Positions 1 through 64,000 of a DNA stretch of 64,000 nt are shown here, in pieces. How positions within the stretch are numbered: position 1 is the first letter of the stretch; the number at the start of each line of letters is the position of its first letter. Source of the DNA: Henckelia pumila (taxonomy: Eukaryota > Streptophyta > Magnoliopsida > Lamiales > Gesneriaceae). The stretch is taken from positions 161,835,753-161,899,752 of the forward strand of contig NC_133123.1 of NCBI RefSeq assembly GCF_033568475.1, given 5' to 3'. Both the position numbers and the translations under genes were made by a program. The notes under the pieces were generated by a model, which did no database searches, was not told the origin of the DNA, and saw only the letters and a program-made list of their open reading frames with translations.

Positions 1-150
1 TGTATGGAAAAAAAAGTTATCTATTATAAAATTCAAACAGAAGTCAAACACCATTTAGTAGGAAAAATCAAGAAGATATTAAATTCTACGAAAATAAATT
101 TGATATAAAACCTATATTTTTTTTTCATATTTATGTTACAATATTATTTA

Positions 151-290
151 GAATAAAATGATTGCCATTAACTTAAAGAATAACAAATATGTAAAATAAA
201 TAAACCTAAAATTATATATAGAATATAACGATTGTCATTAACTTAAAGAATAAAAAATATGTAAATTAAATAAACCTAAAATTATAAATT
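151..290. repeat. 70-bp imperfect tandem duplication
   Basis: Two adjacent copies, offset by 70 bp (about 160 and 230), share a block running from gattg(c/t)cattaac to aacctaaaattata with a few substitutions. The rest of 1-387 is AT-rich and I see no gene in it. Confidence 0.75.
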
Positions 291-387
291 TTAATATTTA
301 AAGAGTAAATTAAAAATAAAATTTTATAAAATATACAATAGATTTGAAGTAACATGTTATATCTGTGAAAATATCGTATTGTTATAA

Positions 388-1110
388 GAGCACCCACAAT
401 GGGTGTTCATTGGTTGTTATTAACACCCAATGAACACCCATGTGGGTGTTCATAGCATTGTGGGTGGGTGTTATTAACATCCACCCACAAGAGAGAGAAG
501 ATGGGTGTTCACAGTTGTGAACGCCCATCTTCCTTTCTTTTTTTTTTTTTTTTGTATGTAACTTTCTTTTTGGCGCGTGCTTGCACGCGCCAGAAAGAGA
601 GTGTGCAGGTGCAGACGCGGGCCCCACGCGTCTGCACCTGCATTACTTTATTTTTTTTTAATTTTTTTTTAATTTTTTTAATTTAAATAATAATAAATAA
701 CGGTAATATATTCAATTATTTGTCAGATTGTGTCAAACTAGTGCATTTTTTAACGGAAACTTTTTTTTTGTTATTTAATTTATTTTATTTTTAATATAAA
801 AAAAATAAATAAATAAATAAATTATAACGGCTAGTTAACGGCTAGTTAGAATTTTCATCTATAAATACCCTTCAATTCATCTATAAATAATATTATAATT
901 ATAAATATATTATAAAATGTAAAGAAAATGAATTTATTTAGTATAAAATAATTTTATAATGTTGAGTGGAATGTGGGACCCATAAATAATGAGTATTAAT
1001 GTTAATAGGATTGTGGGTGGAAAGAAGGATGTGTTATTAATAGTGGGACCCATGACTTTTGATGTGGAGGGTGTTATTGGTGTTATTAATGGATAGGGTT
1101 GTGGATGCTC
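388..1110. mobile_element. PIF/Harbinger-like (Tourist-type) MITE
   Basis: The ends are inverted: GAGCACCCACAA on the left and TTGTGGATGCTC on the right. The trinucleotide TAA flanks both sides (385-387 and 1111-1113), which is the target duplication expected of PIF/Harbinger elements. The element is 723 bp. It contains several copies of a gggtgtt(c/a)tt motif near the left end and again near the right end, so the termini are sub-repetitive. It has no transposase coding capacity; the short open frames are not credible genes. Confidence 0.8.
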
Positions 1111-1113
1111 TAA

Positions 1114-2514
1114 CAAAAATATTAGATTATTCTCATAATAATGAGTTCTATACTTTGCACACAAAAAAACAAAACTTGCTGAAAAATACCGAAGAATCAT
1201 ATTTAAAAAAAAAACAATCATAGAAATGACAAAGACATTAAAGCAATCCATTTAGCAATAACTTAAACCTGATTTTCAAAAATTGCGGATAAAAAGTATG
1301 ACCGATGCCTCCAAAGCCTTGAAGTAGAGAAGACCCAAGGCAATGACAAATGCATTAAACCATAGAAATGGAGCAAAAGAATAAGTAGAATGGAAGGACT
1401 TCCATATTCTAATCATTCTCTTTTAAGGCCTAATTCCGTCAATGCTTGAAACAGAGACTCTACGATGTCTTTCAAAACACAATGACAATGAAATTCTTTC
1501 GAGTAGAGAAGATATCCATATTAGAAGACGATCAAACTATCAAGAAAGATTAATGGTGATTTTAAAAAATAAATATAGGTACTTTTGTACCAAAAATAAA
1601 AAAATGATCCATATTGAATTACGATCAATCAATAAAGATATGTAGTTGTTGCTCTGTGAACAAAGATAACGATAAATTATTGTAAATCCTATATAATGTG
1701 ATAAACAACTCAAAGAAACTGATACAAAATGAGAAATAATAAATATAAAATTTATCTCAGACATATTATCGAGCATGTTGTAGGCATAATATATCTACTT
1801 CATCACATAATATAACATGACCATGAAAGATAACTATTGTATCAAAAACTGGTGGTGGTGTACTGCTAAACCAAAATAGGTTCACTTCTTACTTGAATTT
1901 ATGTAGAGTAGTAACACTTCTTCACCATATATCTCTTATTAAAACCGTTAAAATCACAAAATTAATAGCCAATAAGAGAAAATTTTACCGATAAAATCAC
2001 AAAATCCATAGCCAAGGAGAGATAATCGAGGAAGGAGTTCACACCGAATGCCTCATTCATTACCGTACGCAACATACTGGTTTCTTGCCTCATTCATTAC
2101 CGTAAGAGTGGAAGTTGAGAGATTTGTGAGAGCAAATAAATTGATCTGACGGCTTTTGGAGAAGAGAACAACAGGGTATGATTGTCACTGGAGACAGTTT
2201 TTTTTAAGCCACGTTGTGAGAGAGTAGAAGGCAGTTGCACTGGCACTATGGTGTGATTGTGCGTAGAAAACTTATCCGTGCAATTTTTTTTTTTTTTTTG
2301 AAAGAATGCAGAATTTATGTCAGGCCATACCAACCTACGAATTCAGTTTCTAAGAAGGCCTCTAACTTGATAAAACAGAAAGAGAGAGATTTACAGTAGA
2401 AATATATATAGGAAATTAAAAATAAACAGTGTCCTCTCTCTTTTAAGATGAACTATTTAATTTATTTAGCTTCTCCCCTGACATTCTTCCACCGCCGCTG
2501 ATTCCAGTGCTACA
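1114..2514. other. Intergenic spacer, no gene seen
   Basis: AT-rich sequence with short open frames on both strands but no recognisable domain. Small local repeats occur: a phrase around aaaatcacaaaat appears twice near 1950-2000, and ctcattcattaccgta appears twice near 2050-2100. The last 100 bases probably hold the promoter and leader of the broken F-box gene. Confidence 0.5.
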
Positions 2515-3958
2515 ATGAGCGACGCCGACGAAGCAAAGACTTCTAGGGTAACGAAATAATAATTGATTTCTTCTCTTTTTTTTTTAATTTGCAATTTAAT
2601 CGAATTAAACTAGTATTATGTGCATCTTTCTTTTGGATTTATGATGACGTTTGAGTGAGTTTGCCCCTAATTTTTGTTGAATTTGAGGAACGAATTAAAG
2701 AAGAAGATTTAGTTATTTATTATTATTTTTTTAAATTAAAGTCAGTATGGTGGTTGTGTACAAACATTAACATAGGTGTGCAACAAGACTGATGATGGCA
2801 AGACTTGTGCAATTAAGAGAAGAAGGAGATATCTTCCTCAAGACATTCTTTTCGATATTCTTTTACGTTTTCCAGCTAAAGAGTTAAATTTTGTGATGAA
2901 GAATGTATGCAGATAATGGGACCTCATCATTCGTAACCCGAATTTCGTCCGCCGCCATCTTCGGAATTCAACGAGTGGAATCATAATCCAGCAGGTGACT
3001 TGGGGTAGTAGTGAGACTTATGTGGAAATGCGAGGAGGTTGTCTCGAGATAAGTAAGTTTGAGTGTGGGTTTCGCGGTCTGGTATTCACTAGCTGTAATG
3101 GCTTAGTATTGGCCCCTGATATCAGAGACCATAATAGTATTTACGTTATTAATCCCTTGACAAAGCAGCGGTTCTTTCTTCCTCCGTATGGCAGTTATTT
3201 AGGAAACCATGGACCTTTTGCTTTAGCATTTGTTGAGGCTTCAATGGAGTATAAAGTGGCACGTGCGATTGATAATTGGGGATTAAATCGGAGGACACAT
3301 ATCGAGGTGTTAACTGTAGGAGTTGATAAAGTTTGGAGGCGGATTGAAATACAACACTTGTCTCTCAAAACTAGGCGTGCTTCCATGCCTTTAATACCAT
3401 TTGTTACTGGAGGCTACTTTTGAAATACAACACTTGTCTCTCAAAACTAGGCGTGCTTCCATGTCTTTAATACCAATTGTTACTGGAGGCTACTTACATT
3501 GGATTCGCGGAGCTTTTGTTTTGACAATGAATGTAGAGACGAAAACTATTCACCGGTTTCCTCTGCCTCAATCACATCACATACTTTCGAAGTTTCTACC
3601 CATGGGCACTAGTCTATCTCTTGTTTATGGCGAGCTTTCGAGGGAAGTTTGGGAAATGGATCCGATAACAGGAAAGTGGATCGAGTTGTTCACCTTTGAT
3701 ATGGAACCTCTACAAGAAGTTTTCAAGGACTATTTCCCCCATTGTGTTTATCCTTTAGTTCCTTTTGGTTGGTTAGAAGTGAGGGAGGTGTTGCTATTCA
3801 GTTCTAAAGGTTTTAAGAGTTGGTTCGCAGGTTACAACATTAAGACAAGCGAAATATTGCAGCCGTTTGAGTTGGATCCTGGAGCACCTGCACGAAGACA
3901 ATACCATGTTCTTGAATCACACGTGAATAGTCTGGTTCGGTTGGAAGGAAGAACTTAA
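2515..3958 (+). pseudogene. F-box / F-box-associated-domain protein, broken
   Basis: Exon 1 (2515-2547) encodes a short acidic start, MSDADEAKTSR, and ends at a GT donor. Exon 2 starts after an AG at 2776. It reads an F-box core, RYLPQDILFDILLRFPAKEL, then a plant F-box-associated region with a CNGLVL..NP.T motif (about 3090-3165). F-box proteins of this type are substrate receptors of SCF ubiquitin ligases. Two lesions are visible. A TAA stop lies at 2914-2916 inside the F-box, just before WDLIIRNPNF, which is still well preserved. A 76-bp tandem duplication (3346-3421 and 3422-3497) shifts the frame, which then stays open to 3958. Most codons are intact, so the gene seems to have died recently, or the allele is null. 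A shorter product from a downstream start cannot be excluded. Confidence 0.8.
3346..3497 (+). repeat. 76-bp tandem duplication inside the F-box gene
   Basis: Two near-identical 76-bp copies lie head to tail and differ at only a few bases. Since 76 is not a multiple of 3, the second copy is read in a different frame. The close similarity indicates a recent event. Confidence 0.9.
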
Positions 3959-4765
3959 GTGGATCGACTGCTAAGGAAATGGCAAGGGCCGATTTCAAGT
4001 CTGTCTTGCGATTTTAAGTAGGTAATTTTTGGTTTTTTTGTCACTGAATTATTAGTTGGTGGAAGTACTGAACGATGTTTTGATGTTCAAGTAGACAATG
4101 TAATCAAACACTACCTAGGAAAGCAATTAAAGCTATATATATGATTGTTAATTATTTGGTTCACAAAAAGGATACAATTTGTTTCAGATTTCATCTTAAT
4201 TTGAACCATTACTCATTCACATACCATGGAACCATCAGTGAAAGTGTTTATAGTTTTCGAAGTAAATTAAAAAAAGCTGTTTCTATGTTAAACCGGCCAT
4301 TGCTCATATTTTGGTCAACGTGTAGTCGAATATTCCCATTATGAGTAAGCATATGAATATTCCCATTATGAGTAAGCATATGATTATGATTGGTGGTGAG
4401 TACATGGGAACTAATTTCTTCAATATCAAACATTCTCGCATTCCTATTAAAGAGAAATTACTGTTAAGTTTGTGTTTGAGTCGAAGGATTTTGATTTGAG
4501 TAGAGGATTTGAAACAAGTCCATGAGATAAATTTGAAATCAACCCCAATCACTTAAAAAATAACTATTTTGAATTTGAAATTCATTGTCTGTTGGATTTG
4601 TTCATATAAACAAATGAATTTGTTATTATAGATTTGTAATTCCCTTGCTTCAAATCCATCAAACTAATTGCAACCTCAAGTCTTTTGGAAATTGTTAACT
4701 TTAATTCAAGTTTCATCTTGGAAACAAATTTGTCAGCAAATTTGATACTATGAACCACATCCGAC
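3959..4765. other. Spacer downstream of the F-box pseudogene
   Basis: No coding region is recognised. A 27-bp direct repeat (aatattcccattatgagtaagcatatga type) occurs twice around 4330-4385. The rest is AT-rich. Confidence 0.45.
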
Positions 4766-5222
4766 ATTAAATACAACATCAGTTGAGATAAGAAGCAAAT
4801 AAGTTGGCATCGTTCAATATTTAATCAAATTGTATTGCGGTTGGAATAAGTGCAAAATTATTTGAGACGGGTCAGAATATCTTCAAAAAAATCGACAAAC
4901 AGATGAGAATTTCATGGATTGATTACATCGATTATGATATCTGAATATCAAACATGAAATCTCAAAAAATAAAATTTAAAAATTGGGTTTTATTGTTGAA
5001 TTACACTATCAACATTAAACACGACATCAGTCGAAATAATAAACAAGTCGGCATCGGTCAACATTCATTAAGATTGTACTATGGTCGGAATTAGTACAAA
5101 ATTATTCGAGATAGGTCGAGATATCTTCAAAAAAGTCGACAAACTTACGACAATTTCATGGATTGATTATATCGATTATGATATCTGAATATCAAATCAA
5201 ATATGAAATCTAAAAAAAATAG
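4766..5222. repeat. Diverged tandem duplication, unit about 247 bp
   Basis: Copy 1 starts near 4766 and copy 2 near 5013. Both carry the same ordered words: a cattaaa(t/c)ac(a/g)acatcag start, atatcttcaaaaaa, and ttcatggattgatta followed by cgattatgatatctgaatat. They differ by scattered substitutions and small gaps, so the event is older than the F-box duplication. No coding function is apparent. Confidence 0.75.
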
Positions 5223-5817
5223 AAAAAATGGTTTTGTCGCTGATTTATAGTGTGTTTTCCTCTGTCATTTTCTACGGGCTCGTGCTTGCTTGTTGCCGAG
5301 AACGAAGGAGGTTATGCGGAGGACAAGAACAATGCTGAAGGGGGGCTTCAACGACGGTTCAGTTCGATTCTGTTTCGATGGTTCGAGTTTAAAGAGAAAA
5401 AAAATAAAGGAGCCGAAAAATAGAGCGAGTTAATTATGGGGCAATTTGCTCAAAAATCCTCAAATACAAACATGTTTTGCTTTGAGATCTCTAGTCATAA
5501 AATATGTTGGTCGAAATATCAAGTGTCTCGTCGACGACCATGAGGGTTAAAAAAGAGATATCAATTATCTCATCCCGAGGGTTAAAAAAGTTTTTATCGC
5601 ATTTTTATTTTTTTATTAAAATTAATTTTTTTATTGAAGGGTAAAATGGTCTTTCGAATTTGAGGTCTGTTTGTTGAAGACCATGTCCGTATACCCCATT
5701 TTCCCAAGATTGCGTGTGAAATTTTATCAAAAATAAAAAAATTTGACGACAAAAATGGAAAGGAAAGAATTACCACTTCCCAGCGGACCTTAGATCTGGT
5801 CTCCTTCTTGCTGAAAG
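5223..5817 (+). promoter_or_regulatory. Upstream region and probable leader exon of the apyrase gene
   Basis: There is no open frame of note. The last part, up to a donor at 5818 (ctgaaag then gtacgt), may be a non-coding first exon. The transcription start cannot be placed from sequence alone. Confidence 0.35.
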
Positions 5818-6074
5818 GTACGTGGGCAAATCATCAAACATTTTCCAAATCTTGAATTTTGGAGATATTTTGTGATTGATTGGGTATCTGAAGGTGGATT
5901 CTTTGTACTCCTCCTATCGGTTTAATCTGTTATTGAAGGAATTAGGAATTGACTGAATTATGCGACTTCTAATGTACTGTGTGTTCTTTGCTTGATGACC
6001 CTGCAATCAAAATTGAAGAAGATGATGTATAGTAGATTCAATAGTCGTGGGTTTCTTTTGATGTAATGTTTTAG
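5818..6074 (+). other. Candidate 5' leader intron directly abutting the ATG
   Basis: A good donor (AAG then GTACGT at 5818) and a TTTTAG acceptor at 6074 would place the start codon of the apyrase gene at the first base of the next exon. This rests only on splice-site consensus. Confidence 0.4.
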
Positions 6075-8538
6075 ATGGAGCCCAAGTCGAAATGGAAGCT
6101 TCAAAGTACAAGTTTTATTTGCAACCCCAGAATAAAAAAAACAATTATAATTATCATCTTGATCATAGGAATACTTGGTGGATATCTGGTTGTTAAAGAT
6201 CAAATTTTTATGTCTGAGAAGATGAACACACATTTCACTGTTGTATTGGACTGTGGAAGTACTGGCTCAAGAGTAAATGTGTATGAGTGGATGGCTAATG
6301 ATGGTAATGAGGCTTATGGGAAGTTGCCCATTTTGTTAAGAAGTTACCCACAAAATGTTGAAAAAAGCAATGGTTGTGAGTACCACTGTATGCAAACTGA
6401 GCCAGGGTTGCATAATTTTGTCGATAATGGATTTAGAGTGAGGACATCTTTAGAGCCACTGATTAGATATGCAGAACAATGGGTACCTTTAAAGAGGCAT
6501 GCTATGACACCTATAATGGTTTTTGCCACAGCTGGAATGAGGAGATTAAACGTGGAAGAAGCTGTGCGGGTTTTGAAGAATGTTGAGAATGTTGTGAAAG
6601 AGTATGGGTTTTTGTACAGGAAGAGCTGGATTCGGGTCCTGAGTGGGAAGGAGGAAGCATATTTCGGTTGGGTAGCATTGAATTATCAAATGGGTGTATT
6701 TAGGAGTTCTTTGATGACACACACATTGGGACTTCTTGATATAGGAGGATCGTCATTACAGGTGGTGGCTCAGGTAGATGCTTCTGTGAAAGACGGTCAT
6801 GAATTTAGATCAAAGTTTGGCCCATTTGATTATGATGTTTCAGCATATTCTTTACCAGCTTTTGGTTTTAATGAAGCTTTTGATCGGACAATCATTATGC
6901 TTAGCCATACTCAGTCGCTTAGAGAAAGTGGTAGTGGTATGTTTGAGGTTAGACATCCGTGTCTTGGTTATGGTTTCTTTCAAAACCATTCATGTGGTGG
7001 TTGCTTTGGACTTGATCGAAGAAGTTCAAGAAACCTGAGAAAACAGGTGAGAGGCAATGAGTTAAATTCTCTGTTACTTGTTGGGGAACCCAATTGGGAG
7101 CAGTGTAAAGTGATCGCTAGGTCAGCTGCCATCAATTCTAGCAGTTCAGATTGGTCACACAAAGTTCATCGTTCCAAGTGTGTAGGCTTGACTAATGATG
7201 GAGGTCGGTTGAAATTATCATGATTTGAGTATACAATTTAGACCAAAATATATTTTAAAATACTGAATACCAGTTGCATTTAATAACTGCCAAATATACA
7301 CGTTATCGAGTGTTCTTTCCCAGTTTATTTGTGTTGTTTTGTTTTCTTATTCTATAAAGAGTCGGGTGCTTGTTTGTCATTGAAGTACACTGTGCTTCAG
7401 AAGTTAAATTTTTTGGTATAAGCAGCTGGCATTTGACTGCAAATTACCCGAAAATTTTTTCCCAGTATGATGAAACAGTGATGTACCTTTTACTTTATTT
7501 GTTTCTTCACTTATGGTGGTTATAACTTGTCATGAGCAACATGCAGGAGAAGTTTGAAAGTCTGCATTCTTCCCTTTTTTATAACATTCCTATACTGTTA
7601 GTTGTCAATATTGTTATACTATTGAACCCTCCAATGTGGGGTTCATTTCGTAGTTTCATTGAAACATCTGAGATTTTCTTATAAAGAAATCCCATTGAAA
7701 CTGCGAGAGGAAAGCTAGACTCTGAGCATAACTTGGACTAAGAACTCGTCTCATTGCACATGAACTGAATAGTTTGTTTTGAACATCCAAATCCATGATG
7801 GTCAATTGACAAGTAAAAACTATTTCGGTTACTGTTATTTAACACACAGAGTAGTCCTACTTAATATCCGTTCTTGATTTGTTAGTCTTATGTTTCTCTG
7901 GAGCATAAGTTGCTTATACTGAATCGCGTCATCTTGGTTTCCCACATAAGTGTTGCATAATTGAAGTTCTGCCAAATTATGAACACTCGTCTTTCAACAT
8001 CTCATCTGCAGGCATCACGGAGCTTAATTTAACAAAAACATCGCACTCTGTAACACTTTATCATGCGTTATCTGGATTCTTCGCTGTCTCCCATGCACTA
8101 AACTTGAGCCAGAGGGCAAACCTGACCATGCTGTGGGAGTTGAGTGACAGGTTATGTTCAAACCGGCCAGCTGATCAGACGAGCATCACCAGGCTGGATT
8201 GCTTTCGGCTCCCGTATTTGGCGTCTCTTATCGAAAATGCTCTTTGCCTAAATGGTGTGGACATAATATTCGGGCCTGGAAATGTTTCTTGGACACTAGG
8301 CGCATCACTAATCGAGGGAGAATACTTATGGCTTGGTTCTGATAAATCTCAAAATGACATTCTTTCTGTGTTAGACCATAAAATGGTATTTTCCCCATTG
8401 TTTACATTTCTTTTGCTTTTCCTGCTGCTCCTCTTTGTTTATTGCAGTCAAATTAAGTTGCCTATGTTAGGTAGAAAGATGGCTGCTTCTCGGACATCAT
8501 TGCCATCTTACCTATATCCTAAAGGACAACCTGATTGA
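6075..8538 (+). CDS. Apyrase (GDA1/CD39 NTPDase), APY7-like
   Basis: Two exons, 6075-7203 and 8012-8538 (G then GT at 7204; CAG before 8012, phase 1), encode 551 aa. Family members hydrolyse NTPs and NDPs to NMPs in the endomembrane lumen or apoplast. An N-terminal membrane anchor spans about 23-40. The apyrase conserved regions appear in order: ACR1 DCGSTGSR (about 59-66), ACR2 ATAGMRR (about 151-157), ACR3 GKEEAYFGWVALNY (about 191-204), ACR4 LLDIGGSSLQ (about 220-229), and an ACR5-like ALSGFF after the intron. A second hydrophobic segment lies at about 502-521, giving the two-anchor topology of membrane NTPDases. EEAYFGW and SAYSLPAFGFNEAFDR resemble Arabidopsis APY7 rather than APY1/2. 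It is shorter than APY7 (about 740 aa), lacking the long N-terminal and C-terminal tails. ACR1 has DCG where many family members have DAG. Confidence 0.88.
7205..8011 (+). other. Apyrase intron with a small foldback
   Basis: This 0.8-kb intron contains an imperfect inverted repeat around 7655-7705: tcgtagtttcattg is matched by caatgaaactgcga-like sequence, with a second internal hairpin. It may be a tiny MITE remnant. Nothing else is recognised. Confidence 0.4.
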
Positions 8539-9302
8539 TCAATAGGTACACTTGTATTTTTGATTGTAAGATGTAAAAATTTTGTCTGTCCTATTTTATG
8601 CATTTTGTATGATCCATAGTTCATTGAAAAATATCGATATATGGTCGGGTCGTCAAAGAATTTTGTGGGTTGTCATAATTTGTTCAAGAGCCTGCTTTTC
8701 AACTCTTAAAGCCATCAATGGATTTGATCAGGCTGCATCAAATGATATGCATCACCGTATTAATTACCAAGGGATGATGTAAATGTCTTGGGTCTTACAT
8801 AGAAGTCAACATAATCCAAGAAAAAGGCATCCATCTAATTTATATAATTTTTTTGGAGAGAAAACCAGCTAATATGAATCAAGAGCTAAAGTCACGAGAT
8901 ACAAAAGCATCAAACCAAGAAGGTGATACACCATTACTCAACTCCAAATTCGAACCTGTAAGGATGACCTCACTAGCTAACCGATGTGCAGTTTCGCTCC
9001 CTTTGTCAACGTTCTCATCGGTATTGGTAAATGAGCTCGATAGACTGATTTTGCAGTCATTGGAATCCTGGTATGTAGGATAAGCAGTCCTGCAGATTTT
9101 CTTTTCCAAATGATTTATGGAACATAAGATCTGGAATCATTCTCAACGCCAAGAGTTTAGGCGGAAGGCGAAGCTGAAATTCGAAAATTTTAGAACTAGC
9201 AAGATCTTACTCTTGTATATATACAATGCGCAAGGAAATATAAATGTATGTGGGCAAGTTTACAGGCAAATTTAAGAGGGGACAGCAGGTGACTCACTAG
9301 CG
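8539..9302. other. Spacer between convergent apyrase and SOUL genes
   Basis: Contains the 3' ends of both genes. Open frames cover 8853-9083 (+) and 8879-9109 (-), about 76 codons each. The minus frame has a balanced composition and a SPSWFDAF stretch that looks more protein-like than its surroundings, but I cannot assign it to a family. It may be a gene fragment. Confidence 0.35.
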
Positions 9303-10325
9303 TCAGAATTCGGCCACAAGACGGGGTTTGCAACCAGCAGCCTCAGACCCATCGACAACCACCCAAACCTCGTTGACACGACCAATGAACCGGAACGGAG
9401 AATTGTACTGCGCAATCGAGTAAGCATACTCACTCTGCACAAAACTTGTGTTTGCCCACGCAGACCTGCTCAAACTCATTGCCAACTTTTCAGCTTCTTT
9501 CACAATATTATTATCTCTTGCGAAGCCCGAAAATTTCCTGACAGCAATGCAATGACATTTCCAGGAATCGGGTTTCAGTTTCAGCTCAGGAAGGGGAAGA
9601 GGTGGGGTTCCCTGGAATTCTACTGGTAAATAAAATTTTATATTGTATGCTGATGATTGAAGAGGTCCAGCTCCTGGAACCACGCTTGTCAATACAGGTA
9701 CAGTCATTGGAATCCTGGAAAAGTTCAAATTTGCTCCCTCTATGAACTGGAATAATCTGGGGAATTCAAGAAAGATGGAAACTTCAGCATTTTACCATCA
9801 AAAATCTTGATCATTTACCTCCATTTCCCTCCAGCAATTATGCCCATAAAGAATGAAGTAGAAAACACGCAAATGTCACTCGTCCGTTGGATTAAATTCT
9901 AAATTTCTGGATTTTCGAGAGTTGCATATATGGATTTGGACAATCCAAAACCTTCATATGGGCCTAAATCCATCCAAACAAAAAAGCTCAAAAAAGAAGA
10001 TTATCCAAGTTTATATATATAAACTCCTGAGAACTTATTCCGGGTGAAACATCTCGCACGATTCAATGAGACTTGAAGACAAGAAAAGCTGAAAAGGGTA
10101 CCTGTGGAAGCCATCTCTGGTGGCTTTCTCGAACGAGATTTCGTCCGCCGAAGCACTCATCCAGACCGATTCTCTGTAGAATCTCACCTCGAAATCTGAT
10201 TCAGAGTGCATCACTGCATACTCCGGCGACTCGTACGCTTTCCCTTCACCCAATTTGGTGATGCTACATGATACAAGGAAGAATATCAGTGATGCTGCCA
10301 CAATCGAAATTCTTGGGATACCCAT
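9303..10325 (-). CDS. SOUL heme-binding family protein
   Basis: Two exons on the minus strand, 10325-10102 and 9756-9303 (CAC AG then gtaccc; ccccag before the second exon), encode 225 aa. SOUL/HBP proteins bind heme or tetrapyrroles. This secreted or endomembrane type is related to heme-binding protein 2. I chose the ATG at 10325 because it is the first ATG of the frame and gives a classic signal peptide (hydrophobic core about 8-22) followed by YESPEYAVMHSESDFEVRFY, the typical start of the SOUL domain. Exon 2 carries ANLNFSRIPMTVPVL, LPVEFQGTPPLPLPE and the conserved end FRFIGRVNEVWVVVDG. The frame crosses the intron cleanly (DGFHR-LFQFIEG). Length is normal for the family. It lies tail to tail with the apyrase gene. 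Confidence 0.9.
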
Positions 10326-10591
10326 TTTCTTGTATCTGTTGAGGAAACGAACACAGAGCAGAATCAAGAAGATGGTGTGATGGAATCACTGGATTATGCC
10401 TTTTAATTTGACGAAGGTGGTGACAATTGAAGGCAGTCTGGCCTGGGAAGAGTCGGGACAACAATTAACACGCTTTTCCCTTGCTCTGTTTGCGATTTTA
10501 CGAAAAAATCATAAACGCGATTTTAGTTCAGATCAACGGGATATAGATTTTAAGTTCTAATATGTAGTTTTAACTTTTTTTAAGATCGTTA

Positions 10592-10954
10592 GGCAGTGTT
10601 TGGTTCCATTTTTTGGATTATTGAATGATTATTAAATGAATAATAAAAAACATGATAAATAAGGATTGGTAAATTAGATAATGGTTTAAAATTTTTTTTG
10701 CCAAAAATATTATTTATATTTTATTGGATGCGTGATTTTTAGGTTTGAGATAAATGGTAATTATGGAATTTATGTGTAAGATAAAAACAAGGATAAGTAA
10801 TACTAGGGTGAGAGGAGGATTTAGTTAATCTATTATAACACAATTTTATCATTTCTAGGTTAGATTAGCTTGTTTTAATAAAAATCCTACCAAACAATGG
10901 ATTAAATCAAAAATCACACACAAACCTACCTAATCCCTTGTACCAAACACTGCG
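10592..10954. mobile_element. MITE, probably PIF/Harbinger type
   Basis: Inverted ends: ggcagtgtttggttcc on the left and taccaaacactgcg on the right, extended by TTA/TAA. The 363-bp AT-rich interior contains a second ccaaacaatgg near the right end. The outer TTA and TAA are inverted rather than direct, so the target duplication is not proven. It lies in the upstream region of the SOUL gene. Confidence 0.6.
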
Positions 10955-11033
10955 TAATAATCATTTTTTATAAATTTACAAAATTCTGTAATAAACCAAA
11001 TAATGAACTCATTATCAACTAATGTGTCTTACT

Positions 11034-11571
11034 CAGTGTTCTAAAAGGCACGACTTAGACCCGCCTAGGCGTCGTCTAGGCGCTAGGCGGTTGCCCACCG
11101 CCTCGCTTTCTTGCTAGGCTATGCCTCTAGGCATTGCCCGCCTAATCAGTCGCCAAGGCTGACAAAAATCCGCCTAGGCGGGCACAAAACCACCTAGGTG
11201 GTTGCTAGTTTTTATTTAAAAAAATTAAAAATAAAAAACTAAAAGAGAAACGCAAAGCGAGAAACAAACACAAAATGAAAGAAGAAGGGCGTAAAAGAAA
11301 GTCAAGCAAAAAATTAAATCTCATATTACATATGAAGACTTGATATCTATTAATATTTATGTTGTTATTATTATTATTATTATTATTAAAATTTTATAAG
11401 ATTTTCATACAAAAATTGAAAAACATAAGATATAAAAATTATATTTTATAGTAAAACTCATGAATATTTCAAGTTATTTATTATTTAGGTTTAAAAAAAA
11501 ACCGCCTAGGCGGCCAGGCGCTTGGCGGTGGGTCGCCGCCCGCCTACCACCTAGCGCTATTTAGAACATTG
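11034..11571. mobile_element. hAT-type MITE with perfect 8-bp target duplication
   Basis: The element starts CAGTGTTCTAAA and ends TTTAGAACATTG, so the ends are inverted with one mismatch. The 8-bp sequence GTCTTACT flanks it on both sides (11026-11033 and 11572-11579), diagnostic of hAT insertion. The subterminal 100-150 bp on both sides are packed with the palindromic word CCTAGGCG and variants, which contrasts with an AT-rich centre containing an ATT run. The length is 538 bp and there is no coding capacity. Confidence 0.9.
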
Positions 11572-11579
11572 GTCTTACT

Positions 11580-12326
11580 TTAAATAACATATTGATTATT
11601 TTTATTCGATATTTTATATTTTCATAAAAACATTTATTCAAAAGCATAAATGAAACATTGTGAATCATTTGACATCATTTAAATATGTAATTTCGGGTTT
11701 TTTTTCCAGTGAAGAAATATACATTCACTTACACGTCAAAGCAAATGATACGCTAGGGCCTAGGCCACATAACAATCATTTGTAGAATTCTCATTTATAA
11801 TTAATATTAATTTTTTTGTTGTAGAATGAAATCAAACACAATACCAAAACGTGTAAGCAACCAAATAAGGAATTTCATAGATTTTTAAACAATATATAAA
11901 ATTGTTGAAATGTGTAATGAGATGTAAAATTATCTTCCAAATATTAAAAAAGTAACCATACAAGTGTCTAAGAAATGAAAGGCAACAAGGAAAATAAGAA
12001 ACCACAATATTAAAAAGACAAAACAGTACCAATGTAGAAAAATAAAAAAGATGATCATATATTTGATGATCAAGAAAGTATAATAATTGGGGGGGAAAAA
12101 AAGAAGAAGAAAAAAGAAGAAGAGGGAGAAAATCAGTGCGCATTTGCTCAAGAAGAAGACAAATAAAATATAAGAAATAGCCATTATTTGCTCAAAGAGC
12201 CTTTGGAAGAACTATCCCCACTTGTATTCTCGGCTGACATATGTTAAGGCAACAACGAAATGCGCCGGTGCAAGTCTTCTATGGAACAAGAACCAGCTCC
12301 TTCAACTTCATCTTTTCGAAACAGAC
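11580..12326. other. Spacer with 3' flank of the PheRS gene
   Basis: Purine/AT-rich sequence. The long minus-strand open frames at 11832-12184 are low-complexity (Phe/Leu-rich shadows of an A/G-rich tract) and are not credible. The last 100-150 bases before 12327 are the likely 3' UTR of the PheRS gene. Confidence 0.5.
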
Positions 12327-15300
12327 TCATCTCATAACCACCTTCAACTTGGACTCGATTTGTTCCCGTACCGTCCACTGTAAAACAGTAGGTAGCTCAG
12401 AATGGAAGTAAATAAATTAAACAAGATTCTTGTAGCGACAAAACGGAGTCACCTGTAAATCATTAATTTCCTCGTCAGTTAGAGACCGTTCCATCGACCT
12501 ATACGCTATCCTATAGCAGTGACTCGTCATTCCTTTCTTATTGGTGAAGTTATCGATCAACGTCACCTGTTAATAAAGGGATAATTTATGTAAAGAGATG
12601 ACAAACGGCACTTCACTGTCACAAATATCAAGGATATCGTCTCATGTATTTCTAGTATATGCGCATATCATGACGATTTCACCAGAGGATCCAATTACAA
12701 ATGATGTAGCGGAGCAACTCAAAAGAGTAACATACTCTTAGCTCAATGTTCGAGTGACCAAAGGTTCTAAAACTACTAACTCATTGAATACAGTCCTAAC
12801 AAAGGACATTACAAGCTTACCTCCTCCACAAGATCCCCAGCAACACCTCTGATAATTTCACAGAGGTTATTTTCAGTAAATGCATCGCTAATCCAGAAAC
12901 TCACGTCCTTGTAACATGGAGGGTACTACAAAGTTACAATTGAAAGTCAAAATCGAAAAAAATTTCGAAGGTAGCTCTTATTTTCAATTTGATGCTGATA
13001 AAAGCAATCAGACAAACTATTCCTAGGTAATGTTAGTCATACCTTCGAGAATGGTTTGAACTTCAACCCGAGCTGGCCCTTGGAGAACTACACAAAATAA
13101 TAGATTAGTGTTCAAGATTTTTAAATTATCTAAAGCAGCAACAAAATATTAAAGAACTTGAAAAAAATACTTGTGAAGTAAACCGCTGGTCATTGGTCCA
13201 GAAAAGGCGGATATCTGGAATGTCAAATAGAACCATAGCTAGTCGCTCCAGTCCGAGCCCAAAAGCCCAAGCAAGGTCGTCCGTTCTACCACTTCTCTTG
13301 AGTATTTCTTGTTCCATTACTCCACAACCCAATACTTCCAGCCACTTGTCCTGAAAAAATATCACACTCTAATATGTCTAGGTGCCACTGAGATACAATT
13401 TTCAGACAAAATGAGAGGAAATGATATTTTTAAAAAACAAAACAAAAGTGATGGCATTGATTTAACTTAAATCTAATAGCCTGATAAGCCTCCACGTGAT
13501 AAAAGAAAATTTCTCAAAGAACAATCACTCTAAATCATTTGGGAACAAACAATGTATTTAAAAGTCAAAAGTACCTGAAAATATATTTCCAATTCAAATG
13601 AGGGATTTGTGAAGGGAAAATAAGCATCAATCCAGCGCATCTCCACGCCACCTGACCATAGGAAACACAAGAATTTACCATTAATAAAAATCAAAACATT
13701 CAGGCTCCATCAAACTTATAGACCAAGTGAAAAAATCTTGTTGACCTTACATCGACTGTGAAACAAATCTAGCCATTTACTAGGTATATTCTCATACTTA
13801 TTAAAGCCTTTAAAAAGTCAAATTCTCAAATTTATTTAACCGTTTGGTTCCAGTACATGATTTTGTAATATCCTTTGCGCTGTCTTCAGTTTCACCTTCC
13901 TCTGCTGCTTCTTTAGTCTTACTTCTAGTGAGGAAACGCACAATAAGGAGTATGAATTTTAGAATGTAAAAACATAAATATGAAAAATCAGAACTGAACT
14001 ATAGTTGCCCTATCCCAAGGAACCTTCTATGTTAAAGGAACCATAAGCACGAACACTATTCAACTTACTGTCTCTAGCTATTATAAATTTGATTTTAAAT
14101 ATTACATAACAAGATGGAATCTGGATTGCAATCAAAATTACATTATCTATCATCCAAATTAAAACTTAGATTCCATTCGCAACGTACCAAATAAATGGTG
14201 TGCCAAACCCTCAAGACATTTCTTTAGATCCTCAGCTACATATGATATAGCATCAGTACCAGAGTCTTCCCAGTCAGCTGGAGTGAAAACTCGGACTCCT
14301 TCCATCTGATTATTAGGCACCCATAAACATCTTTGAAGAAAAGGACCAAAGCTAGCTACATGACATGATAGCAATTATAACCTCAGACAAACCTGGTGAA
14401 ATACTGGGTAGTGAGTTGAATCAATCGAATCTCTTCTGTAAACATCTCCAGTAACAAGGAAATGAGTATGCCCTCCCCTTAGCAACTGAGCTTGATGTGC
14501 ACTCGTATGACACCTCAGGACAGTTTGAGAATCCACATAATATGTATCATTATAACTCCTGCTCACATGATCAGTAGGCACTAATACATCATCAAAATTC
14601 TGCATGAAAAAAAAATCTTATTATGTCTTTCAATTAATATAAATAAAAAAATTGCAAGTTCAATGCAATCAAGGAAAAAGCACTAAGAACTCACAACAAT
14701 ACCCAGAAACCGGAATCATAAGAATGAAAACATTCTACAGAATCCATGTCAGTAACATATATCTAACTTTTCTACCCACACCATGCAGCTAGCTTAGCTG
14801 AGTATCAGTAAACATTTAATGTTAAAGTTATAGCCTACAAAGCTGGACATTGATACTAACCATGAAAATGACTTGATCTAAGCGATACAGAACTCCATGC
14901 AAGTCTTAAACAATCCTTGCACTGGGGGTTACAAGTTCTAAAAGCATAAAGCATTCCTTCCAAACCTTGGTATTTTTGTTTTGAATTGTCGTGTGTTTAA
15001 ATAAGCATGAAAATTCAATAGGTGCATAAACCAACAGAAATTGCGAGAATAGAAACTTCTATTGCCAGGAAGAACTCTGAAACATGAATTTCAGTGATGA
15101 CATGAATAACTGGTAAATTAGCAGATATAGCACGAGCATGGAGAAGAAGGAAGTAAAAACCTTAAATTCCTTTCTGAGCATCTAACATACCGCTTTTACA
15201 GATACTAAAGGGCTCAAATCATCAAATTTATCAAATTTGTTTGGATAGTTGGTATCAAAATAATCATAGATTGCATTCTTTAGTATGCCAAGAGGATGTT

Positions 15301-17289
15301 GATCCCTCCTATGAAGCTGCAATCCCAGCTTTGAGAATATTGAATCCGGAACATTATTTGTTGGATCATCCTTCACTATTTCTGCATATTTATGTGTAAG
15401 GCCATCAACAATCAATACACACTACACAGACAATCAGAAACAATAATCTACATCATCCAGAGTTCCAAACGTGAAAAAGAACAAGAAACTAATTTATTTG
15501 ACTTCAAAACCCTTTGCTGATGCTCGTTAAACAAGTTATTGCTCAAAATAATCAATATAAATAGGCAATCATTTTTCAGCAGTCGGTCGATAAACATTAA
15601 AACATCCACATATCGAATACTGTTTCTTCGGAAACACAAGATATGTGAAATCAACAAACGCGTCCGCAGAAGCTCCACGATAAAATTTTCATTTACTTTG
15701 GGGCACGTAACCGTCAAGCTCAACCATGAAAGGACAAAAAATAGAAAAAAGAATAAACCAAACATTTCGTGAATTCAGAAGAGAAACATATAAAACAGCA
15801 ATCGAGATTCAGTGTTGGAACAAGTCCTTGCTCTCCAAATTACTTTGGAACATCTATTCTTGCAAGGAATCTCTTTGGCCATTGATTGGGTCCATCATAT
15901 CTATTTCAGGAGGGTATATTTATGGTCTTGAACTTCTAACCACATTGATTCTCCTTTAATAAAAAAATCTTAAATAGTTATTCATGATGAATGCTTCTAG
16001 TGGCCGGAGACACTCATGGTGCCATCCCGATTCCATCTTCAGGGTTTTCCAATGGCTCTTTCGCAATTGGCAAGGGGTATCATTTCTTTCATGCTGAGGG
16101 AGTGCCAATATCTTCTTTTTTTTTTTCAAAATAAGAGGGGAGGTGCCAGGATCTTAGGCTTCAACGGTCCAAAAGTTATACCTTCTGCCTAAACATGCTT
16201 ATTCTCACTCTGTGCATATGGGAAGTTAGCTACTATTGATCAGATACCTTTAATCCAGGATAAAAGTAGTTATCTTTGTAATGCAGGAATAGAGTTTCCA
16301 AACAAAGTTCGCACCTTGCTTCATGGGAGTTATCATATAACCATCAGGAGTGAATTCAAGTGACATAAGAAAGTTTACCGTAAAAACTCAGCTTGTAGGC
16401 TCTAGCTATTTCTAGGATGGTCTGTTGCATAAGAAATACATGGAACTCGATGATATTTGGGATGTAGATACATGTTTGGACAGTCCTTTTATCAAGATTC
16501 AGTTACACATATTCAATTATTTGCATATATTGCTGTCCTTTTCAATTTTGGAAGGCAATCATTTTTGCCTATTTTGGGATTTCATATAATAAAACAATCT
16601 TATTCATCTTTTATTGCTTTTTCAGTTTTTTTGTTTAGCATTTCTGGGTTCCTATTTGTTCTTTACATGAAAAACTTTCCTTGGGCGTGTTCGTACAAAG
16701 TTCTCTGTTGGATTCTCACTTCTAATCAGTGCCTTGGGCACCTTGGCTAAGTTGTAGAGTAGAGAAGAATTTAAGCACAGATGTTTTCTTCCTATGGTGT
16801 ATGTATATGTGTGAAAATGTGTGTTCTTCCAGTACATATATTTGCCACCAGATTAAAACTTTTTCTTTACGCCCCTGATCGTTTGTATACTTTGAATATT
16901 CATGACATACTTCCCAATTGATAACATGGTGAGGCGTGATGAAAAAACCAAAAAATCTATCAAGATCATGAAAATTATCAAGATAGAAAAAAATCGAACC
17001 AAAAATTTTGAGGAGGTGCATCAAGATTCACATGAAGGAAAAGCCCCAAGCATGACAGAAAATTGAAAAGATGGATCACACGACCTTCTCTAGAAATCTT
17101 AGCACCACCAAGTTCGAGAAGTGAGGCCACAGGATGCCGCCATTTCTTGCAAGTGTTAACTTTTTCCGAAGGAACCGTGGCGAAGGATGTTGAGAAAGAT
17201 GAAAATTGTAGGCCAAAAATAATGCTTCCTCTGGAGAGGAAATGGGAGGGCTTCGTTGAAAAGGCAGTATGGGCAAGTGAGAGCGCCAT
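12327..17289 (-). CDS. Phenylalanyl-tRNA synthetase, organellar (monomeric)
   Basis: It charges tRNA-Phe in mitochondria and/or chloroplasts. Ten exons on the minus strand: 17289-17085, 15381-15191, 14599-14393, 14305-14188, 13651-13575, 13350-13171, 13087-13043, 12925-12821, 12566-12453 and 12377-12327. All have GT-AG ends and matching phases, giving 430 aa, the length expected for the plant dual-targeted enzyme. Residues 1 to about 60 are a Ser/Phe-rich transit peptide. [16 protein letters not shown] starts the conserved part. Class II motif 2 is [19 protein letters not shown] (about 183-201) and motif 3 is [11 protein letters not shown] (about 295-305). The C-terminal tRNA-binding (B8-like FDX-ACB) domain starts at [13 protein letters not shown] and includes [19 protein letters not shown]. 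The first intron (15382-17084, 1.7 kb) is much longer than the others. The ATG at 17289 is the first in frame. Confidence 0.95.
15382..17084 (-). other. Long first intron of the PheRS gene
   Basis: 1.7 kb separates the transit-peptide exon from the catalytic exons. Short open frames occur on both strands but none shows a recognisable domain, and I found no clear transposon ends. It isolates the targeting exon from the enzyme body, a common arrangement in organellar proteins. Confidence 0.55.
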
Positions 17290-18040
17290 GGAAAACAGTG
17301 TTCCCAAGCTGCTACACTGCCTATTAACAGGTGGAGGGGGCAGACTGATTTGGGAGTGGAATTGTTTGGACAGGAGCTACAAGAGATAAAACTATTTAAT
17401 ACATGCACTGGACGCCGACTGCTATACTCATTGCCGACATCTGGGGATAAAACTTGATAGCAAATTTACAGATAAATTACCATCCAGACAGCCTGCAAGA
17501 TACCACAACACAGAAATCAAGTAAGTTTCTTTTGCTGAATCCAAAATCATCGAACATACTCCTACCAATAAAAACTGTTGTGCAAACACTTGCATCTCAA
17601 CTATATGAAACAATGACCCCTGTTCAAAAACTGGATGAACATTTCAAGAACCGATGTTTTCTATCTGAGAAGCATTTTTATACTCATTTAACCTATTATT
17701 CCAAGAAAATCGATCCTAACAGCAACTTTAGCATTTATTTTCATCTCGACTTATATATGCTATGTATTTGGTTTCAACCCATAAAAATATACAATCAGAA
17801 ATGAATGATTTTGATTCGAACAAGATCGAAAAGGGTGAAGCCACTAAGTTTCATCAATTAACAGAGACATAAATCATAACTTGAAGAAATGAAAGAAGGA
17901 TTTACCTCTTACGAGTATGGATTTTTCGTCCGTTAGCAGTTGGTGCAGGTTTCCTGTTTTCTTCGATTTAGGGGATAAGAGGATGAAAGACTGAAAAAGA
18001 AAGTGTTAAGAGTGAGCAGTCAAAGGTTGGGCCTTTGGGT
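17290..18040 (-). promoter_or_regulatory. PheRS upstream region, possible leader exon and intron
   Basis: On the minus strand, a possible 5' UTR exon ends near 17907 with AAGAG then gtaaat, and an acceptor (ataggcag) lies at about 17317, just upstream of the ATG. Splicing here is inferred from consensus only. Confidence 0.3.
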
Positions 18041-19252
18041 GGGTGATACATTTGGCTGGGTCGGCCCGTCCTTTCCTTAGTTAGATACGTTGGGTGGGTG
18101 ATATATTGGGTGGGTCGATAAATTTTTAATTCGTTTAAATGATAGATTTTGTTAATTTATGAGCCAACTCATTTCAATCCATCAAATATAACTAAAATTT
18201 GACGGATTCATCTTTTTTGTCTAGTTCATAGATAGATTTTGGTGGGTTGTGACCTGCTGACCCGTTTTGACAACTTTTGTGTGAGATTACATACCAAACG
18301 AAAATTACGAGGCCTGAAAACTTAATTGGTTTAATAATTCTATCTAATCAAATTTTTTTTCACGATGTTGTGTATTGATTCAATCTGATGGTTGAATTAA
18401 AATTATAATAGTATCACTTATATTTTATTTATATTAATTATTTAATTTAAAAATAACAAAATTATAATTTATCATCTTATCTCAAAAAAAAAAAATAATG
18501 ATAATAATAAAGTTATAAACGGACGAAACCTGTGGGACTTTATAGTATGATATTAAATTTCTTAAATTTTTTTTTATTAAATATATCCATATGTATCTAA
18601 TTAAGTTTCTAGTAAAGATTTGATCATTTTAATTATTAATTAAGACACATTTTTACTTAGTTATTTTGCTTAAAAACATAAATAATAAATACTAATTAGG
18701 TATCCAATTCTTAAGTCATTTCAACAATCAAGAAGTATCAATGATCCATAATATTATGGAAAACAAAGAAACATGTCAAAAGAACATAAGACAAGAAAGA
18801 AGAGCATTCTTGTTATATTTTGGAAAATAGGAAAAATACCCAATGACAGATTCAATTGCCGAAACGAGATCACGTGTATACGTCGATTAATGCATTGCAT
18901 CACATGAAAAAATGACGTGACAGTCACGTTATCTGCTCATAGCTTACTACTCCAAAGGTAAAGTTGAACTATTGCAGGCCAAGTTTCCGAAATGCGAACG
19001 ACGGACTTCAAATTCATGTAACTTTGTTGATCAATCCAAGTAAATGCATATTCACTTTTAAAAACCATTCTCCTAAAACCACATAACAAGAATCTGAAGA
19101 AATTTCTCCCCAAGTTAAATGAAGACAGGAAAGTACACAAACTTGTAAATGTCTAGTTACACTTAGCACATGCAACCTCATTTGTCTTAAAGATTGTGTT
19201 ATCTTGAAAGAAACGTATCGCATTCTTTTGTTTTTCAAGGGGGGAAAATGTT
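18041..19252. other. Spacer between PheRS and the UBX gene
   Basis: The word gggtgggtgata recurs near 18040-18110, inside a block resembling dispersed plant repeats. The rest is AT-rich. The stretch just before 19253 should hold the UBX 3' UTR. Confidence 0.4.
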
Positions 19253-20998
19253 TCAAAGAATCTCAAGAAAGAGGCTTGCTTTTGGATGGAGCCCAGAATC
19301 CTTGAGTGCCATTCCCATTTGGTCAACACCATAAACTTTTCTAGGGAAGTTTGATATTAGCCTGTAGTTTGCGACTCCTTCTAGGCCTAGCGAGTCGATG
19401 TACCGATAAATGGCTTTGATCTTGTCTGTACAGAGGAAGCTCTGCTCCCTCCTCTCTCCATTCGGAAACCGGATCAAAATCTGTTCAGGCATCGATGTTT
19501 CTTAGTTGTTCTTGTAAGCAAAATGCTCATGAAGATGTAAAGAACAAATATGAAATACCTGAGTGGGTTCCGAGTTTTTCGTTTTACTGGTACTAGGTTT
19601 ATGAGAAGCTTCTGTCTTGGTTGCAGCTTGTTTTAGTGCAGTTGGTAGTTTGCTTCTTGTGGAGCTTTGTTTGGATTTCTCTTGTTTTGGAACACTGTTT
19701 TCTGAAGATGTAGGGCTCTCCATTCTTGATTTCTCCTGGCATAAGGGAAACATAGTAGATTGTCAGTTTCCTTACATGGTCTAATCTATGGTCCATGAGT
19801 TAAAAAATGGAAGACACTGGTACTAATCCCACATTAATCATGCTAGAAACTGTGAAATTATTCTTAACTGACATACTTTCAGGTCTAATGAGTTAGGCTT
19901 CGGGGTTCGGTGTCGCCCTCATGGACGGAGCCAAGAGGGGGCCGGTGGTCACACCCGTCCCCTCAACTCGGTCTCATCTATAGGATGTTATCCTCCAAAT
20001 TTGCAATAAAAATTGTTTTCCTAAATTATATACCTACGCCGCTACTCTAGTCCGATAAAAAATCATCTCAACCAAGTTTTCACTTGGCAACAGAGTAGCA
20101 TTCTCATTATTTGCAAGGTCATATTCATTAGCAATGTAAAAACTATTTGAATGTGAAAAGGATGTACTCTATCTATCTGAAGGGATGCAAGATAAGCAGC
20201 ATCTTGCTCTTCTCTCAACCGACGAGTCGAATTCGCCTTCTCTTGCCGCTTAGCCCTGCCACTCCCAAATGCTGGTCCTTGTTCTTCCAACGTCCTCTGT
20301 AAAATTTCAACCAGTTCGCCTGGGGAAACTGGTCCTTCTATCTGTACAAAAGAAGCAAAACTAGTTTATACAGTACAATTTGTTGAGGAAATTGTCTTTG
20401 AAATCTTCTTGATGGAACTCACCTGTTGCAGAACTGCTAAATTATCTCCAGAAGCCGGAGCCACCACCGCGCAGAACGGAAAGCTGGCAGCCCTTAAAGC
20501 TGTAGCCATATGAATGCCCTCTCCTCCACTGGCGAGCGTGCCCCAGCTAACGAAATTCGCATCAAGAAACTGTACTGTCACCTCTGAACTAAGCGTCTCC
20601 CTGCAGAAAGAAGGGGTGAAAGGATGTTCCGGGGAATGAATGTACATGAACAAGAACTTATGCTCTTCTTGTGCCATCTTTAGCGCATTCGCGAACCGGC
20701 ATGCGTAGAAAAAGGGATGCAACGTCCCATATTGCTGCTCGAATCTTGCAAGGAAAGCCCATTCTTCTTGGACCATTTGAGGCTGCTGAGGAGGATAATG
20801 GATCGGATAGTTCGGATGGCGAATGTGCTGATGATTCTGGTTTTGTCTATCCCCTGTACTGATCAAGTCTATTCCTTGATTCACAACTCGCGAAAAACCG
20901 CCTAATATGCTCCGGGGAAGGCTAACCATTCTACGCACGATGCTGTTCAACGACGCATCGCCGAGTGATCTAGCAGCTTCCCCCATTGTTGATGGCAT
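19253..20998 (-). CDS. UAS-UBX domain protein (FAF2/PUX10-like)
   Basis: Four minus-strand exons, 20998-20423, 20341-20168, 19735-19559 and 19480-19253, all in phase 0, give 384 aa. UBX proteins are adaptors that bind the AAA ATPase CDC48/p97 and take part in ubiquitin-dependent extraction of membrane proteins; PUX10 acts at lipid droplets. Residues about 75-215 form a thioredoxin-like UAS domain (EEWAFLARFEQQYG, FLFMYIHSPEHPFTPSFCRE, NFVSWGTLASGGEG). A charged helix follows (RRLREEQDAAYLASLQ), then a Lys/Ser-rich linker, and a UBX domain in the last exon (ILIRFPNGERRE; NFPRKVYG; SLFLEIL), with the FPR loop used for CDC48 binding. An N-terminal UBA domain is not visible; either this clade lacks it or an upstream exon is missed. 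The first ATG of the frame is at 20998. Confidence 0.88.
19915..20050. repeat. Possible hAT-MITE remnant in UBX intron 2
   Basis: A GC-rich block starting atggacggagccaagaggggg and ending near ctacgccgctactctag resembles the CAGTGGCGGAGCCA family, a complete copy of which lies at 50904-51100. The ends are degenerate and I cannot define a target duplication. Confidence 0.35.
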
Positions 20999-22148
20999 AT
21001 TTTTCTTGACAAACAACTGTGATTGTTACTGGTTTTTAATGAGAACAGATCATTTGTCTGGTTTTCTCGAGGAAGGAATCCTATGATCATGTAATGAAAC
21101 AAATGTGGAAGAGGGATTGCATTGTCAAAAAGTTATGCTACATGAGATGTCTTAATCAACTTTATAATGTATTCTTTTCCTTTATCAAAGTTTTATTCAA
21201 AGCATGGAGAGAATGTTGCACAGGAGTTCAGATTTCAGAGGTATAGTAGTAATGTCTCTTGCTTTTCTTGTTCAAAGTTAAAAATGAATGTCTTCCCCTC
21301 AGAATTTGCTTTAGACCATGTCATCTGAAATATGAGATTTGGAGAATATAATATATAGCTAGCTTCATTGGGCAAGGGAATTGATGACCCAAGTCTCGAG
21401 AAATATGGCAATTTCTGGATCTCAATGTGATTGTACGATGAGAAAAAAAAATTGTGCATTTTTTGTGGGAGATGTTCACCCGAACATTTTATTTGAAAAC
21501 AAAAAAATATTGATGAGCATCACATGTTTGTTTTCAAATGAAATGTTCGAGCAACAATTAAAAAATAAATTGAAAGTATTTCTCTCGATGTAGCATAGAA
21601 TCTCGTTGATTTCGTTAGAAACTAACAACATAATTACCTTTTTTTAAAAAAATGAAAATTGTACATATGGTTTTCTATGTTTGTTTTTTACAATTTTTGG
21701 TCATCTATCTCTTCTTTTTCTTTTTCTTTTTTTTTCTTCAATTTTAGTACTTTATCCATAGTATTCCATCATCACTCTCGATGAAAAAACATAAAATCAT
21801 AAAAAAAAAAAAATACATTAGTTTGAATATGATGATACAAAAGACCGAAATTGCAAAAAAAACAAATATTTTTTTTCATTTTTTTTAATAGCACTTGAGC
21901 TTGATATCATGTGTTTTTAGTCAAACGTACTTCGTTTTTCAAAATTCAAACTTGACAGTTCATTCACCCAAATGCCCCTTAATTAGTGACTTAATTACAT
22001 GCTAATTAGCGACACCAGAATATTATTAACTATATTGAAGATGGACCAGTTTCTGTGCATTAAAATCAAGTGCATCAAGTGAACTAAAGTCTGATTTATA
22101 CTAATTACATGAGGCAATCATTTCTTGCTTATCATTATTAGTTACAAT
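20999..22148. other. Divergent spacer between UBX and DOMON-b561 genes
   Basis: Holds the promoter of the minus-strand UBX gene and part of that of the plus-strand gene. AT-rich with poly-T and poly-A runs. No gene recognised; the short open frames are not convincing. Confidence 0.45.
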
Positions 22149-22347
22149 ATATAGTTATCATATTATACATTGCCATTCCTTCAAAGATAAGAATACAATT
22201 AGTCTTTTTCATGATTTATTACATGGGCCAACAGCTAGAAACGTGCTAAACTATGATCAGTAATTATCATATCATTACATTGCCTTCTCTTCAAAGTTAA
22301 GAATTCATTGTGTCTTTTTCATGATTTATTGCATGGACTAATAGCAC
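22149..22347 (+). repeat. 110-bp tandem duplication in the DOMON-b561 promoter
   Basis: Two diverged copies, offset by about 110 bp, share tca(a)ag(a/t)taagaat and tctttttcatgatttatt followed by (a/g)catgg. They lie within 300 bp upstream of the start codon, so any regulatory site in the unit is present twice. Confidence 0.65.
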
Positions 22348-22431
22348 ATCTTTCTGCATATTATATGTTGAATACCAACACACTTCACAATTTTCAGGAC
22401 TCAACTTGTTTCTTGTTTCTGCACCACCATC

Positions 22432-23643
22432 ATGCTGATGATCTTGCTATTCCACATTGCTCTGTCCCTTCATGCAAACGTCGCCTTTTCGTCTCGTTGC
22501 ATGACCAAGACCGCCTCGAAAACCTTCGAAAGATGCACCATGCTCCCCACTCAACAAGCTTCCCTGGCTTGGTCATTCCACCCCCACAATGCAACTCTTG
22601 ATCTAGCCTTCTTTGGCACCTTCATTTCGCCCTCCGGATGGGTTGGATGGGGCATCAACCCGATCTCCCCTGAGATGACCGGAACACGAGCCTTGATCGC
22701 GTTCCCGGATCCAAACTCAGGCCAAATTGTCCTACTACCATATATCCTGGATCCAACAGTCAAGCTCCAGAAAAATGCCCTGCTATCCCGACCTCTAGAC
22801 ATACATGTCCTCTCTTCTTCCGCGGCATTGTATGGTGGCCGTATGGCCACCATACACGATGGCGCCACCATCCAAATCTACACAACATTAAAGCTTCCAA
22901 CAAACAAAACCAAGATCCATTTCATTTGGAACCGCGGCCTATACGTGCAAGGTTACTCTCCGACGATACATCCAACTACGTTAAACGATCTTTCCTCTGT
23001 AACAACAATAGATGTCCTTTCAGGCACATCAGCCAAGTCAAGTACCAATCCTAGAACACTTAAAATAGTGCATGGGATCCTCAATGCCATCTCTTGGGGG
23101 ATCCTGCTGCCAGTAGGGGTCGTCACGGCCCGATATCTAAGGCACATACAAGCCATAGGACCTGCATGGTTCTATGTTCATGCAGGGATACAAATCCTAG
23201 CTGTTTTCTTAGGGACAATAGGATTCTCCATTGGGATCAAACTAGGGGAAATGTCACCAGGCCGAGTTTTCGGGCTGCACCGGAAACTCGCGTTCGCCGC
23301 GTTTTGTTTAGGGTGGTTGCAAACTCTGGCACTATTGTTCAGGCCTAAAACAACACACAAATTTAGAAAGTACTGGAAATCCTATCACCATTTTGTTGGA
23401 TATGCTTGTGTTTTGTTAGGTGTTATTAATGTTTTCCAAGGATTCGAAATCATGGGAGAGGACACATCTTATGCTAAATTAGTGTATTGCTTGTGTCTTT
23501 CGACAATACTAGGCGTTTGCATTGCATTGGAAGTGAATTCTTGGGTGATTTTTTGTCGGAAATCCAAGGAAGAAAAGCTAAGGAGAGAAGGGATATTTGG
23601 AGATATTTATGACAAGGGAAGTGGCTCAATCACTCGTGGCTAA
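22432..23643 (+). CDS. Cytochrome b561 and DOMON domain protein
   Basis: A single exon of 403 codons. The family moves electrons across the plasma membrane from cytosolic ascorbate to apoplastic acceptors. The first about 20 residues form a signal peptide. The DOMON domain (about 45-165) contains SWSFHPHN-like and GWVGWGINP motifs typical of the heme-binding AIR12/DOMON fold. The b561 core (about 205-390) has several membrane helices and the four conserved histidines: H214 (VHGILN), H250 (YVHAGIQ), H283 (GLHRKL) and H319/H320 (YHHFVGY). It ends in a charged cytosolic tail. The ATG at 22432 gives the signal peptide. GC content is clearly higher than in the flanks, as expected for an intronless gene under coding constraint. 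Length is normal. Confidence 0.92.
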   Translation: MLMILLFHIALSLHANVAFSSRCMTKTASKTFERCTMLPTQQASLAWSFHPHNATLDLAFFGTFISPSGWVGWGINPISPEMTGTRALIAFPDPNSGQIVLLPYILDPTVKLQKNALLSRPLDIHVLSSSAALYGGRMATIHDGATIQIYTTLKLPTNKTKIHFIWNRGLYVQGYSPTIHPTTLNDLSSVTTIDVLSGTSAKSSTNPRTLKIVHGILNAISWGILLPVGVVTARYLRHIQAIGPAWFYVHAGIQILAVFLGTIGFSIGIKLGEMSPGRVFGLHRKLAFAAFCLGWLQTLALLFRPKTTHKFRKYWKSYHHFVGYACVLLGVINVFQGFEIMGEDTSYAKLVYCLCLSTILGVCIALEVNSWVIFCRKSKEEKLRREGIFGDIYDKGSGSITRG

Positions 23644-24486
23644 GATCAAATCATATCAAAGTAGTCCTTTTCTCTTAATTTAAATTTAAGTTATTTTTTA
23701 TCTGAAAATTGATCCAAGAATTGTGATATTGTAAAATTATAGTGGTTAAAATCACGATTAAATTTTGAGTTTATTTAATATATAGAGGTAAAAGGACAGA
23801 CATCAAATATAATGAAGAATTTGAATTTATCTTGTTAATAGTAGTTGGGAGATTTTCTAAGAAACATTTTTTAGCTTTTCCTTCACAAAATTTGAAAATT
23901 TTGTTAATAAAAAGCCGAGAAGTGCTTCCTAAAGGCTCTCACAAATACTACCTTAATATCATAGAGTTATTAACAATTCTTTAGTTAACAAGTAAGTCCA
24001 TGGTTTTGGCTAGAAGAGTGAAACTTGATTGTTCAATAACAATTATAAGCTAGCGCGGAGCTAGAATTTTGGTTCAGTACAATTATAATATACTATAATT
24101 AACTAGCGATTAAGACATACGTGAGACATGTACACTATATTAAATATAAATTACGTAAATTTTTTTAAAAAATGAAGAAAATAAGTAATAAAAAATATAT
24201 GGAATAGAGAGAAGTTGATAAGTAGTTTTTTTAAATTTTAAATTGGAGATGATGATAGACTTTATTTTATTTTATTTTTTTATTCATATGATGATAGACT
24301 TTATCAGAAAAGGAAGATGGTGTAATTTTGATTTCGACCTCTTTTCCACTTATTAATAGAAATTAGTGAATATTTTTATAGGCTAAATATGTAATTTGAG
24401 GTTGATGTGACAATGACGTAAGGACCAAAATAGTTATTATAGATTCTTCAAGTTTTATATATAATATAGATAAAAAAAAAAAAAAA
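23644..24486. other. AT-rich spacer downstream of DOMON-b561
   Basis: No gene seen. A stretch at about 23850-23940 (cttcacaaaatttgaaaattttg and agtgcttcctaaagg) resembles the small foldback element at 50051-50210 and a piece inside a neprosin-gene intron, so it is probably a degraded MITE copy. Confidence 0.45.
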
Positions 24487-24868
24487 AGTGTTATTTACAT
24501 TCCAAAATATGTTAATTACACTCTATCACCTATTTATTTTATAAATTGATGTTAATATCCCTACATTTCTTCTTACTTTTGTAAAGGCAATGGATCTATT
24601 TAAAATTTATATACTTTCTTATTTATTAGATACATTAGCATGAATATAAAACACAACTTTCAGATATAATATATACTTAAAAGTTAATCATTTCTTTAAT
24701 AAAATTATTTCACGACTTAAAAAATTTCATATTATTATAATATAAAATTTTATTTTTAAAAAATGTTATTTTAAAAAACTTTAAAAATTATTTGACTGAA
24801 AATTTTAATTATAAAACTAATTTTATGCTTTTTATAATGATATTATATTATATGCAAAAGTATATAAT

Positions 24869-24906
<38 letters not shown>

Positions 24907-25604
24907 ATTCAGTTATATTATATCAGTTAGGATCATGATATTATATTTTTATAATTTTTTTTAAGTATGTTGGAATTTTGTAATATCGTTCTCAAGTGTG
25001 TATTATATAATTTATATCATTATGTATATTACTTGATTTGATTACAGATTAAATAAAATTAGATGAATTTACTTCCAACTAATAAAATTAATAATATAAC
25101 TAAATCAAGATAATTTATTTTTAAAAAAATTAATCTAATTAAAAATATTTTCATTTGGAAATTTATTTTCTTATTCGATTCCGCAGAAAAAATAATTAAT
25201 AAAATAAAATAACATGTATTTTAAAATTAAAAATCAAAAGATAATAAGAAAACTAAATTTAATAATACATGTAAATTTATTAATATTTTATATCTGATTT
25301 TATTTAATTAAAGCTATATATATTTTCAATGAATTTGAGGTCTAAATAAAAATATATAAATAAATTAAAATTAAAGTGTAGACTTATTATTATTTTATTT
25401 AATTAAACGTATAATTATAAATTTTAAAAAATAAAAATTATAATATTAATAATTTAATATAAGAAAGTTTACGTTTGAAAAGGTCAATCACTCAATATTA
25501 TGTACATAAAGAAATTCATATGTGATGACACTTTTGTCAAAAAATAAAAATAAAAATATAAAATAAATTGTAATTAAAAATTTTTGGAGTATAAATAACA
25601 CTCC
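24487..25604. mobile_element. Candidate non-autonomous MULE relative
   Basis: The left end reads gtgttatttacattccaaaa and the right end is its inverted counterpart (ttttggagtataaataacac followed by tcc). These match the outer 20-30 bp of the 16-kb MULE at 30488-46589. The interior is very AT-rich and has no coding capacity. A 9-bp target duplication is not clear because the left flank is a poly-A run. Confidence 0.45.
24874..24902. repeat. (AT)n microsatellite
   Basis: About 14 uninterrupted AT dinucleotides. Confidence 0.95.
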
Positions 25605-25983
25605 TCAAGTAAAAAAATACAAATCTTCTAATTAGCTAATCATTAAGAGCCACAAAATAATTATATTACTACTATCCAATATATATATATATATATTACA
25701 ATTGGTCCTTTGAGCTTCATATTTGAAATCTTTGTACAATAGTTCCATTCAACTGTTAGAAATATTTCTTTCTACATTGAAATTATCGTTCATCCAATCA
25801 TCACTCATTTTATTATATTGAAAACAATTTTTATGTAATCGTTTTCGCAACCGATAGAATTAATACAAAAATATACTAATTATTAGAAATTATGTACTTA
25901 GAAATAATTTCTTGTGATTGTATAATGTATAGTAATGTATGACATATTTTCGTCAAAAAGAAAAATGAAACGATATAACATAT

Positions 25984-28900
25984 TGTGGGGATCTCGGGTG
26001 CTAATCTCAAATTCTTAATTCTTAAACACAATCAATATCAATATGAGAATTAAACAAAATGGCTTACAATATCCAATCTGAACAAAAAAGCAACTAACTA
26101 AATTTTTGTAAAAAAAAAAAAAAAAAACTTGAGCCTCGCTCGAGCGCCATCTACATGCGCTCGAGCGAGATCAGCTCTGGCCGAACACATGCACACAGCA
26201 TTTGGAAACATGCTCAACATGAAAGTTGTAGATCCCTTTCTTAGCTTTCCAATTCCACCAACCTCACTTGAATCGGAATTTTCAGTAAAAAGTTATGCTC
26301 ATACTCCCAAGATGGGTTGGTGCAGAAATTTACAAAAATTACCAAAGACTACAACAAAGTTCAAAGTTACTAGCATGTTAAATAGAGTTGTCCCATGCAT
26401 TTCTGATGTGTACCAACATTTAATCATCTCAAATCAAACCTAAGATGATCTTTATACAAGAAACAAAGTAGAGCATGCTTCTTAAAATATAAACATCTTA
26501 TACATGTTTGCAACGTACAATATAACAAAATCAAGTCTAGATCTAAGTTCTCAAACCATTCTAATGCTTCAAGATCATAAGGTTAACAACACAATCTACT
26601 TCTTAAACCCAAGTCACCACATGCTAAATCTCTCAATCTCGAGCTATCCAAGCCACATCTGACTCGCTCATGCCCAAACCTGATGCAATGCACACATACA
26701 AACAAAGCAACAATTGGATAACTCCGATGAGAATAAATCTCAGTATGAACGACATGCATAAACATCATTTACGCATAATACTTCTATATGTTATAATAAT
26801 CTTAAATCTCAAACATGTAAGAACATGTAAATCATAGAAGCATAATCGATTCCTAAATTCTTATAGCATATCAGTTCATCTTTAGCAATCTCATACCAAG
26901 CATACAAACACATTCACATATTGAATGTCATATAATAACATGCTAGCATTTATAAACACATATTCTAAACCATAGAAATCTCTAGGTTAATGCATAAATG
27001 CAATGCATGTTTCAAAGAATAGGCTATCAAGTCTGATAACAATCAAATCTCGGTTCTTGGGATCCCAGGGAATAAAATCTTTAACTAACCACCAACTCTT
27101 CTAATCGAGGTGGCGTCAAATATCTTAATTTCCCTGACTTTGGTGCAACTATAGTGAGTCATCTAGCTCTAGAAGCGAATCTACAATCCATGTCACTCAA
27201 CTATAGATCTCCAAACGTCATTTCGCAATCTAGGCCAATCTGCCCTCTATGCTTTTCAAGGTAGAGCTTAAGATAAATGCAACATAATCTTGATGCATTA
27301 AATCATACACATACTGATAAACATCTTGAACACACAATTCAATAATCATTCATAGCAACAATAGCAAGTAAATCACATAAGAGCACTTAAACATATAAGT
27401 ATGTGATTTTAGGAAACTCGATAATCAAAACGATCTCGAGTTTTTCTTCCCATAATATCTAATGTCTAATCATACCTTTTATATGATTCAAGTATCTGAA
27501 CTCATGCAAGTCTTGATCAATCACAAGTTATCAAACTTTTGATTTTCACAATCTGCTCAATATCATCAAGATTGTTCAAACTCTACTTGATTCAAACTTT
27601 GATTCAATTTAAACCAACTCGAGCTCGTCGACTCGAACTCGATCTCTTGCAATTCAAATCTGAAATGCATTGATATATCAGCTGCCAATATCATTTCAAT
27701 CTTATGTAGGCTCAAACAATCTAACAACTTGATCACGTGACTTGAATTCAAACCGACGGCGTAACGGTTCGAAACCGGCAATTCTAAAAGCATAAACATC
27801 ATCAATACCACCATCTAAACACTATATCATCACCAATTCCACAATATAATTTCGAAATATACAGCCCCATATTTTCAGAATTTCAAAAATTCTTCCAACA
27901 AGTTGTTGAAAATGTATGACTTACATGTATGAATTATTTGGAAAGTAGTATAGATATGAAGCAAGAGATAGTAACAACAGCAGCAAAGATCGATTCAGTC
28001 TAAGAGCCAGTATTTTAAGACATAAGAGACTAGTTGAAGCAGATTCAGAGGAAACTTGAATAATCTCATCGACAATAAGCAAATACGGAAGATTAGGCTC
28101 AAGCTGCACCAGATAATGAGATTGCAGGTAATTGAGTAATCTAATTAATCTGCTTATATATTGATTGGATTGCATACATTCATAGAATAGTGATTTGTTA
28201 TGCTACAATCTTTATCGGTTGAGCCTTTATTAATTGTATTTGCTGAGATTTTGCCTTTGAATAGATGTAATGCATTTGAGAGATTAGACAGAAAAGATAA
28301 CATACAGATTTGAGGAAATAAGATTGAATTTGATAATATGAGACTTGGGTATTAAGTTAGCATGCATTATAGATATTAATGCAATAACTGAATACCAGTT
28401 AACAGTTGATTGTTTCCCGTGAAGTGAGTAAGTTAGATCAGCAGTAAAAATGATTAGAGATTTATGATATGAGTTTTCGAAAATAAGATTTTTTTATTTC
28501 AGTACTGATTATATCAAGATTAATGTAGAAGAGTGTCGGAAGAATTCTAGTAGAGGTACTAGATCAGTATAGAACTAACCTAGATTTGGCAGATCTGTAA
28601 GGGGTTAGACTATATAGAAATTATTCAGATAAAATATTCCGAACTTTCTACGAAATAAAGAGTTCTATAGGGAGTCGTGTCTAGTACGAAGATCTTATGA
28701 CAACTCGTATAGAAAAGAACTAATTGAACTGAAGAACTTCAGAAAATGCAGAATTATCCTAGTAACTTATTGATTATTAATTCTATGACAATGAATTAAG
28801 TCAAAAATATGATATTCGACTATTGTCAATTGAGAATTAATTGATAAACTCATATCAATAGAGAATAAGAAAAATCAATTACAGTTGAGTCTTCTCTTCA

Positions 28901-30408
28901 ATTTTGCTGAAGTTATTACATCATAAAAAATATGATTCTTAAATTTCTTGATATCGATTCTGAGGATTGTTATTCGCCTCGATCGATCTTGATTGACTCT
29001 TATTTCTTTGTTAGAGTCTGATTCGATTTACTCGCTTTAAGTTTGATATGCAAGTGAGTTGTTTTCACTGTGCAGATTTTGTCATTCAGAATAATTGATT
29101 TTGGATGACCTTGACTTGAGCGAGTTCCTTTGAGTTTACATTCGCGAATTATTGATTATTTGATGTGTATAGTCATTATATGTTGAAGTTTTTGGCTCGT
29201 AACTGATAGATATTTTGATTTCGAATAGCATCAAGATTTATGGGTTGATTGCATAAGTTGCCAATAATTGAAAAATAGAAAGAAGGAATTAGCTAATTGC
29301 TTGATCGATTGAGTATAGATCTGTAACTTTTATATTTTTTGTACTTGAGTTTCTAGACAGATACTCAAAATTTTTGCAATCCAACCTAAGCTAGATTAGT
29401 TTGGAAAGATTAAAGCAACATTGATATTAGATCAAGCAATGAAAATTCGATTGAGAACACTAGATTAAGATATGAGACAAGAAAACAGATCAGAATAGAT
29501 GAATTATGAGGTGAATAAGTAGTTTGCTTATGCCAGATATTCTAGAAATTGAATATCCGATTCTGACAGAAGCATACTAAACATGTTCAAACGATAATCT
29601 TTTCTCGATCCGTCTTAGATATGATATCGTCGTATATACTAAAACATGTTTATACAATTAAATCTTAATTCTAACAACATATTAAAATTCAAACATTATA
29701 GAACTTCATAAAACTTATGTCAAAAAGAAGCACTCGGAGCTGTGATCGCAAATATACGATCAATCGAAAATTTTATCGGGCGGATCAAAAGATATCGGAG
29801 CTTGAAAGGTTGAAAAATGGCTTGGAAGCCTTCTTTCTTCTCCTCTCGGTTTCTTAGCTGAGTTGGGCTGAGAAATCTGATCAATTCTACATATTACACG
29901 TCTATACATAGCAAGTTTCAAGGAAATTGTGCTTGGTCCTGAATTTTGGCATAATTGCAAATCAGTCTCCGGACAAGCGTTTTAATTTAATTTCAATCCT
30001 AAATAATTTAAAAATGGTAGAATTTAAGTCTAACTCTAAATATTTTAAAATTAAATATTCTCGAATTAAAATTAAATAATTTCGGACCTTATCGCATTTT
30101 AGTCCTTGAACTTCTCAATAGTTGCAAATCGGTCCTTCTTCAATTCTTTGCTTATAAATCAATTCTTTTCATATTTAAACTCATAAATAAAATCTTAAAT
30201 CCCAAAAATAATCAATTCAAATATTCTCTTCTTTTAATTTAAGAATTTTGGATATTAAAATCTTAAAATCCGTAAATCCTCAAATTACATAATTTCGACC
30301 CGAAATTTAAATCTCTACTTTCATAAATTCTCAAATTCATATTTTTTAATATTCGAAATTTAAATCTTAAATCTCGTAATTAATAAATTAATATTTTCAG
30401 GCCTTACA
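25984..30408 (-). mobile_element. Solo-LTR-like copy of a Ty3/gypsy family, with internal insert
   Basis: The copy has TG...CA ends and perfect 5-bp flanking repeats CATAT (25979-25983 and 30409-30413). Read on the minus strand it begins TGTAAGGCC and ends near CCCCACA, as does the copy at 40035-41977. Several blocks match that copy (gcacacatacaaa, tctcagtat, tatgtgatttt, cgacggcgta). The middle, about 27.9-29.6 kb, has no counterpart there and may be a later insertion. It is an old, AT-shifted fossil with no gene of its own that I can support. Confidence 0.65.
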
Positions 30409-30487
30409 CATATGAAACAAGATGTTTAGTATATTAAGAAGTCCACAATAACTAACCATTACTGAGTTAATTTACTGTTTTATAAAT

Positions 30488-30629
30488 GGGGAGTGTTATT
30501 TCCACTCCAAAATTTGTTTCTCTCACTCCACTTTTCTAATTTTTTTTATCTTAACTTACAAATTTTTCCTTAATTAATTACTCATATTTTACTTATTTTA
30601 CTTAGACTAAACTATCCTCTTATAATCAT
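30488..30629. repeat. Left terminal inverted repeat of the MULE
   Basis: Matches the complement of 46468-46589 over most of its length, including cactccaaaa, ctcactccacttt and the inner taacttacaaattt and acttagactaaa words, with small gaps. Confidence 0.85.
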
Positions 30630-31220
30630 TGACTCCATTAACTTCTTTCCTGTTTATACCTATGATTTCCAATCGTAAAATTTCCAATTTTAACATGTTA
30701 CCTTTCTTTTATTTTTTAATACGTTTTATGCCTTTTATTTTGTTTTATTTTTTTTTAGCATAATCTCTCTATATTTGGTATTCCTTTAGAATGAAACAAA
30801 AAGTCAAATAATCCAATATAAGTTTCTCGTTTATTGCATTTTATTTTATATTTGTATTAAAATATCTTTAAAAATTCTATTGTAAAATTTCTATATTTTG
30901 CTTCAATAAAACATCTTTATATCACAATCAAATCAAAATATTAAAATAAATTTAGATTACAAAAATTTGTTTCAATAAAACATCTTACACAAAACAAATT
31001 TAAAAATAAAAACTCAATCTCAATAATGCTAATATCTTGAAATGCATAATTTATTACAATCTGATGTCCTTCGTATCCATATCACCTATCATTGATTCAA
31101 AAAAATTACACATCAGTACATAATACTTCAAATATCTTTTAACATTAATTTGCCTATACTCATAACATTAGAAAATAAAAATAATTACACAGATTAAAAA
31201 AAAGTATTAAACACAAATAA

Positions 31221-31885
31221 TTAGAATGTGTTTACCATTTTAAAATGCATTATTTGCCTCATTGGACGATCTTGTTGCTCCATTTTCTTGGCTGGAAAAT
31301 AATAAAAAAATGATATTTCATTATTTTCGGAATTTTGTGTGCATGTACGAGTATTATGACCCAAACCTTTACATCTGCTACATTTTCGAGACTTTTCGAC
31401 TATTTCAAATTCACTTGGATCACGCTGTGTAGAACCATTTTGTCTTTTCTTTGAACCAGATGGACGACCCCTGCATGGATGGATTTTTGGTTCTTGAATC
31501 ATCAGAGATAGTTGTGCATCTACAATTTGAGAAATCTGTCTTCTGGTATCTTCTTTCTGAGTAATAGGCATTTTTTCGTATGTGCTTCGAAAATCCTTGA
31601 AAAGGCTGTCAACATGTCCATCTTTGAAATTAAATTCTTCTTCAGTATTTGCAAATGATCTTTAGTCAATCCTCCATTGTTGATGAACATCAGCAAGTTC
31701 CAGTTTCTCATTCAACATACCTGTGATTTGATGCGCACAAAGAAGACCCATGGTACTTTGAAAATGACCTCTACATTCCTTAGAAAGTTCTCCAGAAATA
31801 GCTAATTTGTATTGCTTTAAAAGTTGCCCAAGTGCATGATTGGAAACATTTCCAAGAAGATTCTGAAACAAAGTAATGCGAAAAC
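31221..31885 (-). pseudogene. MULE transposase, C-terminal SWIM and zinc-knuckle part
   Basis: Reads a SWIM-type zinc finger (ECRGHFQSTMGLLCAHQI) and, near the end, a CCHC-like knuckle (CSRCKGLGHNTRTC). Both are standard C-terminal parts of FAR1/MULE transposases. One in-frame TAA lies between them. A basic stretch, GRPSGSKKRQN, may be a nuclear signal. Confidence 0.8.
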
Positions 31886-34800
31886 TGTAACGCCCAGAAA
31901 TTCGTCACGTAAATTCGCATGCATAACTAGGGGATTTTATAGTTTTATAATAATGTGAAAAATGTGTTAAATTGTTTTTATGAGTGATTATTTAAATTAA
32001 TTGATTTATTTGCATGTTTTAAATATTATTTCGGCATTTAAATTTGTATGATGTGATTTATGAATTTATTTGAGAAAGTTTATTTTATGATCGCGTAGGC
32101 GGGATCGTGGATGGACGAGATGTTGTTTTCACCCAAAATATTTTATGAGATTTTTAAGAGCCTTAAAATATTATTTTAAGGTATAATTTGAAGAAAATTA
32201 TGGTATTTATATATATATATTAATTTATGTGCTAGTTTTTACCCAAAATAAGTTATTTTAATTACTTTTATTAACCTTTAAAAATCTCCTATTTTATTAT
32301 TTAGAGATTATTAAGTTTTTAGCAAATTATCATGTATTTATTTTAAGTTTAAATTATAGTATTTATCTATCCTAATTATTTATTAATTAATTAACCTAGT
32401 TTATCCTAAGTATCTACCCAAAATCCCTCCCAAACCTACGATCGTATCCCCTAGCCGCCTCCATCACACTCTTCTCCACCATCTTCATTGTTCCATCAGA
32501 TATTTCTTAGCCCCATAGCCGAGCGTTAAAAGTTTTTGGGTTATTTAGAAGATTCGTTCGTCCCGGCGAGCTCGATACACGTCGTTTACGTCGTTTCGTT
32601 CAAATAATTCTCAAGGCACGTTTTGAATCCATCTTTGAACACCGTTTAAATCATATACAATGTTTTTTTTAGCATGAATGTTCTGTTAATGCATGATACT
32701 TAAGTTTTGAACTAAGTTCTTTAAAGATCATGAAGTTGCTCACGTTTTTCATGTGCATGGCCGGTTTCTTTTGTGATTTCTGCTTAAGGCTGGTTCGAGG
32801 AGCTGACCAAGGGCTAGGGGTCTGATCTTGGGTCCTTAGGGTCGGGTTTGGAAGGCTGGTTCAGGGCTGGAAGCAGCTGGAACCATGCAAGAATGGGCTT
32901 TGACAGCAGCTAGGCGAGCAGATTTTAGTACGGGATTTAGGGGCCTTGGCCGAGCCATGCATGGCTTGGCTCGGGCCAGGGCTGGGTCACGTGTTGTGAC
33001 TGGACCCTGGGAGGGTCCAGTCGTCGGGGCTCCGGCCGGTGGTGGCCGGAGCTGGTCATAAAGTTCATGGTTTGTGGGTTGCGCAGTCTGCGCAGCAATG
33101 GAGAAAAGATGGGATCGGGTTGCTCGGTTAGGGGGCTGGCTGGACCAGGGCGTGGTCTGGTCGGTCCGGCAGGACCCTGGGGAGGTCCTTCCAGCGGCTC
33201 TCTAGCCATGGGTGGCCGGAACTAGGCAGTAGCAAGGAGGAAAGGGGCTGCTCACGTGAGATGTAATGGGTTAGGTAGTGTTTTTCTTTTCTTTAGGTTT
33301 TAAACGGGTCGGGCTTTTGTTTTTGGGTCCGGGTCGGGACTTAAATTTAATGGATCAAATAATTTTAGTCCGGGTCTAGATTTTTATTATTTGGGCTTGA
33401 GTATTTTATTTTAATTAAATAAGAGTTTAAGTAGTTAATTAATGGGTTGAGATTGACAAATTAATTAATTGAATTAATATAATGGGCTTTAATAATTTTT
33501 GAGGTGAGCCCACTAATTTTTCATGGATCGTGTGATCTATGAGAATTATTGGGCCAGGTTGTGTCGGGTTTGGTAATTTTATCGGTCTAATTTATAAGTT
33601 AATGGTTAGTTAATAATTTTATTAATTTAATTTTAAGTTAATTAGTTAATGGACTTAAATTTATATTTTAAGTGAGCCCATTATTTTCTCATGGGCCTGG
33701 GGGCCCATGAAGCTTAATGGGCCAGGTCAGGTTGGGCTTTTGGATTTTTGAGTCAGTCTAGGAATTTATGGGTTTAAGTTAAGTGGTCAGCAGCTCGAAC
33801 AAGTCTTTGGAAAAATAAATGTCCGTAAATATATATTTAATTCATGCATGCATTTTTATTAGATATATAGTATGATTTTTAAGAAAATAAATTAAATATA
33901 TATTTACGGACAAATTTTCATGAAAATAAAGAAATAATGAGAATTTTTATGTTCATGCATCATTAAGAATTTTTATGATAAGTTTAATTGCATGTTAAGA
34001 AAAATATATTTTTATGGAAGTTGAAGTGAAGGTGGAAAGTGATATGGTTGGAGGCCGGGATACCTGGGCCCGGTGACCTTCCTAATGATGTTTATGTATG
34101 ATGAGCTTATGGATCCAGCTGAGAGGGCTGGTGAAGTGGCAGCACAGAGGTGGAAATCCCACCGCCACGTACGGTTGTTTATAGATTGATCAATCGCTCA
34201 GTATGATGCCACCGACATGGATACGACCTGTTGAGAACTAAGAATTCATGATAAGTTATTTTATGAGATTTATTAAGTATGATGATACATGTTTAGCATT
34301 ATGATAAATCAGTATGATTATTTATTTATGTTTATATGCATATAATTTTAAGATCATGCACGTATAATTATTATTCACATATTTTATATGATGTGTGCTT
34401 GTGTGTGATTTTATTTTGTTATGTAAGGATAGAACGTGCTGAGCCTCTAGGCTCACTAGATTTAATTGGTGCAGGTGAGCAGAATGTTAATGAAGTTAAT
34501 GTGTTCACGACTGGCGGCGAGGGCGTATGAGTATCCAGGCGGCTAGTACCCGTGACCATTGCTCTAAGATGAATTTTATGTTGAGACTAGAACATTTATT
34601 TCCGCATATGTTTTATTATTATAGATTTTCAGTATATGCATGAATTTTAGATTTAAGTATTTATTTTCTAAGTTTTCATGAATTTATGTGAAAGAAATAT
34701 TATTTAGGAGTTTTATTATGGCATTCTTATAAATTATTATTTAGTAATTATTTTTAAGTATTTAATTGCATGCGTGTACTTTTATTGTATCTTTTGTGTA

Positions 34801-34936
34801 TTTGTATTTTTAAATTAAGTAAAGTTATTTTTAAGTATGATATATATATGTATGGGCATATATATATGTTTATATCCATTGTTTTATTATCATAGAGTAA
34901 AAAAAAAAAAATCAGTAGAAGTTTTAGGATGTTTCA
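31886..34936 (+). repeat. 5' LTR of the gag-only element
   Basis: TG...CA ends, closely similar to 36678-39731. The middle (about 32.8-33.25 kb) is GC-rich and the rest AT-rich. The LTR is unusually long relative to the 1.7-kb internal region. Confidence 0.92.
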
Positions 34937-35133
34937 TTTGGTATCAGAACCATGGTCCTTGGAGGGTGACTAGTCTGCTTCTCGGAGCTCAGAAGCCGCA
35001 CTGCCAGTCTGTAAGTTTTAAGTGTTTTAAATTATGATTTATGCATGGGACACAGGAGTTATATTTTTAATGATTTATGAAAAAAAGAATTTAAAGTTAC
35101 GACAGTCTTAAAGTCAAAAATATTAGTTATGCA

Positions 35134-36186
35134 TTGCGATTTACGGGGGGGAATATGTGGTGGTGCAGTATGCCTCCTAGACAGATGAACCGACGCGGGA
35201 ATCCTCCAACTCCTCCTCAGCAAAATTCGCTCACAGCACTGGAGCAGGCTAGTGCTAATATGATGACAGGGATCACCGCACTGTTGGAGCAACATGCAGC
35301 ACGACCCCGACTTACACATGACGAGGACGTTGCGGAACGGTTTCAGAAGAAAGGACCGAAGGAGTTTTCTGGTTCCGCTGATCCACTCGTGGCTGAGGGG
35401 TGGATCCGTTCCTTGGAGACCATATTTGCTTATATGGGACTCACTGATGCCGATAAAGTAAAGTGCGCGGTGTACATGATGAAAGATGATGCAGCCCTTT
35501 GGTGGGAGGGCGCAGTTCGAGGTGTGAACCCACAGACTTTGACGTGGGAGGAGTTCAAGCGGATGTTCTTTGCCAAATATTTTACTGAGGATGTGCGCAG
35601 ACGAATGATTTGGGAGTTCATGAGTCTCCGGCAGGGGGACAAGACGGTGGTTGAGTATATCAAGCAGTTCGAGAGGGGGTGTCATTTTGTGCCCCTGATT
35701 GCTGATAGTACGCAGGAGAAGATGAGACAGTTCATCGATGGACTTAGGGCGGACATCAAGCATGATGTACGCATGATGGACGTCACCACTTATGAGGCAG
35801 CGGTGAGTAGGGCACTACGATCCGAGGATGGTAGGAAGGAGATCTTGAGGGAGCAGCAGAGGAAGAGGCAGTTCCAACCATCGTACCACGAGTCGTATCC
35901 ACAGCAGGATGCAAAGAAGCAGGCCACTGGGCCGTCGAAGGGCCCAAACCCACTGAGACAGCAAGGAGCTATCGTTCCTCGTGCAGAAATACTACCTCTC
36001 TGCCAGAAATGCCAGAAGCCCCATCCAGGGCCGTGCATGAAGGGATCAGACATGTGCTACCATTGCAAGGAACCGGGACACATTATGCTGCACTGTCCCA
36101 AGAAGAATGCTACGGGACGAGTCTATGTGATGCAGACGGAGGAAGCAGTACCGGATACTTTGCGCATCATGGGTAATTTTATTTAA
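35134..36186 (+). CDS. Gag-like open frame of the gag-only LTR element
   Basis: Open for about 350 codons; the likely start is the MPPRQMNRRG methionine. The middle has the retrotransposon gag signature (DPLVAEGWIRSLETIF, KCAVYMMKDDAALWWEG) and the end a CCHC zinc knuckle (CYHCKEPGHIMLHC). Gag forms the particle that packages element RNA. The clade is probably a chromovirus (Tekay/Del-like), which is an inference. Confidence 0.85.
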   Translation: MRFTGGNMWWCSMPPRQMNRRGNPPTPPQQNSLTALEQASANMMTGITALLEQHAARPRLTHDEDVAERFQKKGPKEFSGSADPLVAEGWIRSLETIFAYMGLTDADKVKCAVYMMKDDAALWWEGAVRGVNPQTLTWEEFKRMFFAKYFTEDVRRRMIWEFMSLRQGDKTVVEYIKQFERGCHFVPLIADSTQEKMRQFIDGLRADIKHDVRMMDVTTYEAAVSRALRSEDGRKEILREQQRKRQFQPSYHESYPQQDAKKQATGPSKGPNPLRQQGAIVPRAEILPLCQKCQKPHPGPCMKGSDMCYHCKEPGHIMLHCPKKNATGRVYVMQTEEAVPDTLRIMGNFI

Positions 36187-36712
36187 CGCATTAAATTTGT
36201 CGCATTTGGATTGCTCGATTCGGAACTACACGAGGAAACTTGTTCTTGCCTAGATTTTGTTTCAATTTCGAGGACGAAATTCCATTTAAGGGGGAGAGAA
36301 TTGTAACGCCCAGAAATTCGTCACGTAAATTCGCATGCAAGGAGTTATCGTTCCTCGTGCAGAAATACTACCTCTCTGCCAGAAATGCCAGAAGCCCCAT
36401 CCAGGGCCGTGCATGAAGGGATCAGGCATGTGCTACCATTGCAAGGAACCGGGACACATTATGCTGCACTGTCCCAAGAAGAATGCTACGGGACGAGTCT
36501 ATGTGATGCAGGCGGAGGAAGCAGTACCGGATACTTTGCGCATCATGGGTAATTTTATTTAACGCATTAAATTTGTCGCATTTGGATTGCTCGATTCGGA
36601 ACTACACGAGGAAACTTGTTCTTGCCTAGAGTTTGTTTCAATTTCGAGGACGAAATTCCATTTAAGGGGGAGAGAATTGTAACGCCCAGAAATTCGTCAC
36701 GTAAATTCGCAT
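35961..36712 (+). repeat. 376-bp internal tandem duplication
   Basis: The 3' part of gag, the polypurine tract and the first ~35 bp of the LTR occur twice head to tail (copies from 35961 and 36337). The copies are nearly identical. The junction lies at a shared gca. Confidence 0.88.
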
Positions 36713-39700
36713 GCATAACTAGGGGATTTTATAGTTTTATAATAATGTGAAAATGTGTTAAATTATTTTTATGAGTGATTATTTAAATTAATTGATTTAT
36801 TTGCATGTTTTAAATATTATTTCGGCATTTAAATTTGTATGATGTGATTTATGAATTTATTTGAGAAAGTTTATTTTATGATCACGTAGGCGGGACCGTG
36901 AACGGATGAGATGTTGTTTTCACCCAAAATATTTAATGAGATTTTTAAGAGCCTTAAAATATTATTTTAAGGTATAATTTGAAGAAAATTATGGTATATA
37001 TATATATATATATATTTATTTATGTGCTAGTTTTTACCCAAAATAAGTTATTTTAATTACTTTTATTAACCTTTAAAAATCTCCTATTTTATTATTTCGG
37101 GATTATTAAGTTTTTAGCAAATTATCATTTATTTATTTTAAGTTTAAATTATAGTATTTATCTATCCTAATTATTTATTAATTAACTAACCTAGTTTATC
37201 CTAAGTATCTACCCAAGATCCCTCCCAAACCTACGATCGTATCCCCTAGCCGCCTCCATCACCCTCTTCTCCACCATCTTCATTGTTCCATCAGATATTT
37301 CTTAGCCCCATAGCCGAGCGTTAAAAGTTTTTGGGTTATTTAGAAGATTCATTCATCCCGGCGAGCCCGATACGCGTCGTTTACGTCGTTTCATCCAAAT
37401 AATTCTCAAGGCACGTTTTGAATCCATCTTTGAACACCGTTTAAATCATATACAAATATTTTTTTAGCATGAATGTTCTGTTAATGCATGATACTTAAGT
37501 TTTGAACTAAGTTCTTTGAAGATCATGAAGTTACTCACGTTTTTCATGTGCATGGCCGGTTTCTTTTGTGATTTCTGCTTAAGGCTGGTTCGAGGGGCTG
37601 ACCAAGGGCTAGGGGTCTGATCTTGGGTCCTTAGGGTCGGGTTTGGAAGGCTGGTTCAGGGCTGGAAGCAGCTGGAACCATGCAAGAATGGGCTTTGACA
37701 GCAGCTAGGCGAGCAGATTTTAGTACGGGATTTAGGGGCCTTGGCTGAGCCATGCATGGCTTGGCTCGGGCCAGGGCTGGGTCACGTGTTGTGACTGGAC
37801 CTTGGGAGGGTCCAGTCGTCGGGGCTCCGGCCGGTGGTGGCCGGAGCTGGTCATAAAGTTCATGGTTTGTGGGCTGCGCAGTCTGCGCAGCAATGGAGAA
37901 AAGATGGGATCGGTTGCTCGGTTAGGGGGCTGGCTGGACCAGGGCGTGGTCTGGTCGGTCCGGCAGGACCCTGGGGATGTCCTTCCAGCGGCTCTCCGGC
38001 CATGGGTGGCCGGAACTAGGCAGTAGCAAGGAGGAAAGGGGCTGCTCACGTGAGATGTAATGGGTTAGGTAGTGTTTTTCTTTTCTTTAGGTTTTAAACG
38101 GGTCGGGCTTTTGTTTTTGGGTCCGGGTCGGGTCTTAAATTTAATGGATCAAATAATTTTAGTCCGGGTCTAGATTTTTATTATTTGGGCTTGAGTATTT
38201 TATTTTAATTAAATAAGAGTTTAAGTAGTTAATTAATGAGTTGAGATTGACAAATTAATTAATTGAATTAATATAATGGGCTTTAATAATTTTTGAGGTG
38301 AGCCCACTAATTTGTCATGGGTCGTGTGATACATGAGAATTATTGGGCCAGGTTGTGTCGGGTTTGGTAATTTTATCGGTCTAATTTATAAGTTAATGGT
38401 TAGTTAATAATTTTATTAATTTAATTTTAAGTTAATTAGTTAATGGACTTAAATTTATATTTTAAGTGAGCCCATTATTTTCTCATGGACCTGGGGGCCC
38501 ATGAAGCTTAATGGGCCAAGTCAGGTTGGGCTTTTGGGTTTTTGAGTCAGTCTAGGAATTTATGGGTTTAAGTTAAGTGGTCAGCAGCTCGAACAAGTTT
38601 TTGGAAAAATAAATGTCCATAAATATATATTTAATTCATGCATGCATTTTTATTAGATATATAGTATGATTTTTAAGAAAATAAATTAAATATATATTTA
38701 CGGACAAATTTTCATGAAAATAAAGAAATAATGAGAATTTTTATGTTCATGCATCATTAAGAATTTTTATGATAAGTTTAATTGCATGTTAAGAAAAATA
38801 TATTTTTATGGAAGTTGAAGTGAAGGTGGAAAGTGATGTGGTTGGAGGCCGGGATACCTGGGCCCGGTGACCTTCCTAATGATGTTTATGTATGATGAGC
38901 TTATGGATCCAGCTGAGAGGGCTGGTGAAGTGGCAGCACAGAGGTGAAAATTCCACCGCCACGTACGGTTGTTTATAGATTGATCAATCGCTCAGTATGA
39001 TGCCACCGACATGGATACGACCTGTTGAGAACTAAGAATTCATGATAAGTTATTTTATGAGATTTATTAAGTATGATGATACATGTTTAGCATTATGATA
39101 AATCAGTATGATTATTTATTTATGTTTATATGCATATAATTTTAAGATCATGCACGTATAATTATTATTCACGTATTTTATATGATGTGTGCTTGTGTGT
39201 GGTTTCATTTTGTTATGTAAGGATAGAATGTGCTGAGCCTCTAGGCTCACTAGATTTAAATGGTGCAGGTGAGCAGAATGTTAATGAAATTAATGTGTTC
39301 ACGACTGGCGGCGATGGCGTATGAGTATCCAGGCGGCTAGTACCCGTGACCATTGCTCTAAGATGAATTTTATGTTGAGACTAGAACATTTATTTCCGCA
39401 TATGTTTTATTATTATAGATTTTCAGTATATGCATGAATTTTAGATTTAAGTATTTATTTTCTAAGTTTTCATGAATATTTGGGAAAGAAATATTATTTA
39501 GGAGTTTTATTATGGCATTCTTATAAATTATTATTTAGTAATTATTTTTAAGTATTTAATTGCATGCGTGTACTTTTATTGTATCTTTTGTGTATTTGTA
39601 TTTTTAAATTAAGTAAAGTTATTTTTAAGTATGATATATATATGTATGGGCATATATATATGTTTATATCCATTGTTTTATTATCATAGAGTAAAAAAAA

Positions 39701-39731
39701 AAATATTCAGTAGAAGTTCTAGGATATTTCA
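36678..39731 (+). repeat. 3' LTR of the gag-only element
   Basis: Partner of 31886-34936, with the same ends and interior. A polypurine tract precedes it. Confidence 0.92.
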
Positions 39732-39736
39732 AAAAC

Positions 39737-40034
39737 AGTGAGGCGTACGGATTTTTTTTTTTTGGAGAAGGGCCTTGATTTCTTTAATTTGGTTCTCAAT
39801 TGCAAGGCATATTTTTTTCTTTCACATGGCGCAAGTTACCAGTTGAAACTTGAAGGTATTTCTTGAGCATTGCATGAGCACCCTCAGCCCTTGATGTCAC
39901 ATAATTCCCAAAATGCAAACACTTTTCAGTCCATGCAAAGACGAACCTCTGTTTATAGGAAAGCCAATTATTTTTTATATAATCAACAGTTATTGGCTTA
40001 TCCTTGTATTGAATCTCAAAGAGATGTCATCCTC
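39737..40034 (-). pseudogene. MULE transposase, third catalytic segment
   Basis: Contains FAWTEKCLHFGNYVTSRAEG and AHAMLKKYL, which carries the third acidic residue of the DDE triad (RAEG) typical of plant MULEs. The frame breaks after LRHVKE. LTR insertions flank it on both sides. Confidence 0.82.
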
Positions 40035-41977
40035 TGTGGGGCCTCGGATTGCTAATCTCATTCTTAGGGCAATTAGTAATTAAAAATCATTAATTAACAA
40101 AGAAAGGAATAAGATCAAACAAAATTTTTTTTTCAAAGGGGGGTGCGCGGGGTCGGTCAAAAAGAGCAGATCGTTCCCCCCCTCCCCCCTAACCCAACTC
40201 TCGGGTTGAGGAAAAATGGACTGCACTCGGTCTGCCAAAAAGAGCAGACCGAGTACAACTCTGGGCAGTCTTTTGCTCTGGTTTTTTACAGAAAAATTTG
40301 ATCCTTTAAACCCCTCCAATCCAACATAATGATGTCCCAAAACATGTAGACATACATAGAACAAGATCTAAACATGTTCATAACAAGTTGATACATCAAA
40401 CCAACCATTAGGAATCCAACAAAAGCATAAAACTATACAAGGTGTTCATCAACTTCTCAAGAACAACATTCATAAGTGTTTCTAACATGCTTGCTAGTCT
40501 TCTAAATTCACCAAATCAGCTACACAACCCGAGTACACATATTTATCCTCTTGCATGAGCTACCCTCGGTGACTTTGGCCAGCTCCTGCCCCATCTGTTG
40601 TCATGCACACATACAAAATAAGACAGCAGCCGGGAACATCCGGTGAGAATACAATCTCAGTATAATCAACATATATACGCGTTAAATAAAAACATATCGA
40701 CTCTAAACATTTCAACTCAAGAATAGAGTAAACGCATATATAAAGAATTGATTCCTATCACACTCTTTGCCATCAAGATTCGTATACGATCTTGACATGG
40801 ATATCCATCTATCGTCGTCTCATCAGACTCGAAAATAAGGTCGCCTCAGACCTTGGCATAAGAATCAACTCATATCTCATATCATATCATATCAAATAAA
40901 GATCCACTACTTGATATGGATCGACAACATTAATAATCTAAATACAAGCAATAAACAAGTATGTGATTTTGGCGGGACAACTCAAGAAACTTCATTCTCG
41001 AGTTTCAAATCCCTGACTTGCGATGTCATATTATACCTTTCGTTTTCTTCTCGGTTCTTGAAATACTTCAAATCTGAAATATAATATCAAGAACTCATAT
41101 ATCAACTTTATTCAAATTCATAACTCAAATTTCATTCAATCTGCACAAACAAATCAACCTCAACCTAGCTCATTTCTTCTTCGATTTGAAATCAAACTTC
41201 TTGACGTCGTCACTCTCTTGACAGGCTGAAAAAAGGTGAACATAAGCTCAATATATCAGCAAAACATCATATCAAACTCAGCTCAATCAACAAGATATCA
41301 AAACGGCTTAAAATCATCAACCGACGGCGTAGCGACTAAAAATCGGTAACCGAAACAATATCGACTTCGATCCAACAATCATACACCATATATATCAGCA
41401 TATTAACATAAAAAAATCAGCATACCAACAGCTATATATAGGTCGAACCACCAGCTGGAAATCATAAGAACTCAAAACAATAACCGTTCGTCGAGCCGGT
41501 GTCGATACGATACAACAAATAATCTCAAAAACATGCATACATAAATGAATTCTGATCTGTAGCATATCTCAATCTTCAAACATGATTGAAAGGTAAGAAA
41601 ACTTACACCAAATCGAAGCCCTCGTTGCAAGGATTCCGGAACTATGCTCGAAATTAAATTCAGACAAAAATCAAATTTCAAGAGAAAATGAGGTCTCGGT
41701 GTTTTGCTCTGAATTTTTGAAGTAACTAAGCAAAGTACACGTGAACATGCTGACTATTCAATTCAAATTCAGATATATTCAAGCCAAATTTCATTTTAGT
41801 CCCTCAATTCTTCAATATTTGCAATTCGATCCTCAACCCTTATTTTAATTCAATTTCAATCCGATATAATTTAAGAATATTAGAATTTAAATCAAAATTC
41901 TAAATATTCCCAAATTAAATATACTCAGATTAAAATTAAATAATCTCGAATTAAATCCAATAATCCCGGGCCTTACA
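40035..41977 (-). mobile_element. Solo LTR, Ty3/gypsy family
   Basis: 1.94 kb with TG...CA ends. On the minus strand it starts TGTAAGGCCCGGG and ends CCGAGGCCCCACA. The flanking 5-mers TCCTC and TCCTT match at four of five bases. It lies inside the transposase frame (EPSFDKG). No internal region or second LTR is present, so it is a product of LTR-LTR recombination or a related non-coding form. It is more diverged at its target repeats than the gag-only element, hence probably older. Confidence 0.82.
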
Positions 41978-42774
41978 TCCTTTATCAAAGCTTGGTTCAT
42001 CAAGTGAATATACTATATCAGTCCAACTTGACAAAAACTTGTCAAAATCTTCTTTCTTGTCAAACAACTTCTTGCATTTTGCTAGAATATTTTTTTCTAT
42101 ATGCCATACACACAAGAGATGTGTCGTCATGGGGAATACCTTGCAAATAGCATTCATTAATGCTAATTCTCTATCAGTAACAATTACTTTTGGACCTTCA
42201 TCAACGTCCAGAATTGTCTTGAATCTTTCTAATGCCCAAATGTAGTCTTCTTCCTCCTCCTTACACAAAAACACTAAACATGAATAAAATGATGTATTAA
42301 AACTTGAAATTCCAATAACATCAAGAAGTGGCATGCAGTATTTGTTAGTCTTATAAGTGCAGTCCATATTAAAGACATTTGGGAAGGTCTTTGTCAAAAT
42401 CATTGAGCTTGGATGCGAGAAGAACAAGCGAGTGAAGTAATTATCTTTTTCAAACTCTATATCATAGATGAAGCTATTTTCACCAAGTTCTTCCAACAAA
42501 GCTTCAATCATCGTTCGCCCTCTCAACTCCTCCTTTATTATCTTGAATCTTGCATTATACACAGTTCTTGAGATAGCTTGAAGTGACGGTTTACTTTGTC
42601 GAAGTGATGTAAGAATTTCCCTTGGAGCAGAACCAGTCATTGACATTGTTCTAATCATATGCATATCATCTTCAGAAAATCGACGACACATAGGATGACC
42701 TGATAAATCACTTGAAGGCTCATGATTGTGTGACAAATTCTTAATGTATATTTTCCAAACACCATCTTTCTTTT
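41978..42774 (-). pseudogene. MULE transposase, DNA-binding end and catalytic core
   Basis: The frame resumes next to the insertion as KKKDGVWKIYIKNLSHNHEP, completing the FAR1 zinc-binding domain (HNH). It then runs into the MULE DDE domain: first Asp in FNMDCTYKTNKY, second in VIVTDRELALMNA, followed by THLLCVWHIEKNI. These are the standard MULE signatures. The segment is open throughout and is cut downstream by the next LTR insertion at EPSFDKG. Confidence 0.88.
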
Positions 42775-43107
42775 TGTAGTTACCCTTACCCGGATCACCT
42801 ACTAAACAGAACTTAGGCATGCAATTAACTTAATTAAACAGATATCAGAATAAACTGCGAAAACATTACAAATACTACAATCCCAAGGCAAGGAATCTGT
42901 AAAAATCCAATTAGATTATACAACCATATCGAAAAGCTGTATCAATCCGATAACAACAGAAATAAAAACCTAAGCGAAGCTCCAGCTGAACAACCGCTGC
43001 CTAGCCCCTCTTGGAACCACCCGCCTCGTCCAATCGCAAACCTGCCCCATGGAATAGGGTGTCCAGAAATACAAAGTACGAGACGTGAGCATAAAAAGCT
43101 CAGTACG

Positions 43108-44323
43108 TGTAGCGACCCAACCCGGATCCACTACCTAATCAGAGTTAGGATCATAATTGAACATGCATTAAAGAAATTACTGCGGAAGACTTAAAGAAAA
43201 GCAGACCGGTAGAATACAACCGGTTAAATAAATTCGATTATACAACCCAATCGAATAACTAAGCCTAAAGGGCAAAAACCTACAGCTAATCCTGCTGTCT
43301 TCACTGGTCACTGGCTACTCCAAGCTCCTGGTGCACAATCCTGCACCTACACCTGCCCCGTCGAATGGGGTGTCCAGATACACAGAAAAGACTGGACGTG
43401 AACTCTAAGCTCAATACATAAGCAATGATATATATAATATATGCAGCACATAAGTGTATTTAAAACAAGGGTTTAAACAATAACTCAGGGCGCCAAGAAT
43501 ATGCAGGGCTGTGCCAGATAGCTAGTCTGCGGTGCCGCTCTCATATTCTCCTATCGACTATAGCGTCTGCTCCACCGTCGTGGTCGCTCCTAGTGATAGC
43601 AAAACCAGGGGCTGAGTGTCCCCAGACACGAATCCTCAGGAAGAAACGCCTCAACTGATGGAAACTGTCTAGACTCACATCGTACTGGATGCAGTCTCCG
43701 TAAAAACATGCATGTGCTAAAGCCATAAAAACATGGTAAAAACAAGTAGCACATACTCATGCAACACATACAATATATATCATGCTGGCCATCTCAGTCA
43801 GTACTTACGTACCTCACTACAGGCAGTTCCTAGAAGTCCCACCCTAGGTTCCAAGCCTATCATCAATTCTACAATGCAAAATACCCATGCATCATTCAAT
43901 AAGCTCTAAAAGCCTTAACTAAGCTATTGCATACTCCTAAATAATTTAAGGAGACCATAGCTATACCTGCGTCCGTCGTCAGCCCACTGATGGCGACTAT
44001 CCTGCAACTAGGGGCACACCCCTGCTGCAGCTCCACAGTCTCGAGCACTGCTCCGCTACACGAGCACTACTCTACTACTATGTCAGACACTGTCTGACTA
44101 TACTAAAATATGTTTCATACTTCAACTCTAAAATAAGAGTACCCAAAGTCCTAAATAGAGCCACGTGGGTGAAGGAGAGGAACTCGGTGCGCTTTGAAAT
44201 GAAGCCCTCGCACCTATATTTATAGACATCGATCGGAAGCTCCGTTCCTGATCGGAGCTTCCGATATTGCTCAATTATGCTCCTAAATCTGATTAGGTAG
44301 TGGATCCGGGTTGGGTCGCTACA
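43108..44323. mobile_element. LTR-like insert with long inverted ends
   Basis: Begins TGTAGCGACCCAACCCGGAT and ends with its inverted complement. The inverted match runs about 57 bp with only a few differences. The flanking 5-mers GTACG and GTATG match at four of five. Part of the interior resembles the host LTR (cctgccc..ggaat(a/g)gggtgtccaga), so the two are likely related families. TG...CA ends with a 5-bp target repeat suggest a solo LTR; the long inverted ends are unusual for one. Confidence 0.7.
44232..44265. repeat. Perfect 13-bp hairpin
   Basis: Arms atcggaagctccg and cggagcttccgat are separated by 8 bases. It sits inside the nested LTR-like element near its right end. Confidence 0.85.
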
Positions 44324-45330
44324 GTATGAGAGTATGAGTATACATGCATGCAAAGTGAACTCCCTATAACTCGAGGTCAAAGATCAGATAACAGAGACAG
44401 ACCGGGCCCTGGTATGTAGCACGCTGTGCCGTCGCTGCAGGAGGTGGCTCCCATACCAATATACCAGTGGATATGCCGGACCCAAATCGATGGAAGTCCA
44501 TCCACTAACAGGATAGGGTACAACCCTACTAATATACATCTCGAATGAGATAGCTCAATATGCAGATGAATGAAGCATAAATCAATGACATATAAATCAT
44601 GCAGTCACATAATACATGCATACTCAGTCAGGATATCTCGAACAGTACTATCGTACCTAACACCAAAGTCTGAACTAAGCTGGAAGAAGACAACCCCTAG
44701 CTGCCTTAGGTTCAAGTCCCAACCCGACCTGGTCTCAAGACTGACCCGACCTGTCCTCTCCCTTCAAGCCCGACCTGAACTGCTCCTGGTCAAGCCCGAC
44801 CTGAACTGCTCCTGGTCAAGCCCCGAGCTACTCCTTCCCGAACTCCCGAGCTACTCTTTCCGAGCTCCCGAGCTACTCCTTGGTCCGAGTAGAACTAAGA
44901 AGTGAGATGAAATGGTGTAAAATGACTGAACCCTCGACTTCTATTTATAGAGGATGAGCCGGGACAGGTGTCAATCGAGTGCATGAGCAGGACACTAATC
45001 GTGTTATAGCTCCAGCCACGTGTCCATTTCCGACCTGAATACCATGTGTTCTTCCCATGACCGAACACTACCCTGGCCTTGCACATCACTTTCTTGAGCA
45101 CCCTAAGCCCCGACCCGAGCCAATCACTAACACATTCCCGAGCCCTAGCTCCAAGCCCGAGCTCTTGCTCAATGCCCGAGCTATTGTTGAACAACCATGA
45201 CCGACCCGAGCTACTCATGACCGACCCGAGCTACTCATGTCATGTGTTCTTGATCTTAACTTATGCTCTTGTTAATAAAATATAATTAAGCAATTAATCT
45301 TGTAAATTGGAACTGGGCTACTACACTTTT

Positions 45331-46383
45331 TACCCTATATTTCAAATGGACAATTTATGAGGCGAGTTTCCGTGCCTAATCTTTTCCTATTCTCCACTGG
45401 AATAGGTTGGTAAGTTCCTCCTCTATCACAACCAACAACGACATAATATTTTGGTTTAGATCTTCTGATGACTAGTACATATCCTTGTTCAAGAGCAGCC
45501 TTCCGAAAGCTTTCTTGAAGCTCTTCACGACATTCAAAATTTTTACTTGATAAGCAAAGAAAAGCATTGAAACCTTCAACACAGTTATTTTGCTCACTTT
45601 GTATTTCTTTCCCTAGCACAACTTCAGCCATCCCTTTTTGTTTGATATTAGAATTGCCTGACCAAGAAAAAATTGGGAGCTAAAGAAATTGTTTATATTA
45701 CAAAATATAAATCATATTCAGATTTGGGAGCTAAAGAAATTCGAGATGGATGACACCATTATTTATATATTTTCTGCTTATTGTGATTATCAACTATAAA
45801 AAATGTATATGTTGTGCATCTTAATGTGAAGAATGGGATTAATAAATCTCCGGTAACAAAAAAATTAATACATGTAAAATCAATTCTTTATCTCTAAAAG
45901 TGAAATCTATGTGAATGTTACTGATTTTCGTGCTCACAAATTTGAGTAATTCTTGCTTCCATTTAGCAAATTCAATTTAGTCTCACAAATCTAAATTTCC
46001 TTACGTTATCAATTAATCTCAAATAAACTACTAATTAAGTTGAATTTTAAACAAAAAATATCTCATATCACCAAAACTTTTGCATTAAAGTTTTTTTTAA
46101 TCTCAATATCATGGTTGAATTTCAATAGCAAGATTATCGTTCCAAAAAAACAAAAACAAAAACAAGAAATAATAATAATAATAATTATTATTATAATAAT
46201 AATAATATATAATAATAACAAACACAAAGCAAAAAATTGAAAGATACAATACTTACAATTCGTTAACGATTGATAACAATCTTCGTACAAAATTTCTTCA
46301 ATATCTTTTGAAATCCTTAATTGTATTATTTGATCAACTTCATCATTACTCTCTAAATTGTGGAGGCTGTGATTTTCTTCCAT
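45331..46383 (-). pseudogene. MULE transposase, N-terminal exons
   Basis: Exon 1 (46383-46257) starts MEENHSLHNLESNDEVDQ and ends at a strong GTAAGT donor. Exon 2 begins at 45657 after CAG in matching phase and reads SFRKAALEQGYVLVIRRSKP and a TRLINCPFEI stretch, the start of a FAR1-type DNA-binding domain. A TAG at 45335-45337 interrupts the frame just before the LTR insertion. The intron contains an (AAT)n tract. Confidence 0.8.
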
Positions 46384-46467
46384 GGTCAAAGAAAGCAAAA
46401 TGAGACAGATGATGAGAAGAAATAAAACAAAGTGTAAGAAGGAAAATATTATTGCTTAAGATTATGA

Positions 46468-46589
46468 AAGGCCATTTTAGTCTAAGTTAAATGAGGAGTA
46501 ATTAAGTAAGGGTAAATTTGTAAGATAAGATAAGAAATTAAAAAAGTGGAGTGGGAGAAATAATTTTTGGAGTGGGAATAATACTCCAC
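46468..46589. repeat. Right terminal inverted repeat of the MULE
   Basis: Complement of the left terminal repeat. It lies just upstream of the transposase ATG at 46383, so it probably carried the transposase promoter. Confidence 0.85.
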
Positions 46590-46598
46590 TTTATAAAT

Positions 46599-48945
46599 TT
46601 GCATAAATTTAATGGAGACAGTATAAGAATATGGAATTTGATTTTAAAATATATATATATATATATATTTTGTGGGCGCAAGCGTCAATTTGCAAGGGCG
46701 GAACCACATGTCAGCCCACATGGGTTGTAGCCTACATGAGCTCTTTTATTTTTATTTTTTCACATTGACATTTTAGTCCAACTTGTATTTAGTCCCAAGT
46801 AGATAAAGAAATACAACCCAGAAAATCCAAATTTTTTGTATTTAACCTGGTAGAAAAAGAAAGATAGTGCCGATAAATTTTTTTTGAGATTTTGGCTCAA
46901 AAAATTGAGATTTTAGACGAAATAAAATCTAATTGCTATGAAGTTAATTGATGAGTATTATTTTGCATTTTTTAAATAAAATTTTTAGCTCGAGTTGCAT
47001 CAAATTTTTGGCTCCCCACACTAGGCCAAGGGAAGCTCCACGCCCGTGGTTATAAGATAAAAAATTATTTCTCATGAATTAGTGCATCTTGCCATAATGT
47101 TTAATACACCATTAATGTACTTTACACGCGATGTGCGCATATATAAAAAATTTTAAGTTATTTAATTTTCTTGATAATTTTAGGATGATACAATGAATAT
47201 AATATTAAAAGTTCATATAAATATAAAACAATACTTAGTAATTTAAAAAATTCCAATTTATATTATATTATATATATAATTAATTAAAATTTATAGCAAA
47301 ATAACGTGGCTAAAATTCATGATTTGTAGGCTGTAGCTCATCTAACACCAAGATCTCAAATTTGAAATAACACATAAGTTCAAAACTCAATCATAACAAT
47401 CATATCTCAAAACTTTTTCCCCGTAAAAATCTTCAATATTTTCACCTTACAACTCAAAATTTGATGTCTAATTCACAAATAAACACACACACCATATACT
47501 ACTTTACATCTCAAGGTCATAACAATCTTTAGTTTGTAGGGCAAGAGGTCTTGGAGTCTTGCAAAGTGACAGCCTTTTTTTTTTTATAACAAAAAACTTT
47601 CATGTCAAGTTAGTTCCTTTCCCTTCAAGTCCAAACAAATGGTCTCAAGTTTCCTTCACAACTACTCATTTATTGGTGCATTGCTTCTATTCCAAAGTAC
47701 CCTTTTTGTAAAGGCAACATTAACACTTACCACTTTCCTCTTCCGAATAAAGCAAACTCGAGAAAATTCACCAGGAAAGTCTTGAAAATATCTATCTATA
47801 CTTGACATGGCTCGATCGATGTGTTCTGATAAGATAAACCAAATAAATAAAACGGTTAATCAAATAGACCACTTCTATGAAATCTCAGAATTGCAAAAAA
47901 CTCTTTGTGAATAAATATCGATCGATTAGCTCTTCTATTTTTTAATCTTGAGTATAATCATCCCTATGTTTTTAAATTTTGTACACATATATATGACTCA
48001 CCCCTTTGCTAGTACTTGTTTTCGGGGATATGCGTGCTCAAGATTTAAAAATACGAGGAGTTAATAACCATAAGAGAGTTTTAACAATCTCGATATAACT
48101 ATCACTAAATAAAATTTAAAAGAAATTTATTTCAAAAAAAAGATTATTATATCATCGTCGTAGATCGAATAAAACATTCTAAAAGCTCATAGATTTGAAT
48201 TGAAGTATACATAGTGGATGCCACTCTACTATAAGTTGTGTGGCAAACAAGTCCTTTTTTGTATGAGCTTTGCGCATGTTCTAGTGCTACCATATAAATT
48301 ATATAGGCGTGCTAGAGATAAGCTAGCCTTGTTGGACCTTTTGCCCTGCCTTGTGTCTCATGCAAGCAATTACTTTTTTATGGATAATTTTATGTGACAA
48401 CTATATGGTAGTGGTGTTTTTTTTTTTAAAAGTAATCTAATACTCCTTCCATTTGTGGGTTTTTCATACAAATTTAAAGTATAATTGAAAAAAATCCTAT
48501 TTTATTTTATTTTATACATTTACAATGTATTTGTAACCAATCAATTTGACGGAATGTGGAATTGAAAATATTGTTTTAGTTTTTGAAAAAAATGAGATTT
48601 AACGATATAAAATTATTTTTAATTTATATACCTTACTTCATAAATTTTAAGTCTTCTTTAAAAATTTTTACAAAATATCATTTATCCAAATTATTATCAA
48701 TTCCAAATTATATTTTAAAATTTTGCCAAACACTATAATGAGATTCCAATGTCATGGATTTAAAATACAAATCAAATTCAAATTCTAAATCTCATTTTTA
48801 AGGCATCCTAACACATTGTTAAGAAATATTTGAACATATTTTAAAATTCTAATCAATTGAGGTATATTAGTAAAAGGATAAGAATAAATGCTACTCATAT
48901 AAATTGGACTATATATTTAAATCAACCGAAAAATCTATATATTAA
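46599..48945. other. AT-rich spacer with a hAT-like remnant
   Basis: At about 46692-47046 a block starts CAAGGGCGGAACCAC and ends CACGCCCGTG in inverted orientation, like the CAGTGGCGGAGCCA hAT MITEs, but no matching 8-bp target repeat was found. An AT microsatellite lies near 46650. No host gene is supported. Confidence 0.4.
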
Positions 48946-49337
48946 GGCATCGTTTGGTTTGAGGTATAGTATAAGTAATATATAGATAAGTAATATAATA
49001 TAATAAAAAATAAATAAAAAATCATAGTTAAAATAGTATTGAATTTGATTGATTGATTATAGTTTATTTGATTTGATTGATTAAATTTTATATAAAAATA
49101 TTAAATGACTATTTTGTCCTTTTAACAATAAATAAAATAAAAATTATATTATTTATAAGAGGTAATATAGTAATTTAATTCAATAATTTGATTGATGTGA
49201 GATAAATAATTAATGATTTGATTGATGTAAAATAAATAGTTAATATATGGATAAATAATATGATGAGAAGAACGTGGGATGAGATGAGATGAGATGAGTT
49301 ATACATATATTAATAATATGATGAACAGAACGGTACC
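48946..49337. mobile_element. PIF/Harbinger-like MITE
   Basis: Left end GGCATCGTTTGGTTTG and the complement of the right end GGTACCGTTCTGTTCA are imperfect inverted repeats. TAA flanks both sides (48943-48945 and 49338-49340). The 392-bp interior has repeated gatgagat words near the right end. It is the same family as the remnant at 55438. Confidence 0.7.
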
Positions 49338-49389
49338 TAAGGACATGGAATTATATTTTTGAACTATCACACAAACATGCTCACATATA

Positions 49390-49391
<2 letters not shown>

Positions 49392-49431
<40 letters not shown>
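49392..49431. repeat. (AT)n microsatellite
   Basis: A long AT dinucleotide run, about 20 units. Confidence 0.9.
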
Positions 49432-49435
<4 letters not shown>

Positions 49436-49619
49436 TCCTTAAAGATTTCTCAATATACAGATATTATCTATATATGTTAATATGACTAGTAGCTCACACA
49501 TACTAAAATTTGAGTCTTACCATTTATTTGCGTGCCAGCCAATATGCTCTGTACCATTCATTGTAGCCATATAGGCAGCATATTGAAATCTAGACAACTT
49601 ATTTATATATTTAAAAAAC

Positions 49620-49860
49620 CTATGGTATCTACTGTTGGCATATCGGACCAAAATATTGAATTTTCGTCATATTGTATCGAAATTTTTTTGATATACAGAC
49701 ATTTTTTTGGTAGATCGAATTTTTTTTTCGGTATCTATACGGTATCAATATGGATTTTTTTCATACCAAAATTTCGAAATTTCGCTATCGGTATCGGTAT
49801 AAATTTTTTTTATATCAATATTTTTAGTACGGTATACCGGAAAACCACCCCTAATCGTAT
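49620..49860. repeat. Dispersed plant repeat fragment (GGTAT-rich)
   Basis: Recurring ggtat / cggtat words and an end accggaaaaccacccctaat are characteristic of a common dispersed plant repeat. The open frame crossing it (49532-49870) is therefore not treated as a gene. Class undetermined. Confidence 0.35.
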
Positions 49861-50050
49861 CAGTGATTGATAATTATTCTCCATTCTTTTTTTTTTCTCC
49901 ATGAGTCAGTCTTGGATTATATTCTTCTCAAGAATATATGCACATTGGCAGCCTTCCACATTCTACAAGGAAAACAAAACAAATAAAGGGGTGCCGAATA
50001 GTCAAAATTTTGTGGGAAATTGAAGAGGCCAGAAGCATACATTTAAGATA

Positions 50051-50210
50051 AGTGTTTTGGAACGCTTTTGGAAAATATTTTTTAGTTTTTTCTTTACAAA
50101 AATTTCAAATTTTATCAAGAAAAAAAATTCAAAAATGCTTTCTACAGCATTCTTGAAATTTTTGTGAAAGAAAATCTCAAAAATGCTTTCTAGAAGCATT
50201 CCAAAACACT
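50051..50210. mobile_element. Small foldback MITE
   Basis: Ends agtgttttggaa and ttccaaaacact are perfect inverted repeats, and much of the 160 bp can fold back on itself (aaaatgctttct(a/g) occurs twice, and inverted). Related sequence occurs near 23.87 kb and 57.98 kb, making a family of at least three copies in the window. Confidence 0.65.
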
Positions 50211-50903
50211 ACCTAAGCGATGCATAATTTGGGCGATTCTCTAGGGATTTAGTTAATTAATATTTTTACATTGATCGTAACACATGAGCTTTAAAATCTT
50301 GTAGTTAAGTTATGCAAAATGATCGTTGTGTTGTTAGATATTCTAACAACGTAATTATATAGGTATGCACTCGTTACACGAAAATAATCACGTCGAGTTG
50401 TTATTGGGATCAATTATATATGATCCCTTATAAACTAATCTAAATGTTGTTCACAAACCGATGTGGTGTTACACTAAATTAAATATTTCAACATTATTTA
50501 CTGGTGTCCACACTAAATGTAATAATATACTATACCAGTAGCCTTTAATTTTAGTATAAAATTTCAAGCATTTTATATACAACTAAGCATCCTACATTTA
50601 ACCCTCTTTTTAAACAAATTTTTGGGTAAAAAATATAGGGTGGTGACTATAGAATATTCTCATTTTATCTCATGAATAAAATAATAAAATATGATGATAA
50701 ATAAAGTTCTTTTTAAAATAAATAATCGTATCACCATTATTAGATGATATCGATTTTTCACATTTTATGAAATTCTCATTAGGTTTTTGATATCTAAAAC
50801 CAAGATATGATCCTATAATATAGGGAGAATTAATCGGAGAAAGCACGGATAAAGTCATAAAACTAGATTAGACAGTCCATCTACTTAGATTTCATGTTAT
50901 AAC

Positions 50904-51100
50904 CAGTGGCGGAGCCAGAATTTTTGGTCTTTTCGGACTAAAACTTTGAGCTTCCGAATCCTTTAATATTTTCAATTGAGCTACCCGAGCTAATACCAAA
51001 TTAATCCAAAAATTTTCAAAATTTATATATACAAAAAATTAAAATAATTTTGGGCTACCCGACCACAGTCCGGGTGGCCACAAGTGTGGCTGCGCCCTTG
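50904..51100. mobile_element. hAT-type MITE with perfect 8-bp target duplication
   Basis: Begins CAGTGGCGGAGCCA and ends TGGCTGCGCCCTTG (imperfect inverted ends). GTTATAAC flanks it at 50896-50903 and 51101-51108. The length is 197 bp and it is non-coding. Confidence 0.88.
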
Positions 51101-51108
51101 GTTATAAC

Positions 51109-54100
51109 CAACACAATTGTGTCGAAGATAATGATGCCCTACAAGCTATTATCGAACAAATTAAATAAACTCAAAAATATCACATCTCGATCACATATTA
51201 AGAATAAAACTCACAATGACCATACAATTTAAATCTTTTAAATCATAATACACTTCCCACTCACGTCTCGTTTACTCTCACTTATTGCTCCCAAAACTGT
51301 TATACTCCATTCGTCCCAATTATATTGTCTACGTTTTTTTTTGTCTCAAATATATAGTCATATACCATATTTAGTAATATTTTTTTATACTTTTTTACTA
51401 ATAAACTCCTATTAAATACAACTTAAAAATTGTGCAATTATTTTTTAATATATTAAATATGGATAAAATAAAAAATTTATATTAAATTATCTTTTTCAAT
51501 AAATTTTTCTTAAAATAGGACAATGCAACGGCGATGGTAAAAATAATAAACTAAAACTATACATCGAATATAGTGTTTTATTCTCTGCGATTGGGTTGGG
51601 AATCTGCCCTCTCAAGCCAACCAACTTTACAAAAAGTAAATGCTTCCCACTTAGTGTATATATAATTATATATATATATATAATTATATTGATCTCCTGC
51701 ACTTTAAGGTGCAAGAATTTCGTGGGCGATTGCTAAAATACGATAATATATCTTAGCAATAAAAAAATAATAAAAATTGCTAAAACACACTTTCATGTTT
51801 TAATTTATCAATTTTCCACTGAATTTCTGCTTCCTAAGTGCAGTGAATCAAAATTATATATATATATATTTATATATATATTTATTTATTTATTGGGATG
51901 AGAGTGACAAGTAATGGGCTAATATTCCTCAACAGTTCCTAATTCCTTTGCAGGGGAGAATGTGAGTGGGTCTTCCTGAAAAGAAGAGATTGGGAGATGA
52001 ATAAAATAGAAAAAAAAAAAAAAGAAAAAAAAAGACCTCATTTAGAGATTAATGGCAGACATATTTGCTCCACAACCACATAAAGTTACTCGCTTTTAAG
52101 GCCCCATATCTTAATTTTATGTTAATAATATAGATTAAGACATTAAGTCCCAAATTTAAATGATAGTTGCATCAAAAGTAGCTACTGTTGCTTAATTTAT
52201 GCATAGGAAATTTTTTTTGTGCAAGTGTAAAATTCGGATAAGGATTCACATATGGACATAATTGAGTTTGGCCTTTTTTTAAATTATTATTATTATTATT
52301 TTTGCAGTGTACTATCTTATAATACATAAAATGCCTAAAATAATTTTTTGGGGTTATGGACTTATAATAATACCCTTATAAGATTATACAAATATTTAAT
52401 TAAAATTATAATAAAAATATTTTTTAGTAAATTTATAGTTTAACTATGACTAACGTATCTCAATATTATTTTCTTTTAATTTGATCTCTACTTTGACCTT
52501 AAAAAAAATCATATCACCATTATTAGTATAAAATATTATTTTATTAGTTTTAGAAATTAATAACTCATATTTTATTTCGATTTCATTTAAAACAGAATCG
52601 TAAAAAGAATAATGATTTATTACCAGTACTAATTTCATTAATAAACAAGATCTTCAAAAGAATAATCATTTTACTAGTCATACTCTATATTTGGAATTGA
52701 AGATATTAATCCAATTAAGTGCTCGATTAATTATATTCTCAGTTGGCTCTTTCCAAAAAATTCTTCGGTGGTTGCTGCCCGCAGGCATCCATTTGCCTGC
52801 ACGAAGCACATCACCTACTTGAAAATGACATCACGCCTTACCAATTATTTGGTCGTATTAAGATAGTATGTACAAACTCTAAAAATTATAATATTTTGAA
52901 TAAAATATCGTATTCGAGTTTTACAAATAAATATTTAAACTGAATCTGATATTAGTTTTCTCTTCACTACGACTCAATTTTAGTTTACTTTTCTTAAGCA
53001 TGAAGTTATAGAATTTTTTTGAAAAACCAAGATTTTATATATGAATGTTTTAATAGAAACTGTGACGAATTATTGACCTTAATCACTATTAATAGTTGAT
53101 GTAAGATATTGTATTAAATAACAAAAAAAAAAAAAGAACTTAGGGTAAAAGCAAAAGGCGAAGAAGTAAATTCAAAATTTGCCAAACTTTATAGTTAATA
53201 TAAAATTGAACAGTGTTAACGTAACATGATGACTTCATAATAGCCACTCAAATCACTTAACAAGATTTGATAATTACGATCTTCCGTTATTTAAAATCAT
53301 TAATAATCATTGTGTCTTCTCTCTCAATATGTTATCGGTTTATTCGAATAATTCGATCATATTATCTCAAAAATTGAATAGAATCCACGAACCATTTATC
53401 ATCATATCAATATTAAACATTTGAGTAGGTATCTTGTGAGACGAATCTTTATCCATTAGACAATCAATCACACTCGTAGTTAAAATAGAGTGATGATATA
53501 TGTACAAAAAAATTTGTACAACAATTTTTACATCATACAAAATTCAATACAAAAAATTAATTTATCAAATCTAATGATACATTGAATGCATAATCTCATG
53601 ATATAATATTAAAACTCACGAGATAATAACAAAATATCATGACATAATTGCTATAAATATTGTTATACGATATATTGGTTGTATCTTTAACATTATTTTT
53701 TAAAATAAAATTAATACTCTCACATAAAAAATAATATTTTTTAATAGATTACTTAAATAATGTCTGACAAAATTAACTCATAAAACTGTCTCACAAGAGT
53801 TTTTCCCTAAACATTTTCAGGTGATAATATTAAAGTTATCTCACAAAATTAACTCATAAAACTGTCTCACAAAATTAACCGGCCGGACCCTCTCGCTCCG
53901 CCAAGCAGCAAATCGGGGTAGATTGACCTACCACAATACATCAGATATAACTAAAAAACGACGGACCGGTTCGGTTCACGATTGGTACCACCGATACGTT
54001 TTGACAGTAACTATTCAATTCAATTCAAAAAGAGAAAAATGTGAGCAGTAATCATTATCTGATACAGTCATGTGTATCGACTCAAAATATGGTCAAACGT

Positions 54101-55414
54101 TACTGCTGCCCGAAATTAATACCATCAGAAACTAGGCAACAGTGTTGATTCTCTATTTTGCAGTTGTAATAGATTGCACTAAAAGTGGAATATTGACAAA
54201 TTTTAAAATATCACTCGTGTTTTAAAATGAAATGTAATGTAGTTCAAATGAGAGATCGATAAAATATTAATAGGTTAGATTTCATGGAGAATATAATTTG
54301 GTCTTGTAAATTTATGTTTTTCTAAGTTATCAAATATTGTTTGTTTATTTGTTTGTTTTCAATTTTAGTTATTTTTTTTATGTACTTACATTGGCCGGTG
54401 TGACAACATAAATGACTAAAATCATAAAAAAAGATAAATAGATGGAAGAAAAATAAATTTTCATCATAAAATTATTACTATTACATCACTACAATTTTTT
54501 TTACAATATTTAAGTAGTTTATAACTTTATAGATATAAGACCATATTAATAACTATAACTTCATGCTATCTAGAATTAAAAACCATTATTTCCAATTCAC
54601 TCTTAACAATTTTATTGACCCCTTTTAAAAATGGATGGATATGATGAGACAATAACTCAATAAGTGCAAAAGATTAATTATATAATATCGAACTAGAATT
54701 AAATATTAAAATATAATTACATAAATTTCTTTATCATATATTCACTGATTAAATTCATGAATCTAAGCACTTTATAATATGATTTTATAACGTCAGATTC
54801 AAAATAATGAACCAATACTGAAATGGACAATCTACCAAGATTTAATTTGTGTGGGCACATGAATATATTTGCACTGTTGTGTGACATAAACTGACTTTGC
54901 AATACAGCAAAAGTCAATCTTTATGCAGCTAACACAGTTGTTGAAAATGGCATGTTTTACAGCCCGATTACAAAATCTAACAGAATACATTCCAACGATA
55001 GATCATATTAAGGAAGAGTAGGTCTCTACATATCCATATTGGTGAGACGACGGATTAACTTGCTTCATATTTTTAGTGAAAATTAATATTTTATAACAAT
55101 AATACTTTTTTATTTAAAAAATTAACTAATGAGACAATTTCACAAGAGTTTTAGTGTATGAAAAAAATAAAAGTGAAAATAACTGGTGAAATTTACATTT
55201 AGGGATAACAACCTTTAGGGGATTCACTTATTTTTTAAATCACGTCATTTGCACATTTTTTATTTTTTTTTATCTTGTCGCTTCAGTGATTTGTACTTTT
55301 TGTCACCTTAGTTATTTGAAGTGAAATTAGACACGTCAACAATGTCCATTATCACATCATCGATTTTTTACGGCACATCATCATTTTCTAATGTAATTCA
55401 AATATTATTAAAAC
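51109..55414. other. AT-rich intergenic region
   Basis: No gene supported. It contains AT microsatellites near 51660 and 51860, poly-A runs near 52010 and 53130, and scattered short open frames without domains. Near 53800-53880 the phrase ctcacaaaattaactcataaaactgt is partly repeated. Confidence 0.45.
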
Positions 55415-55610
55415 TAAAAGAAACAAATTATTATAAGGCATCGTTTGGTAGACATTATTATTAATCTATTTATAAATTATCTCATCCAATCTCTCGTTCT
55501 TTTCGTCGTATTATTTATCCATCTATTAAGTATTAATCTTACATCAATCAAATCATTAAATAATTTATCTTACGTTAATCAATAACTTAAAAGAAACAAA
55601 TTATTATAAG
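55415..55610. repeat. MITE remnant between 23-bp direct repeats
   Basis: A fragment starting GGCATCGTTTGGTAGAC at 55438, the same family as 48946-49337, lies between two identical 23-bp sequences containing aaaagaaacaaattattata (55415-55437 and 55588-55610). The repeats are far longer than a PIF target duplication. Confidence 0.65.
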
Positions 55611-56820
55611 AGTTAATTAACTATGTATATGTTAATTCTTTAAAAAAAAAAAAACTATGTATGTTAATTGATTGAAAACAAATCCAAAAAAAATTACACG
55701 ATCAAAACTATAATATTTCTGGTTAGTGTCATATCAAAGAGAACATAACTTTATTTTTAATTTTTTGAAAATAAGAGAACATAAATTTCACCTATCTCAC
55801 AATCCATATAAAGAATTTTCATCCTCCAGACCCTCCTGTAAGTGGCCAGCTGACTTGACATTAATATGGAAGTACACACTTAATCTGTCAGCCTGTGCAA
55901 TGCATCACTCTCTTTTAAAATAATAATAAACACCCTTTTGAGTTTTGACCATATATACAACCTTCTTTTATTTCTCAAAATAAAATATGCTTTTATTCAA
56001 ATAAAACATGCTTAATATATACACCCCATACACACACATATGTATGTGTCTATGTATATAAGCACGTATGTATATATCTGCGAAAATGGTTGAGACACAT
56101 AAAGAGGGAAGAGAGGAAGAGTTACTATATATATTTGAAGGTAGACATTTCAATGGATCCGACATGTATCGATAAATGTCCATTTTTAAACTTACGAGGC
56201 AACTCTCAAAGCTAATTACATATACATTATTTGAAATCACGAGATCAATGAATTAAAACCTCTAATTTTTATCTTTTTGTGTTTTAAATTTTGAGTACAA
56301 ATACCCCTAAAAATACATACAAATAAGGGAATTGATAAATGTTCAAAATTTGAAAATGTCAGGCTGTATGTGCACAAGATTTAAAAACAAAAAAAATTAA
56401 TAAATCATTTTTTTCATAAGAAATTTTTAAGAATATCGTAATTCGGTAAAAGCCATCTATGCAATTAACCATTCCTTCGATTCTCCCAAAGAGAGATTCA
56501 TATATACGATCTGTCAAATGGGGTCATATCATATACAAAGTTTTGAAAAACAATGTGCATATAGATCCTTTTAACTTTTTCCTCCGAACACTATCCGCCA
56601 TTGTTTTTGTTTTTTGTTTTTGTATTTGTATTTGTATGGCTTCCGAAGTTGCAAGATGTTAGGATGAAACCAACCCTTCTTGTTCTCTTTCGTTTCGCAT
56701 CATCGCACCCAGACAATAATCCGCCAATACATACAACAAACACTTACCTCGTTCCACTCAGGAAAAAAACAAGCGCACGCATACATTCATCAAGATTCTT
56801 TTGCGAAATTAATCAATCAC
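55611..56820 (+). other. Spacer and promoter of the neprosin-domain gene
   Basis: No gene supported. The 250 bp before 56821 are richer in C and T and probably include the leader. Confidence 0.4.
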
Positions 56821-59490
56821 ATGGCTTCTTCCAAACCCATCTTTCTCACATTTTTCGTTGTCGTTTTGCTCTTCGCGACGCGCTTAAGTATTGTCGTTTC
56901 CATAAAGATAGATCCGCGGCCGGAGAACCAGACTCTCCGGCCGGGACAGGAGTTGGACAAGTTCAGGAGGATTAGGAGTTACCTCAAAAAGATCAATAAG
57001 CCTGCTGTCAAGACAATCAAGGTCTCTTAATTCCTTCTGCTAAAATTTTTCGGGTTCAGATAAAAATCCATTTTCATGATAAAGTTTTCTTGTTTAGTTT
57101 TCGGAGTAGGCCATAACGTTTTTCTTTTTCTTTTGCTTTTTTTTTTTTTTTTTTTTTGCAAAATTTTTTAGAGTCCATATGGTGATGATGTAATAGATTG
57201 TGTTCTATCTCATCATCAACCAGCATTTGATCATCCTCTGCTCAAAGGACACAAACCTGCGGTACGTACGTTTGATTCGCCAATCTCATCTATTTCTTGT
57301 CAAGAACATTTATATATAGCACATTTAATTCGAGTTAGTTTTATGGGATTTGTTAAAATATTAATGTTGTTAATTTCTTGAATTTTGGATTGCAGGAACC
57401 ACCAAAAAGACCGAAGGGAAACGGTTCATTCGACTCGATCACATCGGAGACATTTCATTCATGGATCGATACCGGCGAACTGTGCCCCGACGGAAGCATT
57501 CCGATCAGAAGAACGACGGCTGAAGATGTTCTCAGGGCCAGCTCTATCGGCAGGTTCGGTAAAAAACTCGCGAGAGGCGTCCGGAGAGACACGACCAGCA
57601 GCGGTCACGAAGTTAGTCTATCAGCTATAACTTTTGATATTAATACTACCATGTTTTCGAGAAGTGGGAGTCAAATCAAGTTTTTTAAGGGGAAAAAATA
57701 TTATTCAATTCAAACATCCAAGTATAAAAGTAGTATATTAATTAAGTTTCCAATTATATATTAATACGCAGCATGCAGTGGCATTTGTGAATGGAGATCA
57801 GTACTATGGAGCAAAGGCCAGTATTAACGTGTGGGCGCCACTTGTCACAGATGAGTACGAATTCAGCCTATCACAACTTTGGGTCATTTCTGGCTCATTT
57901 GGCAATGATCTTAACACCATCGAGGCGGGTTGGCAGGTTCATATATAGTCGTCATGTTATGGTATTTTTGTGAAATTTTGTTAACGAAAAATTGAAAAGT
58001 GCTTCGTAAAAAATTTGTCAGACACTACTTATAAACGTTATCGATCGTTGATAGATCATCATAATATATATATTTTTTTACTTACGAGGTAGTTGATATG
58101 AATTCAGGTTAGCCCGGAATTATACGGAGACAATAATCCGAGGTTTTTCACATATTGGACGGTATGACGATGTTTTTTTTTTTTTTTAATTATTACGGAG
58201 TGTCGAAATTCGAACACATTGCTGATGAAAGAAACATTGGATGTATAACAGACGGATGCATATCAAGCTACTGGATGTTACAACTTGCTATGTTCTGGAT
58301 TTGTCCAAATCAACAGCAAAATCGCGATCGGGGCAGCGATATCTCCGAGATCATCTTACAGTGCTAAGCAGTTCGATATCGGCATTATGATATGGAAGGT
58401 GTGCAAGTTTTCGTATGTATATTTATAAAATAATTAAACAAAGGACTATATGATTCTTTTTATATATACTTGGTTTGCTCCAATGTTTCTAATATAATAT
58501 TTGCAAGATTCTCTTCTTTGCCCCCAATTGCATACATTAATCCACTGTTATCTCACTCTTCTTGCAATTAAATATTGTTTCTTAGTTGACCCTTGCAAGT
58601 TCAAGAATCTTGGTTACCATTCCTAAATTATTTCTATATTATACTAATCGAAGTCCCTCGAAGGTTTTTATATTGATTTGCTAGCTAAATTATGAAGTTT
58701 TTATATTAGGATTAGAGTCATGTGATATGTACAATGAAGAAGGTTACATACATGGTTATACATCACTTCTAAAATTACAAAAATATCTCAAATCGAATCG
58801 TGAAAAGATTTTTTCATTGCGATAATTTTGTAATTTCAAAGACAACGTATAACCGTACGTATAACCTTCATCACATATGCCACATTTTTTTTCTTCAAAA
58901 TTTAAGATTTGGTAAACTATTTTTTCGAGTAGTGTACAGTGTACACCTAGGGGAAAACTAGGGGCACGCCCACAAACCAAGGGATGGGTGGAAATGGACT
59001 AAATTCTTTACTTGTTTAATGTTTAGATCCGAAGGGACCACACAAAGTGAAGAATTATAGAATATGGATATTTTTCGATGTCACTTACTTCTATGTGTGT
59101 GTATATGTCCAGGATCCGAAACACGGACACTGGTGGCTCGAGTTCGGGTCCGGCCTCCTCGTCGGATATTGGCCGTCGTTCTTGTTCTCCCACTTGCAAA
59201 ACCATGCAGACATGGTTCAATTCGGGGGTGAGATAGTGAACTCGAGATCAATGGGGTACCACACATCGACCCAAATGGGGAGTGGGCACTTCGCTGATGA
59301 AGGGTTTGGGAAAGCATCTTATTTTAGGAACTTGCAAGTTGTTGATTGGGACAATAGCTTGCTCCCTTTGTCCAATCTTCATCTCTTGGCTGATCATCCT
59401 GATTGCTATGACATAAAATCTGGGAAAAATGATGTTTGGGGCAATTATTTTTACTACGGCGGCCCGGGGAGGAACTCGAAATGTCCGTAA
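56821..59490 (+). CDS. Neprosin-domain (DUF239) secreted protein
   Basis: Seven exons, 56821-57021, 57172-57261, 57396-57611, 57772-57936, 58108-58161, 58252-58398 and 59113-59490, all in phase 0, give 416 aa. Residues 1 to about 28 form a signal peptide. An N-terminal activation region follows (SPYGDDVIDCV, QPAFDHPLLKGHKP), then the neprosin domain from HAVAFVNGDQYYGAKASINV onward. Neprosins are glutamate peptidases that cut after proline. The likely catalytic pair is E220 in NTIEAGWQ and E331 in QFGGEIVN. E220 was placed by analogy with neprosin E188 and E331 with E297, using the GW-Q and GGE contexts and similar spacing. Cysteines in TGCYNLLCSGF probably form a disulfide. The ATG at 56821 is the one that gives the signal peptide. 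Most plant paralogues have no known substrate. Whether this one is active is unproven. Confidence 0.9.
57960..58035. repeat. MITE-like fragment in neprosin-gene intron 4
   Basis: The words tttgtgaaattttgttaacg, aaaagtgcttcgtaaaa and gacactact resemble the foldback element at 50051-50210 and the fragment near 23.87 kb. Confidence 0.4.
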
Positions 59491-61384
59491 AAGGCTAAAA
59501 ATGGAAATTCACAACCATTTAGAGACAAGGTAAACAAATAACCAATCATTGTAGTCAAATCAAGTCTTTTCTATCTCAGTCTAATTTGCTCTTTAGCTAT
59601 GGTTTTTTAAAAATGATTTTGACTATATATATTCCATCCTTTAATCGGGTAAATGTTCTTCATGATTTGTGTGATGAATCTATATATGGCAAGAGTCCGG
59701 AAATACAAGTCGGTGTACGTAGCATAAAAAAATTATTAAAAGTCATGTGGTGAATTACGTGTATATACATCATTTTATATTTTATTTGCGATCTAACTTG
59801 CAGAAATTCACAACGAGAATCAAGACTGGTTGTACTTGTACTAAAAAAAACTTGCAGAAACTCGCAAGGAGAATCAAGACCCAAATGGAAGGACAAGATG
59901 AGGGCATTTTAGGAGCATATATCATCTCTTGGACTATAAAATTTTCTAACTTTGTGTAATTTTTTTTCCCACTAAAATGTAAGTATTATGTGTTTTTCTT
60001 GGTAGCTGGAGGCAAAATCATGAGTTAGCATTAATTTTTGGGTCCACGATGGGTTAAATCTTTTGACAATAGCTCGATCGGTTGCCCCTTCTAACATGTG
60101 GCTCAGGTTTCAATTCTTTTTTTCTACAAGTCATGTTTGTTGTACTCCTACTCATGTAAATTTTCGAGTTAATTAACCATATGGTATAATAGAGATTGTG
60201 ATTTTTAACTCTCTCCCGATAATTATTATAAGTTTATTTTCGTCCTTCTAATTTTGCGATTTAGATAATCTATTTATCAAAATCGACTTTCAGTCGTACT
60301 GGACGAATGTATGTGAAATGACCAAGATGCCCCGGCCCTAGAAGTAATTGTTTGAAGTACGAACTCTGGTTTTTGTTGTGCACTTGTCGACTTGCATCAG
60401 AGGACTATAGCACGGCAGTACAACCCCATTGCGTGCCTGTAGTACTCCACCAATGAAGTGAATATATGTATAAAAATAAAATTAGGGTTTTAATTGGTAA
60501 AATGCATTTTGGTAGGATTATATTATAATTTCAGCATGACTTAATCAACACATTAATTAATTGATCAATCAATTCAAATGTAAATGGAAACAAATTCACT
60601 TCCCTAACCGAGAATATGATATTATCGAGGAATATATAATCTAATGAAATTAATCAAATATGTATATTTATTTTCAAATTTCTTTTGAAGTTCGTACTTT
60701 TGGAACATGTGTGGTGGTTTCTCTACTTTGTAGCCCCACGGGAATGAATATGATAGAGTGTTAATAATTGAAAACTTGGGATACAATTTGTCAGCACGGC
60801 ACCATGTTGGGTACACTGGTCATCATTATTGGATAGAACGTTCTGAACGTGACGACGTTTGAACTGATGTTTGATTTAAAATATTTAAGTTACATCATTA
60901 GCATTATTTAAATTTTTTTGTAAAACAACATCATCGCTCGATCCTAACACCTATCGAAATATTTAAATCTAACAGCTTGGTAAAAAGCTTGCATGCCAAC
61001 CAAGGAGAATTAATTGATTTTTCTCTAGTCAAATTAGGATTTTTTTTTTTAAAAAAAAAAAAAATATTTGTTCTACAGACTACACATTTATATTTATCTC
61101 TATAAAAGATTAAAGTGTATTCCTCCCTGGGCCTACATACTATAGACAGTAGACTAAACATATATATTTTCAAGTGCACCAGATCAGCCCAGGATGAAGG
61201 CCTTCCACTAGGGGGGCCGAAACTAATTTTTCAGCCCACTTAAAAAATAATTTCATAAAATAAATTAGAAAAAAAAAATAAAAAAAAAATGGCGGGCTTC
61301 CCATGAATGCTTCACTCCTCTTCTCCCCGTTCAAATTAAACCCTAAATTTCTTGGAAAATTGGCGATTTCACGCAGAAGCTGAG
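59491..61384. other. Spacer between neprosin-domain and SPC25 genes
   Basis: A 30-bp direct repeat (cttgcagaaa..gagaatcaagac) occurs at 59797 and 59851. Around 61200-61240 a ggggggccgaaacta block resembles the ends of the GGCGGAGCC-type MITEs. No coding region is supported. The last 100 bp should be the SPC25 promoter and leader. Confidence 0.4.
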
Positions 61385-64000
61385 ATGCAGAGTGGAGGCA
61401 GAGATGGTGTTCGGAATCATATGGCGGAATCCAGGTTGGTTTGTGAAAATGAAATCGCTATTCAGCAGCGCAAGATCGATTCTTCGTATACCTCGTACAG
61501 AAATCTCCTCGATTCTGCCCTGTCCGAAGCTCAAAGAACCATCCAACTTCAAGGCATTTCCTTTTCTAAAATTTTTTTCTTTTTGTTTGGATGGAAATTA
61601 CGGTTGCTTAATTTTTTAGTCTGTTGCTGTGTTTGAAGGAAGTATGATTTATTTTACTTGGTCGAGGAATTTTGAGTTTTTGGGAATCTTGATTTTGTCG
61701 AAGGAATTACGTTTTTTTGTTTTCAAATTTGCAGAAAATTTGGGAGATCTTAAAGGAGAGTTGAAAGAAGCTGAAGATGCTATGGTAAAAGCTCTATCTG
61801 GTAATTCTATTTTCATATTTCTTTTATTTCTGAAAACTCTTACGCATGTCGCACAAGTTCAAGTTTTTTATTTGCTTGGATGTCATAAATAGTGAACTGG
61901 TTGTTGGATATGCAAAGCTGGTGAGTTCCCTCTTTGTGCAGAAGAGTTAAAGAGGGATTGTGATTTAAATTTTACATAATGAAATTTCTCAATAAATTGC
62001 TCGAGGAAGACCTCCTGATTTGGTTTTTCAGCTTTCCTCTATTAGTGGATAAAGTGTTCCATATATCTCTCTTTTCGTTGACGCTCAATTTGTAGTTAAA
62101 AAATCTGAAAGTGGGCTTGTGTTACGAGTGCATTCATGAGTTTTCTGTTTGTTCGACAATTTTGATATTTATAGCAAAGACCAGAAAAGAGGCAAGGAGG
62201 ATGGCATTGATGGAGTCTATATCTGTTATGAATGCTAGGATTGAAGATTTGAATGAAATTGTGAATGATCAGAAGTCAAGGAAAGAAGAATATGCTGCTA
62301 TTGTAGCTCGACAGTCTGAAGGTAGATGATTTCTCAAATGTGTTTGCTGTGACCGTTCACTTTCTCGAGTATTGATGCCATCATGTTATATGATAGTTGA
62401 GTGGTTCTTCGAGCTAGATCTTTTGCACAATATTTTTATTCTTTAATTTAATAGAGTCCTGCAACCTACCCAAGGTGTATATATACAAGTTGGTTGAATA
62501 CCAGGCTCCGAAGGGGACCAAATACCAAGCTTATAACTTTGACCTCATGACTTTAGTATTGTGCTGAAACTATTTATCCCAAAAGTTCTAGTTCATGAGA
62601 GGCTTTACAGTAACTTTGTACGGCATCAAATTCATTTTGGTTGATAATGAAAACCCATTTAAGTGATGTGTAAATGACAATTTCTCTAATTCAACATTAT
62701 GAAAAGATAAATAAAAGTGGGATGCATTTACCTTTTGTTCCTGTTTTCAGTTAATCAATCATGTTACTTGACTCCTGAAATTTAAAATAAATCTAATGAT
62801 ATGTATAGAGCAGGCAGTGTTTATTAGTATAATATTATTATTTGTTTGTTGTTGTGGATATTAGCTTTACATCAATCTCGTTTTATCTTTCATATTATTT
62901 TTCTAACTTGTATATTGTTTTTATCAACTTACTTCCTTACAATGCTTCGACATTTTTCTCATGTTTTTATTTATGTGCCCATGTTTTGTCCATATTATTT
63001 TAATTTTAAACTTAATTTACAAATATTTGTATATTATGGAAATTCATCTATTGTTATCTATCTACATGGGAAAGAGCTTTTATCCATCTTGTCTTTGTTT
63101 TCACATATTATTATTTCATACTGATCATCTCTGTTGTCTTTCTTAATTTCTTTTATTGGAGGAAAGCTTTGACTGCATTCAAGGAAAAGTTAAATCAGAA
63201 GTTTGAACATAAAGAACAAATTGAAGATGCCATTTCATGGTATAACAAAGTCCTTGGCTTCCGTGTTGAATGTGGTCGTGGTGGGTGTGTCATATTTCTG
63301 CGTACTTATATGTTTCATTTGAACAAAACAAGTGTTTCTAAGTCTTGTTCTAATTCTAGGTGTCAAATTCATTTTTACGAAGATCAATCCAGAGAACCCC
63401 AACAACGAGTACTCCTTTGTTGTTCGCCATGAAAATGAGAGATATACATGTATGTTACACACAATTGGTTTATTTGGCTCTCCGGTGAACAAAATCTTAT
63501 CATCCTTCCCTTTCTGCATTTCTATCTGTAGTGCTTGATTGTGTTCCACCACTGGCTGAGACAAAAGAGCTAGTCAGTGAATTAAATAACAGCAACGGAC
63601 TATTTAAATTTGTCAGAACCATGAGGGAGAAATTCCAAGTAGCCGCAGCTCGTGGTATGGCCCTTCTATCTTACATGTCCTCAGTCCTAAATTGAGATAT
63701 GTAAAATACTTGTCAACTTTGCCCACTAGATTGTGGATATTTTATCGTTTTGGCAGTTCATTTATTCTACCAAGTCATGTTTCTAAGAGTAAGCATAATG
63801 GCCATCCAGGAACTTCTGACATCGGAGCATCTATTGATCAAGATTTTACAACAGTTTCTGTCTCTGCCCCAGTGGCTTCAGATTCTACTTATCAGAGTCA
63901 TAAATCACCAGTAAAGCAAAAGGGGCTCGACTCTGGTGAATATGCCAGCAATGCAAGAGAAGTTGGGAAAGGGCAATCAATTCTATCTCTAGGATCTTCT
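61385..64000 (+). CDS. SPC25: Kinetochore protein SPC25 homologue, 3' end outside window
   Basis: SPC25 pairs with SPC24 in the NDC80 complex, linking kinetochores to spindle microtubules. Seven exons are visible: 61385-61553, 61735-61800, 62175-62321, 63167-63280, 63360-63449, 63532-63654 and 63810 onward, 300 codons so far. The N-terminal half is a coiled coil (IQQRKIDSSYTSYRNLL; KTRKEARRMALMESISVMNA). The globular domain follows (WYNKVLGFRVECGRGVKFIF, NEYSFVVRHENERYTLLDC, SNGLFKFVRTMREKFQ). The order and wording match plant SPC25. The exon-1 donor must be GC (AAG then GCATTT at 61554) to keep the conserved frame, since no nearby GT does so. The ATG at 61385 is the first in frame and fits the family start. 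The last visible exon is a Ser-rich tail that continues past the end. Confidence 0.88.

Follow-up and report, generated by a model that had tools for sequence, protein, structure and literature searches.

A MULE in the genome of Henckelia pumila split by LTR-type inserts nested to two levels

Nested stacks of MULEs and retroelements such as the one described here are ordinary in plant genomes, and existing knowledge of them is unchanged by our data. In the available part of a survey of candidate coding MULEs, nested insertions are given for 191 of 530 elements in maize and for 195 of 476 in rice, most of the datable LTR inserts being younger than 1 My (PMC3903597). Our locus lies in a window of 64,000 nucleotides (the whole stretch of DNA analysed, positions being counted from its first letter). 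Like the elements in that part of the survey it is a MULE with a transposase gene whose coding region holds more than one inserted retroelement, but it differs from them in showing two nesting levels and in that three of its four inserts are solo-LTR-like (PMC3903597). With the rice TLI2 locus, for which solo-LTR haplotypes are known, it shares a MULE with a clean duplication (10 nt there, a length termed canonical, and 9 here) and an LTR-type insertion that duplicated 5 nt; TLI2, however, consists of two elements in tandem with one LTR in common, whereas our insert 1 has only a short internal duplication with 38 bp of its LTR (PMC11899658). Insert 1 resembles the TR-GAG elements in having two LTRs, a single gag open frame and no pol, although the mobile TR-GAG example is related to ATCOPIA63, while the gag domains of insert 1 are of the Ty3/gypsy type and its LTRs measure 3 kb (PMC8704663). 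As far as the accessible sections of two papers go, the MULE domain is common to our locus, plant MULE transposases and FAR1/FRS proteins, and putative zinc-finger-like N-terminal and SWIM-like C-terminal motifs may be so too; unlike the latter, the gene here is broken and is accompanied by terminal repeats and a target duplication, and we therefore regard it as a transposon copy and not as a domesticated gene (PMC6000157, PMC2528002).

We interpret the locus, with a probability of about 0.93, as a MULE split by three retroelement insertions, with a fourth within one of these, whose transposase gene accumulated stops and a frameshift (Table 1). It is a clear and well-preserved example of retroelements breaking up and burying a DNA transposon in a plant genome, in which the junctions of every insertion are readable.

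Table 1. Coordinates of the MULE, its transposase segments and the inserts in the analysed window
Feature	Position	Strand	Details
MULE target-site duplication, left	30479..30487	none	TTTATAAAT
MULE terminal inverted repeat, left	30488..30595	+	BLAST and alignment; weaker similarity to ~30627
Transposase segment E	31221..31880	-	Terminal stop 31221-31223
Insert 1, gag-only Ty3/gypsy-type LTR element (TR-GAG-like)	31886..39731	+	AAAAC at 31881-31885 and 39732-39736
Insert 1, 5' LTR, 3051 bp	31886..34936	+	LTR-LTR alignment
Insert 1, gag open frame, 363 codons stop to stop	35095..36186	+	PF03732 E 2.5e-17, PF19259 E 1.1e-12
Insert 1, 376-bp tandem duplication	35961..36715	+	gag end, polypurine tract, first 38 bp of LTR
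Insert 1, 3' LTR, 3054 bp	36678..39731	+	LTR-LTR alignment
Transposase segment D	39732..40029	-	Order and frame
Insert 2, solo-LTR-like, 1943 bp, TG...CA	40035..41977	-	TCCTC 40030-40034 / TCCTT 41978-41982
Transposase segment C	41978..42769	-	MULE transposase domain, open throughout
Insert 3, solo-LTR-like, TG...CA, 2551 bp including insert 4	42775..45325	-	CTTTT 42770-42774 / 45326-45330
Insert 4 within insert 3, LTR-like, 1216 bp	43108..44323	-	GTACG 43103-43107 / GTATG 44324-44328
Transposase segment B, probable exon 2	45326..45657	-	Start inferred; runs to insert 3 junction
Transposase probable exon 1	46257..46383	-	ATG at 46383 to GTAAGT donor; limits by eye
MULE terminal inverted repeat, right	46483..46589	-	BLAST and alignment
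MULE target-site duplication, right	46590..46598	none	TTTATAAAT

The MULE occupies positions 30488-46589 between perfect copies of the 9-bp duplication TTTATAAAT, which adjoin its inverted ends, as the preliminary description of this DNA had claimed. BLAST aligned 30479-30595 with 46597-46483 at 84.7% over 118 columns (E 6e-26); since this span includes the flanking duplication, itself nearly palindromic, the inverted ends proper are about 108 bp long, and they are imperfect (about 85% alike) next to a perfect duplication. In a control scan of the position pairs of 30001-30999 by 46000-46999 that are flanked by identical 9-mers (n = 59), 25 of the 30 terminal bases match at the MULE pair and 16 of 30 at the next best. 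Long terminal inverted repeats are found in many, though not all, MULEs, and the duplication has the size of about 9 bp expected of the class, 9 nt being typical of plant MULEs according to the portion of the source at hand (PMC2528002).

The transposase pieces follow one another in order along the minus strand and are split by three LTR-type inserts, and here the earlier claim is borne out by the reading frame. With the flanking duplications counted once, the frame is exactly continuous across inserts 3 and 2 and, once a single-base shift seen before it is allowed for, across insert 1 as well, each exact fit having a chance of 1 in 3. Segment C matches the MULE transposase domain, PF10551, at E 3.8e-26 and with 91.8 bits where the cutoff is 27.6, and its open length was reached in 0 of 1000 shuffles. 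The corresponding figures were 4 of 1000 for the stop-free length of segment B, 9 of 1000 for segment E and 165 of 1000 for segment D, where the open frame alone is not significant. No Pfam match was obtained with segment D or with the frame of exon 1 (46066-46455), and segments B and E gave only irrelevant matches below the cutoff (GH3_N_vert and Folate_rec, respectively); a relevant match in just one of the four main segments counts against our interpretation, as does the chance-level open frame of segment D. Two putative catalytic Asp residues in segment C and the Glu in segment D are what we take to be the catalytic residues; the CPF ... HNH region spanning the insert 3 site from segment B onward is presumably zinc-finger-like, and the two zinc-motif patterns found by pattern search in segment E presumably are SWIM-like and CCHC-like. 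The layout may be that of a FAR1/Jittery-type transposase, in which a WRKY-GCM1-type zinc finger, a MULE core and a SWIM finger are combined: the core is matched by PF10551, the C-terminal pattern is found and the N-terminal motif is seen by eye, the flanking domains having no Pfam match.

Segments B, D and E contain in-frame stops (TAG at 45335-45337, TGA at 40027-40029 and TAA at 31662-31664), and a one-base frameshift is located in segment D near the A-run 39812-39818, so that this MULE copy is defective even apart from the inserts. It had been called complete, which holds for the ends, both of which are present, but not for the transposase, whose frame is interrupted by these three stops and shifted once. 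Together with the three inserts these lesions exclude an autonomous element, not a MULE, and the activity of the copy has probably been lost.

All of the insert duplications reported previously (AAAAC/AAAAC, TCCTC/TCCTT and CTTTT/CTTTT) are present, and the insert then described as 1.2 kb long indeed lies inside another one, insert 3; its own duplication, GTACG/GTATG, was missing from the earlier list. Two of the four duplications, those of inserts 2 and 4, have one mismatch, which again counts against our interpretation, and random pairs of 5-mers agree with at most one mismatch in 48,640 of 2,000,000 cases. Weak alone, these two are supported by the TG...CA ends and, for insert 2, also by the reading frame. 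The inserts had been presented as three LTR elements. They are of LTR type, but only insert 1 has two LTRs, its 1741-bp interior holding gag without room for pol, and inserts 2 and 3 are solo-LTR-like.

The ends of insert 4 are inverted repeats of 56 bp, 95% complementary. Such ends are long for an LTR. As terminal inverted repeats they would suit a DNA transposon better than a solo LTR, given that LTR ends are described, in the part of the paper available, as sharing short inverted repeats (PMC3601003). This origin nevertheless appears unlikely in view of the similarity between the 3' part of insert 4 and the LTR-like insert 3 (60% in an alignment of 340 columns, E 3e-12), its TATA box on the same (minus) strand as that of insert 3, its TG...CA ends and its 5-bp duplication with one mismatch. 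Judged by its sequence, insert 4 is an LTR-like relative of insert 3. A tentative and rather doubtful extension is that it represents a lineage of LTRs that have lost the original 5' end of U3 and carry there their own 3' end in inverted form; both integrase recognition ends would then be one 56-bp sequence, and a hairpin would directly precede the TATA box. Should these ends recur in many copies, they would define a lineage of retroelements whose LTRs have inverted ends like those of transposons. Long inverted ends of LTRs are not described in the titles or abstract beginnings of the papers among the matches listed, which is not proof of absence; the phrase "palindromic LTR" occurs in the visible text of one paper (PMC2253517). 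In Sire LTRs, the 5' end of U3 has inverted repeats of a different kind, whose partner sequence lies outside the LTR, and inverted repeats near LTR ends are therefore, on the excerpted text, not without precedent (PMC3601003). The exact 21-base pattern of the insert 4 end was found in none of the viral contigs, and its first 11 bases, sought in paper texts, occur in 9 papers, none of them on plant transposons as far as titles tell.

The MULE would have been inserted by its transposase with duplication of 9 bp of the target, and its transposase gene may then have become the landing site for three independent integrase-mediated insertions, each duplicating 5 bp. The gag-only insert 1 would have depended on the pol functions of a different element, LTR-LTR recombination within each of the elements at sites 2 and 3 would have left solo LTRs, and a fourth LTR-like element would have entered that of insert 3. 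The transposase gene also gathered its stops and frameshift. The simplest reading has the MULE arriving first. The previously proposed history stands in placing insert 4 after insert 3, but not in placing it last, as it could predate insert 1 or 2. It is also conceivable that the MULE moved while already carrying at least one insert, in which case the inserts may have been acquired at an earlier site: rice MULEs amplified with a nested MITE inside them, according to the accessible part of the report (PMC3903597), and a single copy, with its 9-bp duplication still perfect, dates the MULE insertion against none of the inserts. We consider this quite unlikely, as the transposase gene is broken, the element is 16 kb long and the transposase of another copy would be required.

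Inserts 2, 3 and 4 combine TG...CA ends and a 5-bp duplication (two of these with one mismatch) with the lack of an internal domain, as judged from repeat searches and open-frame lists, and inserts 2 and 3 have the appearance of solo LTRs. The strand of insert 2 was judged only by its TGTAAGGCCC start. A diverged relative of insert 2 is present in the left flank; save for this, each element is represented by one available copy, so that the ends and the solo-LTR status rest on a single locus. Inserts 2 and 3 might instead be non-coding or truncated elements that happen to begin with TG and end with CA, since neither can be identified by an internal domain, a primer site or a second LTR, and in insert 2 the longest direct repeat is 39 nt and none of the three TATA forms sought (TATAAATA, TATAAAA and TATATAA) occurs on the minus strand. 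The ends and 5-bp duplications, the continuity of the frame across both sites, the TATA box of insert 3 and the flanking relative of insert 2 make this very unlikely.

A Pack-MULE was rejected, no host-gene domain being detected among the pieces searched as protein (the stretches between 30488 and 31220 lay outside that search), and a domesticated FAR1-type gene is rejected by the inverted ends, the target duplication and the stops. Relatives of segment C were confirmed for none of 5 pattern matches in viral contigs and none of 102 in prokaryote contigs, as expected of collections without plants, and for none of 177,635 distinct sequences of solved structures at E up to 0.1. In NCBIfam, the matches of segment C fell well short of the model cutoffs (IS256, E 1.9e-06; IS1249, E 0.0056; a RecJ model, E 0.043), and the other four proteins submitted gave nothing. 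Neither Rfam at gathering scores nor ARAGORN with bacterial settings reported any hit in the 64-kb window.

Insert 1, with its two LTRs, a gag open frame and no pol, has the composition of a TR-GAG element. Pfam searches of two frames of its internal region returned gag and zinc-knuckle matches only, and primer-site-like and polypurine sequences are present. The LTRs are 98.0% identical (60 differences at 3049 aligned sites, K2P 0.0200), which at two assumed rates corresponds to about 0.8 or 1.4 My. The inverted-ended LTR of insert 4 and the short internal duplication of insert 1 are the parts of the locus on which a genome-wide survey could build. The copies of this 376-bp duplication, which takes in 38 bp of the element's own LTR, are identical at 375 of 379 positions and are joined at a shared GCA.

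The outermost element of the stack, a Mutator-like element (MULE), has both of its ends and lacks a working transposase. It was initially described as bounded by a perfect 9-bp duplication, and the two flanking copies of TTTATAAAT are indeed identical. The ends form inverted repeats (30479-30595 against 46597-46483, 84.7% over 118 columns, E 6e-26, BLAST). This match also covers the nearly palindromic flanking duplication, without which the ends measure about 108 bp; unlike the perfect duplication they are imperfect, with a mismatch as early as the second base. In a control comparison of the 59 position pairs with identical flanking 9-mers (30001-30999 × 46000-46999), the boundary pair matched at 25 of 30 terminal bases and the runner-up at 16 of 30. 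Local 9-mer pairs drawn at random were identical in 108 of 2,000,000 draws, and the window has a G+C content of 33.9% with no N.

Features of the MULE and its inserts (window positions)
Feature	Position	Flanks or remarks
MULE flanking duplication	30479-30487 and 46590-46598	TTTATAAAT, identical copies
Insert 1, gag-only LTR element	31886-39731	AAAAC on each side
Insert 1 LTRs	31886-34936 and 36678-39731	
Insert 1 tandem duplication	35961-36715	376 bp
Insert 2, solo-LTR-like	40035-41977	TG...CA ends; TCCTC/TCCTT
Insert 3, solo-LTR-like	42775-45325	TG...CA ends; CTTTT/CTTTT
Insert 4, LTR-like	43108-44323	within insert 3; GTACG/GTATG
Transposase stop TAG	45335-45337	in frame
Transposase stop TGA	40027-40029	in frame
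Transposase stop TAA	31662-31664	in frame

The transposase pieces lie, as had been noticed, in order along the minus strand: exon 1 (46383-46257, inferred limits) and segments B, C, D and E. The MULE domain lies in segment C (PF10551, E 3.8e-26), which also has a weaker match to ZSWIM1-3 RNaseH-like (E 7.4e-12), while B, D and E gave no relevant Pfam match up to E 10; GH3_N_vert in B and Folate_rec in part of E were irrelevant and below the cutoff. When the longest stop-free frame of each segment was compared with 1000 dinucleotide shuffles, it was equalled or exceeded by 4 (B), 0 (C), 165 (D) and 9 (E), and openness alone therefore gives D no support. The best link among the pieces is frame continuity. 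Segment B with one CTTTT copy stops at a codon boundary and C begins in frame; with the insert 2 duplication counted once, C makes exactly 264 codons and D keeps the frame; D leaves one base over, consistent with a change of frame that can be seen close to the A-run 39812-39818, past which its frame agrees with that of E. Each exact fit has a chance of 1/3. The CPF...HNH motif, the DDE residues, the SWIM-like CRGHFQSTMGLLCAH and the CCHC-like CSRCKGLGHNTRTC are presumably transposase motifs, the last two patterns being located by pattern search. The frameshift near the A-run and the three in-frame stops may be older or younger than the inserts.

The simplest reading of the stack is that the MULE preceded its inserts; that it transposed with some of them already inside appears improbable. 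The order of inserts 1, 2 and 3 is not readable from this copy. The preliminary description placed insert 4 last, which is correct with respect to insert 3 and goes too far otherwise, because insert 4 need only postdate insert 3 and no order is forced relative to inserts 1 and 2. Such a combination of MULE and retroelements is of a known kind, judging from published work. In PMC3903597 nested insertions occur in 191 of 530 (36%) candidate coding MULEs of maize and 195 of 476 (41%) of rice, where 107 of the 195 trace to one MITE insertion (about 24% without them); most maize MULEs with nested insertions contain RNA elements, and fewer than 47% have a single insert. Other papers report a rice MULE carrying a nested LTR element (PMC11899658), a TR-GAG element able to transpose (PMC8704663), and transposase domains and 9-nt duplications (PMC6000157, PMC2528002).

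Repeat searches for paired LTRs in inserts 2 and 3 found none. The duplications of inserts 2 and 4 each contain one C/T change and are weak evidence alone, because random 5-mers agree equally well in 48,640 of 2,000,000 draws. Insert 2 has a diverged relative at 29589-30408 (63% over 506 columns, 84% over 106); the matches extend to 30312, and by eye the relative ends with GGCCTTACA at 30408, leaving 70 bp before the MULE duplication starts. The 3' part of insert 4 matches insert 3 (60% over 340 columns, E 3e-12), with a second, weak match (69% over 84, E 7e-05), both plus/plus, and each insert has a minus-strand TATA box. Over the 105 bases leading to this box, insert 4 has its 5' inverted end together with a hairpin (z -3.36, a stability reached by 0 of 200 shuffles). 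Its inverted ends (56 bp, 95% complementary) are long for an LTR, since PMC3601003 describes the inverted repeats common to LTR ends as short; the same paper mentions another kind of inverted repeat at the U3 5' end of Sire LTRs.

Aligned over 3049 sites, the LTRs of insert 1 show 60 differences (41 transitions, 11 of them in CG context by a crude count, and 19 transversions; 7 further gap columns), giving a K2P distance of 0.0200. As a rough guide, the LTR pair would be about 0.77 million years old at a substitution rate of 1.3e-8 per site per year, or about 1.43 million at 7e-9; the host's own rate may differ from both. A pol gene would not fit in the 1741-bp internal region; of the two frames searched there, one encodes gag (PF03732, E 2.5e-17; PF19259, E 1.1e-12) and the other has a zinc knuckle below the cutoff. 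The 376-bp tandem duplication takes in the polypurine tract together with the LTR's first 38 bp, which the gag end meets at a 3-base GCA overlap. Its copies show 4 differences in 379 sites and by raw counts are somewhat closer to each other than the LTRs are, which fits an origin during or after insertion. We infer a template switch in reverse transcription as one likely cause and a later repair event as another.

Six of the 10 flanking frames searched matched families: apyrase (GDA1_CD39), SOUL, FAF1-like, DUF568 with cytochrome b561, and two neprosin parts. Taken with the MULE and insert 1, a Ty3-type element, they point to a plant as the probable host. The neprosin-type gene pieces (57357-59490; Neprosin_AP, E 2.2e-14; Neprosin, E 4.6e-43) lie downstream of the stack. 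The open frames 2917-3423 and 3395-3958, neither with a Pfam match, meet at a 76-bp tandem duplication (3344-3495, 97%) that appears to shift their register.
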